A stretch of 64,000 nucleotides of DNA, taken from assembly GCF_900107435.1 (NCBI RefSeq), contig NZ_FNPZ01000003.1, forward strand, positions 682,001 to 746,000, read 5' to 3'. Below, in pieces: positions 1-64,000 of the stretch; positions within the stretch are counted from its first letter, which is position 1; each line of letters begins with the position of its first letter. The notes under the pieces are model-generated. The model did no database searches. It saw only the letters and a program-made list of their open reading frames with translations, and had not been told where the DNA came from. Made by a program: the position numbers and the translations under genes. Origin of the DNA: Herbiconiux ginsengi. GTDB lineage: Bacteria; Actinomycetota; Actinomycetes; Actinomycetales; Microbacteriaceae.

Positions 1-2
1 AC

Positions 3-407
3 CGCCGCGCCGCCCGCCTGCACGAGAAGGTGCTCGCCGGCGCCGACGTCTGCTTCGTGAACCACTCGGGCGGCGTCGAACCCGTGCGCCGATTCATCGC
101 CGAGAGCCACGGGCTGGGCATCGCGCCCGCCTTCATCCCGTGCGTGCCGATGGTGATCGACGCCGGGAGCGCGTCGCTGCTGAAGTCGTTCACGACACTG
201 GTGCTGCCCGAGGGGTTCCTCGACGGCATCCTGCACGCCGCGCATCCGTACGACGCAGCACTGGATGCGATCACCCGGCTCTGCGAGGAGTTCCTGGCGG
301 TCGATGGAGTGGCCGGCGTCAACCTCTCGGGCGGCCCTGCGGCGGGCGCCGAAGTGGCCTTCGCCGACGCGATGGGTGTGGTGGCCGAGCGACTCGGTCT
401 CGGCTGA
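3..407 (+). CDS. Methylenetetrahydrofolate reductase-like protein (C-terminal part)
   Basis: The open frame enters from the left edge, so only about 134 C-terminal residues are visible and the true start lies outside. The pattern of a strand ending in FVNHSGG, then IAPAFIPCVPMV, then LPEGFLDGI, an alternating helix, and GVAGVNLSGG resembles the last strands of the methylenetetrahydrofolate reductase TIM barrel, which binds FAD and folate. This is a fold-level resemblance seen by eye. The protein could be a divergent MTHFR paralogue of one-carbon catabolism rather than MetF. It is followed after 58 bases by the decarboxylase gene on the same strand. Confidence 0.55.
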   Translation, partial: RRAARLHEKVLAGADVCFVNHSGGVEPVRRFIAESHGLGIAPAFIPCVPMVIDAGSASLLKSFTTLVLPEGFLDGILHAAHPYDAALDAITRLCEEFLAVDGVAGVNLSGGPAAGAEVAFADAMGVVAERLGLG

Positions 408-465
408 CCGAACGCGTCCGCGGCACCGGATGCGCGGGGTCGCGCCGGATGAGAAGCTGTTCCTC

Positions 466-2175
466 ATGAGTGACCAGACACAATCCGGAACACCCGCCCC
501 CCTGACCGTCACCGTCGGTCAGTACCTCGCCACCCGCCTCGTGCAGCTCGGCGCCCACCACGTCTTCGGCCTGCCGGGAGACTTCAACCTCAGCCTTCTC
601 GATCAGATGGCGACGGTCGAAGGATTCCACTGGGTCGGTTCGACCAACGAGTTGAACGCCGCCTACGCGGCCGACGGCTACGCCCGCGTGCGCCGGGGCC
701 TCGGCGCCCTCGTCACGACCTTCGGGGTGGGCGAGCTCTCGGCCATCAACGGGGTGGCGGGCAGCTACTCCGAAGACGTGCCCGTTGTGCAGATCACCGG
801 GATGCCCACCACCGGCGCCCGCGCGGCCGGCACCCACCTCCACCACACCCTGATCGACGGCGACTACGACCACTTCTTGCGCGCCTATCGCGAGGTCACG
901 GTCAGCGCGACCGTCGTCAAGGCGCAGACCGCCACACGCGACATCGACGCCGCGCTGATGACCGCGCTCCGTGAATCCAAGCCGGTGTACCTCGGCATCC
1001 CGAGCGACGTCGCCACCCTGCCGGTGCACGCCGCGAACCTGCGTACGCCTCTGGTGGCCGCGTCGAGCGACCGCAACGAGCTCGAGCGCTTCACGGCGAT
1101 GCTCGCCGAGACGGTGGCCCGCCACGACCAGGTGACCATGCTGGTCGGCTCGCAGGTGCACCGCTGCAGCCTCGAGGCGATCGTCCGCCAGATCGCCGAC
1201 CACGACGGCGTGTACATCGCTTCGCAGAACATGTCGAAAGCGGTGCTCGACGAGTCGCATCCGGCCAGCCTCGGCACCTACATGGGCGCCTTCACCCGGG
1301 TCGACGAGGCGCGCGCCGCCGTCGACGACGCGCCGCTCCTCGTTCTCGCGGGAACCGTGATGAGCGACTTCCTCACCGGCTTCTTCACGCAGCGCTTCGA
1401 CGAGGACGCCGCGATCGAGCTCGGCCTCACCACAGCCCGCATCGCCGACACCACCTTCTACGGCGTGCGGCTCGAAGACTCGCTGCGCGCCCTGCACGTC
1501 GTGTTGGGCCAGACCCCGCGGGCCGAGGTGCTGCCGGTGGGGCATCCGTCGGTCGCGGTCGCCGCCGCGCCCCTGGCGGGCGAACCGCTCGACCAGGAGT
1601 TCTTCTGGGCGGCCATCCAGGGCTGGCTGCGGCCCGGCACCACGGTGATCGCGGATGCCGGCACCTCGTTCTACGGCGCGCTCGATCTGGTGCTGCCCGA
1701 TGAATCCGACCTGCTCGGCCAAGCCGTCTGGTCGTCGATCGGCTACACGATCCCGGCGACGCTGGGCGCCTGCCTCGCGCAGCCGAAACGGCGGTCGGTG
1801 CTCTTCGTGGGCGACGGTGCGGCGCAGTTGACGGTGCAGGAGCTCGCCACGATCCTGCACCGCGGGTTCACTCCGGTGATCTTCCTGCTCAACAACGACG
1901 GCTACACCGTCGAGCGCAAGATCCAGAGTCCGTCGGCGGTCTACCAGGACATCACGCCGTGGGACTGGACGCTGATTCCCGCCGCGTTCGGCGCGGCCGA
2001 CCGTGTGGTCACCGCATCCGTCGGCAGCCAGGACGAGCTGGCGGAAGCGCTGGCGCTCGCCCACGAGAACACCGAGAAGGCGGTGCTGATCGAGGTGCGC
2101 CTGCCCGAGATGGATTCGCCGAGGCTCCTGACCGTGCTGACCGAGGGGATCGCCGCAGCCGCAGCGAAGCGGTGA
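466..2175 (+). CDS. ThDP-dependent 2-keto acid decarboxylase (indolepyruvate/pyruvate decarboxylase family)
   Basis: A 569-residue protein of normal length for IpdC/PDC enzymes, which non-oxidatively decarboxylate 2-keto acids (indolepyruvate, phenylpyruvate, pyruvate or branched-chain keto acids) to aldehydes in the cytosol. The N-terminal PYR domain has HHVFGLPGDFN and the ThDP-activating glutamate in STNELNAAYAADGYAR. The C-terminal PP domain carries GDGAAQLTVQEL followed by LLNNDGYTVE, the Mg-ThDP motif. The frame is open further upstream, but the ATG at 466 is where family homology begins. Substrate cannot be told from sequence; indolepyruvate or a branched-chain keto acid are both possible. 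Confidence 0.88.
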   Translation: MSDQTQSGTPAPLTVTVGQYLATRLVQLGAHHVFGLPGDFNLSLLDQMATVEGFHWVGSTNELNAAYAADGYARVRRGLGALVTTFGVGELSAINGVAGSYSEDVPVVQITGMPTTGARAAGTHLHHTLIDGDYDHFLRAYREVTVSATVVKAQTATRDIDAALMTALRESKPVYLGIPSDVATLPVHAANLRTPLVAASSDRNELERFTAMLAETVARHDQVTMLVGSQVHRCSLEAIVRQIADHDGVYIASQNMSKAVLDESHPASLGTYMGAFTRVDEARAAVDDAPLLVLAGTVMSDFLTGFFTQRFDEDAAIELGLTTARIADTTFYGVRLEDSLRALHVVLGQTPRAEVLPVGHPSVAVAAAPLAGEPLDQEFFWAAIQGWLRPGTTVIADAGTSFYGALDLVLPDESDLLGQAVWSSIGYTIPATLGACLAQPKRRSVLFVGDGAAQLTVQELATILHRGFTPVIFLLNNDGYTVERKIQSPSAVYQDITPWDWTLIPAAFGAADRVVTASVGSQDELAEALALAHENTEKAVLIEVRLPEMDSPRLLTVLTEGIAAAAAKR

Positions 2176-2260
2176 CCACGCAGGGACGTCGAGGCGTGGC
2201 GGTCTGTTCGCGGCACCGGATCCACCCCTAGGGTGTGACCAACGAGAAGCGGGGGACGAC

Positions 2261-2935
2261 ATGGGTCAGGTCATCGGCGAGGTGCTCCCGCTGGCGCTCG
2301 GCGTCGCGATCAGTCCGATCCCGATCATCGCCGCCATCCTGATGCTGCTCTCGCCGAAGGCTCGCGGAACGAGCGTCGGCTTCCTGATGGGCTGGGTGCT
2401 CGGCATCGTCGTGGCCGTCGTGGTGTTCGCGCTGCTCTCGTCGTTCCTGCCCGAGTCGGGGTCGGATGCGCCGAAGCCGATCTCGGGAGTCATCAAGATC
2501 GTGCTGGGCATCGCCCTCCTCGCCCTGGCCGTGCGGCAGTGGCGCTCGCGGCCCAAGGAGGGCATCGCGCCCGTTCTCCCGAAGTGGATGGCGGCCATCG
2601 ACTCGATGACGGCAGGGCGCGGTTTCGCTCTCGGCTTCGTGCTGGCGGCCGTGAACCCGAAGAACCTCCTCATGGGTGTGGCGGCCGGCGTCGCGGTCGG
2701 TTCGGATGCTCCGAACGCCGGAGCGAGCGTCGTCGCCGTGGTGGTCTACGTGGTGATCGCGGCATCCACCGTCGCCGTTCCGGTGATCGCCTACCTGGCG
2801 GCCGCTCAGCGCATGGCCACGCCGCTGGAATCCCTTCGAGGGTGGCTGACACGCAACAATTCGACGGTCATGGCCGTTCTGCTGTTGATCATCGGCGTCG
2901 TCGTGATCGGAAAGGGTCTCGCCAACTTCTCCTGA
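2261..2935 (+). CDS. GAP/Sap-family polytopic membrane protein
   Basis: A 224-residue protein with about six hydrophobic segments (roughly residues 6-30, 36-62, 72-92, 120-145, 150-176, 200-222). The opening with LPLALGVAISPIPIIAAILML and the later ALGFVLAAVNPKN motif are typical of the GAP family (related to the mycobacterial sulfolipid-addressing protein Sap and, more distantly, LysE exporters). It is likely a small-molecule or lipid exporter in the cytoplasmic membrane; the substrate is unknown. The ATG is preceded by a purine-rich GGGGGAC ribosome site. A TAGGGT box at 2229-2234 may serve as its -10. Confidence 0.75.
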   Translation: MGQVIGEVLPLALGVAISPIPIIAAILMLLSPKARGTSVGFLMGWVLGIVVAVVVFALLSSFLPESGSDAPKPISGVIKIVLGIALLALAVRQWRSRPKEGIAPVLPKWMAAIDSMTAGRGFALGFVLAAVNPKNLLMGVAAGVAVGSDAPNAGASVVAVVVYVVIAASTVAVPVIAYLAAAQRMATPLESLRGWLTRNNSTVMAVLLLIIGVVVIGKGLANFS

Positions 2936-3014
2936 CCGCTACTGTGATGGGTGGCATGCCCTACGCGCGCCGGGGAAGCCTCGCCCGACACGAGGCAGAT
3001 TGGGAGGACTCATC

Positions 3015-3404
3015 ATGAGCTTCTGGGGAAATTTCTGGGACGTCATCGGCTGGTTCCTCTGGGCGTTCGTGTTCATCGCCTACCTGATGGCGCTGTTCGC
3101 GATCATCGGAGACCTGTTCCGCGACCACAAGCTGAACGGCTGGTGGAAGGCGCTGTGGATCCTCTTCCTGATCTTCGTGCCGTTCATCACCGCCTTGGTC
3201 TACCTCATCGCGCGCGGTCGCGGCATGGCCGAGCGTCAGAACAAAGAGGTCAAGCAGGCGCAGACGGCGGCCGACGACTACATCCGTAACGTGGCGGGTT
3301 CGAGCGCGTCGGACGAGATCGCGAAGGCCAAGGCGCTGCTGGATGCCGGCACCATCACCCAGGACGAGTACAACCTGCTGAAGGCGAAGGCGCTGCAGCA
3401 CTAG
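3015..3404 (+). CDS. Small membrane protein with PLDc_N-type helices and SHOCT domain
   Basis: A 129-residue protein. The ATG at 3015 is chosen because a strong GGGAGG site lies at 3002-3007; an upstream TTG would swallow that site. Two membrane helices (about residues 8-32 and 45-67) resemble the phospholipase-D-nuclease N-terminal membrane module. A linker rich in Gln and Ala follows, then a C-terminal SHOCT helix hairpin (DEIAKAKALLDAGTITQDEY), which is usually found at the end of membrane or lipoproteins. The function of this combination is unknown; it is common as a small envelope protein in actinobacteria. Confidence 0.75.
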   Translation: MSFWGNFWDVIGWFLWAFVFIAYLMALFAIIGDLFRDHKLNGWWKALWILFLIFVPFITALVYLIARGRGMAERQNKEVKQAQTAADDYIRNVAGSSASDEIAKAKALLDAGTITQDEYNLLKAKALQH

Positions 3405-3480
3405 TCGCCTCGGGCGCCGTGCTTCGCGCGGCGTCCTCGGGCGGCGCCGGTCCTTGCCCGGCGCCGCGCGACATGTTCGC

Positions 3481-3503
3481 GTGAGGTCGCTGCGCGGCCT
3501 CAC
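3481..3503. terminator. Hairpin between convergent genes
   Basis: GTGAGGTCGC pairs with GCGGCCTCAC (one T-G wobble) across a three-base loop, a 10-bp stem between two converging genes. There is no T-run, so it would be an actinobacterial type of bidirectional hairpin terminator. Confidence 0.55.
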
Positions 3504-3531
3504 GCTCACTCTGGGTCGTCGAGTAGGGCCC

Positions 3532-3569
3532 GTTGCGTTGCGTCTCGGATGTTGCGTTGTGTCTCGGAT
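3532..3569. repeat. 19-bp tandem duplication
   Basis: Two adjacent 19-bp copies at 3532-3550 and 3551-3569 differ at one base (GTTGCGTTGCGTCTCGGAT against a T in the second copy). They lie in the 188-base non-coding gap just past the end of the pentapeptide gene. Confidence 0.8.
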
Positions 3570-3592
3570 GCGGTTCGGGTAGCGAGTTGTAC

Positions 3593-4201
3593 TTACTCGG
3601 GTCGCACGTCGAGACGGAGGGCCTGGGCGATCGTGACCGCCTGATCGATGGTCACGATCGCCTTCGCCAGCTCGACCGTGAGCGGATCGAGCGACGAGAG
3701 GTCGCTGCCCCGCAGATCGCAGCCCGCGAGCTCGGCCCGGTGCCAGAGGGCGCCGCTCAGGTCGAGATCGCGCAGCACCGCCCCACCACAGCGGGCGCCG
3801 CTCAGGTCGGCCTCGCGCATCCGCACCCCGGTGAAGGATGCGCCGCTCAGGTCTTTGCGAGCCAGTGACACGAAGCCCCAGTTGCCGCCGTCGACCTTCG
3901 TCAGATCCCACTCGCAGGAGACGAAGGCGCTGCCCACCAGCTTGCAGCGGGTGAACGAGGCGTCGAAGGAGGAGCACCGCTCGAAGGTGCAGTTCGTGAA
4001 CGCGGCATCCGTGTGCTCGGACACGTTGAAGCGCACGCCGCGGAACACGCAATCGGTGAAGCTCGCCCCGTGATCGATCAGCTCGGTGAAATCGCAGTCC
4101 TGGAAGAGCACGCCCTCGAACACGTCGTCGGCCCCGAGCTCGCGGCCGTACCAGTCTTCGCCCGAGACGCGGCTGGTGGGATCGGGCCGGCGGTCTGTCA
4201 C
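3593..4201 (-). CDS. Pentapeptide-repeat protein
   Basis: A 202-residue protein whose central part is built of A(D/N)LXX-type pentapeptides with Phe, Cys or Leu at the central position (for example FQDCDFTELIDHGASFTDC, DLSGASFTG, READLSGARC, LRDLDLSGAL, AELAGCDLRGSDLSSL). Such repeats fold into a right-handed quadrilateral beta-helix. Some members mimic DNA and protect gyrase from quinolones, but most have no known role; nothing here points to gyrase protection. The first 25 residues and the C-terminal helix (LAKAIVTIDQAVTIAQALRL) lie outside the repeat. Confidence 0.85.
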   Translation of the reverse strand: MTDRRPDPTSRVSGEDWYGRELGADDVFEGVLFQDCDFTELIDHGASFTDCVFRGVRFNVSEHTDAAFTNCTFERCSSFDASFTRCKLVGSAFVSCEWDLTKVDGGNWGFVSLARKDLSGASFTGVRMREADLSGARCGGAVLRDLDLSGALWHRAELAGCDLRGSDLSSLDPLTVELAKAIVTIDQAVTIAQALRLDVRPE

Positions 4202-4216
4202 CCCTGAAGCCTAGGC

Positions 4217-4245
4217 GTGACGGCCGACACCGGGGGTCTTAATAT
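4217..4245 (+). promoter_or_regulatory. Promoter, leaderless type, of the LysE/RhtB gene
   Basis: TAATAT at 4240-4245 lies 6 bases before the ATG at 4252, with GTGACG at 4217-4222 (17-bp spacing) as -35. The transcript would begin at or next to the start codon, and there is no spaced Shine-Dalgarno site. Confidence 0.6.
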
Positions 4246-4251
4246 CGAAGG

Positions 4252-4884
4252 ATGGTTCCTTTCGGCAACTGGCTCGCGTACGCACTCGCGGCGCTCGTGA
4301 TCATCCTCATCCCCGGGCCCAGCGTGCTCTTCGTGATCGGGCGGTCGCTCGCCTTCGGCCGGCGGGGCGGGCTGCTCAGCGTGCTCGGCAATGCCCTCGG
4401 CGCGCTGCCGCAGGTGGTGGCGGTGGCGGTCGGCGTGGGCGTGATCGTGGCGCAGTCCATCGTGGCCTTCACGATCGTGAAGCTCGTCGGAGCCGCCTAC
4501 CTCGTCTACCTCGGGGTACAGGCCATCCGGCACCGCAACGTCGTGGCGGGGGAGCAGGCGGGCACCACCGTGCGCTCGTCGTGGCGACTCGTGGCGGAGG
4601 GCTTCGTGGTGGGGCTCACCAATCCCAAGACCATCGTCTTCTTCGTGGCCGTGCTGCCGCAGTTCGTCGACTACTCGGCCGGCTCGGTGCCGCTTCAGAT
4701 GCTGCTACTCGGGCTCACCTCGATCATGATCGGGTTGGTCTGCGACTCGGGCTGGGCGCTCTCGGCCGGTTTCGCACGCAACTGGTTCGCGAAGTCGCCG
4801 AAGCGGATGTCGCGGATGCGCGGCACGGGCGGCGTCATGATGATCGGACTCGGCGGCACGATGGCCCTCACGGGCAACAAGTAG
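4252..4884 (+). CDS. LysE/RhtB-family amino acid exporter
   Basis: A 210-residue protein with six hydrophobic segments and the family signature near the N-terminus (LIIPGPSVLFVIGRSLAFGRRGGLLSVLGNALG), plus GLTNPKTIVFFVAVLPQF in the middle. RhtB-type proteins export homoserine, threonine or other amino acids by proton antiport across the cytoplasmic membrane. The divergent neighbour is the pentapeptide protein, and no dedicated LysR regulator is adjacent, unlike the second LysE-type gene at 18535. The substrate is not determinable. The gene ends 6 bases from the converging flavoprotein gene. Confidence 0.88.
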   Translation: MVPFGNWLAYALAALVIILIPGPSVLFVIGRSLAFGRRGGLLSVLGNALGALPQVVAVAVGVGVIVAQSIVAFTIVKLVGAAYLVYLGVQAIRHRNVVAGEQAGTTVRSSWRLVAEGFVVGLTNPKTIVFFVAVLPQFVDYSAGSVPLQMLLLGLTSIMIGLVCDSGWALSAGFARNWFAKSPKRMSRMRGTGGVMMIGLGGTMALTGNK

Positions 4885-4890
4885 CGCCGC

Positions 4891-5466
4891 TCAGCCGGGG
4901 AGCAGCGCGGTCTGCCAGCCGTCGGTGGTGCGGCGGAACTCGGTGCGCCGGCTCGCGGTGTCGGGGCGGCCCTCCCAGAAGGTGAGGCGCACCGGGCGCA
5001 CCAGGAATCCCGACCAGGTGGGCGGCGGGTCGAGGGCGCCCTCCGGATGCGCAGCGTCGAACTCCGCCCAGCGAACCAGGCGTTCTTCGAGGGGCAAGGC
5101 CGCGAACTCGGGGGTGTTCAGCCAGGCGAGCAACTGCAGGTAGCGCGAGCGGTGCCGGTAGGCCCAGAGTTCCTCGGCGTCGTCGGCGCGGGAGACGTCG
5201 CCCTGCACCACGAGCTGCCGGCCGGGCCAGAGCAGGGTGAGCGCTGCCCGCGGATCACCGGTGACATCGGTCACCTTGCGCGAGCGCGAGTCGGTGTGGA
5301 AGAAGAAGCCCCGCTCGTCGTACTCGCTGAGCAGCACGGTGCGCGCATCCGGGTACCCGCTCGAGGTTCCGGTGCTGAGCGTCATGAGCGGGCGCGCGGG
5401 GTCGTCGTTCGACGGGAGCCAAGCGGCGAGCAGCCCGGCGATCTCCTCGGCGGCGGATGCGCTCAC
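4891..5466 (-). CDS. Pyridoxamine 5'-phosphate oxidase-like flavoprotein
   Basis: A 191-residue split-barrel FMN protein. It has the PNPOx signatures DARTVLLSEYDERGFFFHTD, SRKVTDVTGDPRAALTLLWP and RQLVVQGDVSRA, and a C-terminal PdxH-like dimerisation region (SGFLVRPVRLTFWEGR). True PNPOx makes pyridoxal phosphate. Here the gene is the last of a catabolic operon and its GTG start overlaps the TGA of the creatininase-family gene (GTGA at 5463-5466), so it may act as a flavin oxidase or reductase on a pathway intermediate, as PhzG does in phenazine synthesis. The long frame further upstream is a shadow of the neighbouring gene. Confidence 0.78.
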   Translation of the reverse strand: MSASAAEEIAGLLAAWLPSNDDPARPLMTLSTGTSSGYPDARTVLLSEYDERGFFFHTDSRSRKVTDVTGDPRAALTLLWPGRQLVVQGDVSRADDAEELWAYRHRSRYLQLLAWLNTPEFAALPLEERLVRWAEFDAAHPEGALDPPPTWSGFLVRPVRLTFWEGRPDTASRRTEFRRTTDGWQTALLPG

Positions 5467-6236
5467 GCCGCTCCCGAGGCGTCGAACCGGGCAACCTCGG
5501 CGAGGGCCGCGACCGTGTCGACGACCGATGCCTCGAACAGCTCCGCGCCGTAGGCCGCCGTGGCGCCGGTCGGGTCGCCGACCGTGCCATTGGTGGCGAA
5601 GTCGTTGGAGAGCCAGCCGAAGGTCACGCGCTTCTTGAAGCCGATGTGCTCGTAGCCGGCCAGGTGCTCGGGAACGCTGCGCTCGGCGAGCGAGAGGTCC
5701 ACCAGCTCGGGGCGCAGGTGCAGCACGAGCGAGGTCTCGGCGTGTCCGGCGTGGATGCCGAGGCCGAACTCCTCCGGTCCGTCGTGCGCGCCCGACGGCA
5801 CGGTCGCCCCCATCAGGAAGGTCTGCAACCCGAAGCGGCGTCGCAGCTCTCGGCAGGCCACTTGCAGCAGAGCCAGGTTGCCGCCGTGCCCGTTGAAGAA
5901 CACGAGCTTGCGAGCCGGGGTGGCGGCGATGGAGTTGCCGAGCTCGACGACGGTCTGCATCAGCGTGTCCCAACTGATCCACATCGTGCCGGGCGCCCAG
6001 TGGTGCTCGTCGGATTTCGTGTAGGCGATGGTGGGGAGGATCCAGACGTCCTGACCCTCGGCTGCGGCCCGCTCGACCGAGGCGTTGGCGACGCTGTCGG
6101 CGATGAGGTAGTCGGTCATCAGCGGCAGGTGCGGGCCGTGGTGCTCGATGGCACCGGTGGGCAGCACGATCACCGAATCGGACGAGAGCGCCGCGGTGGC
6201 TGCGGTGCCGGAGAGTTCGACGAGTCGGCGACTCAT
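5463..6236 (-). CDS. Creatininase-family metal-dependent amidohydrolase
   Basis: A 257-residue protein of the creatinine amidohydrolase/MftE/ArfB superfamily, which hydrolyses cyclic amides or formamides with two metal ions. Metal-binding motifs are intact: GAIEHHGPHLPLMTD near residue 30, FFNGHGGN near 115 and HAGHAETSL near 165. Family members open creatinine, cleave formamides in riboflavin and F420 biosynthesis, or process mycofactocin. Membership in a transporter-linked oxidation operon suggests ring opening of a lactam or imide, which is inference. The ATG at 6236 overlaps the TGA of the upstream oxidase gene (ATGA), indicating translational coupling. Confidence 0.85.
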   Translation of the reverse strand: MSRRLVELSGTAATAALSSDSVIVLPTGAIEHHGPHLPLMTDYLIADSVANASVERAAAEGQDVWILPTIAYTKSDEHHWAPGTMWISWDTLMQTVVELGNSIAATPARKLVFFNGHGGNLALLQVACRELRRRFGLQTFLMGATVPSGAHDGPEEFGLGIHAGHAETSLVLHLRPELVDLSLAERSVPEHLAGYEHIGFKKRVTFGWLSNDFATNGTVGDPTGATAAYGAELFEASVVDTVAALAEVARFDASGAA

Positions 6237-7564
6237 GCCCACTTCACCCCCGTCGGCACGGTCTCGGCCAGCGGGATCTTGCCCGGGTTGAGGAGTCCGT
6301 CGGGATCGGTCTGCGCGGCCAGCTCCTTCGTGCGCTCGACCTGGTGGTCGACGTACCACTGGTGCGGGCTGTGGAAACCGACACCGATGGCGGCGAGCCG
6401 GTCGTAGCCCGCGTACACCTCCTCGGCGCTGACGTAGGGCGCGGCGAGCATCCCGATCGGATGATCGCGCTGGGCCTCGATGTGCAGCATCCCACCGGGG
6501 TAGACCTCGTGCACCTCGTCGAGGCGTTCGACAAGGGCCGCACCGGAGACCTCGACGTGGAAGTAGGTGTCCTCGGCCGACTTCTGCAGCCACTCGATCG
6601 GGTGGTTGTAGGAGAGCATCGAGATCTTCACCGTGGCCTGCGGGCCCTCGCGCACCTCCTCCACGCGGCCGCCGGCACCCTCGACGAGCGCCGTCGCCGC
6701 GGCGACGGTCGAAGCATCGAGGATGGCGCGCATTGACGCACGACCCTTCGGGATGGCCGGGTCGTCGGGCAGGGCATCGGCGATGCGCGGCAGATCGGCC
6801 GAGACCAGGCGGGGCGTGGGTTCCAGCCAGCCGACCTGGCGGATGACGGAGGTCGCGTCGGCGAACGACGGGAAGCTGGCGTAGAAGCCGACCCACTCCT
6901 GGACCGGCTCGAGCGCGATGGTGGCGCGGGCGATGATGCCGGCCGTGCCGTAGGTGTGCACGTAGGGTTGTGCGGCTTCGCCCTCGAGGTGCACGAGCTC
7001 GGCGACCGGAGAGGCGTGCACGACGTCGAGCGCCAGCACGTAGCGGCCGCTCATGTTCGAGCCGTGCTTGATCGATCCCGTGCCGCCCGAGCCGCCGGAC
7101 AGGAAGCCGCCGATCGTCGACTGGGCGGTGGAGGGGTACATCAGGATCTGCTGCCCGGCTTCGCGCGCGGCCTGTTCGATGGCGACCATGGTCGCGCCGG
7201 CTTCGGCCACGAGGTAGCCCTCGCCCACCTCGACCACGGCCCGGGCCTTCGACGTGTCGAGCACCAGCCCGCCCTCGAGGGGGATGGCCTGGCCGTAGTT
7301 GCCCGTGCCCTTGCCGCGCGGCGTCACGGCGACGCCGTGGCGCACCGCAGCGGCGACGGTCTGGACGATCTGCTCGGCGCTCGCCGGGAAGGCCACGATG
7401 TCGGCGAGCCCGAGCGGAAGCTGCTCGGCCAGGATCGGCGACATCTTCGCGCCGTCGAGCGAGGCCTTCTCGCGGCCACGGAGTTCGGTGGTGATCCCGC
7501 GCTCGCCGAGCAACTCGGTGAGTTCGGCAGCGAGAGCGGCGATCTGGTCGGGGGAGGCGGTCAT
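6233..7564 (-). CDS. FAD-linked oxidase (VAO/GlcD type)
   Basis: A 443-residue protein with an N-terminal PCMH-type FAD-binding domain (FPASAEQIVQTVAAAVRHGVAVTPRGKGTGNYG, then TIGGFLSGGSGGTGSIKHGSN) and a C-terminal substrate domain ending in the family signature TDPDGLLNPGKIP. Relatives oxidise 2-hydroxy acids, lactams or aldoses and pass electrons to oxygen or quinone. No His or Cys that would mark bicovalent FAD attachment is obvious. The start at 7564 has a good AGAGGA ribosome site. It lies between the dehydrogenase and the creatininase-like hydrolase, so it plausibly oxidises the ring before or after opening. Confidence 0.85.
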   Translation of the reverse strand: MTASPDQIAALAAELTELLGERGITTELRGREKASLDGAKMSPILAEQLPLGLADIVAFPASAEQIVQTVAAAVRHGVAVTPRGKGTGNYGQAIPLEGGLVLDTSKARAVVEVGEGYLVAEAGATMVAIEQAAREAGQQILMYPSTAQSTIGGFLSGGSGGTGSIKHGSNMSGRYVLALDVVHASPVAELVHLEGEAAQPYVHTYGTAGIIARATIALEPVQEWVGFYASFPSFADATSVIRQVGWLEPTPRLVSADLPRIADALPDDPAIPKGRASMRAILDASTVAAATALVEGAGGRVEEVREGPQATVKISMLSYNHPIEWLQKSAEDTYFHVEVSGAALVERLDEVHEVYPGGMLHIEAQRDHPIGMLAAPYVSAEEVYAGYDRLAAIGVGFHSPHQWYVDHQVERTKELAAQTDPDGLLNPGKIPLAETVPTGVKWA

Positions 7565-7617
7565 GGTGAAGTCCTCTGGTGCGTGGATGATTCGAATGAA
7601 GCGGGTGACGGGCGGGG

Positions 7618-8391
7618 TCAGTGCATGACCATGCCGCCCGTGACGTTGACGGCCTGGCCGGTCATGTAGTCGGCGTCGGCGGAGGCGAGGAAGGCGGCGA
7701 CGCCGGCGACGTCGGCCGGGTCGGCGAGCCGGCCGAGCGGCGAGTAGCTCGACCACTCGGTGACATCCGCCTCGGTGCGGGTGGCGGCGCCCATGTCGGT
7801 GAGCACGTAGCCGGGGCAGATGCAGTTGGCCGTGATCCCGGATGCGCCGAGTTCGAGCGCGGTCACCCGGGTGAGGGCGATCACGGCGGCCTTGGAGGCG
7901 GCGTAGTGCGCCTGCCCTGCGCCGCCGGTCTTGCCGGCCATGCTGGCGAGGTTCACGATCTTGCCGCCCGTGCCGGCCGCGATCATCGATCGGGCCGCCA
8001 CCTGGGTGGTGACGAGCATGGCCGTGGTGTTGATGGCGAAGACGGTGTCCCACTCGTCGACGGTGATGTCGAGCAGCGAGCCGAAACGCAGGATGCCGGC
8101 GTTGTTGACGAGCACGTCGATGCCGTCGAGGGCCTCGATGGCCCGGCCCAGCGCATCCGTGGTGTTCGACGGATCGCTGAGGTCGGCGGGAACGAAGTGG
8201 CAGCCCAGTTCGCCGGCGAGGGCGGAGCCCTGCTCGGCGAGGCGGTCGAGGACGCTGATCTCAGCACCCTCGGCCGCACAGCGCCGGGCGATGGAGGCGC
8301 CGATCCCCCGCGCTCCGCCCGTGACCACGATGCGCGTTCCGGCGAGCCGGGAGCTCGTCGTGCGGCGATCGGTCACGGGGCGGAGCGACAT
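7618..8391 (-). CDS. Short-chain dehydrogenase/reductase
   Basis: A 257-residue classical SDR. It has the Rossmann motif TGGARGIG near residue 25, the NNAG motif (VLVNNAGIL), the catalytic Ser in NLASMAG, the YAASK Tyr-Lys pair, and the ICPGYVLTDM segment. Asp in the second strand (SVLDRL) suggests NAD rather than NADP. It will interconvert an alcohol and a ketone. The gene is in the middle of the catabolic operon, 53 bases upstream of the FAD-oxidase start; substrate unknown. Confidence 0.88.
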   Translation of the reverse strand: MSLRPVTDRRTTSSRLAGTRIVVTGGARGIGASIARRCAAEGAEISVLDRLAEQGSALAGELGCHFVPADLSDPSNTTDALGRAIEALDGIDVLVNNAGILRFGSLLDITVDEWDTVFAINTTAMLVTTQVAARSMIAAGTGGKIVNLASMAGKTGGAGQAHYAASKAAVIALTRVTALELGASGITANCICPGYVLTDMGAATRTEADVTEWSSYSPLGRLADPADVAGVAAFLASADADYMTGQAVNVTGGMVMH

Positions 8392-8455
8392 GGGATCAGT
8401 GCCTTTCAGTGGGTTTGTGAATCAGTGCGGTTTCGAAGGGTCGGGATGCAGCCGC

Positions 8456-9637
8456 TCAGCTGGCCGGGAGGCCGATCGAGGTGTCGATGTACTCGTTGGT
8501 GTAGATGTCGTCCACGGTCAGACCGTCGGCCGGGGTGGCGCCGATCTTCTCGAGGATCGGCACGGCCTTGTCGAAGAACGACGACATCCGGGCCTCGTCG
8601 AGGTCGCCGATGGTGTCGTTCGCGCCGTTGGAGACGAGACCGAGGTCCTGCATCTGCTTCACCGAGAAGTCGGCGACGCCCTGCGAGTAGACCCAGCCGG
8701 TGTCGAACTGGTCGACCAGGTCGAGGATCAGCGAGTTCACCGGCGCGGGGTCGGCGAAGTAGTCGACCTCGGCCTGCTGCAGAACGGGCACCAGGGCCTT
8801 CAGGCAGTCGGCGTTGGCTTCGAGGTCACCCGTGCGGACGGCCATCACCGACTGGTAGTAGTCCCAGCCGGTGTCGTTGATGAGCTGGAAGTCGACCGGC
8901 TTCATCCAGTCGCTCACCTCGTTCTCGTAGATGTAGGGTTCGGCCGAGGCGAAGCCCTGCTGGGCCGCCTTGCCGGCGTCGGCGACGAAGTTCGCCGGCG
9001 TGCCGTCGTAGCTGCCGTCGGCCTGCGCCTCGGGCACGATGCCCTGCTCCTTCAGGTACTCCATGTAGGTGGAGTCGGCGAAGTAGCGCACGATCGCGCC
9101 CTTGCTCGTGACGTCCTTGATGGTCTTGGCGTCGGGGTAGGTTGCCGGGTCCCACATGATCATCAGCGGGCTCTTCTCCAACGGGGCGAAGACGCCCGTG
9201 GTGGGGAAGTCGGCCGAGTTCTGGATCTGCTCGTCGGTCGAGACGTAGCCGAGCATGATGTCGGGGTCCTGGTACATGATCGAGGTCACGCTCTGGAAGC
9301 CGATGGCCGGGCCGCCCGAGCGGATCTCCACGTTGACGCCCGTGTACTCGCCGCCGCTGTAGAGCGGGCCGCTGACCTTCTTGTTGGCCGCGTCGATCTT
9401 CGGGTCGGGGCCGAGCAGCTCGTAGAGGTGGCCGTGCTCCGCCTCCGGGTTCCAGTCGGTCTGCAGCACGATGTTCGACGGGCAGACGCCCGACAGGTCG
9501 GTCGCGCCGATGGTGAGGTCGGCCGACGGGGTCGAGTCGTCGGTGGCCGACGAACTGCTGCTACAGGCTGAGAGTGCGATCGCGGTGGTCGCGACGAGTC
9601 CGGCTGCGAGGACGAGCCGGGTTCGGGTGCTGCGCAT
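8456..9637 (-). CDS. ABC transporter substrate-binding lipoprotein, NMT1/THI5-like
   Basis: A 393-residue lipoprotein. It has a signal peptide (about residues 1-24) with lipobox ALSAC followed by a serine-rich tether. The mature part has the NMT1/SsuA-like layout (IVLQTDWNPEAEHGHLYELL, SGGPAIGF, MYQDPDIMLGYVSTDEQIQN), as in binding proteins for nitrate, sulfonates, thiamine precursors, riboflavin and other small rings. With the adjacent permease and ATPase it forms a complete importer that feeds the enzymes encoded downstream. A strong AGAAGGAG site precedes the ATG. The ligand is unknown and would be the best clue to the pathway. Confidence 0.9.
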   Translation of the reverse strand: MRSTRTRLVLAAGLVATTAIALSACSSSSSATDDSTPSADLTIGATDLSGVCPSNIVLQTDWNPEAEHGHLYELLGPDPKIDAANKKVSGPLYSGGEYTGVNVEIRSGGPAIGFQSVTSIMYQDPDIMLGYVSTDEQIQNSADFPTTGVFAPLEKSPLMIMWDPATYPDAKTIKDVTSKGAIVRYFADSTYMEYLKEQGIVPEAQADGSYDGTPANFVADAGKAAQQGFASAEPYIYENEVSDWMKPVDFQLINDTGWDYYQSVMAVRTGDLEANADCLKALVPVLQQAEVDYFADPAPVNSLILDLVDQFDTGWVYSQGVADFSVKQMQDLGLVSNGANDTIGDLDEARMSSFFDKAVPILEKIGATPADGLTVDDIYTNEYIDTSIGLPAS

Positions 9638-9721
9638 GTCATCTCCTTCTAGGTGCTGCGGGGTGGTGCTGGACGGGATGGTGCGGGTGGTGCAGGGTGG
9701 GACGGATGAGTCGGAGGCGGC

Positions 9722-10570
9722 TCAGTTGGCCGAGAAGTCGTACCACTTGCCGACGACGCGTTTGCCGATCCAGCCGAACAGCGCGAAGATCGCGACGCCG
9801 AGCAGGGCGGCGACGAAGATCGTGGCGAACAGTTCGGCCGAGCGGAGCCGCGCGGTGTAGGTGCTGAGCAGCGAGCCGAGTCCGGGCTCGCCGCGACGGA
9901 AGAAGAAGTCGCCCACGATCGCGCCGACGACGGCGAGACCGGCGGAGATCCGCATCCCGGCGAAGATCGCCGGAAGGGCGGCGGGGAACTCCAGCTTCGT
10001 GAGGATGGTCCAGCGGCCGGCACGTTGCAGCTGGAACAGCTCGCGCTGACCGGGGTCGACGGACTGCAGGCCGAAGAGCGTGTTCGACACCATCGGGAAG
10101 AGCGCGATCATGATGCAGACGATCACGCGGGCCGGGTATTCGAAACCGAACCAGAAGCCGATCAGCGGCACGAGGGCGAGGATCGGGATGCACTGCAGCA
10201 CCACCGCATAGGGGTAGAGCGAGCGCTCCACCCACTTGGCCTGGCTCATGGCCACGGCCCAGAGCACGCCGATCACGATGGCGAAGGCGAGCCCCACGAG
10301 CGCGACCAGGGTGGTGCGGCCGAGGGCTTGCATGATCTCGACGAAGGTGGCCGGATCGAAGAACGCGGCCACCACCTCGTGCGGCGGGGGCATCAGGAAG
10401 CGGCGCTTCTCGTCGAGCACGAGGAAGGTGATGGCATACCAGACCCCGATGAGGCCGAGGAACACCAGCAGCGGAGGCAGCCAGGTGCTCGTGCGGTTCT
10501 TCGCCTTGCGCACCGTGGCCGAGCGGGCGAGCGTGCGCACCTTCGGGGGTGCGGGGGGAGTGGTGGTCAT
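9722..10570 (-). CDS. ABC transporter permease (SsuC/TauC type)
   Basis: A 282-residue membrane protein with about six helices. The first spans residues 31-50, and a typical binding-protein-dependent inner-membrane region follows (YPYAVVLQCIPILALVPLIGFWFG, then the EAA-like loop QLQRAGRWTILTKLEFPAALPAIFAGMRI). It belongs to the nitrate/sulfonate/taurine importer class, matching the binding protein and ATPase beside it. Its ATG overlaps the stop of the ATPase gene by four bases (ATGA), so the two are translationally coupled. Confidence 0.9.
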   Translation of the reverse strand: MTTTPPAPPKVRTLARSATVRKAKNRTSTWLPPLLVFLGLIGVWYAITFLVLDEKRRFLMPPPHEVVAAFFDPATFVEIMQALGRTTLVALVGLAFAIVIGVLWAVAMSQAKWVERSLYPYAVVLQCIPILALVPLIGFWFGFEYPARVIVCIMIALFPMVSNTLFGLQSVDPGQRELFQLQRAGRWTILTKLEFPAALPAIFAGMRISAGLAVVGAIVGDFFFRRGEPGLGSLLSTYTARLRSAELFATIFVAALLGVAIFALFGWIGKRVVGKWYDFSAN

Positions 10571-11340
10571 GAGTGTCCCTCTCGGAGAGCGTGCGAGACC
10601 TTGCCGCAGAGTTCGGCGTATTCGGCCGTGAAGCGGATGTCGGGATCGCGCGGGAACGGGAACTCCACCGGGAACTCGTCGACGATGTGCCCCGGTCGCC
10701 CCGACATCACGATGACCCGGGTGGAGAGGTAGACCGCCTCGGAGACCGAATGGGTGATGAAGAGACCGGCGAACTGCTGCTCGGTGAAGAGCCGGATCAG
10801 TTCGTCGTTGAGGCGCTCACGGGTGATCTCGTCGAGTGCTCCGAACGGCTCGTCGAAGAGGAAGAGCTCGGGGTTCAGGGTGAGCGAGCGGGCGAGGCTC
10901 GTGCGCATCTTCATGCCGCCGGAGAGCGTCTTCGGCAGGTGCTTCTCGAACCCGGAGAGCCCCACCAGGTCGATGGCCTCCTTCGCGGTGGCGGTGCGCT
11001 GCTTCTTCGGGATGCCGTTGAGCTCGGCGAGCAGTTCGACGTTCGACTGCACGTCGCGCCAGGGCAGCAGCGTCGCGTCCTGGAACACGTAACCGATGCG
11101 GCTGGTGTCGACCTGGGTCACGCCCTCGGTGGCCGGTGTCAGGCCCGAGGCGATGCGCAGCAGGGTCGACTTGCCGCATCCGGACGGCCCGACGACGGTC
11201 ACGAACTCGCCGCGATTGACTGTCAGGGAGACGCCGGAGAGGGCGGTGGTGCCGTTCGGGAACGTCATGGCGACGTTCTCGAAGCGCAACAGCTGATCGG
11301 TGGTGGTCGCCGGAGCGACGGGGGAGGGGGCGATGGTCAT
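10567..11340 (-). CDS. ABC transporter ATP-binding protein (SsuB/TauB type)
   Basis: A 257-residue ATPase. Walker A is GPSGCGKST near residue 42, the Q-loop lies in YVFQDATLLPW, the signature is LSGGMKMRTSLARSL, Walker B is LFLFDEPFGALD, and the switch histidine is in FITHSVSEAVYL. It energises import by the adjacent permease. The ATG at 11340 is preferred because GAGGTG lies 9 bases upstream. A GTG at 11352 overlapping the stop of the preceding amidohydrolase is an alternative that would add four residues. Confidence 0.9.
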   Translation of the reverse strand: MTIAPSPVAPATTTDQLLRFENVAMTFPNGTTALSGVSLTVNRGEFVTVVGPSGCGKSTLLRIASGLTPATEGVTQVDTSRIGYVFQDATLLPWRDVQSNVELLAELNGIPKKQRTATAKEAIDLVGLSGFEKHLPKTLSGGMKMRTSLARSLTLNPELFLFDEPFGALDEITRERLNDELIRLFTEQQFAGLFITHSVSEAVYLSTRVIVMSGRPGHIVDEFPVEFPFPRDPDIRFTAEYAELCGKVSHALREGHS

Positions 11341-11348
11341 GGAGCTTC

Positions 11349-12647
11349 TCACCTCGTTTCGAGAATGGGTTCGGCTGGTGCGGGGATGGTTGGCGGTGCG
11401 GATGCGGTCAGGTCGGGCAGCGCGATCGACCGGGTGACCTGGCTCCGGGCGACCAGGCGACCGGCGTGCACGACGAGACGATCGGCGGAGGCGTTGGCGA
11501 TCGCATCCGAGAGGCTGCGGCCGCGCACGGCGAGGAATTCGGCTCGCGCGCCCACCTCGACGCCGGCGACCGGGAGGCTCATCACGTCGCGGGCCCCGCA
11601 GCTGACCGCGGCGTACGCCTCGTCGAGCGTGAGATGGCCGGCCGTGACCAGCAAGGAGGCGGTCTCCAGGGCGTCGCTCCGGCCCACGGGGTTGAACGGA
11701 TCGCGCACGTTGTCGGCGCCCGCGCCGAGCCGGGCGCCCGCGTCGAGCAGGCTCCGCACGGCGGTGAGGCCGCGTGGGGTGGAGACCGGATGCTCCCAGC
11801 CCTGCAGGTAGAGATTCGTGATCGGGAGGGTGACGATGCCGATGTCGCTGCGCACGATCTCGGCGATGACCTCGTCGAGTTCGGCGGGAGGAAGGGTGCC
11901 GAGGCGAACGCAGTGACCGGCCGTCACGGGGCGGCTCGCATCCCAGTCGCGCACGACCTCGGCCAGGGTGCGCAGGGTGAGTGCGCCGTCGAGGCTCTCG
12001 TCGGTGTGCATGTCGACACCGACTCCGCGGAGCTCGGCCAGGGCGAGCAGTCGGCGCAGGTCGGCTTCGGGGTCGTCGGCCAGGTGCGGTGCGCCGCCGA
12101 CGAGATCGACACCGAGGTCGAGGGCTTCGAGCACGTCGTCGGAGGGCGCCGTGGGGCCGGCCAGGGCGACGAGTTCGAGGTCGAGGAGTCCGCGGAGCTC
12201 TTCGCGCACCTGAGCCAGGGCGCGCACACCGCGCATCGGGTCGGGGCCGCTCAGGATGTCGACGTGGCAGCGGATGGCCGTGGTGCCGTTCGCGAGCATC
12301 CGGAGCGCCTGCTCACGGGCCCGGTCGGCGATGCTCTCGGTCGACATCGTCGCGGCGTAGCGCTTCCAGGACTCGATGGCGAGGCCGAGGTCGCCCATCG
12401 GAGGCTCGATCAGGTCCCAGGAGAGCGCCTTGTCGAGGTGGGCGTGTGGCTCGGCGGGGGCGGTGAGCAGGAGAAACCCGTCGAGGGCGAGGGTCGTGTC
12501 GTTCGCGAGGTCCCTCGGGTCGGGTCGACTCGAGCCGGCCGGCGTCACCGCGATGACGCTGTCGCCGGTGATCTCGACGTCGACGACGCGGCCGTCGGGG
12601 AGCGTCGCATCCGTCAGTCGGGTGAGTCGCTGGGGGAGGGTGTTCAT
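11349..12647 (-). CDS. Cytosine deaminase-like amidohydrolase
   Basis: A 432-residue amidohydrolase-superfamily protein resembling CodA and related deaminases of N-heterocycles. Metal ligands look intact: HAHLDK (strand 1, near residue 63), HTDE (strand 5), TAGHC (strand 6) and an Asp in GAGADNVRDPFNPVG (strand 8). CodA-type enzymes remove an exocyclic amine from cytosine, isoguanine or other rings, and some relatives open cyclic amides. It is the first gene of the minus-strand catabolic operon. The ATG at 12647 has a GGGGAG site 8 bases upstream; upstream ATGs in frame are less well supported. Confidence 0.82.
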   Translation of the reverse strand: MNTLPQRLTRLTDATLPDGRVVDVEITGDSVIAVTPAGSSRPDPRDLANDTTLALDGFLLLTAPAEPHAHLDKALSWDLIEPPMGDLGLAIESWKRYAATMSTESIADRAREQALRMLANGTTAIRCHVDILSGPDPMRGVRALAQVREELRGLLDLELVALAGPTAPSDDVLEALDLGVDLVGGAPHLADDPEADLRRLLALAELRGVGVDMHTDESLDGALTLRTLAEVVRDWDASRPVTAGHCVRLGTLPPAELDEVIAEIVRSDIGIVTLPITNLYLQGWEHPVSTPRGLTAVRSLLDAGARLGAGADNVRDPFNPVGRSDALETASLLVTAGHLTLDEAYAAVSCGARDVMSLPVAGVEVGARAEFLAVRGRSLSDAIANASADRLVVHAGRLVARSQVTRSIALPDLTASAPPTIPAPAEPILETR

Positions 12648-12782
12648 CGGATCGATCTCCCCGCTGTCGATGGGCATGGTTGCCCGGGTGATGATCATCG
12701 CGACGTCGGGGTGACCGTGGTGGATGTTGATGGGTTCAACACGGCTCACGCTACGGACGGCTCGTTTCCGGCACGTAACGCA

Positions 12783-12798
12783 AACATTTCCGATTGTT
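12783..12798. promoter_or_regulatory. Imperfect inverted repeat, possible operator of the XRE-cupin regulator
   Basis: AACATTTCCGATTGTT has arms AACA and TGTT with one more matched pair inside. It sits in the 232-base divergent gap between the catabolic operon and its likely regulator, in an AT-rich patch that contrasts with the surrounding DNA. The rest of the gap (12648-12879) shows no gene. Confidence 0.35.
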
Positions 12799-12879
12799 AA
12801 TTGCCGCTGATGCCGATTTCGCGCGCGGGTGGGTTCGTGGTTACTGTCTGAGGTGTTCCGACCGAAAGGGGCGCGAATC

Positions 12880-13470
12880 GTGTCCGGAAGCGTCGCCCTC
12901 GACGAGCAGACCGAGCGCCTCGGCGCGCGCATCCGTTCGGTGCGCCAGGCGCGTGGGCTCACATTGGTGGAGCTGGCCCGTCTGGCCGAGCTCTCGCATC
13001 CGTTCCTCAGCCAGCTCGAACGGGGGCAGGCACGGCCCAGCATGCTCTCGCTCGAGCGGATCGCCCGGGCACTCGGGTCGAGTCAGATCGAGCTGATCGC
13101 GGCGGCGACCGACGACCTGCTCCCCGGGGCCGGCGTCTCCCGTGTGTCACTCGTGCGGAAGGCCGAAGGGCCGCAGGGGCCGTTCGGCGGAGGCGCGGCG
13201 CGCATTCTCGTGCACGGCGACGGATCGTTCATCCCGATGGAGTTCCGCGGTTCGAACCGCGAGCCGGGGGAGTTCTACCACCACGCCGAGGCCGAGTTCC
13301 TGCACGTCGTGAGCGGGGCGGTGCTCGTCGACCTCGCCGACGACGGCGAGTTCGAACTGGTGCCGGGCGACTCGATCCACTACGCCGGAGGCACGCTGCA
13401 CCGGTGGTGTTCGCTCGGCGAAGACGAATACCGGCTGTTCATCGTCAAGGAGCGGAGGGCCTCATCGTGA
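12880..13470 (+). CDS. XRE-family transcriptional regulator with C-terminal cupin
   Basis: A 196-residue regulator. A helix-turn-helix occupies about residues 15-68 (LGARIRSVRQARGLTLVELARLAELSHPFLSQLERG), and a cupin_2 domain follows (REPGEFYHHAEAEFLHVVSGAVLVDL, PGDSIHYAGGTLHRW), which usually senses a small ligand or metal. Such regulators control adjacent catabolic operons, and this one diverges from the operon starting at 12647. GTG 12880 is chosen for the GAAAGGGG site upstream; the frame is open to 12829. Its stop overlaps the start of the next gene (GTGA). Confidence 0.88.
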   Translation: MSGSVALDEQTERLGARIRSVRQARGLTLVELARLAELSHPFLSQLERGQARPSMLSLERIARALGSSQIELIAAATDDLLPGAGVSRVSLVRKAEGPQGPFGGGAARILVHGDGSFIPMEFRGSNREPGEFYHHAEAEFLHVVSGAVLVDLADDGEFELVPGDSIHYAGGTLHRWCSLGEDEYRLFIVKERRASS

Positions 13471-14480
13471 CCGCAGTGCTCCATGAGATCGATACGGTCG
13501 TGACCGCGGCGACGCCGGTGGCCGAGGATGTCGTGCTGCTCGAGCTGCGGGCGGCCGATGGTTCCGCGCTGCCCGCGTGGGAGCCCGGCGCGCATGTCGA
13601 CGTCGTCGTGCAGCCCGGCGTGGAGCGGCAGTATTCGCTGTGCGGCGACCCGGGCGACCTCTCCCGCTACCACGTCGCGGTGCTGCGTGAACCCGACGGA
13701 CGGGGTGGATCGGAGCACCTGCACGCGCACGTCTCGGAGGGGTCGTCGTTGCGCATCCGGGGTCCACTGAACCATTTCGCTCTCGTGCCTCCGACCGCGT
13801 CCTCGAACTATGCCTTCGTGGCGGGCGGGATCGGCATCACGCCCGTGGTGCCGATGATCCGGGCCGTCGAGGCCGCCGGCGCCTCCTGGACCCTCGACTA
13901 CGCCGGGCGCTCGCTCGAACGGATGCCCTTCGTCGACGAACTGGTGCGGGAGTTCGGCGAGCGGGTGCGGGTGCATGTGCCGGGTTCGCCCGTGGAGCAG
14001 GAGTCGTCGGGGGCGACGGATGCCACCGGGTCCCGCTTCGACGTGACGTCGCTCTCGGCGCGACTGGCCGACGGGCCGGTGTCGGTGTACTGCTGCGGCC
14101 CGGCACGGATGCTCGCGGCCCTCGAGCAGGAATCCGCGGCATCCGGATGGCCCGCCGGCACGTTGCACCTGGAGCGGTTCGAGGCACGCGAAGTCACCGA
14201 ACCGGTGCGGCACGAAGCGTTCGAGGTGGAGCTCGAGATCTCGGGCATGACCCTGTCGGTGCCGCCCGACCGGTCGATTCTCGAGGTGGTGGAGGAAGCC
14301 GGCGTGCTGGTGCTCTCGTCGTGCCGCGAGGGCACTTGCGGAACCTGCGAGACGCCCGTGGTCTCGGGCGAGGTCGACCACCGCGACTCGGTGCTCACCC
14401 CCGACGAGCAGGAGGCGAACGAGGTGATGATGATCTGCGTCTCGAGGGCGGCGTGCCCCCGGTTGGTGCTGGAGCTCTAG
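13467..14480 (+). CDS. PDR/VanB-type oxygenase reductase (FMN/NAD/[2Fe-2S])
   Basis: A 337-residue class IA reductase: an N-terminal flavin-binding barrel (RQYSLCGDP, FMN type), an NAD-binding domain (VAGGIGITPVVPMI, then VYCCGPARML) and a C-terminal plant-type ferredoxin with the cluster motif CREGTCGTCET plus a distal Cys in MMICVSRA. These proteins pass electrons from NADH to Rieske oxygenases such as vanillate or N-demethylating enzymes. No Rieske alpha subunit is encoded in this window, so its partner must be elsewhere. The gene is translationally coupled to the XRE-cupin regulator (GTGA overlap at 13467-13470). Confidence 0.9.
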   Translation: MTAVLHEIDTVVTAATPVAEDVVLLELRAADGSALPAWEPGAHVDVVVQPGVERQYSLCGDPGDLSRYHVAVLREPDGRGGSEHLHAHVSEGSSLRIRGPLNHFALVPPTASSNYAFVAGGIGITPVVPMIRAVEAAGASWTLDYAGRSLERMPFVDELVREFGERVRVHVPGSPVEQESSGATDATGSRFDVTSLSARLADGPVSVYCCGPARMLAALEQESAASGWPAGTLHLERFEAREVTEPVRHEAFEVELEISGMTLSVPPDRSILEVVEEAGVLVLSSCREGTCGTCETPVVSGEVDHRDSVLTPDEQEANEVMMICVSRAACPRLVLEL

Positions 14481-15838
14481 GCTCGACGGGTGGCGAGCAA
14501 GGTCGTCAGATCGGATGCCAGGGCGCGCTGGTCGTGGGCGACGAGTTCGTAGTCGCGCACCACGACCCGGCCGCCGACGACGACGTGGCGGGGGCGACGG
14601 CCGGGGGAGGCCCACAGGAGTCCCGCCACGGGATCGGCCACGCCGGCATCCGCGACGCCGGAGACGTCCCAGACGCAGAGATCGGCGGCCGCCCCCGGGC
14701 GCAGGTGGCCGAGCTCGGGGCGGCCCAGACCGATCGCCGATCCCTCGGACGCCATCGACAGGATGCTCCGCGCGTCGATCGGAGGGCCGGCGAGCGGCGC
14801 CACCTGCATCGCGAGCCGCGCGTCGGCGAGCAGGTGTCCGGCGTCGTTGCTGCCGCCCCCGCTCGTACCGAGGCCTACCGGGATCCCCGCCGCGCGCAAC
14901 GCCGCGACCGGCGCGATGCCCCAGCCCATCGGCAGGTCACAGCCCGGAGCATGCGTGGCGGTGACGCCGCGCGACGCCAGCAGCGCGATCTCCTCGTCGG
15001 TCACGGCGCAGAGGTGGGCGAGCGTCACGTCGGGCGCCAGCCAGCCCCACTCCTCGAGGAGCGCGATCGGCCGCTTGCCGTACTTCTCGAGGGCGATCGC
15101 GACGTCGACCTGTTCGTTCGCCTGGGTGCGGCGACGAAGGCCGCGCCGCGCAGCGACCTCGCCGAGCAACCGGAACGTGGCCTCGCTGTCGCTGTGCACG
15201 CCTGCCGGGCCGACCGCGAGCTGGAACATTCCGTCGGCGGAGACCCCGCCCCGCGCATCCGGCACCAGGGCCTCGGCGATCGCGTCGGCCGAGGCCGCGG
15301 CCTCTTCGGGATCGTCGCGGGCCGAGCCGCGCACGAAGGCGAGACGGCCGCCGAGTTCCCGGGCTGCGTCCGCCGTCGCTCGCGCGATGCCGACGGTGTC
15401 GCTGCCGGCCGGCCAGGTGAGGTGATGATCGGCCACGGTCGTGACCCCGGCGAGCAGGCCCTCGGCCACCCCGACGAGCGCGGAAGCGCGGGCGAGTTCG
15501 GGATCGATGCCGATTTCGGCATACGCCGCGGCCATCGTGGGCAGCCAGACGTGCATCGGCACTCCGCGGGTGCCCGGCAGTGTGCGGAATGCGCTCTGCA
15601 GCAGGTGGTGGTGGGCGTTGACGAGGCCGGGGGTCACCACGCATCCACTCGCGTCGAGGTGCTCCACCGGGCCGGTCGCGCCGGCTGAATCGACGAGTCC
15701 GTACGGCCCGGAGGCGTCGGGTGACGGGGCGTCAGGGGCGGCCATGGTCGGGCCGACCACGAGCCGGGCGGCATCATCCGCACTCCGTTCCGTCGTGGCG
15801 TCGATGACGATGTGGGCGGCGTCGTGGATGATGAGCAT
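14477..15838 (-). CDS. Amidohydrolase of the guanine/8-oxoguanine deaminase class, variant active site
   Basis: A 453-residue member of the COG0402 deaminase family. The first-strand metal motif is present (NAHHHLLQ) and so is the sixth-strand His (LAHLC). The usual HxHxxE motif reads RTQANEQ, with Gln239 in place of the metal-binding His. The usual catalytic Asp of the GxDG loop is Ser326 (GTSGGGSND). The paralogue at 17017-18435 keeps both residues. The protein may therefore be inactive, use a different metal site, or belong to a conserved subfamily with changed chemistry. Its 3' end overlaps the converging reductase gene by four bases. Confidence 0.75.
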   Translation of the reverse strand: MLIIHDAAHIVIDATTERSADDAARLVVGPTMAAPDAPSPDASGPYGLVDSAGATGPVEHLDASGCVVTPGLVNAHHHLLQSAFRTLPGTRGVPMHVWLPTMAAAYAEIGIDPELARASALVGVAEGLLAGVTTVADHHLTWPAGSDTVGIARATADAARELGGRLAFVRGSARDDPEEAAASADAIAEALVPDARGGVSADGMFQLAVGPAGVHSDSEATFRLLGEVAARRGLRRRTQANEQVDVAIALEKYGKRPIALLEEWGWLAPDVTLAHLCAVTDEEIALLASRGVTATHAPGCDLPMGWGIAPVAALRAAGIPVGLGTSGGGSNDAGHLLADARLAMQVAPLAGPPIDARSILSMASEGSAIGLGRPELGHLRPGAAADLCVWDVSGVADAGVADPVAGLLWASPGRRPRHVVVGGRVVVRDYELVAHDQRALASDLTTLLATRRA

Positions 15839-15850
15839 GGTGATTTTCTA

Positions 15851-15864
15851 ACACTTTCATGTGT
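15851..15864. promoter_or_regulatory. ACAC-N6-GTGT inverted repeat in divergent promoter region
   Basis: ACACTTTCATGTGT lies 13 bases from the start codon of the minus-strand amidohydrolase, beside an AT-rich TTAGAAAAT patch that could be its -10 region. Any regulator bound there could act on both divergent genes. Confidence 0.35.
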
Positions 15865-15923
15865 CAGGCTGATGACGCCGGGGCCGGAGGCCCGGGCTCT
15901 CAGGCCGCGGATCGGAGGGACGG

Positions 15924-17027
15924 ATGCTCGAACTCGCTTCGTCGGTGCTCGCATCGCTGGGTGGCGGGCACCGGCTCGCAGTCGCGACGGTCGTCGGAGT
16001 CGACGGCAGTGCGCCGCGGGCGCTCGGCACCTCGATGGCGGTCGACGACGAGGGCCGGGTGATCGGCAGCATCTCGGGTGGCTGCGTCGAGGGTGCGGTC
16101 TACGAGGCCTGCGAACGGGTGCTGGCGTCGGGCGTCGCCGAGCTCTGCGAGTTCGGATTCAGCGACGCCGACGCCTTCGCGGTGGGTCTCGCGTGCGGGG
16201 GACGGCTGCGCGTGTTCGTGCAGGAGTTCGGGCTTCCGGATGCGCGCAACGCGCTTTCCGGGCCCGTTCGCGACGAGCTCGAGCGAGCCCGTGACGGGCG
16301 CGCGGCCGGGCTCGCACTGGTCATGACGGGCGACCTGGTGGACGTGCTGGCGGCGAAGGACGGCCCCGAGGGGTCCGTCGTGCGTGCGCGGGTACTCGCG
16401 GCGCTGGACGCCTCGGTTCACGCCGGTCGTTCGGTGCGACGACGCGTCGAGTGTGACGGCGAGACGGTCGAGGCGGTATTCCTGGTGAGTGCCCCGCCGC
16501 CGCGGATGATCATCTTCGGAGCGGTCGACTTCTCCGTCGCGCTCTCGAACGCCGCCGCACTGCTGGGCTATCGGGTCACGGTCTGCGACGCCCGGCCGGT
16601 CTTCGCGACGCCCGAACGATTCCCGTCGGCCGAGGTGGTGAACCAGTGGCCCTCGGACTACCTGGCGCAGACCGCCGTCGACGAGCGCACAGCCCTCTGC
16701 ATCCTGACCCACGACGACAAGTTCGACATCCCGCTCCTCGAAGTGGCCCTGGCGCTTCCTGTCGCCTACGTCGGCGCGATGGGATCACGGGTCACACACG
16801 ACCGGCGCGTTCGGGCTCTGCTCGACCGGGGCCTCGATCCCGCCGCCCTCGACTCGTTGCACTCGCCGATCGGACTCGACATCGGCGCATCCTCGCCGGA
16901 AGAGACGGCCGTCTCGATCCTCTCCGAGATCCTCGCCGTGCGCACCCGGCGGTCAGGCGCGTCGCTGCGCACCACCGAGGGCCCCATCCATCGACCGAGC
17001 GCCGTGGAGGCCGCGAATGAGCAGTGA
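15924..17027 (+). CDS. xdhC: XdhC-family molybdenum-hydroxylase maturation factor
   Basis: A 367-residue protein with both XdhC/CoxI domains: an N-terminal part with GSAPRALGTSMAV and GSISGGCVEGAVYEACE, and a C-terminal Rossmann domain (IIFGAVDFSVALSNAAALLGYRVTVCDAR, later YVGAMGSR). XdhC proteins bind molybdenum cofactor, protect it while it is sulfurated, and insert it into xanthine-dehydrogenase-type enzymes. The likely client is the hydroxylase at 20206-23082. The ATG has a GGAGGGAC site. The last 11 bases overlap the next gene, so the two are co-translated. Confidence 0.9.
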   Translation: MLELASSVLASLGGGHRLAVATVVGVDGSAPRALGTSMAVDDEGRVIGSISGGCVEGAVYEACERVLASGVAELCEFGFSDADAFAVGLACGGRLRVFVQEFGLPDARNALSGPVRDELERARDGRAAGLALVMTGDLVDVLAAKDGPEGSVVRARVLAALDASVHAGRSVRRRVECDGETVEAVFLVSAPPPRMIIFGAVDFSVALSNAAALLGYRVTVCDARPVFATPERFPSAEVVNQWPSDYLAQTAVDERTALCILTHDDKFDIPLLEVALALPVAYVGAMGSRVTHDRRVRALLDRGLDPAALDSLHSPIGLDIGASSPEETAVSILSEILAVRTRRSGASLRTTEGPIHRPSAVEAANEQ

Positions 17028-18435
17028 CCTGCGGATCGTCATCGAGAACGCCTACGTCGCGACGGTGGACATAGCCGGAACGGAATACGACTCCGGGCAT
17101 GTGGTGGTCGACGGGCGGGAGATCGTCGCCGTGGGTGCCGGGCCGGCTCCGGCATGGGCGCTGGCGGGGTCGTCGAACCCGGCTTCGGCGGTCGCTGCGC
17201 CGGCATCCGCCGCCGATCGCTCCGTGACTCGCATCGACGGCACCGGGCATCTCCTGACGCCGGGTCTCGTCAACACGCACCACCACCTCTACCAGTGGCT
17301 GACCCGGGGGATCGCGCAGGACTCGATCCTCTTCGATTGGCTCACCGCGCTCTACCCCACCTGGTCGAAGATCACGGCCGACACGGTGGGCGCCGGGGCT
17401 CTCGGCGGGATGGCGGTCGGCGCGCTCTCGGGGTGTTCGACGATGGGCGATCACCATTACGTGTTCCCGCGCGGGGCGGGAGACATCCTGGGCGGCATCG
17501 TCGACGCGGCCGGCTCGCTCGGCGTGCGGCTGCACGGCACGCGCGGATCGATGGATCTCGGCGCGTCGCAGGGCGGGCTTCCCCCCGACTTCGCCGTCGA
17601 GACGACCGCCGACGCGCTGCAGGCGAGTGCGGATGCGGTCGCCCGATTCCACGACCCCTCGCGGGAGGCGATGGTCAAGATCGCGATCGCGCCCTGCTCA
17701 CCCTTCTCGGTCACCTCCGATCTGCTCCGCGAGGCCGCCGTTCTCGCCCGATCGCTCGACGTTCGGCTGCACACGCACGGCTCCGAGACCGTGGAGGAAG
17801 ACGCGTACTGCCTCGAACGCTTCGGCCGCACCCCGACCGAGTATCTCGACGATCTCGGCTGGCTCGGCGACGACGTCTGGATGGCGCACTGCGTGCACCT
17901 CGACGAGAAGGCGATCGCGCGCTTCGCCGCCACGGGCACGGGCGTCGCGCACTGCCCCTCGTCGAACGCGCGGCTCGCGGCCGGCATCGCGCCCGTTCCG
18001 CAACTGCTCGCCGCGGGTGTGCCGGTCGGACTCGGGGTCGACGGATCGGCATCCAACGAATCGGGCCAGCTGGGCACGGAGATCCGGATGTCGGTGCTGG
18101 TCAACCGGCTGCGGGCGGGCGCCGACGGGATGAGCGGCCGGTCGGGACTCTACATCGCCACGATGGGTGGGGCGCGGGTGCTCGGCCGCGACCGCGAGCT
18201 CGGCTCGATCGAGGTCGGCAAGCTCGCCGACCTGGCCCTCTGGAAGATCGACGGCGTGGAGCACGCGGGGATCGTCGATCCCGTCGCCGCGCTCACGCTG
18301 GGTGCGCAGCCACCTCTCGCCCTGCTGCTCGTCGACGGGCGCGAGGTCGTGCGCGACGGTGCGCTGGTGCGGGTCGACGAGCGGGACGTCGCCCGGAGGG
18401 TCACCGCGGCGGTGGGAGAGCTCCTCGACCGCTGA
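17017..18435 (+). CDS. 8-oxoguanine deaminase-type amidohydrolase
   Basis: A 472-residue deaminase with an intact active site: NTHHHLYQW (strand 1), H252-T-H254-GSE (strand 5), MAHCVH (strand 6) and Asp342 in GVDGSASNESG (strand 8). The HHHLYQWLTRGIAQD segment is typical of bacterial 8-oxoguanine deaminases, which turn 8-oxoguanine into urate plus ammonia; guanine or an isocytosine-type ring are alternatives. It overlaps xdhC by 11 bases, which links deamination to the molybdenum hydroxylase. E. coli has a similar pairing of an amidohydrolase (SsnA) with XdhD. Confidence 0.82.
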   Translation: MSSDLRIVIENAYVATVDIAGTEYDSGHVVVDGREIVAVGAGPAPAWALAGSSNPASAVAAPASAADRSVTRIDGTGHLLTPGLVNTHHHLYQWLTRGIAQDSILFDWLTALYPTWSKITADTVGAGALGGMAVGALSGCSTMGDHHYVFPRGAGDILGGIVDAAGSLGVRLHGTRGSMDLGASQGGLPPDFAVETTADALQASADAVARFHDPSREAMVKIAIAPCSPFSVTSDLLREAAVLARSLDVRLHTHGSETVEEDAYCLERFGRTPTEYLDDLGWLGDDVWMAHCVHLDEKAIARFAATGTGVAHCPSSNARLAAGIAPVPQLLAAGVPVGLGVDGSASNESGQLGTEIRMSVLVNRLRAGADGMSGRSGLYIATMGGARVLGRDRELGSIEVGKLADLALWKIDGVEHAGIVDPVAALTLGAQPPLALLLVDGREVVRDGALVRVDERDVARRVTAAVGELLDR

Positions 18436-18505
18436 GAGCGTGAGTGGTTCGTCGCTCCATCCGGTCGCGCCGCTCGTGCTCGATGAACGACGAACGCCTG
18501 CTGCA

Positions 18506-18526
18506 CCGAGAACGACGGGTTCTCGG
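18506..18526. terminator. Hairpin between convergent genes
   Basis: CCGAGAAC (18506-18513) pairs perfectly with GTTCTCGG (18519-18526) over a five-base loop, about midway between the converging deaminase and lysine-exporter genes. Confidence 0.7.
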
Positions 18527-18534
18527 ATGCTTCG

Positions 18535-19155
18535 TCAGATGCCGAGGATCAGCGAGAGGGCTATGGCGAACATCACGAGCGCGATGACCCCGTCGAGGAT
18601 GCGCCAGGCGAGCGGCCGCGCGAAGACCGGGCGCAGGAGCCGTGCCCCGTAGCCCAGTGTCGTGAACCAGACGACGCTGGCGATGGCCGCGCCGAGACCG
18701 AAGAGCCACCGCGCGTCGCCGTGCGAGTTCGCCACCGATCCGAGAAGGACGATCGTGTCGAGGTAGACGTGCGGGTTGAGCCAGGTGAGCGCCAGGCAGG
18801 TGGCCACCGTGGCGGCGAGCCCCGCGGAGGCGCGCCCCGCGTCGGGGGAGAGCGTCGACGGCCGCAGCGCCCGTCGTGCCGCGAGGATGCCGTACACCAC
18901 CAGGAACGCGGCCCCGCCGATCCGCACGATGGTCATCACGACCGGGAGGCGGTCGATCACAAGCCCGACCCCGCTGATCCCGATGCCGATGAGCACCGCA
19001 TCCGAGACCGCGCAGACGGCGACCACCGCGAACACGTGCCGGCGCAGGAGACCTTGGCGAAGCACGAACGCGTTCTGCGCGCCGATGGCGACGATGAGCG
19101 AGAGGCCGAAGCCGAAGCCGGCGAGGGCTGCGAGGGCGTCGATCGATACGGGCAC
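18535..19155 (-). CDS. lysE: LysE/ArgO-family basic amino acid exporter
   Basis: A 206-residue protein with about six membrane helices and LysE signatures: GFGFGLSLIVAIGAQNAFVLRQGLLRRH near the N-terminus and CLALTWLNPHVYLDTIVLLGSV in the middle. LysE in Corynebacterium and ArgO in E. coli export L-lysine and L-arginine to avoid toxic build-up. It diverges from a LysG/ArgP-type regulator gene, the classical arrangement. The GTG at 19155 lies 6 bases after a TACGGT box, so the message is probably leaderless. Confidence 0.9.
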   Translation of the reverse strand: MPVSIDALAALAGFGFGLSLIVAIGAQNAFVLRQGLLRRHVFAVVAVCAVSDAVLIGIGISGVGLVIDRLPVVMTIVRIGGAAFLVVYGILAARRALRPSTLSPDAGRASAGLAATVATCLALTWLNPHVYLDTIVLLGSVANSHGDARWLFGLGAAIASVVWFTTLGYGARLLRPVFARPLAWRILDGVIALVMFAIALSLILGI

Positions 19156-19161
19156 CTTTCG

Positions 19162-19167
19162 ACCGTA
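19162..19167 (-). promoter_or_regulatory. -10 box of lysE, leaderless type
   Basis: TACGGT on the minus strand, 6 bases before the GTG start at 19155. Confidence 0.55.
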
Positions 19168-19210
19168 GGGGGCTCGTGCGCAGCAATCCAGCTAAACATT
19201 CTGAGGCTGC

Positions 19211-19225
19211 ATTAGATTGACTAAT
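19211..19225. promoter_or_regulatory. ATTAG-N5-CTAAT palindrome, likely LysG operator
   Basis: ATTAGATTGACTAAT is a 15-bp inverted repeat of LysR-box form (T-N11-A). It overlaps the TAGATT -10 candidate (19213-19218) and ends one base before the lysG ATG. It fits autoregulation, and possibly activation of lysE 56 bases away. Confidence 0.55.
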
Positions 19226-19226
19226 C

Positions 19227-20162
19227 ATGCAGCTGGATCTCGCCCAACTCGCCGCTCTGAGCTCCGCCGTCACCGAGGGCACATTCGAGGCGGCCGCGCG
19301 CGCGTTGAACGTCACGCCGTCGGCCGTGAGCCAACGGATCAAGGCACTGGAGAGCACGGTGGGCCGCGTGCTGCTGCAGAGGAGCAAACCGGTGCGCGCG
19401 ACCGAGTCCGGCGAAGCGATCCTGCTCCTGGCCCGGCAGATCGAGACGCTGGCCGGCGACGCGATGCGCGGGCTCGGCGACCCCGACGATCCGCTCGCCG
19501 ACGGCGCCGTCGGTGGGCGGGCGGATCTCGGCGTCCGGACGGCGCCCATGCGGATGCCGATCGCCGTCAACGCCGACTCCCTCGCTACGTGGATTCTGCC
19601 GGCCCTCGCGGGGCTCGCGTCCACCATGGCGTTCGACCTCCACCGCGAAGACCAGGCGCACACCACGACCTTGCTTCGTGAAGGCACCGTGATGGCGGCG
19701 ATCACCGCTGTGGCGGAACCGGTGCAGGGCTGTTCGTCGACCCTTCTGGGCACGATGCGCTACCGCCCGATGGCCAGTCCGGCGTTCGCGGCGACGTGGT
19801 TCCCCGACGGCGTGACAGCCGAGGCGCTGGCCCGGGCACCTGTGGTCGTCTTCGACCGGCGTGACGACCTGCAGGACGCGTACCTCCGTTCGCGCGGGTC
19901 GGGCGGGCCGGCCGCGCTCGACCCGCCGCGCCACTTCGTTCCTGCCTCGGGCGACTTCGTGGCGGCCGTGCGGCTCGGCTTCGGCTGGGGAATGGTTCCC
20001 GACCTGCAGAGCGACACCCCGACCGGGCCGGAATTCGTCGATCTCGACCCGCGGGGTGCCATCGACGTGCCGCTCTACTGGCAGCAGTGGCAACTGCACA
20101 CGCGCTCCCTGGAACGCCTCGCCGCTGTGATCGCGGATGCCGCTCGGAGAACCCTCCGTTGA
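19227..20162 (+). CDS. lysG: LysG/ArgP-type LysR transcriptional regulator
   Basis: A 311-residue LysR regulator. The winged helix-turn-helix covers residues 1-60 (FEAAARALNVTPSAVSQRIKALESTVGRVLLQRSKPVRAT), followed by an effector-binding domain. The family activates the divergent exporter gene when lysine or arginine is high. The LDLAQLAALSSAVTEGTFEAAA opening and ArgP-like linker match that subgroup. No spaced ribosome site is present; the start follows a TAGATT box by 8 bases. Confidence 0.9.
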   Translation: MQLDLAQLAALSSAVTEGTFEAAARALNVTPSAVSQRIKALESTVGRVLLQRSKPVRATESGEAILLLARQIETLAGDAMRGLGDPDDPLADGAVGGRADLGVRTAPMRMPIAVNADSLATWILPALAGLASTMAFDLHREDQAHTTTLLREGTVMAAITAVAEPVQGCSSTLLGTMRYRPMASPAFAATWFPDGVTAEALARAPVVVFDRRDDLQDAYLRSRGSGGPAALDPPRHFVPASGDFVAAVRLGFGWGMVPDLQSDTPTGPEFVDLDPRGAIDVPLYWQQWQLHTRSLERLAAVIADAARRTLR

Positions 20163-20175
20163 GGCGGCACCGGTC

Positions 20176-20202
20176 TGGATCGACGGGCCTGCGATCGATC
20201 CA
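20176..20202. terminator. Hairpin between convergent lysG and hydroxylase genes
   Basis: TGGATCGA (20176-20183) pairs with TCGATCCA (20195-20202) across an 11-base loop in the 43-base gap between two converging genes. Confidence 0.6.
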
Positions 20203-20205
20203 CGG

Positions 20206-23082
20206 TCAGCTGTTGAGCATCCTCCAGACCCGGTCGCGCGAGATCGGAAGCTCATGCGGCCGAACGCCGGTGGCGCGCCGGACGGCGTTCGCCAGGGCCG
20301 CGGCGACGGGATTGTAGGGCGCCTCGCTCATCGATTTCGCTCCGAACGGCCCGACCTCGTCGTCCGTCTCGGCGAAGTACACCTCGGTCACCGGAACGTC
20401 GACCATCTGCGGAACGTGGTAGCTGCGGAACACCTGCGTCTTCACCAGACCCTGGTCGAGGATCATCTCTTCGTAGAGCGCCGACCCGATCGCCTGCGCG
20501 ACACCGCCCTCCACCTGCCCGCGCAGCTGGGCGGGATTCATGACGAAGCCGGGATCGGCGGTCTGCACCGATTGCAGGATCCGCACTTCGCCGGTCGCGG
20601 AATTCACCGCAACCCGCATGCCGTGCACGTTGAAGGCGAGCGAACGCCGCGAGCCGTCTTCTGACCCGTCAGCGCTGAGGGAACCGCCCGCCGCGGCGGC
20701 GATCTCGGCCAGCGTGATGAGGCGATCGCCGATCCGCACCCCATCCGGGCCCAGTTCACCGGCACCCGAACCGACGTCCGACCCGACTCCGTTGCCGGCG
20801 ATCTCCGCGGCGACGCGCAGCACATCAGCCTTCAGTGCCAGTGCGGCAGCGTGCAGGGCTTTTCCGGCCACCACGATTCCCGCCGAGCCGAAGGCCCCGG
20901 TGTCGTATTTCGCGGCATCCGTGTCGGACTGCTGGATGCGCACCCGGTCGACGGAGGTGCCGAGCGCGCTCGACGCGATCTGCGTGTGCACCGTCGTGGT
21001 GCCGTTGCCGAACTCCGAGGTGCCGACTCCGATGAGGTATCGGCCGTCGGCCTCGAGGGTGACGGTCGCCTGGGAGAAGTGGCCGCGGGGCGGGAGGGTG
21101 GCGATCATCGTGGCTGCCATCCCTTCGCCGACCGACCACTCGGATCCGGCGGGTGCCGTCACCCCGTTGCCCCGTGCGAGCGCGTTCTGCGTGAGATCGA
21201 GGCACTGGTCGAGCCCGTAGCTGCCGAAGATCAGGTCGTCGCCCTCCACATGGGCTGCGACGAGTGGTTCTCCGGGTCGCACCGCGTTGCGGCGACGGAG
21301 CTCGAACGGATCGATCCCGAGTTCTACGGCGAGCTCGTCCATCGCCGATTCGATACCGAAGACGACCTGCCCGAGACCGTAGCCGCGGAACGCGCCCGAC
21401 GGGATGTTGTTCGTGTAGACGACCTCGGCATCCACCTTCTTGTTGGGCGCGGTGTAGAGGCTCACGGTCTCGCCGACGCTGTGGAACATCACGCCCGGCC
21501 CGTGGTTCCCGTAGGCTCCGGTGTCGCTCAGCACGTCGACGGCGATCGAGGTGAGCTTGCCGTCGTTCGTGGCTCCGAGTTCGACCGAGACCCGCATGGG
21601 GTGCCGGCACGGCGCCATCGTGAACTCGTCGGTTCGCGTGAACTCGAACTGCACCGGCCGACCCGTCTTCAGCACGGCGAGGGTCACGACGTCTTCGGTG
21701 AGGATCTCCTGCTTGCCGCCGAAACCACCGCCCACGCGCGCGGTGAAGACCCGCACCCGGTCGGGTTCGAGCCCGAAGATGTGACTGATCTCGTCGCGCA
21801 CGAGAAACGGAACCTGCGAGCTCGTGCGCAGCACGAGGCGCTCGTCGTCGTCGATCCAGCCGATCGTGCCGTGGGTCTCCAGAGCCGCGTGCGAGACACG
21901 GTGGGTCTGCCAGGTGCCGGACACCCGCACGTCTGCGGCTTGCAGTCCCTCGTCGACCGACCCGATCTCCGAGTGGACGGATGCGATGACGTTGCGCTCC
22001 GGCTCCGCCACGCGGGACTGGGCCGACGGCTTGTCGGCGTGCAGCAGGGGCGCTCCCGGCCGACGAGCCTCTTCGGGATCGAAGACGGCGGGCAGCACCT
22101 CGTACTCGACCTCGATCAGCCGGCAGGCGGCCTCCGCGATGGCGACGGAGTCGGCGACGACGGCCGCGATCCGCTGACCGCGGAAGCGCACGACGGAATC
22201 GAAGACCCGGGTGTCGTCGGGGTCGTCGGTGCGGAACTCGTGCCGGGCGGTGGAGTACAGCGTGTCGGGGGAGTCCGCGGCTGTGAGCACGGCGTGCACG
22301 CCCGGCAGGGCTTCCGCGGCACTGGTGTCCATCGCGAGCACGCGCGCGTGAGCGTGCGGGCTCTGCAGCAGCTTCAAGTGCGTGAGTCCGGGCACGGCGA
22401 CGTCGAGGGTGTAGGGCTCGCGGCCGCTGACGATGCGTCGCCCGGCCGGGGCACCCACCGACGTTCCGACCGTCAGCGGAGCGGCGCTTGCCGTCACGGT
22501 GCCGGCATCCGTCGACACGTCTGAGGCGACATCGGCCGAACCGGTCCCGCCACTCTCAGCGGGCGCCGAGCGACCCGTCTTCCGCACCTCGCCGCAGGGT
22601 GCGCCGCAGCCGGCTTCACTGTCGTGCTCATCACCCCGGAGGGCTGCCGCTTCGCACACTCCCTGTCGGATCGAGGCTTCGATCGCGCGATATCCGGTGC
22701 AGCGGCAGAGGTTGCCCTTCATCAAGCGAGGCAGGTCGTCGAGCTGCTCGGGCTTCAGCGTGCTGGCCGTCACGACCATGCCAGCCGTGCAGAATCCGCA
22801 TTGGAAGCCCGCGTTCTCGACGAAGCTCTGCTGCACGGCGCTCAGATCCGCAGGGTCGCCGAGTCCGGCCACCGTGGTGACGATCGCGTTCTCGGCCCGG
22901 TAGGCCGGGAAGACGCAGGAGTGCACCGGTGTTCCGTCGACGATCACTGAGCAGGCTCCGCAGTCGCCCGCGTCGCAGCCCATCTTCACCTCGAAATGAC
23001 CCTGATCGCGGATGAAGGTGCGCAGGCACTGACCGGGTGCGGGATCGGCGTCGAGCTGCTCGCCGTTCATGATGAACTTCAT
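20206..23082 (-). CDS. XdhD-like molybdenum hydroxylase, fused [2Fe-2S] and Mo subunits
   Basis: A 958-residue protein. Residues 1-155 are a small-subunit ferredoxin module with two [2Fe-2S] clusters ([11 protein letters not shown] ... C, then CGFCTAGM ... CRCTGY). A Ser/Thr/Ala-rich linker covers about 155-215. The rest is a molybdopterin-binding large subunit with [18 protein letters not shown] and a C-terminal [12 protein letters not shown] carrying the candidate catalytic Glu. Standard xanthine dehydrogenase keeps FeS with FAD; FeS fused to Mo with a separate FAD protein is the E. coli XdhD/YgfM layout, and the length matches. Likely hydroxylates a purine or related ring. It overlaps the FAD-subunit gene by four bases. 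Confidence 0.88.
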
Positions 23083-23957
23083 CGCACGACCTCCGAACCT
23101 GTCGCGAGGAAGGCGCCCGGCGCCGACAACTCGGCCAGGATCTCCCGGCCGAGTTGCGCGGACACCGCCCGCCTCCAGTCGGCGGCTCCATGCGGATCGG
23201 TGAACCAGGTCTCGATCCGTTCGACGTCGCTCGTGAGTTGCTGCGCATCCGGGAGCGACGGGTAGCTCAGCTGCTCGGGATGCACCGTCGCTCCGGACAC
23301 CGTGAGGGTGAAGGCGCCGTCGGCGTCGAGCCGCCCGACGATGACGGCTCCCGACCGCCCGAGCGGGGAGAGGGCGATCTTGCGATAGGCCGTGCGGGCC
23401 CGCAGCGAGGAGTGTGGCACCTCCAGGGATCGCAGCACGTCGCCCTGTCGCAAGACGTTGGTGCCGTTACCCGTGACGAACGACGCCACCGGAATGCGCT
23501 CGTCGGTTCCGTCGGCCCGCCAGATCAGCGCAGTGGCATCCAGCGAGGAGAACAACGAGGTCATCGGCCCCGCCGGCAGCGATGCGCAGATGTTTCCGCC
23601 GACCGTCGCCACGTTCCACACCTTGAACGAACCGAGCAGTGCCGTGCAGCACTGGAAGAAGAGCGGATGCGCCGGCCATCCCCGGTCGTCGGGCATCGCG
23701 GCGAGTTCGGCGAGCGTGCAGGTGGACGCCACCTCCAGCCCCGTCTCGGTCACCGTGAGCGAGGGCCAGCCGAAAGCCATCAGATCGACGAGGGAGGTGA
23801 GATGGTTCTGCGGCTCCGAGAAGAGCCATGACCCACCCGCGAGCGGTGCGGCGGTCGCGCCGAGCGCGGCGAGATCGTCGCGACGACGGGCCGGGACGAT
23901 GGCTGCGATGGTGTTCAGGTCCACGTGGTGCTCCGTTCGAATCTGCTGATGCACCAT
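23079..23957 (-). CDS. Molybdenum hydroxylase FAD-binding subunit
   Basis: A 292-residue protein of the CoxM/XdhB/YgfM type, binding FAD between the iron-sulfur clusters and the final acceptor. FAD-contact motifs are [12 protein letters not shown] near residue 38 and [21 protein letters not shown] near 110. It is co-translated with the FeS-Mo subunit (ATGA-type overlap). Two starts are plausible: ATG 23957 with GAGG 7 bases upstream, or GTG 23924 with GGAG upstream, which would remove the first 11 residues and match family N-termini better. Confidence 0.88.
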
Positions 23958-23982
23958 TAGTAGACCTCAGCGATGTGTCGGG

Positions 23983-23988
23983 AGTGTA
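23983..23988 (-). promoter_or_regulatory. -10 box for the molybdenum hydroxylase genes
   Basis: TACACT on the minus strand, 25 bases upstream of the FAD-subunit ATG. It lies in the 126-base gap that separates the hydroxylase genes from the cofactor genes upstream, leaving room for a leader with a ribosome site. Confidence 0.4.
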
Positions 23989-24083
23989 ACGACGGCCGTT
24001 CTGGGGGTAGTTCTTCTCGTCGAGCGAATTGTGCAGAAGTGGACCGGACCATCCGTTCGGCCTGGTCAGACGCGGTTTCGGCT

Positions 24084-24587
24084 TCACCCGAGAGAGGCGA
24101 CCCACTCCGAGGTGCCGTCGTCGAAGGCTTGCTCCTTCCAGATCGGCACCGTCGCCTTGACCTCGTCGACGAGCGCCGCGCATGCCGCGAAGGCCTCAGC
24201 ACGGTGAGCGGATGCGACGGCGCAGGCGAGAGCGACGTCTCCGATGCCGAGGTCGCCGACGCGGTGGGCGACGGCCAGTCTGACTGCGGGATGGGCGCGG
24301 GCCACCTCGAGGGCGACGGTGCGGATGACCTCGGCGGCGCTCGGATGCGCGCTGTAACTCAAGGCGACCACCCCGCGCCCCTCGTCGTGGTCGCGCACCA
24401 CTCCGGCGAACGTCACGACCGCTCCCGATCCGGCGTCCTCGACGGCCGCCGCGCACTCCTCGACGGAGACGCCCGACTCCGACACCCGGGCGAAGACGAC
24501 CCGCTCCGACTCCGGCGTCGGGCCGGCCGGACCGCTCGTCGCCCCCGAGTCCGGGGCGACCCCGTCGATGTCAGTCGTGTCTGGCAT
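24084..24587 (-). CDS. moaE: Molybdopterin synthase catalytic subunit MoaE
   Basis: A 167-residue MoaE. The core begins near residue 28 after a low-complexity N-terminal extension. Motifs are GAVVTFAGVVRDHDEGRGV, LSYSAHPSA, HRVGDLGIGD, ASAHRAEAFAAC and the active-site lysine in VKATVPIWKEQ. With MoaD (28747-29001) it converts cyclic pyranopterin phosphate to molybdopterin. ATG 24587 is preferred for its GGAGG site; the gene overlaps the mogA stop by 17 bases. An ATG four codons upstream is possible. Confidence 0.92.
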   Translation of the reverse strand: MPDTTDIDGVAPDSGATSGPAGPTPESERVVFARVSESGVSVEECAAAVEDAGSGAVVTFAGVVRDHDEGRGVVALSYSAHPSAAEVIRTVALEVARAHPAVRLAVAHRVGDLGIGDVALACAVASAHRAEAFAACAALVDEVKATVPIWKEQAFDDGTSEWVASLG

Positions 24588-25107
24588 GGTCGCCTCCATG
24601 AATCTGGTCCACGAGATGATCGAGCACCCCGTCGAGCACCGAGAGTCCGTCGCGCACGCCGCCCGACGAGCCCGGGAGGTTGACGATCAGGGTTCGTCCG
24701 GCCACCCCGCTCAGCCCGCGCGAGAGCACGGCGAGGGGCGTCGTGACGGCGCCGACCCGCCGGATCTCCTCTGCGAGACCCGGCACCTCGAAGTCGAGCA
24801 CGGCGCGGGTCTGTTCTGGCGTGCGATCAGTAGGCGAGGCCCCGGTGCCGCCGGTTGTGACGACGAGTGCCAGCGCGCCCTCGACGGCCTCGCGCAAGGC
24901 CGCACCGACGGGCTCGCCGTCGGGCACCACGACGACGGACGGCTCCCACCCGCGCGCGGCGAGCCAGTCCCGGATGACGGGGCCGGTGGTGTCGTCGTAG
25001 ACGCCGGCTGCGGCGCGGTTCGAGGCCACGACGATCAGAGCCCGGCGGAGCGATGGAGCGGATCCGGGGTTCTCGGCGCGGTGGGCGCGCTCGCCGTGCC
25101 CCGTCAT
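24571..25107 (-). CDS. mogA: Molybdopterin adenylyltransferase (MogA/MoaB)
   Basis: A 178-residue protein with the MoCF-biosynthesis fold: [40 protein letters not shown] and [14 protein letters not shown]. It adenylates molybdopterin before molybdate insertion by MoeA. The ATG at 25107 overlaps the stop of moaC (ATGA); a GTG at 25119 is an alternative that adds four residues. Actinobacterial genomes often name this protein MoaB or MogA interchangeably. Confidence 0.9.
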
Positions 25108-25583
25108 CGCCGAGTCCACTCGCCGCTCGCGCCGCCCGACTTCGAGAGCACCTCGATATCGGTGATCGTCGCACCCCGGTCGACGGCCTTGATCATGTCG
25201 TACACCGTCAGCGCGGCCACGGACGCGGCCGTGAGCGCTTCCATCTCCACACCCGTGACACCGGTCGTGGTGACCGAGGTCTCGATCCGGATGCTCGATT
25301 CGTCGGTGCTGAACTCCACGGTGATGCCGGAGAGAGGCAGCGGATGGCAGAGCGGGATGAGATTCGGGGTCTGCTTCGCCGCCAGGATTCCGGCCACCCG
25401 CGCCACCGCGAGAGGCTCTCCCTTCGGGAGGTCGCCGGCGATGAGGAGTCCGATCACCTCGGGCCGCGTGCGCACCACGGCTTGGGCCGTCGCGACGCGC
25501 TTGGTCACCGCTTTGCCCGACACATCGACCATGTGCGCCGATCCGTCGGCCGTGATGTGGGTCAGTTCGGTGCCGTCAGCCAT
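25104..25583 (-). CDS. moaC: Cyclic pyranopterin monophosphate synthase MoaC
   Basis: A 159-residue MoaC with [17 protein letters not shown] near the start, the strongly conserved [40 protein letters not shown] and the [20 protein letters not shown] tail. It converts the MoaA product to cyclic pyranopterin monophosphate. It overlaps moeA by 8 bases and mogA by 4, so moeA-moaC-mogA-moaE forms one translationally coupled block. Confidence 0.93.
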
Positions 25584-26841
25584 CGATCCTCCAGTAGTCG
25601 AGCTCGTCTCCGGCCGCGACGGCCGACACCCCCACGGGAACGTGCACCAGCACCGTGGACTCGGCGTACGAGTGCAGCAGATGACTCGAGGGGCCGCCCA
25701 CCAGTTCCAGGGTGCCGTCGTCGTGCACGATTCCGCGCCGCAGCTGGTGGGTTGCGGGAGGGGAGTCGAAGGCATGCGCGGCCCGTCCGCGCCGCAGCTC
25801 GCGCTGCGGGTCGGAGTCGCCGAGCGCCGAGAGGATGGCGGGCCGCAGGAAGGCCTCGAAGGAGACGAGCGCGCTCACCGGGTTGCCCGGGAGGCAGACC
25901 ACCGGAACCGGTTCCGGCACGGTCGCGAGCCCGAATCCCTGTGGTCCGCCCGGCTGCATGGCCACTTTCTCGAAGCGCACCCCCCGCGATTCGAAGGCGT
26001 CGCGCACGACCTCGCGGGCACCGGCGCTGACGCCGCCGACCGTCACCACCAGGTCGATGCCGGCCGCTTCGCGCACGACGATCTCGAGAAGGTCGGCCGC
26101 GTCGTCGGAACGGCACGGGATCGCGGTCACCGCGCATCCGATGCTCTGCAGCGCCGCGGTGAGAGCCACGGTGTTCGCGTCGTAGATCTGCCCCGGTTGC
26201 AATCGCGAACCGGGGTCGCGGATCTCGTGGCCCGTCGACACGAGCAGAACCCTCGGTCGCCGGCGTACCGGCACCGTCGTCGCACCGGTTCCCGCGACGA
26301 CCCCCAGCTGCGGCGGTCCCAGGCGGCTTCCGGCGCGCAGCAGGATCTGGCCGCTCGCGACGTCGGAGCCGGCGGTGCGCACGAAGGTGCCGGTCGCCAC
26401 GGGCTCGGCGAACCGCACCGCGGCCTCGCTCGAGGGCGCTGGGAAGACCGGGGGATCGGCGCGCTCGATCGGGATCACCGCATCCGCACCTTCGGGCAGG
26501 GCGGCACCGGTCATGATCGGCGTCGCGGTGCCGGGGAGATGACGGGTGAACGAGTCGCCCGCGGCGACGCGGGCAGCGACCGGAAGACTGACCGGCGAGG
26601 TGGGCGACGCGATCGCGACGTCGGCGGAGCGCACTGCGAAACCGTCCATCTGCGAGTTGTCGAACGACGGGAGACTCGACGGAGCGACGAGATCGGAGGC
26701 CAGCACGCGGTTGGTGAATCGCTCCGGATGGGCCGTCAGTTCCTCGCCGGACACCCTCAGCACCTCGGCCTCGAGTGCGCTCGAGATCCCCGCCACGAGT
26801 GCCGACACGGCGCGGCGATGGTCCTCGATCGTGCGCATCAT
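25576..26841 (-). CDS. moeA: Molybdopterin molybdenumtransferase MoeA
   Basis: A 421-residue MoeA that inserts molybdate into adenylated molybdopterin. It shows domain I/II motifs ([15 protein letters not shown], then [23 protein letters not shown]), the MoCF domain ([43 protein letters not shown]) and a C-terminal domain IV. No start has a clear ribosome site; 26841 and 26838 (tandem ATGs) fit the family N-terminus, and an ATG at 26856 is possible. Confidence 0.92.
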
Positions 26842-26911
26842 CCCAGTCTGCACCATCCCCGTCGGCGCCACCGGTCGAGCGGTCGGGCGACGCATGCGGA
26901 AGGGGCGGAGC

Positions 26912-27424
26912 TCAGCGCTCCCGGAGCGCCCGCAGCGGCACCGTTCCCGCGCACGGGACGGCGATCAGGTCGCCGACCGCCAGATCCTCGGGCACCGGTA
27001 CGACGAGCGTCGGCTCGTCGCGGGAGCAGCACTCCGCGAGCACCCGACGGCTCGTCGACACGCGGCCGACCAACCGCGCTTCGCTCGGCACCGGATGCGC
27101 GTGGCCGAGATCGCCGTCGACGGTCAGACGGAGAACGGGTGTCGCGGTCGACGTCGGGTCCACCGGCATCCGGTCGATCCGAAGGACGCACACGACCACC
27201 ACGCAGGCCTGCCCCGTGGGTGAGGGGCGTCCGTGTGTGCCCGGCACGACCGCGGCCGCCGTATGCACGCAGGGTGTGCCGCAGACGTCGACGAGACGAA
27301 GCAGGGAGATACCGGCGACGAGCACATCGGTGGTGGTCGCGACGGTGTGTTCGGGCCAGCGGTCGGTCGAGAGGGGGTCGGGGATGCTGCGGCGCAACGA
27401 CGGGAGGAGGGTGGTGAGGGTCAT
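26912..27424 (-). CDS. Conserved-looking protein of unknown function in the cofactor cluster
   Basis: A 170-residue protein I do not recognise. It is rich in Val, Thr and Pro and predicted mostly beta. It has paired cysteines (VDVCGTPCVH near residue 48 and ECCSRDEP near 136) that might bind a metal, and no signal peptide or membrane helix. It precedes moeA by 70 bases on the same strand and has an AGGACA ribosome site 6 bases before the ATG. The gene diverges from moaA. Its position suggests a role in molybdate handling or cofactor delivery, which is inference only. Confidence 0.6.
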   Translation of the reverse strand: MTLTTLLPSLRRSIPDPLSTDRWPEHTVATTTDVLVAGISLLRLVDVCGTPCVHTAAAVVPGTHGRPSPTGQACVVVVCVLRIDRMPVDPTSTATPVLRLTVDGDLGHAHPVPSEARLVGRVSTSRRVLAECCSRDEPTLVVPVPEDLAVGDLIAVPCAGTVPLRALRER

Positions 27425-27606
27425 CGGCGGTGTCCTGAGACGACGTGCCCGGAATCGGAATGGCTGTGCATGTCTCAGCTCTACGCCCGTCGAGCCCGGG
27501 GTGGAGCCGTTGCTGACGAGATCCTGGCGCGCCGGACGGACTTCTCTACGTCGTGCTGACGGGGAACGCTCTGCGGTCGCCGGCCCGCTTTCGCCGGCTC
27601 GCCGCG

Positions 27607-27612
27607 TAGGCT
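27607..27612 (+). promoter_or_regulatory. -10 box of moaA, leaderless type
   Basis: TAGGCT lies 6 bases before the moaA ATG at 27619. The rest of the 194-base divergent gap (27425-27618) shows no gene and no recognisable Moco riboswitch. Confidence 0.55.
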
Positions 27613-27618
27613 TTGCGT

Positions 27619-28746
27619 ATGAGCGTCGTTCTGGGGATGCCGCAACCGCGTCCGGCGGCCGGGTCGAGTCGCGCGTCCGCGCCGCGAGGGGTGCGCCCGG
27701 CGGTCGCTCTGCCTGCGGAGCGGCCGGCCGCATCCGGTCTGGTCGACCGCTTCGGCCGCGAGGCCACCGACTTGCGCATCTCGCTCACCGACCGCTGCAA
27801 CCTGCGCTGCACCTACTGCATGCCGGCCGAGGGCCTTCCGTTCCTCGCGCCACCCGCGCTAATGTCGCTCGAGGAGATCACTCGGTTCGCGCGCATCGCG
27901 GTGACCGACTTCGGCGTCCGTCAGGTGCGTTTCACGGGTGGCGAGCCGCTGCTGCGCAAAGACCTCGTGGAGATCATCCGGTCGGTCGCTGCGCTCGAAC
28001 CCCGACCGGAGATCTCGCTCACGACCAATGCGATCGGACTCACCAGCCGGGCGACGGCGCTCGCCGATGCCGGTCTCGACCGGATCAACGTGTCGCTCGA
28101 CTCGATCCACCCCGAGACCTTCGCGAAGATCACGCGTCGCCCGTTCCTCGACCGGGTGCTCTCGGGCATCGATGCCGTGCGTGCCGCCGGGCTGAAATCG
28201 ACGAAGATCAATGCGGTGCTGATGCCCGGGATCAACGACCACCAGGCGGTGGAGCTGCTCGAATGGGCGTTGGCGGGCGGACACCAGTTGCGCTTCATCG
28301 AGCAGATGCCCCTCGACGCCGACCACACCTGGGAGCGCGAGTCGATGATCACGGCGGCCCAGATCCGTGAGCGTCTGGCCGTTCGCTACCTCCTGACCCC
28401 CGACGACGCGCCGCGCGACGGTGCGCCCGCCGAGTTGTTCCAGGTCAGGGAGCAGGCCGACGGGCCGGATGGCTCCGTGCTCGGTCTGGTCGGGATCATC
28501 GCATCCGTCAGCGAGCCGTTCTGCGCGGATTGCCGTCGCACCCGGCTCACGGCCGAGGGCGCGGTGCGCAGCTGCCTCTTCTCGCACACCGAGACCGATC
28601 TTCTCGGGCCTCTGCGCGCGGGCGCCGACGACGCCGAGCTCGCCGACCTGTGGCGTGGTGCGATGTGGGCGAAGCCGTCCGGTCACCGCATGAACGAGGC
28701 CGGATTCGCGCAGCCCGACCGCCCGATGAGCGCGATCGGCGGCTGA
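27619..28746 (+). CDS. moaA: GTP 3',8-cyclase MoaA
   Basis: A 375-residue radical-SAM enzyme that starts molybdenum-cofactor synthesis from GTP. The N-terminal SAM cluster motif is CNLRCTYCM near residue 57, with FTGGEPLLRKD following. The second cluster is CADC ... C near residue 300. The C-terminus ends in the double glycine (MSAIGG) required for activity. An extra Pro/Ala-rich stretch of about 35 residues precedes the catalytic domain. The gene is followed directly by moaD (stop and start abut). Confidence 0.95.
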   Translation: MSVVLGMPQPRPAAGSSRASAPRGVRPAVALPAERPAASGLVDRFGREATDLRISLTDRCNLRCTYCMPAEGLPFLAPPALMSLEEITRFARIAVTDFGVRQVRFTGGEPLLRKDLVEIIRSVAALEPRPEISLTTNAIGLTSRATALADAGLDRINVSLDSIHPETFAKITRRPFLDRVLSGIDAVRAAGLKSTKINAVLMPGINDHQAVELLEWALAGGHQLRFIEQMPLDADHTWERESMITAAQIRERLAVRYLLTPDDAPRDGAPAELFQVREQADGPDGSVLGLVGIIASVSEPFCADCRRTRLTAEGAVRSCLFSHTETDLLGPLRAGADDAELADLWRGAMWAKPSGHRMNEAGFAQPDRPMSAIGG

Positions 28747-29001
28747 GTGAGCATCCGAATCCGCTACTTCGCCGCGGCGAAGGCCGCCCTCGGCGTGGGC
28801 GAGGAACAGCGCGAGGCCGCCGGAGACACGATCGACGCCCTGATGCGGGAGCTGGCCGCCGGTGCTCCGGATGCGGATGCCGCGACGGCCGTACTCGACC
28901 GGTGTTCCTTCATCCTGAACCGGCACGCGACGACGGATCGCGCCACCGTGCTTCACGACGGCGACGAGCTCGACGTTCTCCCGCCCTTCGCGGGCGGCTG
29001 A
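28747..29001 (+). CDS. moaD: Molybdopterin synthase sulfur-carrier subunit MoaD
   Basis: An 84-residue ubiquitin-fold protein (IRIRYFAAAKAALGVGEE, then LHDGDELDVLPPFAGG). The terminal Gly-Gly is activated by the MoeB-like enzyme, thiocarboxylated, and donates sulfur to the pterin together with MoaE. Its GTG start immediately follows the moaA stop codon. The next gene, the activating enzyme, converges on it from the other strand. Confidence 0.93.
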   Translation: MSIRIRYFAAAKAALGVGEEQREAAGDTIDALMRELAAGAPDADAATAVLDRCSFILNRHATTDRATVLHDGDELDVLPPFAGG

Positions 29002-29034
29002 CCGAAGAGTTCGGCCCGGCACGGCGGCGCGGGA

Positions 29035-30276
29035 CTAGTACCTGGGCTTCGTGGGCTCCACGTCGGTGACCCAGGCGTCGATGCCGCCGCGCACGAAGAC
29101 CACGTCGTCCCATCCGTTCGCCCGCAAGGCTGCGGCGGCGCGCTGGGAGCGGGCGTCGTGGTGGCAGTGCACGATCACCTTCTCCTGCGGGGGAAGGATC
29201 TCCCGTGCGGCGTCGCTGAGGATCTGCCCGAGCGGCACCAGTTCGGCGCCGTCGATCGAGACGAGGGCGTGTTCGTGCGGCTCCCGCACGTCGACGAGCA
29301 CGAAGTCGGCGTCGCCTCGTTCGCGGGCGTCGAGCAGGTCCTTCAGCTCCGCCGGGGAGACGGAGTCGAGCGCGGCGGATGAGGCGGGTGAAGCGGATGC
29401 GTCGGTCACGGACTGCCTTTCGAAGAGTTTGGTCGCGGGGCCGGTCACGCCCGCTCCCTGATTGGTAACGCTGTAGGGCTCGCCGATATTCGCGGCCTTT
29501 GCCCGTGGTGTCGCGTGCCCGAACGGCACTTCGCGCCAGGATGCGTCGAGCGCGTCGTGAACGAGCAGGCGGCCGAGCAGAGGCTCGCCGTAGCCGCCGA
29601 GCAGTTTGAGCGTCTCGGTGGCCATGACGGCGCCGAGGGCGGCGCAGACCGGCCCGAGCACGCCGGCGACGGAACACGACTCGGCGGGGTCGGTGTCGGG
29701 CTGTTCGGGGTAGAGGTCGTCGAGAGTGCGGTCGAGGCCGTCGGGGGCGGTGGCCCAGAATACGGTGACTTGGCCGTCGAAGCGGAGCACGGACGCCCAG
29801 ACGAGCGGCTTGCCGACGAGCGCGCAAGCGGCGTCCACGACGTACTGCACCTCGAAGTTGTCGGTGCCGTCGACGACGACGTCGTACTCGGAGACGAGTT
29901 CGAGCACGTTCGAGGTCGTGACCTCCTCGTCGTGCTCGATGACGTCGACGAGCGGATTGAGGGCGCGCACGGCGGCGGCGGCGGAGGCGGTCTTGCGTTC
30001 GCCGACCCGGGCATCCGTGTGGATGGTCTGCCGCTGCAGGTTCGACACCTCGACGACGTCGGAATCGGCGATCCCGATCGTGCCGACGCCGGCGGCTGCG
30101 AGGTACTGCAGCACAGGGGAGCCGAGGCCACCCGCGCCCAGCACGAGCACGCGCGAATCCTTCAGGCGCCGCTGGCCCTCGATGCCGAGGTGGGGCAGCG
30201 CGATCTGCCGGGCGTAGCGCAGGAGCTCCTCGCGGGTCAGGTCGGGGCCGGGGGAGACCAGTGCTTTCAGGGCCAT
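29035..30276 (-). CDS. moeB: MoeB/ThiF-like adenylyltransferase with C-terminal rhodanese domain, no zinc cysteines
   Basis: A 413-residue E1-like enzyme. The ATP-binding motif is GAGGLGSPVLQYLAAAGVG and the following strands are VEVSNLQRQTIH, VVDGTDNFEVQY and SCSVAGVLGPVCAALGAV. A rhodanese domain fills the last 110 residues with catalytic Cys in VHCHHDARSQ. The two CxxC pairs that hold structural zinc in E. coli MoeB are absent. It should adenylate the MoaD tail and transfer sulfur through the rhodanese Cys; serving ThiS or other carriers is possible. Start 30276 has an AAAGG site, with a TACGCT -10 candidate at 30302-30307. Confidence 0.87.
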   Translation of the reverse strand: MALKALVSPGPDLTREELLRYARQIALPHLGIEGQRRLKDSRVLVLGAGGLGSPVLQYLAAAGVGTIGIADSDVVEVSNLQRQTIHTDARVGERKTASAAAAVRALNPLVDVIEHDEEVTTSNVLELVSEYDVVVDGTDNFEVQYVVDAACALVGKPLVWASVLRFDGQVTVFWATAPDGLDRTLDDLYPEQPDTDPAESCSVAGVLGPVCAALGAVMATETLKLLGGYGEPLLGRLLVHDALDASWREVPFGHATPRAKAANIGEPYSVTNQGAGVTGPATKLFERQSVTDASASPASSAALDSVSPAELKDLLDARERGDADFVLVDVREPHEHALVSIDGAELVPLGQILSDAAREILPPQEKVIVHCHHDARSQRAAAALRANGWDDVVFVRGGIDAWVTDVEPTKPRY

Positions 30277-30375
30277 CCGGGTTTCCTTTCGCGTCCTCTC
30301 CAGCGTACGGCTGTGGAGAACCCTCGTGACGCCGCTCGTTGTCCACACCCCTTCCGGAGCGAGGCGGATGCCGCC

Positions 30376-30381
30376 TACCGT
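30376..30381 (+). promoter_or_regulatory. -10 box of the VOC gene, leaderless type
   Basis: TACCGT lies 7 bases before the ATG at 30389. Confidence 0.5.
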
Positions 30382-30388
30382 GGTCGGC

Positions 30389-30745
30389 ATGACACTCACC
30401 TGGACACAGATCGTGATCGATGCTGAGAATCCGCGCAGCCTGGCGCACTGGTGGAGCGAGGTGCTCGGCTGGCCCGTCACCTACGAGGCCGACGACGAGT
30501 CGGAGGTGGAGATCGCGCCGCACGCCGAGGCACAGCCCTCGATCTTGTTCGTTCCGGTGCCCGAGAAGAAGTCGGTGAAGAACCGGCTGCACCTCGACTT
30601 CCGGCCCGATGACCAGTCGGCCGAGGTCGAGAGGCTCCTGGCGGCCGGCGCGACCAGGGCCGACGTGGGTCAAGGAGACGACGTGAGCTGGGTGGTGCTC
30701 GCCGATCCCGAGGGCAACGAGTTCTGCGTGTTGCGTGCACGATGA
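30389..30745 (+). CDS. VOC/glyoxalase-like protein
   Basis: A 118-residue protein of the vicinal-oxygen-chelate fold, glyoxalase_6 type: TWTQIVIDAENPRSLAHWWSEVLGWPV at the N-terminus and HLDFRPDD ... VVLADPEGNEFCVL at the C-terminus. Members bind metals, antibiotics or small ligands; the compact actinobacterial form is widespread and mostly uncharacterised. The frame is open upstream but homology and the -10 box fix the ATG at 30389. Confidence 0.8.
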   Translation: MTLTWTQIVIDAENPRSLAHWWSEVLGWPVTYEADDESEVEIAPHAEAQPSILFVPVPEKKSVKNRLHLDFRPDDQSAEVERLLAAGATRADVGQGDDVSWVVLADPEGNEFCVLRAR

Positions 30746-30836
30746 GACCACGAAGCCCGTCATTGCACGGGAACGGGCGTGGGATTCGATACCGTAGTGC
30801 ACACCGGAGGCGCGAAAGCGGGATGAGAGGCGGCGC

Positions 30837-33800
30837 GTGTACCTGAAGAGCTTGACCCTCAAGGGATTCAAGTCCTTCGCCAACCCCACCACCTTCGCAT
30901 TCGAGACGGGCGTGACCTGCGTGGTCGGCCCGAACGGTTCGGGCAAGAGCAACGTCGTCGATGCCCTGGCCTGGGTGATGGGCGAGCAGGGCGCCAAGAC
31001 CCTGCGCGGCGGCAAGATGGAAGACGTCATCTTCGCCGGCACGAGCACCAAGGGTCCCCTCGGCCGCGCCGAGGTCACGCTCACGATCGACAACGCCGAC
31101 GGGGCGCTGCCGATCGAATACTCCGAGGTGACGATCAGCCGAACCCTGTTCCGCAACGGTGGGAGCGAGTACGCCATCAATGGCGACAGCTGCCGGCTGC
31201 TCGATGTGCAGGAACTCCTCTCCGACTCCGGCCTCGGCCGCGAGATGCACGTCATCGTCGGCCAAGGGCAGTTGGATGCGGTGCTGCACGCGACTCCCGA
31301 GGGCCGGCGCGGCTTCATCGAAGAGGCGGCGGGCATCCTGAAGCATCGACGTCGTAAGGAGAAGACGCAACGCAAGCTCGAGGCGATGCAGGCGAACCTC
31401 ACGCGGTTGAGCGACCTGGCCGGTGAGATCCGCCGGCAGCTGAAGCCGCTGGGCCGGCAGGCGGAGATCGCGAAAGAGGCGCAGTCGATCGCCGCGATCG
31501 TGCGCGATGCGCGGGCTCGGCTGCTGGCCGACGAGATCGTGGGGCTGCGAACGGCTCTGGATGCGCACTCCCGCAGCGAGAGCGAACGCCATACGGAGCG
31601 GATCGTGCTGCAGGAGCGCCTGGAGCAGAACCAGTTGCGCGTGAACCGGCTCGAACAGGCACAGGTCGGCGACGCCGTCGACCTGGCTCGCCGCACGAGT
31701 TTCGGGCTCGAGTCCGTGCAGGAGCGGTTGCGCAACCTCTACAACCTCGCCACTCAACGGCTCGCCCTGCTCGGCAGCGAGGAGAGCGTTCCCGATGCGG
31801 GCCCGAGCGTCACGCCCACCATGGTCAGCGACTCGAAGGCCGAGGTGGTGCGTCTGCAGGGCGAGGTCGCCGTCGCTCAGGCGGCGTGGGAGGCCTCGCA
31901 ACAGGCCACCATCCGAGCGCGCGGTTCGCTCGACGCCCTCGACGAGCAGATCGCCTATCAGAGCGCCCTGGTGTCCAAGCACGACCTCGAGCTCTCGAAG
32001 CTGACGGGGCAGCTCGAGTCGGCGAACACCCGGCTGGCCACCGTGCGCGGCGAGGTGCTGCGACAGCAGAACGCCCTCGATGCCGCCACGGCGCGCCGGG
32101 AGACGGCACAGGCCGATTTCGCGCGTGCGGAGGCCGAGGCGGCCGTGGGCGAGGTCGATGAGACCGACCTCGACGAGGCGTACGAGTTCGCCCAGTCACA
32201 GGTGTTCGAGGCCGAGGCCGAGATCGAGCGCCTGCGTGAGGAGCTGCACGCCCACGAACGCGAGCGCGATGCGCTGGCGGCCCGCACCAGCGCCCTCACG
32301 ATGGCGCTCGACCAGAAAGACGGATCGGCCGAACTCGTCGCCGCCCGCCTCGAGGGCGTGCGCGGGCTGGTGGCCGAACACGTCAAGGTCACCCCCGGTT
32401 TCGAAGCGGCCATCGCAGCGGCGCTCGGCACCCTCGCCGACGCGGTGCTCGCCGACTCGGTCGACTCCGCCGTGGCAGCCGCCAACGCCGCCGCGGAGGG
32501 CGACATGGGGCGGGTCGAGCTGATCATCGCCGACGCGGTTCCGGATGCCGGCGCCGCACGCGGCGGTGCGGCGCCCGACGGCGCCATGGCGTTCGCCGAC
32601 ATCGACGGCATCGTCCCCGCGACCTCGGTCGTCAGTGCCCCAGGCGGTGTTCTCGGCGTGCTGCAGTCGATGGTCGTCGCCGACGACCTCGACACCGCTC
32701 GCCGCGCGTGGGGGGCGCTCGAGCCCTCCGCCGGAGCGGGGCTCACCGTCGTCACCCGAAGCGGCGAGGTGCTCACCCGCTTCCTCCTGCGCGGCGGCTC
32801 GGGTGCGACTCGGTCGCGTATCGAGCTGGTGGCCGAGCGCGATTCCGCCGCGATCTCGCTCGACGAGGAGAACTCGACGATCGAACGGGCGCGGTTCGCC
32901 CTGGCCGAACAGCGCGGGATCGCCCAGGTGGCCAAGGAACAGTCGCAGGCGGCCCTGTCGGCGCTGCGCGAATACGACGCCAAGCTCGCTGCGCGCACGG
33001 AGAAACTCGGTCGGCTCAAGGCGCAGGTCGAGGCCGGCACCGGTGAACTCGAACGCCTGCAGAAGGCCTTGCAGCTGGCTCAGGATGCGGTCGGGCAGGC
33101 CGAACAAGCCGCCGACAAGGCCAGAGGCGACCTCGAAGCCGTGCGCGAGCGGCCGCGGCCGATCCTCGACGTCAGTTCGCGAGACGGGCTCCTGTCCGAG
33201 CTCGAAGCGGCTCGCGACCGCGAGGTCGAGGCACGCCTGGGCGTCGAGACCGCGCGTGAGCGCGTGCGCGCCGAGCAAGCCCGCACCGCCGCGCTCGAGA
33301 AGCAGCTCGACGCCGATCGGGCGGCCGCCGAGGCCGCGGCCCGGCGTGCCGTGATCCGGCGGCGGCAGATCGAAGCGGCGACCGACGTGGTCGAGTCGCT
33401 GCCTCCCGTGCTGGACTCGGTCGACCGTTCGGTCAGCGAGGCGACGGTGCGGCTCGCCCAGCGCGAAGCGGAACGAGCCGAACAGAACGAGGAGCTGCTC
33501 GCGCTCCGCCGCGACGAGGCCGGGTTGCGCGAGCGCCTGCAGGCGATCACCGAGAACGTTCACGGCCTCGAGTTGCAGATCTACGAGAAGAAGCTGCACC
33601 TGTCGAGTCTGCTCGAGCGCGCCGGCTCCGAGCTGGGGCTCGTCGAAGACGTCTTGGTCGCCGAATACGGGCCCGATCAGCGGATTCCCGACGACGGCGA
33701 GGTGGTGTTCATCGACACCAGCGCCGCGGCCGTCGTCGCGGCGACCGCCGAGATCGAGGGCGCCGGAGCCGACGCGGGTGATCGCGACAGGGGCAGCGAC

Positions 33801-34604
33801 GACGCGGGCGACAACGACGCGGGCGAAGACGACGATTTCGGAACAGCGGTCGACGACGACCTGGAGGAGAGCGCCGCGTCCGGCGCGGGCACATCCATCG
33901 GCGGCGACGAACCACGCCGCGCGCCGGCAGGCCGGCCGTTCGTGCGGTCGGAGCAGCAGCAGCGTCTCGCGAAGGCCGAGCGCAAGCTCGCCGAACTCGG
34001 TCGCGTCAACCCGCTCGCCCTCGAGGAGTTCGACGCCCTAGAGCAGCGGCACAAGTTCCTCACCGAGCAGCTCACCGACCTCACGAACACCCGCAAAGAC
34101 CTCCTGACGATCATCGAAGAGATCGACGACCGGATGCAGACCATTTTCGAGAGCGCCTTCGCCGACACCAAGGAAGCATTCACGCAGGTGTTCCCGATTC
34201 TGTTCCCGGGGGGAACGGGCTCGATCCACCTCACCGATCCGGGCAACATGCTCACCACGGGAATCGAGGTCTCGGTGAAGCCCGCCGGCAAGAAGATCGA
34301 GCGCCTGTCGCTGCTCTCGGGCGGGGAGCGCTCGCTCGCCGCCGTCGCCCTGCTGATCGCGATCTTCAAGGCCCGGCCCAGCCCGTTCTACATCATGGAC
34401 GAGGTGGAGGCGGCCCTCGACGACGCGAACCTCGGCCGCCTGCTCACGATTTTCGAAGACCTTCGGCAGACATCCCAACTCATCGTCATCACGCACCAGA
34501 AGCGCACGATGGAGATCGCGGATGCCCTGTACGGCGTCTCGATGCGCCAAGACGGCGTCTCGGCCGTGGTCGGCCAGCGAGTCAAGGCCGAAGAGCCCGC
34601 CTAG
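30837..34604 (+). CDS. smc: Chromosome segregation protein SMC
   Basis: A 1255-residue SMC ATPase that loads on and compacts chromosomal DNA with ScpA/ScpB. The N-terminal head has FKSFANPTTF and Walker A GPNGSGKSN (about residues 30-40). Long coiled coils flank a hinge around residues 510-640. The C-terminal head has the signature LSGGERSLAAVALL and Walker B YIMDEVEAALDD. An acidic, low-complexity insertion (about residues 965-1040, Asp/Glu/Gly/Ala-rich) interrupts the C-terminal coiled coil near the head. GTG 30837 follows a GAGAGGCGG site. The partner genes scpA and scpB are not here. Confidence 0.96.
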   Translation: MYLKSLTLKGFKSFANPTTFAFETGVTCVVGPNGSGKSNVVDALAWVMGEQGAKTLRGGKMEDVIFAGTSTKGPLGRAEVTLTIDNADGALPIEYSEVTISRTLFRNGGSEYAINGDSCRLLDVQELLSDSGLGREMHVIVGQGQLDAVLHATPEGRRGFIEEAAGILKHRRRKEKTQRKLEAMQANLTRLSDLAGEIRRQLKPLGRQAEIAKEAQSIAAIVRDARARLLADEIVGLRTALDAHSRSESERHTERIVLQERLEQNQLRVNRLEQAQVGDAVDLARRTSFGLESVQERLRNLYNLATQRLALLGSEESVPDAGPSVTPTMVSDSKAEVVRLQGEVAVAQAAWEASQQATIRARGSLDALDEQIAYQSALVSKHDLELSKLTGQLESANTRLATVRGEVLRQQNALDAATARRETAQADFARAEAEAAVGEVDETDLDEAYEFAQSQVFEAEAEIERLREELHAHERERDALAARTSALTMALDQKDGSAELVAARLEGVRGLVAEHVKVTPGFEAAIAAALGTLADAVLADSVDSAVAAANAAAEGDMGRVELIIADAVPDAGAARGGAAPDGAMAFADIDGIVPATSVVSAPGGVLGVLQSMVVADDLDTARRAWGALEPSAGAGLTVVTRSGEVLTRFLLRGGSGATRSRIELVAERDSAAISLDEENSTIERARFALAEQRGIAQVAKEQSQAALSALREYDAKLAARTEKLGRLKAQVEAGTGELERLQKALQLAQDAVGQAEQAADKARGDLEAVRERPRPILDVSSRDGLLSELEAARDREVEARLGVETARERVRAEQARTAALEKQLDADRAAAEAAARRAVIRRRQIEAATDVVESLPPVLDSVDRSVSEATVRLAQREAERAEQNEELLALRRDEAGLRERLQAITENVHGLELQIYEKKLHLSSLLERAGSELGLVEDVLVAEYGPDQRIPDDGEVVFIDTSAAAVVAATAEIEGAGADAGDRDRGSDDAGDNDAGEDDDFGTAVDDDLEESAASGAGTSIGGDEPRRAPAGRPFVRSEQQQRLAKAERKLAELGRVNPLALEEFDALEQRHKFLTEQLTDLTNTRKDLLTIIEEIDDRMQTIFESAFADTKEAFTQVFPILFPGGTGSIHLTDPGNMLTTGIEVSVKPAGKKIERLSLLSGGERSLAAVALLIAIFKARPSPFYIMDEVEAALDDANLGRLLTIFEDLRQTSQLIVITHQKRTMEIADALYGVSMRQDGVSAVVGQRVKAEEPA

Positions 34605-34632
34605 TGTGGCGTCGCCGCCAGGCCTGAAGAAA

Positions 34633-34680
34633 TTGCCCCCAAACGTCCGAAATCCCGGCGGGAAGGACGTTTGGGGGCAA
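34633..34680. terminator. Long perfect hairpin between smc and gnd
   Basis: TTGCCCCCAAACGTCC (34633-34648) pairs base for base with GGACGTTTGGGGGCAA (34665-34680), a 16-bp perfect stem with a 16-base loop that can itself fold. It sits between the two converging genes and probably terminates both. It is unusually long and AT-containing compared with the other hairpins in the window. Confidence 0.75.
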
Positions 34681-34697
34681 GATCTCCGGGTGAAAAC

Positions 34698-36155
34698 CTA
34701 GTGGGTCGAAGGCACCGTCGCGATCTCGCTGCGGTCGCCCGACCAGAGGGTGTGGAAGACGCCCTCTTCGTCGACGCGCTTGTAGGTGTGGGCGCCGAAG
34801 AAGTCGCGCTGTCCCTGCACGAGGGCGGCCGGAAGGCGCTTCGACGCGAGCGAGTCGTAGTACGACAGGGCCGATCCGAATCCGGGAACGGGCACGCCCG
34901 AGAGCGCAGCGGTCGAGACGACGCGGCGCCAGGCCTCTTCACCCGACGCGACCGCGGCGGCGAAGTACGGGTCTTCGAGCAGCGAGGTGATGTCGGGGTT
35001 GTTCTGGTAGGCCTCGACGATCCGGTTGAGGAACTGGGCGCGGATGATGCAGCCCGCCCGCCAGATCTTCGCCACGGCGCCCTTGTCGATGTCCCAGCCG
35101 TACTGCTTCGCCCCGGCGATGATCTCGTCGAAGCCCTGCGCGTAAGCCACGACCTTCGACGCGTAGAGCGCGGCACGGATGTCGTCGGCGAAGGTGTCGA
35201 CGTCGACCTCGACGACCGAGGGCCGCGAGGTGATGGTGGCCTGCACGGCCGAACGCTGCTCGGGGTGCGACGACACCGAGCGGGCGAAGACCGCTTCGGC
35301 GATGCCGCCGACCGGGGTGCCGAGATCGAGGGCGTTCTGCACGGTCCAGGCGCCGGTGCCCTTCGCGCCGGCCTGGTCGAGCACGATGTCGACGAACGGC
35401 TTGCCCGTCTTCGCGTCGACCTGCTTGAGCACCTCGGCGGTGATCTCGATCAGATACGACTCCAGGTCGCCGGAGTTCCACGTCGTGAAGACCTCGGCCA
35501 GTTCGGCCGGGGAGCGCTTGGTGATGGTGCGGAGCAGGTCGTAGGCCTCGGCGATGAGCTGCATGTCGGCGTACTCGATGCCGTTGTGCACCATCTTCAC
35601 GAAGTGTCCGGCGCCGTCGGTGCCGATGTGGGTGACGCAGGGCTCGCCCTCGGCGACCGCGGCGATCGAGGCGAGGATCGGACCGAGCGTCTTGTAGGCC
35701 TCCGCGGTGCCACCGGGCATGATCGAGGGGCCGTTCAGCGCGCCTTCCTCGCCGCCCGAGATGCCCGTCCCGACGAAGTGGATGCCCTTCGCCGAGACAT
35801 CCTTCTCCCGGCGGATCGTGTCGTGGAAGTTCGCGTTGCCGCCGTCGACGATGATGTCGCCCGGCTCGAAGCGCTCGGCGAGCTCGGAGATGACCGCATC
35901 CGTTCCGGCGCCCGCCTGCACCATGATGATCGCGGTGCGGGGCTTTGCGAGCGAGGCGACGAAGTCGTCGACCGACTCCGAGGCCACGAATCCGGCCTCA
36001 GGATGCTCGGACACCAGTTTGCGGGTGCGCTCGGGGCTGCGGTTGTAGACAGCGACGGTGTTGCCTTCACGGCTGGCGAGGTTGCGGGCGAGGTTCGATC
36101 CCATCACCGCCATTCCGACGACTCCGATATTGGCGGTTCCAGCAGGCGTAGACAT
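34698..36155 (-). CDS. gnd: 6-phosphogluconate dehydrogenase (decarboxylating, NADP type)
   Basis: A 485-residue enzyme of the oxidative pentose phosphate pathway, oxidising 6-phosphogluconate to ribulose 5-phosphate and CO2. The Rossmann motif is GVVGMAVMGSNLARN, with an NRSPE segment suited to NADP. Active-site motifs include GGNANFHDTIRRE, SGGEEGALNGPSIMPGG and HFVKMVHNGIEY with the catalytic Lys. Length is typical of the long GndA form. ATG 36155 has a GAGGAG site; TACGCT at 36189-36194 on the minus strand is a fair -10. Confidence 0.95.
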   Translation of the reverse strand: MSTPAGTANIGVVGMAVMGSNLARNLASREGNTVAVYNRSPERTRKLVSEHPEAGFVASESVDDFVASLAKPRTAIIMVQAGAGTDAVISELAERFEPGDIIVDGGNANFHDTIRREKDVSAKGIHFVGTGISGGEEGALNGPSIMPGGTAEAYKTLGPILASIAAVAEGEPCVTHIGTDGAGHFVKMVHNGIEYADMQLIAEAYDLLRTITKRSPAELAEVFTTWNSGDLESYLIEITAEVLKQVDAKTGKPFVDIVLDQAGAKGTGAWTVQNALDLGTPVGGIAEAVFARSVSSHPEQRSAVQATITSRPSVVEVDVDTFADDIRAALYASKVVAYAQGFDEIIAGAKQYGWDIDKGAVAKIWRAGCIIRAQFLNRIVEAYQNNPDITSLLEDPYFAAAVASGEEAWRRVVSTAALSGVPVPGFGSALSYYDSLASKRLPAALVQGQRDFFGAHTYKRVDEEGVFHTLWSGDRSEIATVPSTH

Positions 36156-36209
36156 GGCTGATGCTCCTCGTGAAGTTGGGACACTCTCAGCGTAGTAGAG
36201 CGGATGCGC

Positions 36210-36215
36210 TAGGCT
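36210..36215 (+). promoter_or_regulatory. -10 box upstream of rplY with a long leader
   Basis: TAGGCT would give a start near 36222 and a leader of about 150 bases before the rplY ATG. The leader could hold an autoregulatory structure, but I cannot fold it reliably by eye. Confidence 0.35.
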
Positions 36216-36371
36216 GGGCCACTGAACTTCGGCGAGGGATGCACGCCCCTGAGCGCGCATCCGTTATCGACGCGGTGGATGAGGCTTTCGCACGTCTTTC
36301 CTCTCGCTTCATGCGGTCGAGTTGAACAATCACAACAGTGCGGGCTGAATCGGCTCGCGAAGGAGCACACA

Positions 36372-36995
36372 ATGGCAGACGACACCCGGGTCTCCGCGGA
36401 GACCCGCACCACCTTCGGCAAGGGCGCTGCGCGCCGCATCCGCGCCGCCGGCAAGATCCCCGCCGTGATCTACGGACACGGCACCGAGCCCCAGCACGTG
36501 ACCCTCCCGGGCCACCAGGTCGGCCTCATCCTGCGCAAGGCCAACGCGGTGCTCGAACTCGACATCGAGGGCAAGGAGCAGCTCGCCCTGGTCAAAGACG
36601 TGCAGAAGGACCCCGTTCTCCAGATCATCGAGCACATCGACCTCATCGTCGTGCGCAAGGGTGAGAAGGTTCAGGTCGAGGTCCCGATCCACCTCGAGGG
36701 CGAGTCGTACTCGGGCACCATCGCCACGCAGGACGCCTCGACCATCCTGGTCGAGGTCGAGGCCACCAACATCCCGGAGCGCATCGTCGTCTCGATCGAG
36801 GGCCTCGAAGAGGGCACCCTCATCCACGCGAAGGACGTCGAGCTCCCCAAGGGTTCGACTCTGATCAGCGACGAAGACCTCGTCATCGTCGGGATCACCG
36901 TACCGGCTGCGGTCGAGAGCGAAGAGAACGCCGCCACCGAGGGCGAGTCGGGGTCGGCCGAGGCCGAGTCCGCGTCCGACGAGAGCGCCGAGTAG
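36372..36995 (+). CDS. rplY: 50S ribosomal protein L25/general stress protein Ctc
   Basis: A 207-residue long-form L25 (CTC family), binding 5S rRNA. The N-terminal 5S-binding domain (RTTFGKGAARRIRAAGKIPAVIYGHG) is followed by the TL5/CTC beta domain (VEVPIHLEGESYSGTI, IPERIVVSIEGLEEGTLIHAKDVELPKG). The last 35 residues are an acidic Glu/Ser/Ala tail. A GAAGGAGCAC site precedes the ATG. The gene is followed by pth after 39 bases, the usual actinobacterial and Bacillus neighbour. Confidence 0.95.
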   Translation: MADDTRVSAETRTTFGKGAARRIRAAGKIPAVIYGHGTEPQHVTLPGHQVGLILRKANAVLELDIEGKEQLALVKDVQKDPVLQIIEHIDLIVVRKGEKVQVEVPIHLEGESYSGTIATQDASTILVEVEATNIPERIVVSIEGLEEGTLIHAKDVELPKGSTLISDEDLVIVGITVPAAVESEENAATEGESGSAEAESASDESAE

Positions 36996-37034
36996 TCCTT
37001 CCGCTCCGCACCGCATTCGAGAACCTCTGACGAC

Positions 37035-37625
37035 GTGAGTACGGATCTCTGGCTCGTGGTCGGGCTCGGCAACCCCGGGCCCGGCTACGCCGCCAACCGT
37101 CACAACGTGGGGCAGATGGTGGTCGCCGAGCTGGCGAACCGGATGCGCGCGACCTTCACGTCGCACAAGGCCAACGCCGTCGTGGCCGAGGGCCGGCTCG
37201 TTCCGGGCGGCCCTCGGTTCGTGCTGGCCAAGGCCAACACCTACATGAACGTGTCCGGCGGCCCGGTCAACGCGCTGATGAAGTACTACGATGTCGCGCC
37301 CGACCATGTGATCGTGGTGCACGACGAGCTCGACATCCCGTTCGACACGGTGAAGCTCAAGGCCGGAGGCGGCCACGGCGGACACAACGGGCTGCGCGAC
37401 ATCATCGGGGCATCGGGCAGCGCCGACTTCATCCGGGTTCGTGTCGGCATCGGCCGCCCACCCGGTCGGCAGCAGGCCGCCGACTTCGTGCTGCAGAATT
37501 TCTCCTCCACGGAGCGGGAGACGCTGCCGAACCTCATCGTCGACGCCGCCGACGCGGTCGAACTGATCGCCTCGGAGGGACTGACGGCGGCGCAGCTCAA
37601 GGTGCACACCGCGCCGCCCGCTTGA
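37035..37625 (+). CDS. pth: Peptidyl-tRNA hydrolase
   Basis: A 196-residue Pth that frees tRNA from stalled peptidyl-tRNA. It has [18 protein letters not shown] with the catalytic His, [43 protein letters not shown] and a normal C-terminus. GTG start with weak ribosome site, probably co-transcribed with rplY. Confidence 0.96.
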
Positions 37626-37658
37626 CCCTCCCGCCGGAAGTGTCCGGGCGTCGGCGCG

Positions 37659-38372
37659 TCAGCGCTGGAGCAACTCCGGCGCCGCCGCGAAGAGCACGGC
37701 GTAGAACACGATCACACTCGCGATCGGCGCGAGCACGCTGCAGACGATCGCCAGGATGCCGAATCCGCGGCCTCGGTTGCTCGCCGTCGCGACGATGCCC
37801 TGCACGAGGGCCCAGAGTCCGAAGACCACGGCGAAGAGGATCGTGGCGATCACGCCCACCCCCGCGCCGGAGACCGCGGCCATCTGATCGGCCGGGATCT
37901 CCGAGACGTCGATGCTGCCGTTCGCGTAGTAGGTCATCAGGGGCGAGATGCCCTGGGCCACGAATCCGCTGGCGATCGGTGAACCGATGAGCACCACGAG
38001 GCCCACGACGAATGCGATGACGCCGACCGTCTTCGGTCGGGCGGCGGCGGGCGCCAGGGCCTGGCCCGGATAGGCGTAGCCGGGCGCGGAGGTGCCGAGC
38101 GGGCTCTGGTAGCCGGTGTACTGCGGTGCCGAACCGTACTGCGGTGCCGAACCGTACTGCGGTGCTGAACCGTACTGCGGCCCGGAACCGTACTGCGGAG
38201 CGACGGGCGCCGGCGTGACCGGGGCCGGGGGAGCGGGCGGAGCCGGTGTGCCGGACGTCGGCGCGTACTCGCCGAAGCGGGGCCGTTCGCGTTCCGGTGC
38301 TGCCGGGGGTGCGGCAGGCACATCGGCGGCAGGGTCGGCCGGGGTGGGGTCGTCGGGTGGCGTCGTGGTCAC
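37659..38372 (-). CDS. Proline-rich membrane protein with QYGSAP repeats
   Basis: A 237-residue protein. The N-terminal half is disordered, Pro/Ala-rich, and carries four near-identical hexapeptides of the form PQYGSA at about residues 58-82. The C-terminal half has three membrane helices (about 115-137, 160-185, 200-232). This layout is common in actinobacterial envelope proteins of unknown role, some linked to septum or secretion. GTG start with a GAGGAC site; TAGAGT at 38425-38430 on the minus strand may be its -10. Confidence 0.7.
   Translation of the reverse strand: MTTTPPDDPTPADPAADVPAAPPAAPERERPRFGEYAPTSGTPAPPAPPAPVTPAPVAPQYGSGPQYGSAPQYGSAPQYGSAPQYTGYQSPLGTSAPGYAYPGQALAPAAARPKTVGVIAFVVGLVVLIGSPIASGFVAQGISPLMTYYANGSIDVSEIPADQMAAVSGAGVGVIATILFAVVFGLWALVQGIVATASNRGRGFGILAIVCSVLAPIASVIVFYAVLFAAAPELLQR
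38119..38199. repeat. Tandem 18-bp coding repeat
   Basis: About four and a half copies of an 18-bp unit (TACTGCGGTGCCGAACCG), two identical and the later ones diverging. It encodes the PQYGSA repeats of the minus-strand membrane protein and may vary in copy number between strains. Confidence 0.9.
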
Positions 38373-38467
38373 GGTGTCCTCGGGGTTCGTTCGTGCTGTT
38401 CGCTGCAGGCAGCTGTCGCCCAGACTCTACTCGCCGCCTCCGCTGCCGGAGTGTCGGCACCCCCGCG

Positions 38468-38473
38468 TAAGAT
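38468..38473 (+). promoter_or_regulatory. -10 box of mfd, leaderless type
   Basis: TAAGAT lies 7 bases before GTG 38481, which supports that codon as the start rather than the in-frame ATG at 38484. Confidence 0.5.
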
Positions 38474-38480
38474 TGCCGGA

Positions 38481-41400
38481 GTGATGCTTCAAGGCTTGAT
38501 CCCGGCGCTTTCGCGCGCCTCCACGTTCGAGAAAGCCTTGGCCGAGGCCGGGCGCAACGCCGATTTCTCTTTGCCCGAGGGTCTGCGCGCGCCGCTACTG
38601 GCGGCGATGCTGCGGCGCCGGGTCGAGCGCGGGCTGCCCGAGGCCCTGATGGTCGTCACCGCGACGGGCCGCGAGTCGGAGAAACTCCGCGAGTCGCTCG
38701 CCGGCTTCCTGCCCGAGGCGCAGATCGTCGAATTCCCGGCCTGGGAGACGCTGCCGCACGAGCGGCTCAGCCCGAGCGCCGAGATCGTGGGCAAGCGCAT
38801 CGACGCCCTCCGCCGCCTGGTCGACTGGCAGCGGGCGACGGATGCCGCGGCGGCCGACCCCGGCGCCACCGCTGCTCCGGCTCCCATCGTGGTGGTCGCA
38901 TCCGTTCGCGCCGCCCTGCAGCCGATCGCGTCGAACCTCACCGAGCTCGACCCCATCGACCTGGTGCGCGGCGGCCGTGGCTTCGACCTGTCGGCCCTCA
39001 GCCGCCAGCTCGTCGAGCTCGCCTACTCCCGGGTCGACATGGTCACCCGGCGCGGGGAGTACGCGGTGCGCGGCGGCATCCTCGACGTGTTCCCGCCCAT
39101 CGCCGAGCATCCGTTCCGCGTCGACTTCTTCGGCGACGAGGTGGAGGAGATCCGCGCCTTCTCCGTGGCCGACCAGCGGTCGCTGCCCGACGACGTCGAG
39201 AGCGTGAGCCTGCCGCCGAGCCGCGAGCTGCTGCTGAGCGAGGCCGTCCGGCAGCGTGCCCGCGAGATGCAGCACGAGTTCCCGAGTCTCGCGGGCATGC
39301 TCGAGAAGATCTCGGCCGGCATCCCGGTCGAGGGCATGGAGTCGCTGGCTCCGGCACTGCTCGATGAGCTCGTGACCGTGGCGCACTACCTGCCGGCCGG
39401 AGCGGCCATCGCCGTGGTGTCGCCCGAGCGGGTCGCCACCCGGGCCGTGAACCTCTCGGAGACGAACCGCGAGTTCCTGGCCGCCGCCTGGACCGCCGCC
39501 ACCGCCGGCGCCGAAGCACCGATCGACCTGGAGTCGGGCGAGTTCATCACCCTCAACCAGCTCCGCGACGCGGCCGGCACCGGCCGGGCCTGGTGGACGC
39601 TCAGCGAATTCCAACAGGGACCGGCCGAGGAGGACATCCTCCCCGAGCACCGCGAGATCGAGGAGCATCTCACCATCCGCATCGCCGCCGACGCGGTGCC
39701 GAGTTTCTCGGGCAATGCCGACGGCGCGATCGAGCACGTGTCACGTCGCCTCGCCGACGGCTGGACGGTCGTGGTCGTCGCCCAGGGTCAGGGCCTCGTC
39801 GAGCGCGCCGCCGACGTGCTGTCGGAACGGGAGATCCCGGCCCGGATGGTCGACGACTTCCCGGCCGATGCCGAGCCGCGGATGGCCTATCTCATCCGCA
39901 GCGCGGTGGAGCACGGCTTCGAGCTGCCGGAACTCAAGCTCGCCCTGATCGGCGAGACCGAGTTCTACGGCCGCACCGCGGGCTACGACACGCGCCAGGT
40001 GAAGAAGCTCGCGAGTCGCCGCAAGAACGTGGTCGACCCGTTGCAGCTCAAAGCCGGCGACTTCGTGGTGCATCAGACCCATGGCATCGGCAAGTTCCTC
40101 GAACTGACCCAGCGCGAGGTCTCGTCGGGCGGCCGCAACGCGGTGAAGACCACCCGCGAATACCTGGTGATCGAGTATGCGCCCTCCAAGCGCGGCTACC
40201 CGGGCGACAAGCTCTACGTGCCCACCGACCAGCTCGACCTGCTGAGCCGCTACGTGGGCGGCGAGGCACCGGCGCTCAGCAAGATGGGCGGCAGCGACTG
40301 GGCCCAGGCCAAGGGCAAGGCCCGCAAGGCGGTGCGCGACATCGCGGTGGAGCTGGTGAAGCTCTACTCGGCCCGGATGGCGTCGAAGGGCTACGCCTTC
40401 GGCCCCGACACCCCGTGGCAGCACGAGCTGGAAGAGGCGTTCCCCTTCCAGGAGACGCCCGATCAGCTCACGGTGATCGACGAGGTGAAGGCCGACATGG
40501 AGCGGCCGATCCCGATGGACCGTCTGCTGAGCGGCGACGTGGGATTCGGCAAGACCGAGATCGCGGTGCGCGCGGCTTTCAAGGCGGTGCAGGACGGCAA
40601 GCAGGTGGCCATGCTCGTGCCCACCACTCTGCTCGTGCGGCAGCACCTCGAGACCTTCCAGGAGCGTTTCGCCGGGTTCCCGGTGCACCTCAAGGCGCTC
40701 AGCCGGTTCCAGACCGAGAAGGAGTCACGCGAGACCATCAAGGGGCTCGCCGACGGCACGGTCGACGTCGTCATCGCGACCCACCGCATCCTGGCCGACA
40801 ACATCGCCTTCAAAGACCTCGGGCTCCTCATCATCGACGAGGAGCAGCGCTTCGGTGTGGAGCACAAAGACCAGCTGAAGAAGCTCAAGACGAACGTCGA
40901 CATCCTCGCGATGAGCGCGACGCCGATCCCGCGCACGCTCGAGATGGCGGTGACCGGCATCCGCGAGATGTCGACCTTGGCCACGCCGCCGGAGGACCGG
41001 CATCCGATTCTCACCTTCGTGGGGCCCTACTCCGACAAGCAGGTGGGCGCCGCCATCCGGCGCGAGCTGCTGCGGGAGGGGCAGGTGTTCTTCGTGCACA
41101 ACCGGGTGTCGTCGATCAACCGCGTCGCCGCCCAGATCGCCGAGCTCGTGCCCGAGGCGCGGGTGGCGGTGGCGCACGGTCAGATGAACGAGCACGTGCT
41201 GGAGCAGGTGATCGTGGACTTCTGGGAGCGCAAGTTCGACGTGCTCGTGTCGACCACCATCATCGAGACCGGAATCGACATCGCCAACGCGAACACGCTG
41301 ATCGTGGATCGGGCCGACAAGTACGGGCTCAGCCAGCTGCACCAGCTGCGCGGGCGCGTGGGCCGTGGGCGCGAACGGGCATACGCGTATCTGTTGTTCG

Positions 41401-42119
41401 ACGAGCACAAGCCCCTGTCGGAGACGGCCAACGACCGCCTCTCGACGCTCGCGGCCAACAACGAGCTGGGATCGGGCATCCAGGTGGCGCTGAAAGACCT
41501 GGAGATCCGTGGTGCCGGCAACCTGCTCGGCGGCGAGCAGGCCGGGCACATCGCGGGGGTCGGTTTCGACCTGTACCTGCGGATGATCGGCGAGGCCGTC
41601 TCGACGTTCCGCGGCGACGTCGCCGAGGGGCAGACCGAGCTGCGGCTCGAGCTGCCGGTGGACGCGCACATCCCCGAGGACTACGTCGACAGCGAGCGGT
41701 TGCGGCTCGAGGCCTATCAGAAGCTCTCCACGGCCAGTGCGCCGACGGCGTCCGACGACTCGATCGACCGGGTGATCGAGGAGCTCACCGACCGCTACGG
41801 TGAGCCGCCGGTGCAGGTGTCGAACCTCATCGCGGTGTCGCGGCTGCGGCGCCAGGCGCAGAAGGCGGGGCTCAGCGAGGTGGTGACGATGGGGTCGAAC
41901 CTGCGGGTGGCCACGGCCGAGCTCGCCGACTCGATCCAGGTGCGGTTGCAGCGGATGTATCCGGGCGCGAAGTACTTCGCCCAGACCGCCGCGGTCTCCG
42001 TGCCGATGCCCGTGGTCGATGGCAAGCCCCTGCCCGACGCCGAGCTCATCGCCTGGACCCAGGGCCTCCTCGACGCCATCTTCCCGCCCGCGAAGGTGCC
42101 GGTCGCCGAGGCGAAATAG
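38481..42119 (+). CDS. mfd: Transcription-repair coupling factor Mfd
   Basis: A 1212-residue Mfd, which releases RNA polymerase stalled at lesions and recruits UvrA. In order: UvrB-like domains (to about residue 450), the RNA-polymerase-interacting CarD-like domain (LKAGDFVVHQTHGIGKFLEL), the translocase with Walker A GDVGFGKTE near residue 690, DEEQ box in IIDEEQRFGVEHKD, motif VI LHQLRGRVGRG, and the C-terminal TRCF domain (GEPPVQVSNLIAVSRLRRQA). Full length. The start is uncertain by one codon. Confidence 0.96.
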   Translation: MMLQGLIPALSRASTFEKALAEAGRNADFSLPEGLRAPLLAAMLRRRVERGLPEALMVVTATGRESEKLRESLAGFLPEAQIVEFPAWETLPHERLSPSAEIVGKRIDALRRLVDWQRATDAAAADPGATAAPAPIVVVASVRAALQPIASNLTELDPIDLVRGGRGFDLSALSRQLVELAYSRVDMVTRRGEYAVRGGILDVFPPIAEHPFRVDFFGDEVEEIRAFSVADQRSLPDDVESVSLPPSRELLLSEAVRQRAREMQHEFPSLAGMLEKISAGIPVEGMESLAPALLDELVTVAHYLPAGAAIAVVSPERVATRAVNLSETNREFLAAAWTAATAGAEAPIDLESGEFITLNQLRDAAGTGRAWWTLSEFQQGPAEEDILPEHREIEEHLTIRIAADAVPSFSGNADGAIEHVSRRLADGWTVVVVAQGQGLVERAADVLSEREIPARMVDDFPADAEPRMAYLIRSAVEHGFELPELKLALIGETEFYGRTAGYDTRQVKKLASRRKNVVDPLQLKAGDFVVHQTHGIGKFLELTQREVSSGGRNAVKTTREYLVIEYAPSKRGYPGDKLYVPTDQLDLLSRYVGGEAPALSKMGGSDWAQAKGKARKAVRDIAVELVKLYSARMASKGYAFGPDTPWQHELEEAFPFQETPDQLTVIDEVKADMERPIPMDRLLSGDVGFGKTEIAVRAAFKAVQDGKQVAMLVPTTLLVRQHLETFQERFAGFPVHLKALSRFQTEKESRETIKGLADGTVDVVIATHRILADNIAFKDLGLLIIDEEQRFGVEHKDQLKKLKTNVDILAMSATPIPRTLEMAVTGIREMSTLATPPEDRHPILTFVGPYSDKQVGAAIRRELLREGQVFFVHNRVSSINRVAAQIAELVPEARVAVAHGQMNEHVLEQVIVDFWERKFDVLVSTTIIETGIDIANANTLIVDRADKYGLSQLHQLRGRVGRGRERAYAYLLFDEHKPLSETANDRLSTLAANNELGSGIQVALKDLEIRGAGNLLGGEQAGHIAGVGFDLYLRMIGEAVSTFRGDVAEGQTELRLELPVDAHIPEDYVDSERLRLEAYQKLSTASAPTASDDSIDRVIEELTDRYGEPPVQVSNLIAVSRLRRQAQKAGLSEVVTMGSNLRVATAELADSIQVRLQRMYPGAKYFAQTAAVSVPMPVVDGKPLPDAELIAWTQGLLDAIFPPAKVPVAEAK

Positions 42120-42122
42120 GCT
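42117..42122 (+). promoter_or_regulatory. -10 box of mazG overlapping the mfd stop codon
   Basis: TAGGCT includes the TAG stop of mfd and ends 6 bases before the mazG ATG. It would give a leaderless mazG message in addition to read-through from mfd. Confidence 0.45.
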
Positions 42123-42128
42123 GGCCTC

Positions 42129-42797
42129 ATGGCCGAGATCCCGGATGCCCCCACCAAGCTCGATCAGCTCGTCGAAGTGACCGCGGTGCTGCGGGCGCCC
42201 GGCGGATGCCCGTGGGATGCCGATCAGACGCACGCCTCGCTCGTGCAGTACCTCGTGGAGGAGACGCACGAGCTGATCGAGGCGATCGAGTCCGGCAGCC
42301 GCGAGGAGATGATCGAGGAGCTCGGCGACGTGCTCTACCAGGTGATCTTCCACGCCGACATCGCCTCCCACACGCCCGGTGAGGACTTCGACATCCAGGA
42401 CGTCGCGGAGCACATGACCCAGAAGATGGTGGGGCGGCATCCGCATGTCTTCGGCGATCTGGAGCTGGAGTCGGCCGACGACGTCGTAGCCGCCTGGGAT
42501 GGCTTCAAGGCGGCCGAGAAACCCTCGCGCACGAGCGTGCTCGACGGCATCCCGCTCGGCATGCCGTCGCTGGCCCTGGCCGACAAGCTGCTGGGCCGGG
42601 CCCAGAAGGTCGGCGTGCTCGACCAAGATGCGCCGTCGATCGTTCCCGTGCAGAACGAGGACGAACTGGGTGGTCTGCTGCTCGCGATCGTCGCGTCGGC
42701 GAAATCGCAGGGCCTCGACGCCGAGCGGGCCCTTCGCGCGACCCTCCGGGGCCTCCGCGAGGAGATCGCGGCCGCGGAGTCGACCCTCGATACTTGA
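42129..42797 (+). CDS. mazG: Nucleoside triphosphate pyrophosphohydrolase MazG
   Basis: A 222-residue MazG that hydrolyses NTPs to NMP and pyrophosphate, cleaning the pool and modulating ppGpp responses. The catalytic helices carry CPWDADQTHASLVQYLVEETHELIEAIE and EELGDVLYQVIFHADIA. The region IQDVAEHMTQKMVGRHPHVFGD completes the first domain, and the second, weaker domain runs from about residue 130. The mfd-mazG order is common in actinobacteria. Confidence 0.94.
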   Translation: MAEIPDAPTKLDQLVEVTAVLRAPGGCPWDADQTHASLVQYLVEETHELIEAIESGSREEMIEELGDVLYQVIFHADIASHTPGEDFDIQDVAEHMTQKMVGRHPHVFGDLELESADDVVAAWDGFKAAEKPSRTSVLDGIPLGMPSLALADKLLGRAQKVGVLDQDAPSIVPVQNEDELGGLLLAIVASAKSQGLDAERALRATLRGLREEIAAAESTLDT

Positions 42798-42821
42798 CGG
42801 CCCTCAACGACCGCTACACTC
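42795..42821 (+). promoter_or_regulatory. Promoter of the cell-wall-binding-repeat gene
   Basis: TTGACG (42795-42800) and TACACT (42816-42821) with a short 15-bp spacing; the -35 overlaps the mazG stop. The start would be near 42828, leaving a leader with a GGGGGAG ribosome site. Confidence 0.45.
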
Positions 42822-42855
42822 AACCGACGAGTGTCGATCAACGGGGGAGTGACAG

Positions 42856-44640
42856 ATGCGGTTGAGTATGCGGCTGGCAGGAGCAGCAGCGGCTGCGGTG
42901 GTTCTGATGGCGGGCTTCGCTGCTCCTGCGAATGCGGCGCCACCGGCACCGGCGTCCGTCGCCTTCACCCAGAACGTGACGCCGATGCTCGATTCCATCA
43001 ACGCCTCGTGGGGATCGTTCATGGCGCCGACCGTCGGCGGATTCATGGTGTCCGACGACACCACGGCGTTGCAAGTGACCCTCCCCTCGCAACTCTCGAG
43101 CCATTTCGCGGAGTCGTGGGACTATGCCGTACGAACCCGTGAGGCCGCACAGACGCTCGTGAGCGGTGCCGTCGGAAGCACCAGCGGAACGTTCACCGTG
43201 CCGGTGCCGCAATCGCTGCAGGGCTTTTCCGAACTCGAGCTCCTCGTGACCAACGGCTACAACACCGGATCGGTCGCCGTGCCGGTCACTTTGAACGCCA
43301 TCCTGCACGTGCACTCGGATCTGAACTCGACATCGGCAGCCATCCCTCTCACGAAGGCGACCGCGACCTCGTACGGCCGCACGTCGTCGTTCGGGTCGTC
43401 ACCGGTGAACGCGGACGTCGTGGCGGGTCAGACCATCACGATCACCTCCCCTCCTGGCTCCTGGACGCATGGCCCGGACGGCGACTGGGCGACACCGGGA
43501 GCGATCTCCGTCAGCCTGTTCGCTCCCGGGGGAGGGGGATTCTTCGGAATCACCACCGGCACGGCCTCGCCCGACGGATCGACCGTCACGGTCCAGATCC
43601 CCAGGAGCCCTCTGACTCCGTACTTCCCTGATGGAGCGACCTCGCGCTCGGTCACCGTGCAGGTCACCCTGCCCCAGGCTCCTCACTCTCCGGCCAGCTT
43701 CAACGTTCAGGCCTACATGAACGTGTTGCCGCCCACCGGTCCGGTCACGGATCGCATCAGTGGTGCCGATCGATACGAGGTCGCACTCGGTCTCTCCTAC
43801 CGGTCGTACCCGCAAGGAGCCGACACCGCCTTCGTCGTGACCGGCGAGAACTATCCCGACGCCCTTTCCGCGGCGCCAGCGGCCGTTCACCGCGGTGCCC
43901 CACTTCTGCTGACCCCCTCGGGATCGCTGCTGCCGTCAGTCAAAGCCGAACTCCAACGACTCGGCGTCAAAGACGTCTACGTGGTGGGCGGGGTGAACTC
44001 CGTGTCGGAGTCGGTGGTCTCGCAGATCGAGGGCATCGGCGCCACCGTGCACCGCATCGCGGGCGCCGACCGCTACGAGGCCTCGCGGGCCGTGGCTTCC
44101 GGAACGTTCGCCGACAGCCACTCGGGCCTGGCCTACATCGCCACCGGAGCGAACTTCCCCGACGCGCTCGCCGCCGGAGGGGCCGCAGGCCACGCGGATG
44201 CCCCGGTGATCCTCGTCAACGGCGGCGCTCCGAGGCTGGACGACGCGACGAAGCAGCAACTCGTCGACCTGGGCGTCACGAGAATCAAGATCGCGGGCGG
44301 TCCGAACTCGGTTTCTACGGGGATCGAGCACGACCTCTCGCTCATTGCTCCGACCACGCGGCTCTGGGGCGCGGACCGCATCGAGGCCGCTGCCGCCATC
44401 AACCTGGACGCCTATGGCACGAGCGATCGCGCCTTCGTCGTGACGGGCTACAAGTTCCCCGATGCTCTGGCCGGCGCTGCCTGGGCCGGAAAGCTCGGTG
44501 CGCCGCTGTACGTCTCCGTGCCGGACTGCATACCCACAGCGGTCACGGGCGCCCTGGCGCAGCAGAGTGTGAAGCAGTTGACACTCATCGGTGGATTGGC
44601 TTCCTTGTCCTCGAACGTGCAGGAGTACGTCGAGTGCTGA
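42856..44640 (+). CDS. Secreted protein with three cell-wall-binding (CWB2) repeats
   Basis: A 594-residue secreted protein. The signal peptide covers about residues 1-31 (cut after ANA). Residues 32-290 form an unrecognised, beta-rich, Ser/Thr-rich region. The rest is three CW_binding_2 repeats of about 95 residues, each opening with a RISGADRYE-like segment and containing a FVVTGENYPDALSA-like segment. In clostridial S-layer proteins these repeats hold the protein on wall polymers; a cell-surface role is likely here. The third repeat is the most divergent and the chain ends in Cys. Hairpin 44661-44676 follows. Confidence 0.85.
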   Translation: MRLSMRLAGAAAAAVVLMAGFAAPANAAPPAPASVAFTQNVTPMLDSINASWGSFMAPTVGGFMVSDDTTALQVTLPSQLSSHFAESWDYAVRTREAAQTLVSGAVGSTSGTFTVPVPQSLQGFSELELLVTNGYNTGSVAVPVTLNAILHVHSDLNSTSAAIPLTKATATSYGRTSSFGSSPVNADVVAGQTITITSPPGSWTHGPDGDWATPGAISVSLFAPGGGGFFGITTGTASPDGSTVTVQIPRSPLTPYFPDGATSRSVTVQVTLPQAPHSPASFNVQAYMNVLPPTGPVTDRISGADRYEVALGLSYRSYPQGADTAFVVTGENYPDALSAAPAAVHRGAPLLLTPSGSLLPSVKAELQRLGVKDVYVVGGVNSVSESVVSQIEGIGATVHRIAGADRYEASRAVASGTFADSHSGLAYIATGANFPDALAAGGAAGHADAPVILVNGGAPRLDDATKQQLVDLGVTRIKIAGGPNSVSTGIEHDLSLIAPTTRLWGADRIEAAAAINLDAYGTSDRAFVVTGYKFPDALAGAAWAGKLGAPLYVSVPDCIPTAVTGALAQQSVKQLTLIGGLASLSSNVQEYVEC

Positions 44641-44660
44641 CCGGAGCGATGTCTGCGCTA

Positions 44661-44676
44661 CCGCCGATGACGGCGG
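44661..44676 (+). terminator. Hairpin after the cell-wall-binding-repeat gene
   Basis: CCGCCG and CGGCGG pair over the four-base loop ATGA, 20 bases past the stop codon and upstream of the hisS promoter. Confidence 0.5.
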
Positions 44677-44708
44677 CACCCGGGATCGGGGCGGCTCGCA
44701 CGAGTCGG

Positions 44709-44714
44709 TAATCT
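44709..44714 (+). promoter_or_regulatory. -10 box of hisS, leaderless type
   Basis: TAATCT lies 6 bases before the hisS ATG at 44721. No T-box leader or ribosome site fits in the gap. Confidence 0.55.
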
Positions 44715-44720
44715 GGACGA

Positions 44721-46016
44721 ATGGCTTCTCCCGTCTCACCCCCTCGCGGCATGCGCGACTTCCTGCCCGCCGAGAAGGCGAAGCGCGAGCGCGCGCTCGG
44801 CCTCATCCGCGCGAGCTATGCGGCGCACGGCTTCGACGAGATCGAGACCCCGGTCGTCGAGGACTTCGGGCGCCTGCACTCGGGCCTCGGCGGCGACAAC
44901 GAGAAGCTCGCTTTCAACGTCATGAAGCGGGGTCTGGATGCCGCGGCTCTCCAGGCGGCCGCCGAAGCCGACGATCCCGACCAGCTGGCCGACCTCGGCC
45001 TGCGCTTCGACCTCACCGTGCCCCTGGCCCGCTTCTACGCCACCCACCGCGCGAACCTCCCACAGGTGTTCCGCGCGGTGCAGATCGCTCCGGTCTGGCG
45101 CGCCGAGCGCCCGCAGAAGGGCCGCTACCGCCAGTTCGTGCAGTGCGACATCGACATCATCGGCGAAGCCGGCATCCTCGCCGAGATCGAACTCCTCACC
45201 GCCACCCTCGCCACCCTCGACTCGCTGGGACTCGAGGGCTGCAGCATCCGCATCAACGACCGCCGGCTGCTGATCGGGATGCTCGAGGCGTTCGGATTCG
45301 CCGCCGAGGAGCACGCATCCGTTCTGATCACCGTCGACAAGCTCGACAAGGTCGGCCCCACCGGCGTGGTCGAGGAGTTGCGGAGCCGTGAGGCGACCCC
45401 TGCTGCGGTCGAGGCCATCGAGGCGTACTTCGCCGGTGCGCCCGTGCTCGCGCAGGCAGTCGGACTCACCGGGTCGGAGGTCGCCGCAGCGCTTCCCGCC
45501 GGGGTGGCTCCGGATGCGGTAGCCGAACTGGTGTCGATCGGCGCGGCCCTCCGCGAAGCCGGCGTCGAGGGCGTGCTGAAATTCGATCCCTTCCTCGTGC
45601 GCGGCATGGGCTACTACACCGGCACGATCTTCGAGATCGAGCACCCCGACTTCTCGTTCTCGCTCGGCGGTGGCGGCCGCTACGACGGCATGATCGGCCG
45701 CTTCCTCGGCGAGGAGGTGCCCGCCTGCGGCTTCTCGATCGGTTTCGAACGCATCATCGATCTGATCGACGAGCCCGAGGCCGCGCACGCCGAGGCGATC
45801 GTGCTGGTGCACGACAAGGCCGCCGACCCCACCCGGCTGCTCTCGCTGAAGGCGCAGCTCGTCGCCCGCGGAGCCCGGGTGCGTCTGGAACGCCGCACCA
45901 AGAACCTCACTCCGCTGCTCGACCGAGCCGCTGCAGCGGGGTTCACGAGCTTCGCGCTGGTGGGCTGGGACACGACGGATGCCGCCGAGCTCGACCTCAA
46001 ATCGCTCTCGGCTTAA
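44721..46016 (+). CDS. hisS: Histidyl-tRNA synthetase
   Basis: A 431-residue class II synthetase. Motif 1 region is PPRGMRDFLPAEKAKRE, motif 2 lies in FRAVQIAPVWRAERPQKGRYRQFVQCDID, and the histidine-specific segments are RFDLTVPLARFYATH and VRGMGYYTGTIFEIEH. Motif 3 is in CGFSIGFERII, and the C-terminal anticodon-binding domain follows from about residue 345. It shows the form found in actinobacteria with HisS of about 430 residues. Confidence 0.95.
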   Translation: MASPVSPPRGMRDFLPAEKAKRERALGLIRASYAAHGFDEIETPVVEDFGRLHSGLGGDNEKLAFNVMKRGLDAAALQAAAEADDPDQLADLGLRFDLTVPLARFYATHRANLPQVFRAVQIAPVWRAERPQKGRYRQFVQCDIDIIGEAGILAEIELLTATLATLDSLGLEGCSIRINDRRLLIGMLEAFGFAAEEHASVLITVDKLDKVGPTGVVEELRSREATPAAVEAIEAYFAGAPVLAQAVGLTGSEVAAALPAGVAPDAVAELVSIGAALREAGVEGVLKFDPFLVRGMGYYTGTIFEIEHPDFSFSLGGGGRYDGMIGRFLGEEVPACGFSIGFERIIDLIDEPEAAHAEAIVLVHDKAADPTRLLSLKAQLVARGARVRLERRTKNLTPLLDRAAAAGFTSFALVGWDTTDAAELDLKSLSA

Positions 46017-46034
46017 CGCCGAAAACGGCCGTGG

Positions 46035-46064
46035 TGACAGATGCATAGCTGAGCTATGTATAGT
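46035..46064 (+). promoter_or_regulatory. Promoter with embedded MarR operator
   Basis: TGACAG (46035-46040) and TATAGT (46059-46064) are 18 bp apart. Between them lies the perfect inverted repeat CATAGC-TGA-GCTATG (46044-46058). Repressor binding there would block RNA polymerase. The downstream GTG is 8 bases from the -10. Confidence 0.65.
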
Positions 46065-46072
46065 AGTTGACC

Positions 46073-46555
46073 GTGAACAACGAAATCACCTCCACCAGCA
46101 CAGCCACCCGATCCGAACTCTCCGAACTCCTCTCCGACCTCGTGTCGGTGACGAACCGCCTCACCCGCATCGCCGCCCAGGCCACGGGCGAGTCGACCTC
46201 TCCCGCCACCTGGCGAACCCTCAGCGTGCTGAGCTCCTTCGGCCCGATGCGCCTCGGCGAGCTCGCCAAGCAGAGCCGCGTCTCGCAGCCCACGATGACC
46301 AAGATCGTCGCGAACCTCAATGAGGTCGAATGGATCCGCCGCATCGCGGACGTCGACGACGCCCGCGCCTGGCAGATCGCTCTCGCCCCGAAGGGCATCA
46401 AGGCGCTCGACGAATGGCGCGACCGTCTGGGCTCCGCTCTCGCGCCGCTCTTCACCGACCTCGACCACGAGGAGATCGACGTGATCAGCCGGGCGGTCGA
46501 CCTCCTCCACGAGTGCACCGACGTGCGGGCGGCAGACGTCGTGAAGGCCGCCTGA
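46073..46555 (+). CDS. MarR-family transcriptional regulator
   Basis: A 160-residue MarR protein. The winged helix spans about residues 45-105 (TWRTLSVLSSFGPMRLGELAKQSRVSQPTMTKIVANLNE, wing with RRIADVDDARAW), flanked by dimerisation helices. It should repress itself and the MFS exporter that follows after two bases, releasing when a phenolic or drug-like ligand binds. A TTG at 46067 is an alternative start. The palindrome in its promoter is the expected operator. Confidence 0.9.
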   Translation: MNNEITSTSTATRSELSELLSDLVSVTNRLTRIAAQATGESTSPATWRTLSVLSSFGPMRLGELAKQSRVSQPTMTKIVANLNEVEWIRRIADVDDARAWQIALAPKGIKALDEWRDRLGSALAPLFTDLDHEEIDVISRAVDLLHECTDVRAADVVKAA

Positions 46556-46557
46556 GG

Positions 46558-47811
46558 ATGACCGCAGCGGCGGAGAAGTCGACCACGGCCGGCGCCCCGG
46601 CGAAGAAGAACCCGATCCTGCACCAGCCCAAGGCCGTCTGGGCCGTGGCGTTCGCGTGCGTCATCGCGTTCATGGGCATCGGCCTGGTCGACCCGATCCT
46701 GCCGGCCATCGCGGACAGCCTGCACGCCACGCCCACCCAGACGAGCCTGCTGTTCACGAGCTACCTGCTCATCACGGGCTTCGCGATGCTCTTCACGAGC
46801 TGGCTCTCCACCCGCATCGGCGCCCGCAAGACGCTGCTCTTCGGTCTCGCACTGATCGTCGTCTTCGCTCTCGCCGCCGGGCTCTCGCAGAACGTGGAGT
46901 CGGTCATCGGCTTCCGCGCCGGCTGGGGCCTCGGCAACGCCCTCTTCATCTCGACCGCGCTGGCGACGATCGTCGGCGCGGCGAGCGGCGGCGCGAGCTC
47001 GGCCATCATCCTCTACGAGGCGGCGCTCGGCCTCGGCATCGCGATCGGCCCGCTGCTCGGCGGACTCCTGGGTTCGATCAGCTGGCGCGGCCCGTTCTTC
47101 GGCACCTCGGTTCTGATGGCGATCGGCTTCATCGCCATCGCCACCCTGATGAAGAAGGAGACAGCGCGGCCCACCCCGACCCCGCTCTCCGCTCCCTTCA
47201 AGGCGCTCACCCGGCCCGCCTTGGCCGTGCTCGCCGTGGCCGCGCTGTTCTACAACATCGGCTTCTTCATCCTGCTCGCCTACACACCGTTCCCGCTCGG
47301 TCTCGACGCGATGGGATTGGGGCTCACCTTCTTCGGCTGGGGCCTCGCCGTGGCCATCACCTCGGTCTGGGTGGCCCCGCTGCTCACCCGGCGGCTCCCG
47401 CGCACCCGCGTGCTCTGGGCGGTGCTTCTCCTGCTGGCACTCGACCTCGTCGCCGCCGGGCTCTTCGTGTCGAGCACGGTGGGCCTGATCGTCGCCGTGA
47501 TCGTGGGCGGAGCCCTGCTCGGTGTGATGAACACCGTGCTCACCGAATCGGTGATGGCGGCGACCGATCTGCCGCGGCCGGTAGCGTCGTCGGCCTATTC
47601 CGCTGTGCGCTTCATCGGCGGCGCGGTCGCTCCTCCTGTCGCCTCGTTGATCGCCGTCGCCTTCGCGGCGGCCACCCCGTTCTACGTGGCGGCCGGATCG
47701 GTGGTCGTCGCCTCGCTCATCGTCATCGTCGGTCACCGCCTCATCGCGCATGTCGATCACGAAGAAGAAGGCGAGATCGAAGAGGCCGAGGCGATCACCG
47801 CGGGGGAGTAG
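46558..47811 (+). CDS. MFS drug/metabolite exporter
   Basis: A 417-residue transporter with 12 predicted helices (DHA1-like). The first helix has the sequence MGIGLVDPILPAIADSL, loop 2-3 carries LSTRIGARKTLLFG (motif A), and helix 5 carries GLGIAIGPLLGGLLG (motif C, typical of antiporters). The C-terminus is an acidic cytoplasmic tail (HEEEGEIEEAEAI). Co-transcribed with the MarR gene. Substrate unknown. Confidence 0.9.
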   Translation: MTAAAEKSTTAGAPAKKNPILHQPKAVWAVAFACVIAFMGIGLVDPILPAIADSLHATPTQTSLLFTSYLLITGFAMLFTSWLSTRIGARKTLLFGLALIVVFALAAGLSQNVESVIGFRAGWGLGNALFISTALATIVGAASGGASSAIILYEAALGLGIAIGPLLGGLLGSISWRGPFFGTSVLMAIGFIAIATLMKKETARPTPTPLSAPFKALTRPALAVLAVAALFYNIGFFILLAYTPFPLGLDAMGLGLTFFGWGLAVAITSVWVAPLLTRRLPRTRVLWAVLLLLALDLVAAGLFVSSTVGLIVAVIVGGALLGVMNTVLTESVMAATDLPRPVASSAYSAVRFIGGAVAPPVASLIAVAFAAATPFYVAAGSVVVASLIVIVGHRLIAHVDHEEEGEIEEAEAITAGE

Positions 47812-49439
<1,628 letters not shown>

Positions 49440-49474
49440 GCATCCCGCCCAGGAGTCGATCGAAGGTAGTTCTC

Positions 49475-49993
49475 ATGCGGCAGCGCACACCGAAGACCCG
49501 GCCCGCCCGGGTGCCGGTGGCGCTGCCGCAGAACTCCCCCGGGGGCGCTCCGGCGCCGGGGAGCTGGCTGCGCAGCATCCGCTTCTCCGGATTCACGGTG
49601 CTGATGTTCGTGGTCATCGTGATGTTCGTGATCATCATCGCTCCCGGCCTCCGCGTCTACATCGAGCAGCGCCAGGAGCTCGCGGCACTTCAGGCGGCCG
49701 TGGATGCGAAGTCGGAGCAGAACGACGACCTGACCTCGCAGATCGCCCGCTGGAGCGATCCGGCCTACATCAAGGCCGAAGCCCGCGACCGGCTCTACTA
49801 CGTGATGCCGGGCGAGACCAGCTTCCTCATCATCGACGACGTGCCGAGCGCGGGGTCGACGGATGCGCCGGTGAGCGACTCCATCACCACCACGAACGTC
49901 GACTGGCTGTCGTCGCTGTTCGCCTCCGGCATGACCGCGGGCCTCTCCACCCAGACACCCGAAGAGCTGCAGTCGAACGGAACCGTGCAATGA
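49475..49993 (+). CDS. Septum formation initiator (DivIC/FtsB-like)
   Basis: A 172-residue bitopic protein: a basic Pro-rich N-terminus, a membrane helix at about residues 39-60, a coiled coil of about 35 residues (QRQELAALQAAVDAKSEQNDDLTSQIARW) and the DivIC motif DPAYIKAEARDRLYYVMPGE. DivIC/FtsB proteins join FtsL and FtsQ in the divisome. A Ser/Thr/Asp-rich tail of about 60 residues is extra. The row eno-divIC-DUF501 is conserved in actinobacteria; the stop overlaps the DUF501 start (ATGA). Confidence 0.9.
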   Translation: MRQRTPKTRPARVPVALPQNSPGGAPAPGSWLRSIRFSGFTVLMFVVIVMFVIIIAPGLRVYIEQRQELAALQAAVDAKSEQNDDLTSQIARWSDPAYIKAEARDRLYYVMPGETSFLIIDDVPSAGSTDAPVSDSITTTNVDWLSSLFASGMTAGLSTQTPEELQSNGTVQ

Positions 49994-50505
49994 CCACCCC
50001 GCCTTTCGAGCCGGCCAGCGAGCACGACCTGGCGGTCGCCTCCGCTCAGCTCGGGCGGCCGGTGCGGAACGTGCTGGGCATCGCCGCGCGCTGTGTCTGT
50101 GGCAACCCCACGGTCGTGGCCACTGCTCCTCGCCTGGCCGACGGCACCCCCTTCCCCACCCTCTATTACCTGTCGCACCCGGCCGCCACTGCCGCGATGA
50201 GCGACCTCGAGGCCGAGCACGTCATGGTGGAGCTGCAGGATGCGCTGGCCGACGAGGCACTGTCGGCCCAGTATCACTCGGCGCATCAGGCCTATCTGGC
50301 CGACCGCTCCGTCTTCGGAGAGGTGCCGGAGATCGCGGGCATCTCGGCCGGTGGGATGCCCACTCGGGTGAAGTGCCTGCACGCCCTCGCCGCTCACGCT
50401 CTGGCGGCGGGCCCCGGTGTGAACCCGATCGGTGATCTCGCCCTGGCGCGCGGCGACTGGTCGCCCGAGGTCTGCGAGTGCGTCGACTACCTGATCGACG
50501 CCTGA
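49990..50505 (+). CDS. DUF501 family protein
   Basis: A 171-residue protein of unknown function with the family pattern QLGRPVRNVLGIAARCVCGNPTVVATAPRLADGTPFPTLYYL near the N-terminus and GGMPTRVKCLHALAAHALA later. The CVCG and KCLH cysteines and nearby histidines suggest a possible metal site, which is inference. It is coupled to the divisome gene upstream by a four-base overlap and to the protease gene downstream by a one-base overlap. Confidence 0.9.
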   Translation: MTTPPFEPASEHDLAVASAQLGRPVRNVLGIAARCVCGNPTVVATAPRLADGTPFPTLYYLSHPAATAAMSDLEAEHVMVELQDALADEALSAQYHSAHQAYLADRSVFGEVPEIAGISAGGMPTRVKCLHALAAHALAAGPGVNPIGDLALARGDWSPEVCECVDYLIDA

Positions 50506-51779
50506 TGCGACGGCGCCGAGTGCACGGTGGTCGGCCGGCTCTCCTCGTCGGCGCGTTCGCGGCGGTGTGTGTCGTGGGCATCGCGCCGGTCGGCGCCGTG
50601 CTGCCGGCGCGCGCCGACTCGATCCGTGACATGGAGTACTGGCTCGGCGACTACGGCTTCAGCGACGCCTGGGACACGACTCGCGGTGCCGGCGCCACGG
50701 TTGCGGTGATCGACACCGGGGTCGACGGCAGCGTCGCCGAACTGCAGGGCGCCGTGGTCGACGGCACGGATGTCTCGGGCATCGGCTCGACGAACGGCCA
50801 GACCCCGGTGGGCGAGAGCTCCGAACACGGCACGATGGTGGCCTCGCTCATCGCGGGACGCGGCACGGGCGACGGGAACGGCGTGATCGGCGTCGCACCC
50901 GAGGCATCGCTGCTCTCGATCTCGGTGGCGCTGGGCACGGGATCGGTCGACTCCGACGAACAGATCGCGCACGCCGTGCGCTGGGCGGTCGACCACGGGG
51001 CCGACGTGATCAACATGTCGCTCACCCGCAACAGCCTCGACTGGCCGCAGAGCTGGGACGACGCGTTCTCCTACGCTTTCGATCACGACGTCGTGGTCGT
51101 GGCCGCGGCCGGCAACCGGGGGAGCGGCACCACCGAGGTCGGCGCGCCCGCCACCATTCCGGGGGTCGTCGCCGTCGCGGGTGTCGACAAGGCGGGCGAC
51201 GCGAGCTTCGACGCGTCCTCGCAGGGCATCACGATCGCCGTCGCCGCTCCCAGCGAGCAGCTGGTCGGCGTGGTGCCGGGCGGCGGCTACGTGCTGTGGG
51301 ACGGCACGAGCGGCGCGGCGCCCTTGGTCAGCGGGCTGGCGGCCCTGGTGAAGTCGGCCTACCCGGATCTCGACGCGAACAACGTGATCAACCGCATCAT
51401 CGCCACGGCAGAACCCAAGGGCGATCCGGTGCCGGGGCCGATCTACGGCTACGGGCTGGTCGACGCGGAGGCCGCGGTGACGGCATCCGTCGACCCTGTC
51501 GCGGCGAATCCGATCGGCGACCTGGCGGCCTGGATCGCCACCTACCGGCCCGCTTCCGGCGGTGGGTCGCTCGACTCGCTGCTGATCCCACCGCCCTCAC
51601 CGGCCCCGACGGGAGCGATGTCCGGGTCGGATTCCCCGTCTCGGGGCAGCGATCGACCGGAGGTGTACACTCTCATCCATTGGGCGGTGCCGCTGGGGCT
51701 CCTGCTCGGGTTCCTCATCCTGATGGCGACGTTCGCCCTCGGGGCGGTCTCGCATTTCAGAGGGCTGCTTCGCAAGTAG
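50505..51779 (+). CDS. Mycosin-like membrane-anchored subtilase (S8)
   Basis: A 424-residue serine protease. Signal helix at about residues 12-36. The catalytic triad is Asp in VAVIDTGVDG, His in SSEHGTMVASLIAG and Ser in WDGTSGAAPLVSG, with the oxyanion Asn in VVAAAGNRG. A C-terminal membrane helix at about residues 390-415 ends in a basic tail. The layout matches mycosins (MycP), which belong to type VII secretion loci, but no ESX gene is nearby. It is probably a housekeeping envelope protease of the eno-divIC cluster. The ATG overlaps the DUF501 stop by one base. Confidence 0.9.
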   Translation: MRRRRVHGGRPALLVGAFAAVCVVGIAPVGAVLPARADSIRDMEYWLGDYGFSDAWDTTRGAGATVAVIDTGVDGSVAELQGAVVDGTDVSGIGSTNGQTPVGESSEHGTMVASLIAGRGTGDGNGVIGVAPEASLLSISVALGTGSVDSDEQIAHAVRWAVDHGADVINMSLTRNSLDWPQSWDDAFSYAFDHDVVVVAAAGNRGSGTTEVGAPATIPGVVAVAGVDKAGDASFDASSQGITIAVAAPSEQLVGVVPGGGYVLWDGTSGAAPLVSGLAALVKSAYPDLDANNVINRIIATAEPKGDPVPGPIYGYGLVDAEAAVTASVDPVAANPIGDLAAWIATYRPASGGGSLDSLLIPPPSPAPTGAMSGSDSPSRGSDRPEVYTLIHWAVPLGLLLGFLILMATFALGAVSHFRGLLRK

Positions 51780-51823
51780 TAGATTGTAACGAAGGCCCCC
51801 CCTACCTAGGAGATCGTTTCACT

Positions 51824-53329
51824 GTGCCCAAGATCCTCATCGTCGGCGGCGGATACGCCGGGTTCTACACTGCGTGGAAGCTCGAGAAGTGGCTGAGGTC
51901 CGGCGAGGCCGAGGTCACGGTCGTCGACCCGCTGCCGTACATGACGTACCAGCCCTTCCTGCCTGAGGTGGCGGCCGGATCGATCGAGCCGCGTCACGCG
52001 GTGGTCGGCATCCGTCGTCACCTGAAGAAGACCCGCGTGATCGCGGGCAAGGTGACCGGTGTGAACCACGACGCGAAGACGGCCACCATCACTCCCGCCG
52101 CCGGTGAGGCGTGGGAGGAGAGCTACGACCAGATCGTGATCACGGCCGGTGCCGTCTCGCGCACCTTCCCGATTCCGGGCGTGGCCGACGAGGCCATCGG
52201 GCTCAAGACGATCGAAGAGGCGACCGCGATCCGCGACCGCGTGCTCACCAACTTCGACAAGGCGGCACTCCTGCCGCCCGGCCCCGAACGCGACCGCCTG
52301 CTCACCGTCGTGGTGGTCGGCGGAGGCTTCGCGGGCATCGAGGTGTTCGCCGAGCTGCGCTCCTTCGTCAGCGCCCTCGTCGAGACCTACCCCGAGATCG
52401 AGTTCGAGGACACCCATTTCCACCTGATCGAGGCGATGGGCCGCATCATGCCCGAGGTGAGCCTGCCCACGTCGCTCTGGGTCATCAAGAACCTGGCCGA
52501 GCGCGGGGCTCAGATCCACCTCGACACCCAGCTCAAGTCGGCGGTGGGCGGCGTGATCGAGCTGTCGACCGGTGAGAGCTTCGAGTCCGACCTCATCATC
52601 TGGACCGCCGGTGTCATGGCCACGCCCGACATCAAGCACTACGGCCTTCCGCTGGAGGAGCGCGGGCGACTGCGCGTGCGCGCCGACCTGCGGGTCGAGG
52701 GCGACGACGGCATCGTCGAAGGCGCCTGGGGTGCTGGCGACGTGAGCGCCGTGCCCGATCTCACGGGTGGCGGCGTCGGCGGATACTGCGTGCCGAACGC
52801 CCAGCACGCCGTGCGCCAGGGCAAGCTGCTGGCGAAGAACATCGTGGCCGACCTGCGTGGCGAAGGGGTCAAAGACTACTTCCACAAGAACATGGGTGCG
52901 GTCGCCGGTCTCGGTCTCGGCATCGGAGTGTTCCAGTCGGGCAAGCTGGCCATCAAGGGTCTGCCGGCCTGGTTCGCGCACCGTGGCTACCACGGTCTCG
53001 CGATGCCGTCGTGGGAGCGCAAGTTCCGCGTGATCTGGGGCTGGGTGAACAACTTCTTCCTCGGCCGCGACAACGTCTCGCTCGAGGCCCGTGTGCACCC
53101 GCGCGCCGAGTTCGAGAAGTTCGCGGCGCGCCCGCGTCCGGCGGCTCCGGCCGTCGAGGTCCCTGCTGCACCCGCATCCGCCCCTGAGCCGTCGCCCGCC
53201 CTGGTGGGCGCTCCGGCATCGGCGCCCGCTCCCGAAGCAGCCGTCGACGGCGAGTCCTCCGCTCCGGCGGCCAAGGCCCCTCGCGCCACCAAGGCTCGCA
53301 CCCCGAAGGCGGCTCCGGCCGCCGAGTGA
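51824..53329 (+). CDS. ndh: Type II NADH:quinone dehydrogenase (Ndh)
   Basis: A 501-residue FAD enzyme passing electrons from NADH to quinone at the membrane without proton pumping. It has an FAD motif ILIVGGGYAGFYTAWKL, the PYMTYQPFLPEVAAGSIEPRH segment, an NAD motif VVVVGGGFAGIEVFAEL and a second FAD contact AWGAGDVSAVP. The last 60 residues are an Ala/Pro/Lys-rich low-complexity tail not found in the E. coli enzyme. The frame is open far upstream, but GTG 51824 is where homology starts. TAGATT at 51780-51785 may be its -10. Confidence 0.93.
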   Translation: MPKILIVGGGYAGFYTAWKLEKWLRSGEAEVTVVDPLPYMTYQPFLPEVAAGSIEPRHAVVGIRRHLKKTRVIAGKVTGVNHDAKTATITPAAGEAWEESYDQIVITAGAVSRTFPIPGVADEAIGLKTIEEATAIRDRVLTNFDKAALLPPGPERDRLLTVVVVGGGFAGIEVFAELRSFVSALVETYPEIEFEDTHFHLIEAMGRIMPEVSLPTSLWVIKNLAERGAQIHLDTQLKSAVGGVIELSTGESFESDLIIWTAGVMATPDIKHYGLPLEERGRLRVRADLRVEGDDGIVEGAWGAGDVSAVPDLTGGGVGGYCVPNAQHAVRQGKLLAKNIVADLRGEGVKDYFHKNMGAVAGLGLGIGVFQSGKLAIKGLPAWFAHRGYHGLAMPSWERKFRVIWGWVNNFFLGRDNVSLEARVHPRAEFEKFAARPRPAAPAVEVPAAPASAPEPSPALVGAPASAPAPEAAVDGESSAPAAKAPRATKARTPKAAPAAE

Positions 53330-53343
53330 CCTCGCCGTGGGGC

Positions 53344-53363
53344 CTCCCGGCTGCGGCCGGGGG
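53344..53363 (+). terminator. Hairpin after ndh
   Basis: CTCCCGG pairs with CCGGGGG (one T-G) over a six-base loop, 15 bases past the ndh stop and just before the tRNA promoter box TACGAT at 53371-53376. Confidence 0.5.
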
Positions 53364-53403
53364 CTCCCGGTACGATGGGGTGCCCGCGGCACGCCGGTGC
53401 CTG

Positions 53404-53477
53404 GCCCCCATAGCCCAATTGGCAGAGGCAGACGACTTAAAATCGTCACAGTGAGGGTTCGAGTCCCTCTGGGGGTA
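53404..53477 (+). tRNA. tRNA-Leu (anticodon UAA), short variable arm
   Basis: A 74-base cloverleaf. Acceptor GCCCCCA pairs with TGGGGGT (first pair G-T), D-arm GCC/GGC, anticodon stem GACGA/TCGTC with loop CTTAAAA, and T-arm GAGGG-TTCGAGT-CCCTC. The anticodon TAA reads UUA, a leucine codon that is rare in such GC-rich genomes. The variable region is only about five bases, whereas leucine tRNAs normally carry a long variable arm. CCA is not encoded. TACGAT at 53371-53376 is the likely -10. Confidence 0.85.
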
Positions 53478-53503
53478 CGGCCTCGCCCGCTCGGTCGACC
53501 CGA

Positions 53504-53668
53504 TCAGGCGAAGCGCAGAGCCGCGACGACGACCAGACCGGTCACCGCCGCCAGCAGAACCAACCCGGCGAGGATACGGAACGTCCAGCTGCCGGCAAGC
53601 CGTTGCCACCCGGTCTCGAGCTCCGGACGGTAGAAGCGGCCCTTGCGGTGGTCGATTCGTCGTTGCAT
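53504..53668 (-). CDS. Small single-helix membrane protein
   Basis: A 54-residue protein: a basic N-terminus (QRRIDHRKGRFYRPELE) and one membrane helix at about residues 30-52. A TAGCGT box at 53676-53681 on the minus strand lies 7 bases before the ATG, so the transcript is probably leaderless. I do not recognise the family. Confidence 0.5.
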   Translation of the reverse strand: MQRRIDHRKGRFYRPELETGWQRLAGSWTFRILAGLVLLAAVTGLVVVAALRFA

Positions 53669-53810
53669 TGTCCGTACGCTACGTGCACCTCCGCTTCCGG
53701 ATGCGCCGTATCGCCCGGGGTTCACCCCGATCTTCACCCGATGCCGGTGGGTGCGACCGCCTTCCTGCCGTCGGACGGCCTTCGAGGTCGCTCGAGGGGT
53801 GCCCGGGCGA

Positions 53811-53816
53811 TACGAT
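53811..53816 (+). promoter_or_regulatory. -10 box of the gene at 53823, leaderless type
   Basis: TACGAT lies 6 bases before ATG 53823. Confidence 0.5.
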
Positions 53817-53822
53817 GGGCGC

Positions 53823-54119
53823 ATGGTGGGGATCTGGACGCTCGTTCTGTCGATCGTGGTGCTGGCCGGCGGGGTCGCCGCGACGGCGATCGCGTTGCGC
53901 AGCGAGAATCAGATCGCGATCATGCTCGCGCTCGACGCGGCCGTGCTGAGCGGCGTCGGTGTGCTGCTCAACGTCTTCTCGGCGGGTGAGCTCCAGCTCA
54001 CCGCGATCGTCTGCTTCGTCGTGCTCCCCGCCCTCGCCGCCGGCGCCGGGGCGCTCCTCGGGCGGTTCCGTCCGACGCCCCGGATGCGCTACGAATCCAC
54101 CCAGATCGCCGCTCGCTGA
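53823..54119 (+). CDS. Small three-helix membrane protein
   Basis: A 98-residue protein with three hydrophobic helices (about residues 3-24, 30-52, 58-82) and a basic C-terminus. The pattern, with a conserved-looking Glu-Asn in the first loop, vaguely resembles NuoK/MrpC-type antiporter subunits, but it lacks enough of their signature to assign. No related subunit genes are nearby. The ATG is fixed by the -10 box at 53811-53816. Confidence 0.55.
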   Translation: MVGIWTLVLSIVVLAGGVAATAIALRSENQIAIMLALDAAVLSGVGVLLNVFSAGELQLTAIVCFVVLPALAAGAGALLGRFRPTPRMRYESTQIAAR

Positions 54120-54146
54120 GGCCTCGCCCCGCCCTCTTCGGCGTGT

Positions 54147-54152
54147 TAGTCT
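54147..54152 (+). promoter_or_regulatory. -10 box of the nucleotidyltransferase/phosphatase pair
   Basis: TAGTCT would start the transcript near 54159, with a GAAGG-type ribosome site before GTG 54193. Confidence 0.45.
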
Positions 54153-54192
54153 GGCGGACTTTGCAGTTCGTGGAGGTCGAGGAAGGGGCGTC

Positions 54193-54930
54193 GTGATCGA
54201 CGACGAGCGGGTGATCGTGAGTGCCGAGTACGGTTCGCGCGCGGTGGGAGTCGCGACCGGCGACTCCGACCGCGACCTGATGAGCGTCTTCCTCGAACCG
54301 CCCCGCTTCGTGACAGGCATCGACGCGATCGACACGGTCACGGGCGGCACCGCTGCGGTGGGCGAGCGCTCGACCCGGAATGATACCGACACGGTGAGCT
54401 ACCCGCTGCGCAAATGGGCGCGTCTCGCGGCCATCGGCAACCCGACAGTGCTCTTCCTGCTGTTCGTTCCGTGCCATGAGGTGATGACCTCCGAGTGGGG
54501 GCGCATCCTCGACGTCCGAGACGCCTTCCTCTCGCGTGATGCCGGCCGCCGGTTCGCCGGCTATTCCTGGGGCCAGCGGGAGGCGTTGCTGGGTCTCCGG
54601 AACAAGCGCACGAACCGCCCGGAACTGGTGCATCGGCACGGCTACGACACGAAGTTCGCCTACCACATGATCCGCACCGCCCTGCAGGGGATCGAACTGA
54701 TGAACACCGGAGCGCTCCGGCTGCCGATGGGCCCCGAGGAGGTCGCGCTTCTGCGTTCCATCCGCCGCGGCGCCCTCGACAAGGATGACGTGATCGGCCT
54801 GTCGAACGACCTCGACGCCCAGCTGGCGAGCGCGATCGGAGCGTCGGCGTTGCCCGAGAACGCCGATCGCGCGCGCATCAACGCGACCTTGCACGGCATC
54901 CATCTCGACGCTTGGCAGGTGCACGTATGA
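54193..54930 (+). CDS. RlaP-like nucleotidyltransferase (DNA polymerase beta superfamily)
   Basis: A 245-residue protein with the nucleotidyltransferase signature SAEYGSRAVGVATGDSDRDLMSVFLEP near the N-terminus: GS followed by the DxD metal pair. Later segments (YPLRKWARLAAIGNPTVLFLLF, FAGYSWGQREALLGL, DTKFAYHMIRTALQGIELM) match the RlaP group, RNA-ligase-associated predicted nucleotidyltransferases. No enzyme activity of the group is settled to my knowledge. The following gene encodes a polynucleotide-3'-phosphatase-like protein with a four-base overlap, suggesting joint processing of nucleic acid ends. The frame is open upstream; GTG 54193 has a GAAGGGG site. Confidence 0.78.
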   Translation: MIDDERVIVSAEYGSRAVGVATGDSDRDLMSVFLEPPRFVTGIDAIDTVTGGTAAVGERSTRNDTDTVSYPLRKWARLAAIGNPTVLFLLFVPCHEVMTSEWGRILDVRDAFLSRDAGRRFAGYSWGQREALLGLRNKRTNRPELVHRHGYDTKFAYHMIRTALQGIELMNTGALRLPMGPEEVALLRSIRRGALDKDDVIGLSNDLDAQLASAIGASALPENADRARINATLHGIHLDAWQVHV

Positions 54931-55421
54931 CGGCTCAGCCGGCGGTGCCGGACAGGACGGCGGCGGATGCGCGGCCTTCGGTGATCGTCGACATGGACGG
55001 AACACTCGCCGACGTCGCCGGCATCCGCCATTACGTGCTCGACGATCTGCACCGTCGCAACTTCGACAAGTTCCACGCGGCCGCGAGCTGGGTGCCGCCG
55101 ATCGCCGACGTCGTGCGGATCACCCGGGCTCTGCATGGGGCCGGCCTCGGCATCGTCGTGCTGACCTCGCGCACCGAGCGCTGGCGTTACCGCACGCGCG
55201 CGTGGCTCGTGAAATGGGAGATCCCGGTCGACGCGCTCGGTATGCGGGCCGAGACCGACACCCGGCGTGACGACGCCGTGAAACGCGACCTGCTCGACCG
55301 GATGCGCGCCCTCGGCTACGACCCGGTGCTCGCGATCGACGACAACCCCGTGGTCATCGCCCTCTGGCGCTCCCTGTCGATCCCGACCGTGACCGTGCCG
55401 GGCTGGGCGCACGACGACTGA
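54927..55421 (+). CDS. HAD phosphatase resembling the T4 PseT/PNKP 3'-phosphatase domain
   Basis: A 164-residue HAD protein. Motif I is VIVDMDGTLAD near residue 20. Motif II is VVLTSRTERWRYRTRAWLVKW. LGMRAETDTRRDDAVKRDLL resembles the MRxxxDxRxDxxxK block of phage T4 polynucleotide kinase-phosphatase. Motif IV is VLAIDDNPVVIALWRS. Such domains remove 3'-phosphates or 2',3'-cyclic phosphates from RNA ends. No kinase domain is attached. It is translationally coupled (ATGA) to the RlaP-like gene. A general HAD hydrolase is the fallback reading. Confidence 0.75.
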   Translation: MTAQPAVPDRTAADARPSVIVDMDGTLADVAGIRHYVLDDLHRRNFDKFHAAASWVPPIADVVRITRALHGAGLGIVVLTSRTERWRYRTRAWLVKWEIPVDALGMRAETDTRRDDAVKRDLLDRMRALGYDPVLAIDDNPVVIALWRSLSIPTVTVPGWAHDD

Positions 55422-57023
55422 CTAGCGATCGCGCTGGAAAGCCGACTTCGGCGCGCTCGAACCCGGGCCCTGCGTCTCGAACTCGTCGACGATGGCTCCG
55501 GTCTCGTCGAACTGCCAGCCGAGCACCCGCCAACCCTGCACGCTCACCTTCACCGTCACTCCGTCGACGCTCGCGGTGCTCGGAACATCCAGCGGGCCCT
55601 CGAAATACCAGTACTCGGCCGCGGCGAGCTCCTCCGGTGTCTCGATCACCCGGCGGTCGGTGGTGGTGTACACGAAGGCGTTGGCCGGATGCTCCTCGAA
55701 CACGGCCAGCTTGTCGCCCGCAAGGAGCGCCCGGTAGGGCGCCAGCTCGTCTTCTTCGGCCTGGGCCGCACCGGACAGACGCGACCGGGCGGCGGCGAAG
55801 ACCGCTTCCATCCGCTCGCGCAGGTCACCGACGCTCGCCGGACCGGAGGCGATCGTGACCGGATGTTCGCCCGGCACCGAGACGACCTTGTCGCGCATCT
55901 CCGAGTACTCGGCCTGCTCCCGCAGCACCGCGTCTGCGGCCAGCATCTGACCGGTGTCGAACGGCGGAGTCGAGTCGAGAAGTCCGGCCTCCCAGGTGGT
56001 GAGGAGTCGTTCTGCGCGGTCGACGAAGGCCTGCAATGCCGCGGTCGTCTGATCGTCAAACACGGGATCGGGGGCAACGGGGCGGTCGATCCGCCGGGCA
56101 TACACCGCGTCGACGCCCACCCAGCTCGCCGCGGTCACCGCATCGCCGTAGAACGCGGGGGCGCCGTCGGTGCGCCACGCGCCGTCGAGCGACCCCTCCA
56201 CGGCCGCGTCGACGAGGATGACCGCCCCGCTGCCCGGGTCGTCTTCGACGGCGCCCTCGGTCGTGATCCGTCCGTCCGACACCTCGAACCGGATGACCCG
56301 CGCCACCGTCGAATCCCGCGACAGCGTCACCTGGTACGCACCGTCGTGCTGGTCGAGCAGGTGCCAGTCGCTGCCCCATCCGGAGTCGCGGAGATTGTTC
56401 CAGCCGCGCACATCGTCGAACGAGACCGTGATCTCCTGGCCCACCACCGTGCCGTCGTTGGCGGTGAACGCGTGCCGGTTGTCGACGAACGTCGCGCGGG
56501 CGATCCGCCGACCCTCGTGGAAGCAGTGTGCTTCGAGTCGAGAGGTGTCGACCTGACCCTTGAGGAAGATCGTGGCCGTGAGCCGAGGGGCGTCGTATTC
56601 GTCGACCGCGTTCAGGCAGAGCAGGCCGAGTCCGAGCATCCAGTCGTTGTCGATCGCGTAGCGCTGCTCGCCGTCGAGCGCGACCGCCGTGAGGGAGCCC
56701 GTATGGAGCGGCAGATCGACGCCGTCGAGCGCCGAGACGATCCGCAGGGCGAAGGCGACCGTGCCGGGTTCGCCGAGGTCGCCGCCGTCGACCCACCGTT
56801 GCAGATCGAGCACCGTGGTCTGCTGGGCGTCGAGTTCGGGAACCGCGACGCGATGCTCGAACCAGGGCGAGCCGTCGGGCCGGGCGACCGACCACACCAG
56901 TTCGCCGCCGGCGGGAGCGGGCCCGCGCAGGTGCACCCTGAGCCGTGGATTCCAGCCTTCGGGCCGGAAGCTGCCGAACATTCCAGCACTCGCTCGCAAC
57001 GCATGCTTGATCACAGTTGTCAT
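55422..57023 (-). CDS. Orphan 533-residue protein of unknown function
   Basis: I do not recognise this protein. It has no signal peptide, lipobox or membrane helix. The first 320 residues look beta-rich with many Trp and Asp (segments such as VRGWNNLRDSGWGSDWHLLDQHDGAYQV), as in carbohydrate- or ligand-binding beta-sandwiches. A helical middle (about 330-440) is Ala/Glu-rich, and an alpha-beta end carries EYWYFEGPLD and VSVQGWRVLGW. ATG 57023 lacks a ribosome site; other in-frame starts exist. It converges on the phosphatase gene, with stop codons adjacent. Confidence 0.6.
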   Translation of the reverse strand: MTTVIKHALRASAGMFGSFRPEGWNPRLRVHLRGPAPAGGELVWSVARPDGSPWFEHRVAVPELDAQQTTVLDLQRWVDGGDLGEPGTVAFALRIVSALDGVDLPLHTGSLTAVALDGEQRYAIDNDWMLGLGLLCLNAVDEYDAPRLTATIFLKGQVDTSRLEAHCFHEGRRIARATFVDNRHAFTANDGTVVGQEITVSFDDVRGWNNLRDSGWGSDWHLLDQHDGAYQVTLSRDSTVARVIRFEVSDGRITTEGAVEDDPGSGAVILVDAAVEGSLDGAWRTDGAPAFYGDAVTAASWVGVDAVYARRIDRPVAPDPVFDDQTTAALQAFVDRAERLLTTWEAGLLDSTPPFDTGQMLAADAVLREQAEYSEMRDKVVSVPGEHPVTIASGPASVGDLRERMEAVFAAARSRLSGAAQAEEDELAPYRALLAGDKLAVFEEHPANAFVYTTTDRRVIETPEELAAAEYWYFEGPLDVPSTASVDGVTVKVSVQGWRVLGWQFDETGAIVDEFETQGPGSSAPKSAFQRDR

Positions 57024-57183
57024 TGAGGAATGATCACTTAATCGGATCTGATGCGCAAGCGAGCCGAATGCTCCCGAACGACGTAGCGTGGCGCGTAAGG
57101 CGGCTGCGCCCCGGTGCACTGTGGCAGCATGGACGACGGGAGCGAGTGCTCACGACGGTGACGCAGCTCAGGGGGAGACGAGG

Positions 57184-57528
57184 ATGTCGGAATCCCGGAT
57201 GACGACGGTCGCCGTCGTCGACGCGGACGAGGAGGCGCTGGCTGCGAAAGTCGCGGCCTTGGCGGGTGCGCCCGGGATCGACGTGCGGATCGGAGCCGTC
57301 TCGCTCGGTCAATTGCTGACCCATCCGGGATTCCCCCCTGATGTCGTGGTCATCCAGCAGCGCGAGGGCGAGCGGGTCTCGGTGAACTACAAGATCCGCG
57401 TCTGCCGCCTCGCCGATGCCCGGGTCATCGTCGTCTCCGACGACGGGCACGAGCTGGCGCCGGATGTCGGTCAACTCATGACTCCCGTGAGATCCTTCGC
57501 TCAAGCGGTGGCCCTGATCGCCTCCTGA
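57184..57528 (+). CDS. Degenerate receiver-like protein
   Basis: A 114-residue protein whose outline matches a response-regulator receiver: TTVAVVDADEEALAAKVAAL (acidic pair after strand 1), PPDVVVIQ (the Asp position is at the start of strand 3), ARVIVVSDDGHEL (Ser after strand 4) and LMTPVRSFAQAV, where the usual conserved Lys after strand 5 is Arg or Ser. There is no output domain and no kinase nearby. It may be a phosphorylation-independent regulator. A GGGGGAGACGAGG stretch precedes the ATG. Confidence 0.5.
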   Translation: MSESRMTTVAVVDADEEALAAKVAALAGAPGIDVRIGAVSLGQLLTHPGFPPDVVVIQQREGERVSVNYKIRVCRLADARVIVVSDDGHELAPDVGQLMTPVRSFAQAVALIAS

Positions 57529-57560
57529 ACCGCTTCCGGATCGGTGTCGGCCACCGGTCA

Positions 57561-57566
57561 TAGACT
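57561..57566 (+). promoter_or_regulatory. -10 box of fgd, leaderless type
   Basis: TAGACT lies 6 bases before the ATG at 57573. Confidence 0.55.
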
Positions 57567-57572
57567 CGGATC

Positions 57573-58583
57573 ATGACGATTCCCCTTCGCTTCGGCTACA
57601 AGGCCTCGGCCGAGCAGTTCGGCCCGACCGAGTTGCTGAACTACGCCGTGCTGGCCGAGCAGGCCGGCTTCGACTCGGTGTTCGTGTCCGACCATTTCCA
57701 GCCCTGGAATCATGAGGGAGGTCACGCGCCGGCGGCGATGCCCTGGCTCGGCGCGCTGGGCGCCCGCACCGAACGCATCCTGATGGGGACATCGGTGCTC
57801 ACGCCGTCGTTCCGTTACCACCCGGGTGTCGTGGCACAGGCGTTCGGCACGCTCGGCGCGATGTTCCCGGGCCGGGTCATCCTCGGCGTCGGCAGCGGGG
57901 AGGCGCTCAACGAGGTGGCGCTCGGCATCCCGTGGCCGGAGGTGAAGGAGCGGTTCGCGCGCCTGAAGGAGGCGATCACGATCATCGAGACGCTCTGGAG
58001 CGAAGACCGGGTGACGTATGAGGGTCAGTTCTTCCGCACGGAGAATGCGACGATCTACGACAAGCCGGTCACGCCGGTGCCGATCTACATCGGCGCCTCC
58101 GGGCCGGCCGCGACCCGCTTGGCCGGCCGGATGGCTTCGGGGTTCATCACGACGTCGGGCAAGGCGCGCGAGCTCTACACCGAGACGCTGCTGCCGGCCC
58201 TCGCCGAGGGGATCGAGAAGGCCCATCGCTCGGCCGACGACGTCGACACCCTGATGGAGATGAAGGTGTCGTTCGACCACGACCGCGAAAGGGCGCTGAA
58301 CGACACCCGGTATTGGGCGCCGCTGGCTCTCACTCCCGAGGAGAAGATGGCGGTCGAAGACCCGATCGAGATGCAGCGACTCGCCGATGCGTTGCCGATC
58401 GAGCGCACGGCGGCCCGCTGGATCGTGTCGACCGATCCCGACGAGCATGTCGAGCGCATCCAGTCGTACATCGATCTCGGCTTCCGGCACCTCGTCTTCC
58501 ACGGGCCGGGAGCGGATCAGGAGCGATTCATCCGGCTCTACGGAGAGGAGATCCTGCCGCGTCTTCGTGCGCGCCACGGGTGA
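57573..58583 (+). CDS. fgd: F420-dependent glucose-6-phosphate dehydrogenase-like LLM enzyme
   Basis: A 336-residue luciferase-like TIM-barrel protein matching Fgd1 of mycobacteria along its length. Active-site residues are present: Asp40-His41 and Trp45 in VSDHFQPWN, and Glu in GSGEALNEVALG. Fgd reduces cofactor F420 with glucose 6-phosphate and so supplies electrons to F420-dependent reductases. This implies the organism makes F420, although no F420 biosynthetic gene lies in the window. The last 56 bases are overlapped by a converging gene. Confidence 0.88.
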   Translation: MTIPLRFGYKASAEQFGPTELLNYAVLAEQAGFDSVFVSDHFQPWNHEGGHAPAAMPWLGALGARTERILMGTSVLTPSFRYHPGVVAQAFGTLGAMFPGRVILGVGSGEALNEVALGIPWPEVKERFARLKEAITIIETLWSEDRVTYEGQFFRTENATIYDKPVTPVPIYIGASGPAATRLAGRMASGFITTSGKARELYTETLLPALAEGIEKAHRSADDVDTLMEMKVSFDHDRERALNDTRYWAPLALTPEEKMAVEDPIEMQRLADALPIERTAARWIVSTDPDEHVERIQSYIDLGFRHLVFHGPGADQERFIRLYGEEILPRLRARHG

Positions 58584-58779
58584 GTGCGGCGAACCACGGG
58601 CGGCTGGCCTCGAGTGAGGTCCAGAGCCGGTCGGCGCGCACCTGACCATATCGGCCGGCTTCGAAGACGAGGCGTTCGCGCACCCAGCCGATGGGTTCAC
58701 GGCGCGAGTCGTTCTGGTCGACCACGAGCCAGTAGTCGGCTCCGATGCGCTGGTAGCGGATGTCGGTGGAATTCGTCAT
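58528..58779 (-). CDS. Small hypothetical protein
   Basis: An 83-residue protein I do not recognise, with the sequence YQRIGADYWLVVDQND followed by EPIGWVRERLVFEAGRYG and a final Arg-rich tail. It has a good GGGGAG ribosome site 10 bases before ATG 58779. Its 3' end overlaps fgd on the other strand by 56 bases. The gap 58780-58974 shows no further gene. Confidence 0.5.
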   Translation of the reverse strand: MTNSTDIRYQRIGADYWLVVDQNDSRREPIGWVRERLVFEAGRYGQVRADRLWTSLEASRPWFAALTRGAHEDAAGSPLRRAG

Positions 58780-58974
58780 GGATCGGACTCTCCCCGGCGG
58801 GCGCGGTGCGGTGTCCGTCGGAATCAGGATGGTTCCGCGAGCCCGCAGCGGCGGGTGGGTAGCCCGGAGACCGGAGCTCGAGGTCATCTCCAGAGGAACC
58901 GGAGGATGTTCCGTCCCAGTCTCGGCCGGATGGACTTAAATTGATCGCCCCAGTACGGGGGGTAGACAGCAGCC

Positions 58975-59586
58975 CTACTGGATCTTGGAGTGCTCGCCGA
59001 GGCGGTGCCAGGTGCGGTTGTGATAGACCAACGGCTCCGCTTCGGCGGCGTCGGCCGCCGGATCGCCGGCGGGAGGCGCCTTGGTCTGCAGGGCCTGGAC
59101 GGCGACCACGGTCGAGCCGCCGGCCTCCATCTTGTTGACCACGCGGCCCCGGATCCACGCGTGCGCTGCGGGGAAGTAGGGCTCGCCGGTGGGCAGCCTG
59201 TCCCAGATGGCGGTGTCGGCGAACCGGTCGATGCCGCTGGTGGCGCCGAGTTTCGCGATGTCGAGCTGTGCCGCGCCGAGCAGGTGCACCACGACCGTGT
59301 CGGCCTTGCGGATGGTGGGCGTGCTCGAGGAGAGGTCGGAGATCGAGAACACCAGCAGCGGTGGCTCGACGCTCACCGAGAAGACCGAGGTGGCCGTCAG
59401 CGCCACCGGTCCGTCGCCCGCGTCGGCGGTGATGAGCGCCACCCCCGCGGGGTGGTTGCGGAAGGCGGCCTTGAACTCGTCGGGCGTCACACTGTCGGCG
59501 CTCGGATGCGTGACCAGGTTGTTCGCGTGCCTCCCGTGGGAGCGGGCGAACTGGTCACCGGCGGGGGAGGTCTGGGCGTTCGTCAC
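58975..59586 (-). CDS. Flavin reductase-like protein (FMN split barrel)
   Basis: A 203-residue flavin_reductase-domain protein: FKAAFRNHPAGVALITADAGDGPVALTATSVFSVSVEPPLLVFSIS near residues 38-85, typical of HpaC/ActVB-type reductases that supply reduced flavin to monooxygenases. The last 50 residues include HAWIRGRVVNKMEAGGSTVVAVQAL and HNRTWHRLGEH, as in that family. The GTG start follows a TAGGAT box (59593-59598, minus strand) by 6 bases, again a leaderless pattern. No monooxygenase is adjacent. Confidence 0.87.
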   Translation of the reverse strand: MTNAQTSPAGDQFARSHGRHANNLVTHPSADSVTPDEFKAAFRNHPAGVALITADAGDGPVALTATSVFSVSVEPPLLVFSISDLSSSTPTIRKADTVVVHLLGAAQLDIAKLGATSGIDRFADTAIWDRLPTGEPYFPAAHAWIRGRVVNKMEAGGSTVVAVQALQTKAPPAGDPAADAAEAEPLVYHNRTWHRLGEHSKIQ

Positions 59587-59692
59587 CCTTCGATCCTAAA
59601 TCGCGTTCGGGAGCGGGGTGTTTCCCGCGCGTAACAAGGCGCAACGGTCGCCGCGGTCAGACGGCGGCCGCGCGTGAGAGGCGGCGGCGGCG

Positions 59693-62110
59693 TCACGGAG
59701 CGTCGTCGGCCACGAACCGGGTCCACGCCCAGGCCGAGACGCTGACCGCGGCGAAGGCGAGCGCACCGACCAGCAGCACCACGAGCCGTCCCTCCTCTGC
59801 GGCGGCGGCGAGGGAGGGTACGAACAGCATCGCCAGAGCGCTGAACGAGGCGATCGCCAGCAGCAGCCAGGTCGCGGGCGACCAGGCCAGGAGCCGTCGC
59901 CCTGCCGAGCGGCCGATCGGCAGGAGCAGCAGGGAGGTCGCGCCGAACGACGCGAGCACGACCACGTGCAGGAATTCTGCGTAGCCGGCCATCAGGATGT
60001 CGGTCGACCCGGTCTGATCGCCGAGCGCCCCGGCGGCCAGCCAGGCCACCGCGCCGAGCACGCCGAGCGCGAGCACCTGAACCGTGGCGAGCCGTCCCCA
60101 CGCGTCCGGAGCGGCGGGCCCGATCGCCTTCGACGCGGCCCCTGACCGGACCGCAGCGGGGGTGGGGTCGGTGGACCGTGACGGAGCGGAGTCGGGCGAG
60201 CCGGAGTCGGCGATCACCAATCCGGCCACGAGCCCGAACACGAGGCTCGGCTCGAGGTCGGCGAGCCGGGAGACGAGCGCGAGCCCGGCGGCCACGAGGA
60301 GGAGCCCCGGGCGCAGTCGCACGCTGCTCGAGATGCCGAACGCGAGCGAGGCGACCCGCGCCGGCACGACCGTGGCGATGAGGTTCACCAAGCCGAGGGC
60401 GGCGACCACCGCCACGAAGAGTCGCAGGTAGGCGGGTTGGTTCTCGACCGGGGCCGAGAGCGTCACGATCGCCGCGGCGGCGAGGACGGCGGCTCCGGCG
60501 GTGGCGATCGGGCTGATCCGCAATTCCGGTGCCCGGTCGTATTCGTGCCGCGAGCGGTTGCGGCCGAGCAGCGCGGCAAGCATCCGGCCGCCCAGCGGGG
60601 TGCGCCCCCTTTCGGCGCCGTCACGGGCCGCGACGGTCTCCATCGTGCCCGCGAGAAGCCGCGCCGGAAGGGCGACGAGGAGCAGGGCGAGGCCGCCGAC
60701 GGCCAGCGCGATCCACCAGACCGGGCCGGCGCCCACCCCGACGGCGGGCTGGAGTGAGGCGGTGAAGCGGGTGGCGTCGCTCCACGAGCCGGAGGGAGGC
60801 ACCACACCGGGGGCTGGCGTGCCGTCTTGCCCGGGCGCCGTCGGATCGCCTGAGCCGTTTCCCGGCGGGAAACCTGGGCTTCCCGAGCTGCCCGATCCGC
60901 CGCCCGAGGGGGCGGACGCATCCGGAGACCCGGGCTGGCCGCCCGACGTGGCCGGCGGGGTGGCGGACGAGCCGGTGCCGCCGGGTGTGCCCGGGGCGGT
61001 GGCGGTCGCATCCTGGAACACGAGCGTCAGGGGTCCGCTCTGCACGCTGACGTTGCCCGCGGGGTCTTGTTGGAGCACGGCGACCGGATAGCGGCCGGCC
61101 GGGACAGGGGCGGCCGAGCACGACCACGTGGTGCCCGACACGAGCACCTGGCAGAGCGAGTACGCACCGGCGAAGATCGACACGGTGGCGCCGTCTTCGC
61201 CCGATCCGCTGAAGAGCGCGCCCGAGGTGGGCAGCGCCTGACCGGAGCTGGGCGAGAGCAGCTGGGGTGCGGGGGGAACCGTGACGTCGACCTGGATGCC
61301 CAGCGGCTCGCTCGCCGGCGAGGAGGCGCCGTTCGACCACGGCGTGGTCTGACGGGCGGTGACCACGTAGTCGCCGTCGGTGATGCCGTCGGCGAGGGCG
61401 CACGACCAGGCGCCCGAGGCGTCGGCCGTGCCGCTGCAGGCGAAAGCGCCGGCCGTCGCGGTCACGGTCGCGCCGGGAACCGCGGAACCCTGCACGACGG
61501 CGTTGGTGAGCGTGCCGCGCGGGCCACCGGTCACCGTGGGAGCGTTGAGCACCCGGAGCGACACGGTGTCGTCGGGTGCACTGCCGCCGGCCGCCGGTTC
61601 GACCGCGCGCAGAGTGGTGGAGGAGGAACTGGGCAGACCGGTCGCGGTGCACGACCAGGCGCCGTCGGCGTCCGGGGTCACGACGCAGAGCGGTTCGGAC
61701 GAACCGGCGACGAGGATCTGCAGGGAACCGCCCGGCGTGCCCGTGCCGGTGATCTCGACCGGCGAGGAGACGAGCGCGTCCTCGGCGGGGGAGAGGATGT
61801 CGGGCGCGACCGGCGTCGGAGGCGGGGTGGTCGCATCCGGGGGATCGGTGGGGTCGTTGCTCGGCAGCGGAGCCGACGGCGGCGGTGCCGGCTCCGACGG
61901 CACCGCCGAGGCCGTCGGAGCGGGGCTCGGAGTGGTTTCGGGGGCCGCGCTCGCCGCAGGTACTCCCGCGCCGAAACCGAGCCCTCCCGCCACCAGGAAG
62001 GCGGCGGCGAGAGTGGCCACGACCAGGTGCGGTACCCGATTGCGGGATCGCGATTCGCCGGCGTCGCGCAGTTGCGACGCCGTTCCACCCCATTCTTTTC
62101 GTGACGACAC
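59693..62110 (-). CDS. Large envelope protein: Ig-like repeats fused to a polytopic membrane domain
   Basis: An 805-residue protein. A signal helix lies at about 28-55, then a Pro/Ser-rich stretch to 100. Three Ig-like modules follow (about 100-190, 190-285, 285-375), each with a GxPGxxVTV- and DGxWSC-like segment. A Gly/Pro/Ser linker runs from 375 to 440, then about ten membrane helices to the end, with a basic loop after the first. Bacterial Ig-like modules usually bind surfaces or polymers. Joining them to a multi-helix membrane domain is unusual; the function is unknown. GTG start with GGGAG just upstream. Confidence 0.75.
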   Translation of the reverse strand: MSSRKEWGGTASQLRDAGESRSRNRVPHLVVATLAAAFLVAGGLGFGAGVPAASAAPETTPSPAPTASAVPSEPAPPPSAPLPSNDPTDPPDATTPPPTPVAPDILSPAEDALVSSPVEITGTGTPGGSLQILVAGSSEPLCVVTPDADGAWSCTATGLPSSSSTTLRAVEPAAGGSAPDDTVSLRVLNAPTVTGGPRGTLTNAVVQGSAVPGATVTATAGAFACSGTADASGAWSCALADGITDGDYVVTARQTTPWSNGASSPASEPLGIQVDVTVPPAPQLLSPSSGQALPTSGALFSGSGEDGATVSIFAGAYSLCQVLVSGTTWSCSAAPVPAGRYPVAVLQQDPAGNVSVQSGPLTLVFQDATATAPGTPGGTGSSATPPATSGGQPGSPDASAPSGGGSGSSGSPGFPPGNGSGDPTAPGQDGTPAPGVVPPSGSWSDATRFTASLQPAVGVGAGPVWWIALAVGGLALLLVALPARLLAGTMETVAARDGAERGRTPLGGRMLAALLGRNRSRHEYDRAPELRISPIATAGAAVLAAAAIVTLSAPVENQPAYLRLFVAVVAALGLVNLIATVVPARVASLAFGISSSVRLRPGLLLVAAGLALVSRLADLEPSLVFGLVAGLVIADSGSPDSAPSRSTDPTPAAVRSGAASKAIGPAAPDAWGRLATVQVLALGVLGAVAWLAAGALGDQTGSTDILMAGYAEFLHVVVLASFGATSLLLLPIGRSAGRRLLAWSPATWLLLAIASFSALAMLFVPSLAAAAEEGRLVVLLVGALAFAAVSVSAWAWTRFVADDAP

Positions 62111-62222
62111 GTCTCCCTATTAAGTCCGACGCCGCCGCGGATCCCAAGAACACGATCGGGGTTTCGGATGAAATTCGGAGCCGGCCGTGTACAGAACGGC
62201 GTGTTTACGGCATACTGACGCA

Positions 62223-62242
62223 ACTGGGACGATTGACCCAGT
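62223..62242. promoter_or_regulatory. 20-bp palindrome, likely TetR operator
   Basis: ACTGGG and CCCAGT form 6-bp arms around an 8-base spacer (62229-62236), 32 bases upstream of the TetR ATG. The size and position fit autorepression. Confidence 0.5.
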
Positions 62243-62274
62243 CGCTGGTTACGACGCGGTGAAGCAGGAGGCTC

Positions 62275-62967
62275 ATGGCGCACATGCCGGTCACCGAGCG
62301 TCGCACCCGCCTGCTCTCCGCCGCCTTCGAGGTGATCGCCCGCTCCGGCGTGAGCGGCGCCACCACCCGCGCCATCGTCGACGAGGCCGACATGAAGCTC
62401 GCCAGCTTCCACTACGCCTTCGAGTCGCGCGAGGACCTGCTGGCGCAACTGGTCGACGTGGTGGTCGACACGCAGGAGGTGGTGCTCGGCATCCCCGCCG
62501 ACACCGCCGGAGGGCTGCGCGAACTGCTCGAGCGGGGCCTGCTCAGCTACTTCGATCAGGTGCGCGCGAATCCCCTGCACGAGCGGGCGATGTTCGAGCT
62601 CACCCAGTACGCGCTGCGCACCCCGAGCATGGCGGGCGTCGCCGAGCGGCAATACGGGCGCTACCGGGCGCTCGCCGAGGCGTCGCTGCGCGAAGCGGCG
62701 GCGCGCACCGGATGCGCGTGGCAGACGCCCGTGCCCGAGTTGGCGGCCGACCTGGTCGCGCTCACCGACGGCATCACCCTGGCCTGGCTCGCCGACGGCG
62801 ACGACGAGCGGGCCCACCGCACCATCGCCTTCGCCGCCCGGGCGCTCGCCGCCGAGGCCACCCCCGACCCCTCGCCGAGACCTCACTTTCCGCGCAACAA
62901 GCCTCTGCCTGGCGCGGACAGTGACGTCTCGGCGAACGAGCACGCCGAGACGATGGAGACGTCATGA
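62275..62967 (+). CDS. TetR-family transcriptional regulator
   Basis: A 230-residue TetR protein. The DNA-binding helices cover about residues 7-52 (RTRLLSAAFEVIARSGVSGATTRAIVDEADMKLASFHYAFESRED). The rest is a helical ligand-binding domain, and about 30 polar residues extend the C-terminus. AGGAGG precedes the ATG. It overlaps the MFS gene by four bases (ATGA), so it probably controls that transporter in response to its substrate. Confidence 0.9.
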   Translation: MAHMPVTERRTRLLSAAFEVIARSGVSGATTRAIVDEADMKLASFHYAFESREDLLAQLVDVVVDTQEVVLGIPADTAGGLRELLERGLLSYFDQVRANPLHERAMFELTQYALRTPSMAGVAERQYGRYRALAEASLREAAARTGCAWQTPVPELAADLVALTDGITLAWLADGDDERAHRTIAFAARALAAEATPDPSPRPHFPRNKPLPGADSDVSANEHAETMETS

Positions 62968-64000
62968 CCGCAGAACGCGAAGACACCGCGCCGAGCGCCC
63001 TCGCCGAACCGGTGCGCCGGGTCGGCGGCCTGTGGATCGGCCTGTTCGGCGCCGCCTGGCTCGGTATCTGGATGGCGCAGCTCACCCCGGTGCAGTTGCT
63101 CCTGCCGTTGCAGGTGGAAGAGCAGCTGGGTGCCGCGAGCTGGACCGAGAACGTCGTGGCCTTCGGCGTCATCTCGGCCATCGCGGGCGTCTTCGCGCTG
63201 ATCGCCTTCCCGATCACGGGAGCGCTCTCCGACCGCACCACCTCACGTTTCGGCCGCCGCCGGCCGTGGATCGCCGGCGGCGCTCTGCTGTTCGCCGTCG
63301 CCCTCTTCGCGCTCGGCTTCCAGAGCGAGATGGTGGGCATCGGGGTCTGGTGGACCCTTGCGATCGTCGGCTTCTGCGTGCTCTCGGCAGCACTCACCGC
63401 GGCCATCTCCGATCAGGTCCCGGTCGGCCAGCGCGGCTTCGTGTCGAGCTGGATCTCGGCCCCGCAGGCCATCGGCCTCATCCTCGGCGTGCTGCTGGCC
63501 ACCACCCTCTTCACCGGTCAGTTCCTCGGTTACAGCGCCGTGGCCGTCCTGCTGGTGGTGCTGGTGGCGCCGTTCTGCCTGTGGATGCCGGACGCCCGCC
63601 TGCGCCGCGCCGAGCGGCCCCCGTTCACCATGAAGGCGCTGATCGAGGGCATGTGGGTGAGCCCCACCGCGCATCCGGACTTCGGCTGGACACTGCTCAG
63701 CCGCATCCTCGTCAACATCGGCAACGCTCTCGGCACCACGCTGCTGCTCTACTTCCTGATGTTCGGCCTGAACGACGCGAACGCCGAAGACGACCTGCTC
63801 GTGCTGATCGTGATCTACACGATCTTCGTGGTGGTCGCCTCGATCGTGGCGGGCGCGCTCTCCGACCGGCTCGCCCGCCGCCGGGTGTTCGTGCTCGTGG
63901 CGTCGGTGCTGCAGGCGCTGGCCGCGCTGTTGCTCGCCTTCGTGCCCGAGTTGACCGTCACGATGGTGGCAGCCGCACTGCTCGGCCTGGGGTACGGATG
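62964..64000 (+). CDS. MFS transporter (partial, runs off the window)
   Basis: The first 345 residues of an MFS transporter, with about nine helices visible. Helix 2 is followed by GALSDRTTSRFGRRRPWI (extended motif A with the RFGRRRP form seen in sugar:cation symporters and related MFS), and a second copy, GALSDRLARRRVF, occurs in the C-terminal half. The final part is cut by the window edge. It is coupled to the TetR regulator. Candidate substrates are glycosides or sugars by the RFGRRRP loop, but a drug is also possible. Confidence 0.85.
   Translation, partial: MTAEREDTAPSALAEPVRRVGGLWIGLFGAAWLGIWMAQLTPVQLLLPLQVEEQLGAASWTENVVAFGVISAIAGVFALIAFPITGALSDRTTSRFGRRRPWIAGGALLFAVALFALGFQSEMVGIGVWWTLAIVGFCVLSAALTAAISDQVPVGQRGFVSSWISAPQAIGLILGVLLATTLFTGQFLGYSAVAVLLVVLVAPFCLWMPDARLRRAERPPFTMKALIEGMWVSPTAHPDFGWTLLSRILVNIGNALGTTLLLYFLMFGLNDANAEDDLLVLIVIYTIFVVVASIVAGALSDRLARRRVFVLVASVLQALAALLLAFVPELTVTMVAAALLGLGYG

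What the first reader, a model, noticed from the sequence alone, without database searches (positions are those of the whole stretch)
4891..14480. Catabolic operon with an unfamiliar enzyme set and unknown N-ring substrate
Seen: eight minus-strand genes with overlaps or short gaps (amidohydrolase, NMT1-type ABC importer, SDR, FAD oxidase, creatininase-like hydrolase, PNPOx-like flavoprotein), diverging from an XRE-cupin regulator plus oxygenase reductase. Known: CodA-like enzymes deaminate rings, creatininase-like enzymes open cyclic amides, NMT1-type binding proteins take small ring compounds. Inference: import, deamination, oxidation and ring opening of a lactam, imide, pyrimidine or pterin-like compound by a route I cannot match to any described pathway.
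Basis: partly seen in the sequence, partly recalled or inferred. Interest (0 to 1): 0.7.

Follow-up and report, generated by a model that had tools for sequence, protein, structure and literature searches.

The report
Nitrogen-starvation operon for pterin breakdown
A plant- and soil-associated actinobacterium carries a conserved operon, apparently switched on when nitrogen runs short, that probably imports and dismantles ring compounds of the folate (pterin) type; a related core gene set occurs in Rhizobium and Klebsiella, but the actinobacterial version has extra, unusual enzymes and no step has been tested.

Summary
In detail: eight minus-strand genes (4891-12647) form one tight operon, divergent from an XRE-cupin regulator and a VanB-type reductase. 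The functional unit is larger: it includes a deaminase-like protein (14477-15838) and an MTHFR-like protein ending near position 407. In the best 80 of 210 named relatives, CodA-like, creatininase, PNPOx, importer and reductase genes occur in 72-75; a related core is found in Rhizobium, Klebsiella, Pantoea and others. The FAD enzyme's best structure match is 6v42, titled 'flavin oxygenase ... involved in folate catabolism', and the Rhizobium cluster's FAD enzyme is its close full-length relative. A GlnR-type nitrogen box sits in the promoter, exact in 46 of 75 upstream regions against 0 for the reversed pattern. Best reading: nitrogen-controlled import and breakdown of pterins; all chemistry is inferred. 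New features: the 14477 protein has lost two canonical metal ligands in 60 of 60 sequences, and it and the MTHFR-like protein were found only in genomes that have the FAD enzyme (17 of 17, 16 of 16). New variant of a sparsely described pathway; substrate unproven.

The parts
1..407 (+). 3' end of an MTHFR-like protein with an N-terminal MetV-type Cys motif (402 aa; starts about 800 bases before the window)
   Evidence: Own-genome stretch L146:3199-4407; PF02219 match at C4:681697-682245, with a second, canonical MetF elsewhere; PF12225 match; 16 of 297 genomes have it, all 16 with the FAD enzyme
4891..5466 (-). PNPOx-like flavoprotein, last gene of the operon
   Evidence: PF01243 and PF10590 over cut-off; below the pdxH cut-off; 75 of 80 loci
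5463..6236 (-). creatininase-family amidohydrolase, proposed ring-opening step
   Evidence: PF02633 220 bits; below the creatininase and MftE cut-offs; 74 of 80 loci
6233..7564 (-). FAD-dependent oxidase/oxygenase of the 6v42 type
   Evidence: PF01565; phmmer to 6v42 E 2.6e-45, next hit 1.1e-11; model pLDDT 87.7, Foldseek first hit 6v42 E 5.2e-33
7618..8391 (-). SDR-family dehydrogenase (variable part)
   Evidence: 46 of 80 loci
8456..9637 (-). substrate-binding lipoprotein, NMT1/THI5 fold
   Evidence: model pLDDT 88.9; first PDB matches are a thiamin-bound SBP, a formylaminopyrimidine-binding protein and Thi5; 74 of 80 loci
9722..10570 (-). ABC permease
   Evidence: PF00528; 72 of 80 loci
10567..11352 (-). 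ABC ATPase (GTG start at 11352 or a later start at 11340)
   Evidence: PF00005; 73 of 80 loci
11349..12647 (-). CodA-like amidohydrolase, proposed pterin deaminase, first gene of the operon
   Evidence: closest solved relative E. coli CodA E 1.5e-28; H68/H70, H214, E217, H245, D312 kept in window and all 8 proteobacterial cluster members compared
12764..12779 (-). GlnR-type box GTTAC-N6-GAAAC, 117 bases before the CodA-like start
   Evidence: 2 in window, 0.19 expected; conserved in aligned Herbiconiux promoters; exact in 46 of 75 CodA upstream regions, 0 of 75 for the reversed pattern
12829..13470 (+). XRE-family regulator with cupin domain
   Evidence: PF13560, PF01381, PF07883; 54 of 80 loci
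13467..14480 (+). VanB/PDR-type reductase (flavin, NAD, 2Fe-2S)
   Evidence: PF00111, PF00175; 74 of 80 loci; 34% identical to the reductase of the Klebsiella cluster
14477..15838 (-). TrzN/8-oxoguanine-deaminase-like protein lacking two canonical metal ligands (Gln239, Ser326)
   Evidence: alignment to 3ls9; invariant in 60 of 60; 65 of 80 loci; 17 of 297 genomes, all 17 with the FAD enzyme
15924..18435 (+). context: XdhC-family protein and 8-oxoguanine deaminase (NF006055 over cut-off)
   Evidence: xdhC in 34 of 80 loci
20206..23957 (-). context: xanthine dehydrogenase-family oxidase (fused FeS+Mo subunit, separate FAD subunit)
   Evidence: xdhA in 15 of 80 loci within reach

Best explanation
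The operon is a nitrogen-scavenging pathway for pterins (the ring part of folates or related pteridines). Under nitrogen limitation a GlnR-type regulator, with the local XRE-cupin protein sensing a pathway compound, turns on the divergent promoter. The NMT1/THI5-type ABC importer takes up the pterin; the CodA-like hydrolase removes its 2-amino group; the FAD enzyme, fed or balanced by the VanB-type and PNPOx-type redox proteins, oxidises the ring; the creatininase-family hydrolase opens the resulting lactam; the 14477-15838 protein, the SDR and the neighbouring molybdenum hydroxylase act on intermediates; the MTHFR-like protein handles a one-carbon or tetrahydrofolate-type intermediate. Shown: gene set, conservation, catalytic residues, fold matches, promoter box, co-occurrence. 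Inferred: the substrate class, every reaction and their order.
For: FAD enzyme: 6v42 ('flavin oxygenase ... involved in folate catabolism') is far ahead of all other matches by sequence (2.6e-45 against 1.1e-11) and by fold (5.2e-33 against 6.9e-25). The Rhizobium johnstonii cluster's FAD enzyme matches 6v42 over residues 6-463 at E 1.6e-215, and that cluster has CodA-like, creatininase and NMT1-type importer genes. Independent line: an MTHFR-family (folate-binding family) paralogue occurs in 16 of 297 genomes of the order, all 16 with the FAD enzyme (hypergeometric 4.6e-20, not corrected for kinship), and is next to PNPOx (8 loci), reductase (4) or CodA-like (4) genes in the same direction. 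Published pterin deaminases lie near predicted cytosine deaminases in the tree and have an 'endoribonuclease' gene downstream (PMC9513972: passages; section 8); in Klebsiella and Pantoea the CodA-like gene is followed by a RidA gene, a family often annotated so (the equation of the two names is recalled). SBP fold nearest to binders of thiamin and aminopyrimidines. Nitrogen control: box exact in 46 of 75 upstream regions, 0 of 75 reversed, 0 of 75 with spacers 4, 5, 7, 8, shuffles mean 0.12; 24 sites in the genome against 3 reversed, one before glnA; consensus gTnAc-n6-GaAAc seen in PMC10704036 (passages).
Against: The folate label rests on a PDB title; no paper on it was found and the window enzyme is only about 27-30% identical to that group. 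RidA, the NAD(P)H oxidoreductase and the RutR-like regulator of the proteobacterial clusters are absent from the window, and RidA was found in only 1 of 106 actinobacterial loci. The operon sits in a uricase/xanthine-dehydrogenase neighbourhood, which fits purines as well. The best SBP matches bind thiamin pyrimidines, not pterins. The closest CodA-like relatives on plasmids (Sinorhizobium, Paracoccus) lie by purine permease, XDH and UbiD/UbiX genes, without FAD enzyme or creatininase in the partial gene tables. 10 of 26 FAD-positive genomes lack the MTHFR-like protein and 9 of 26 the 14477-type protein at the cut-offs used. No glucarpidase was sought, and no GlnR gene was identified in this genome.
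Confidence: 0.55

Rival explanations
1. The pathway degrades a purine derivative (for example methylated or oxidised purine bases): the module removes or alters a substituent and opens the ring, and the neighbouring XDH, uricase and allantoinase finish the job; the MTHFR-like protein takes up an N-methyl carbon.
For: Uricase in 35 and xdhC in 34 of 80 loci within reach; an allantoinase-like cluster in 49 (by eye); 8-oxoguanine deaminase next door; the 14477 protein is nearest to triazine and 8-oxoguanine hydrolases.
Against: Other lineages (for example Arthrobacter L097, Cellulomonas L109, Kineosporia L134) have the module with no uricase hit in the fetched stretch; the FAD enzyme points to folate catabolism; no Rieske oxygenase lies in the cluster to remove an N-methyl (4 of 5 genomic Rieske sites looked at).
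Confidence: 0.17
2. The substrate is a thiamin-type aminopyrimidine: CodA-like deaminates it, SDR and FAD enzyme oxidise the hydroxymethyl group, creatininase-like opens the ring, formamidase/acetamidase relatives finish.
For: First fold matches of the SBP are thiamin- and formylaminopyrimidine-binding proteins and Thi5; RutR-like regulators and RutC-like RidA in proteobacterial versions; FmdA-type amidase near the module in 7 of 80 loci and in a second clade.
Against: The fold class also holds taurine, sulfonate and nitrate binders; the RutR-like scores are below the family cut-off; it does not explain the 6v42 match or the MTHFR-like partner.
Confidence: 0.12
3. A broad-range detoxification or xenobiotic (triazine, creatinine, hydantoin) operon.
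For: TrzN, AtzC and creatininase are among the closest solved relatives.
Against: All are distant and below family cut-offs; a conserved nitrogen box and old, vertically spread gene order argue for a natural nitrogen source.
Confidence: 0.04

Closest known systems
Proteobacterial clusters with a 6v42-type 'folate catabolism' flavin oxygenase (Rhizobium pRL12, Klebsiella, Pantoea, Comamonadaceae, Leisingera, Alloyangia, Palleronia)
   Same: CodA-like hydrolase, creatininase-family hydrolase, FAD enzyme and NMT1-type importer together; a VanB-type reductase in Klebsiella and Pantoea.
   Different: Window version lacks RidA, NAD(P)H oxidoreductase and RutR-like regulator; has PNPOx, SDR, XRE-cupin, the MTHFR-like protein, the non-canonical amidohydrolase and a GlnR-type box; identities only 28-39% for CodA-like and creatininase.
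Pterin deaminases Arad3529 and Variovorax sp. F1 PDA (PMC9513972; passages and section 8 seen)
   Same: CodA-like/cyclic amidine hydrolases; endoribonuclease gene downstream, as RidA follows the CodA-like gene in Klebsiella and Pantoea.
   Different: Their sequences were not held, so orthology with the window protein was not tested.
TrzN / 8-oxoguanine deaminase (COG0402-type amidohydrolases)
   Same: Full-length alignment of 14477-15838, strand-1 His pair, Glu242, His275 kept.
   Different: Strand-5 His is Gln239 and strand-8 Asp (Thr in TrzN) is Ser326 in 60 of 60 sequences; score below the 8-oxoguanine deaminase cut-off (255 against 532 bits).
GlnR regulon of actinomycetes
   Same: Box GTnAC-n6-GaAAC before the operon and before glnA.
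   Different: No binding data; GlnR gene not identified here; the M. smegmatis regulon passages seen list no creatininase.

Membership tests
6v42-type folate-catabolism cluster | FAD enzyme related to 6v42 over its length | tested here: met
6v42-type folate-catabolism cluster | CodA-like hydrolase, creatininase-family hydrolase and NMT1-type ABC importer in the same cluster | tested here: met
6v42-type folate-catabolism cluster | RidA gene in the cluster | tested here: not met
   no tblastn hit at 1e-6 in the window; 1 of 106 actinobacterial loci. Hence 'works like', not 'is a member of'
6v42-type folate-catabolism cluster | activity on folate or pterins | not testable with these tools
   needs enzyme assays
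cytosine deaminase | score over a curated cytosine deaminase cut-off | tested here: not met
   180 against 403 bits, 173 against 438, 110 against 483
cytosine deaminase | metal and proton-shuttle residues of E. coli CodA | tested here: met
   alignment to 1k6w; residue roles recalled
creatininase | score over TIGR04448 cut-off | tested here: not met
   85 against 235 bits
8-oxoguanine deaminase (14477-15838) | canonical third His and Asp metal ligands | tested here: not met
   Gln239 and Ser326 in 60 of 60
pterin deaminase (Arad3529 type) | orthology with Arad3529 or Variovorax PDA | not tested
GlnR regulon | conserved GlnR box in the promoter | tested here: met
GlnR regulon | binding and response to nitrogen limitation | not testable with these tools
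   needs EMSA/ChIP and transcriptomics

The most novel reading that the evidence does not exclude
Actinobacteria have a complete nitrogen-starvation route that mines folates or pterins, in which (a) an amidohydrolase with a new active site (Gln and Ser in place of the canonical third His and Asp ligands, as invariant as the rest of the enzyme) carries out a new ring reaction and (b) a dedicated MTHFR-MetV fusion works directly on the folate substrate or captures the one-carbon unit released from it.
Probability: 0.25. Interest if true: 0.75.

Novelty: new variant of a known kind. Interest (0 to 1): 0.55.

Why it matters
How folate and pterins are mineralised in soil and on plants is poorly known: PMC9513972 (abstract and passages seen) says the environmental degradation mechanism of folic acid has not been fully elucidated. 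If the reading is right, a widespread group of plant and soil actinobacteria (Herbiconiux, Subtercola, Agreia, Frigoribacterium, Agromyces, Microbacterium, Klenkia, Modestobacter, Nocardioides and others) uses pterins as an emergency nitrogen source, and a whole pathway becomes testable from one operon with a short list of candidate substrates. The invariant loss of two metal ligands in a well-conserved amidohydrolase is a separate enzymological puzzle.

Tried and rejected
Rieske oxygenase as partner of the VanB-type reductase: five PF00355 sites in the genome, four looked at by reading their reading frames (the fifth, L143, was not). One (L142) is a Rieske oxygenase with its own VanB-type reductase; the others read as a SufD neighbour ferredoxin, a QcrA-like protein and a FAD-linked protein. 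No partner near the operon, so an N-demethylase reading was weakened.

Thiamin-pyrimidine catabolism was the leading idea after the SBP fold search and was demoted when 6v42's title was seen; one literature search for it gave nothing relevant. Pterin deaminase literature gave one useful paper. Literature searches for the gene set gave nothing relevant; for 6v42 and bacterial folate catabolism, nothing on this cluster. Only openly licensed papers are held, so a description elsewhere is likely enough.

The second clade (Micrococcaceae-like genomes, FAD 41-45% identical) has formamidase, AtzH-amidase, flavin reductase, metallo-beta-lactamase-fold and isochorismatase genes around the core; I read it as a related pathway but did not resolve it. 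Remote neighbourhoods of the MTHFR-like gene showed a methyltransferase-like neighbour gene in five of seven stretches, unexplained; in those five genomes the MTHFR-like match is only 40-44% identical and may be a different paralogue. M20 genes near some loci are allantoate amidohydrolases, not glucarpidases (three scanned). No Rfam hit at 12400-13000. The phylum-wide sample gave the FAD enzyme in 2 of 396 genomes, both of the window's own family, so it is rare outside the order. No ah1-like match on plasmids at 1e-60.

Rows dropped: the search for related loci kept the best 80 of 210 relatives; one FAD-positive genome of the order (G185, short contig) had no 20-kb stretch fetched; 6 of the 65 loci with a 14477-type hit had no full-length reading frame and were left out of the 60-sequence alignment; 6 of 80 loci gave no usable CodA upstream region. 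Ten proteobacterial regions were read out of 109 and 141 listed records, chosen for diversity; in one (L152) the gene table is incomplete and shows neither CodA-like nor creatininase gene, and L158 has no annotated creatininase or RidA.
Full report
1. What is there. The window lies at C4:682001-746000 of a 4.85 Mb, about 69% GC actinobacterial genome. The closest named relatives of the FAD enzyme are 'Corynebacterium-like bacterium B27' (91%) and Herbiconiux species (83-89%), so it is most likely a Herbiconiux or near relative. The XRE-cupin regulator and VanB-type reductase diverge from them.

2. It is a conserved unit, and larger than reported. Searching 297 genomes of the order with the FAD enzyme gave 26 positives. 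Twenty-kilobase stretches around 24 of the 25 foreign positives show the same set. A second scan gave 210 named relatives, of which the best 80 were kept. In those 80 loci, some cut short by contig ends, the counts are FAD 80, CodA-like 75, PNPOx 75, creatininase 74, reductase 74, SBP 74, ATPase 73, permease 72, 14477-type protein 65, XRE 54, SDR 46, MTHFR-like 47 (45 and 2 by two queries), uricase 35, xdhC 34, xdhA 15. The run CodA-ATPase-permease-SBP followed by FAD/creatininase-PNPOx is unbroken in 57 of 80.

3. The gene at 14477-15838 looks like an 8-oxoguanine deaminase or TrzN, but the alignment with TrzN 3ls9 shows the strand-5 His replaced by Gln239 and the strand-8 Asp/Thr position by Ser326; both are invariant in 60 of 60 sequences. 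The roles of these positions are recalled, not from a call. The MTHFR-like protein (402 aa, ending near window position 407) has a MetV-type Cys motif (PF12225); a canonical MetF lies elsewhere in the genome. In the 297 order genomes the 14477-type protein (E up to 1e-100) occurs in 17 and the MTHFR-like one (E up to 1e-40) in 16, in each case only in FAD-positive genomes; hypergeometric values are 1.6e-21 and 4.6e-20 without correction for kinship. In 7 of the 16 the MTHFR-like gene lies far from the FAD gene or on another contig, yet still only in FAD-positive genomes. Conversely 9 and 10 of the 26 FAD-positive genomes lack them. Where it is near, it can be co-directional with PNPOx (8 loci), reductase (4) or CodA-like (4) genes.

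4. Nitrogen control. Aligned Herbiconiux promoters share long conserved blocks, including GTTAC-N6-GAAAC. This is the GlnR box of Streptomyces coelicolor, gTnAc-n6-GaAAc (PMC10704036, passages). In the window it lies at 12764-12779, 117 bases from the CodA-like start; expected by chance in the whole window 0.19, found 2. The genome has 24 exact sites against 3 for the pattern read backwards; one lies about 80 bases before glnA, another before an aminotransferase gene that follows the AtzH-amidase gene upstream of the window. Ten flanking genes were annotated; five of the ten had no family hit at 1e-20. Across relatives the box is exact in 46 of 75 CodA upstream regions (36 of 65 outside Herbiconiux), 0 of 75 for the reversed pattern and for spacers 4, 5, 7, 8; shuffled upstreams give 0.12 on average, at most 2. 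Of 65 sites in all 80 loci, 45 lie before CodA-like or XRE. This makes a nitrogen-scavenging role the best-supported functional statement. A GlnR gene was not looked for.

5. Substrate class. The SBP model matches first a thiamin-bound SBP (4nmy), a formylaminopyrimidine-binding protein (3ix1) and Thi5: the NMT1/THI5 fold, hence a small planar ring is plausible. The CodA-like protein keeps the catalytic residues of CodA but not its Gln156 region and is below cytosine deaminase cut-offs. The FAD enzyme model matches 6v42 first, 'Crystal structure of the flavin oxygenase with cofactor bound involved in folate catabolism', as does its sequence. The plasmid collection shows related FAD enzymes mostly in Rhizobium, also in Klebsiella, Pantoea, Agrobacterium and Rhodobacterales. 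Ten such regions were read: an annotated NMT1-type or unspecified ABC binding protein in all ten, a CodA-like or amidohydrolase gene in nine, a RidA gene (once under an old name) in nine, a creatininase gene in eight. In three, the regulator is RutR-like, below the RutR cut-off. The Rhizobium FAD enzyme is a full-length close relative of 6v42 (E 1.6e-215), so these clusters are the setting of the enzyme its depositors assign to folate catabolism. Known pterin deaminases fit this picture: the Variovorax enzyme lies near predicted cytosine deaminases in the authors' tree and has an endoribonuclease gene downstream (PMC9513972, passages and section 8); RidA proteins have often been annotated as endoribonucleases (recalled).

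6. Mechanism proposed. Import; removal of the 2-amino group (CodA-like); oxidation by the FAD enzyme with VanB/PNPOx redox partners; lactam opening by the creatininase-family hydrolase; further steps by the 14477 protein, SDR and molybdenum hydroxylase; one-carbon or tetrahydrofolate handling by the MTHFR-like protein; ammonia to glutamine synthetase. Only the gene set, residues, folds and promoter box are shown; each reaction and the order are inferred.

7. Against it. The folate label is a structure title; identity to that group is low (27% in the fold alignment; 30-32%); RidA and the other proteobacterial accessories are missing; purine genes surround the operon; the nearest plasmid relatives of the CodA-like protein sit with purine permease, XDH and UbiD/UbiX genes, without FAD enzyme or creatininase in the partial tables. 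Because RidA, a recurrent feature of the known clusters, was tested and not found, I say that the operon works like the 6v42-type clusters, not that it is a member.

8. Verdict. Observation confirmed; interpretation partly right; new variant of a known but sparsely described kind. The points of real interest are the nitrogen box, the non-canonical amidohydrolase and the MTHFR-like partner.

Noticed in passing
window 59620-59635 (-): A second exact GlnR-type box in the window; the downstream minus-strand frame (203 aa) had no NCBIfam hit at 1e-20.
   Followed up: partly
L139 (contig filed as Stenotrophomonas maltophilia P13): Carries the module in the same order as Microbacterium loci L133 and L138; probably an actinobacterial contaminant contig in that assembly.
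   Followed up: no
L056:5631-8646, upstream of the window: FmdA-type amidase and an AtzH-domain/amidase fusion, followed by a GlnR-type box and an aminotransferase gene: a second likely nitrogen-scavenging group about 12-16 kb before the operon's neighbourhood.
   Followed up: partly
L159-L163: In five Kineosporia-type genomes the remote MTHFR-like gene region has a class I methyltransferase-like gene beside it.
   Followed up: partly
L125, L129, L131: Blastococcus/Trujillonella-type loci carry a relative of the 2-oxoglutarate oxygenase of the Klebsiella cluster near the module.
   Followed up: no
L192 and L193 (Sinorhizobium pSymB, Paracoccus plasmid): CodA-like relatives beside XDH, purine permease and UbiD or UbiX genes: perhaps another ring-degradation route that includes a prenyl-flavin decarboxylase.
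   Followed up: no
window 20206-23082 (-): Xanthine dehydrogenase-family protein in which the 2Fe-2S and molybdenum subunits are fused in one chain, next to molybdenum cofactor genes.
   Followed up: no
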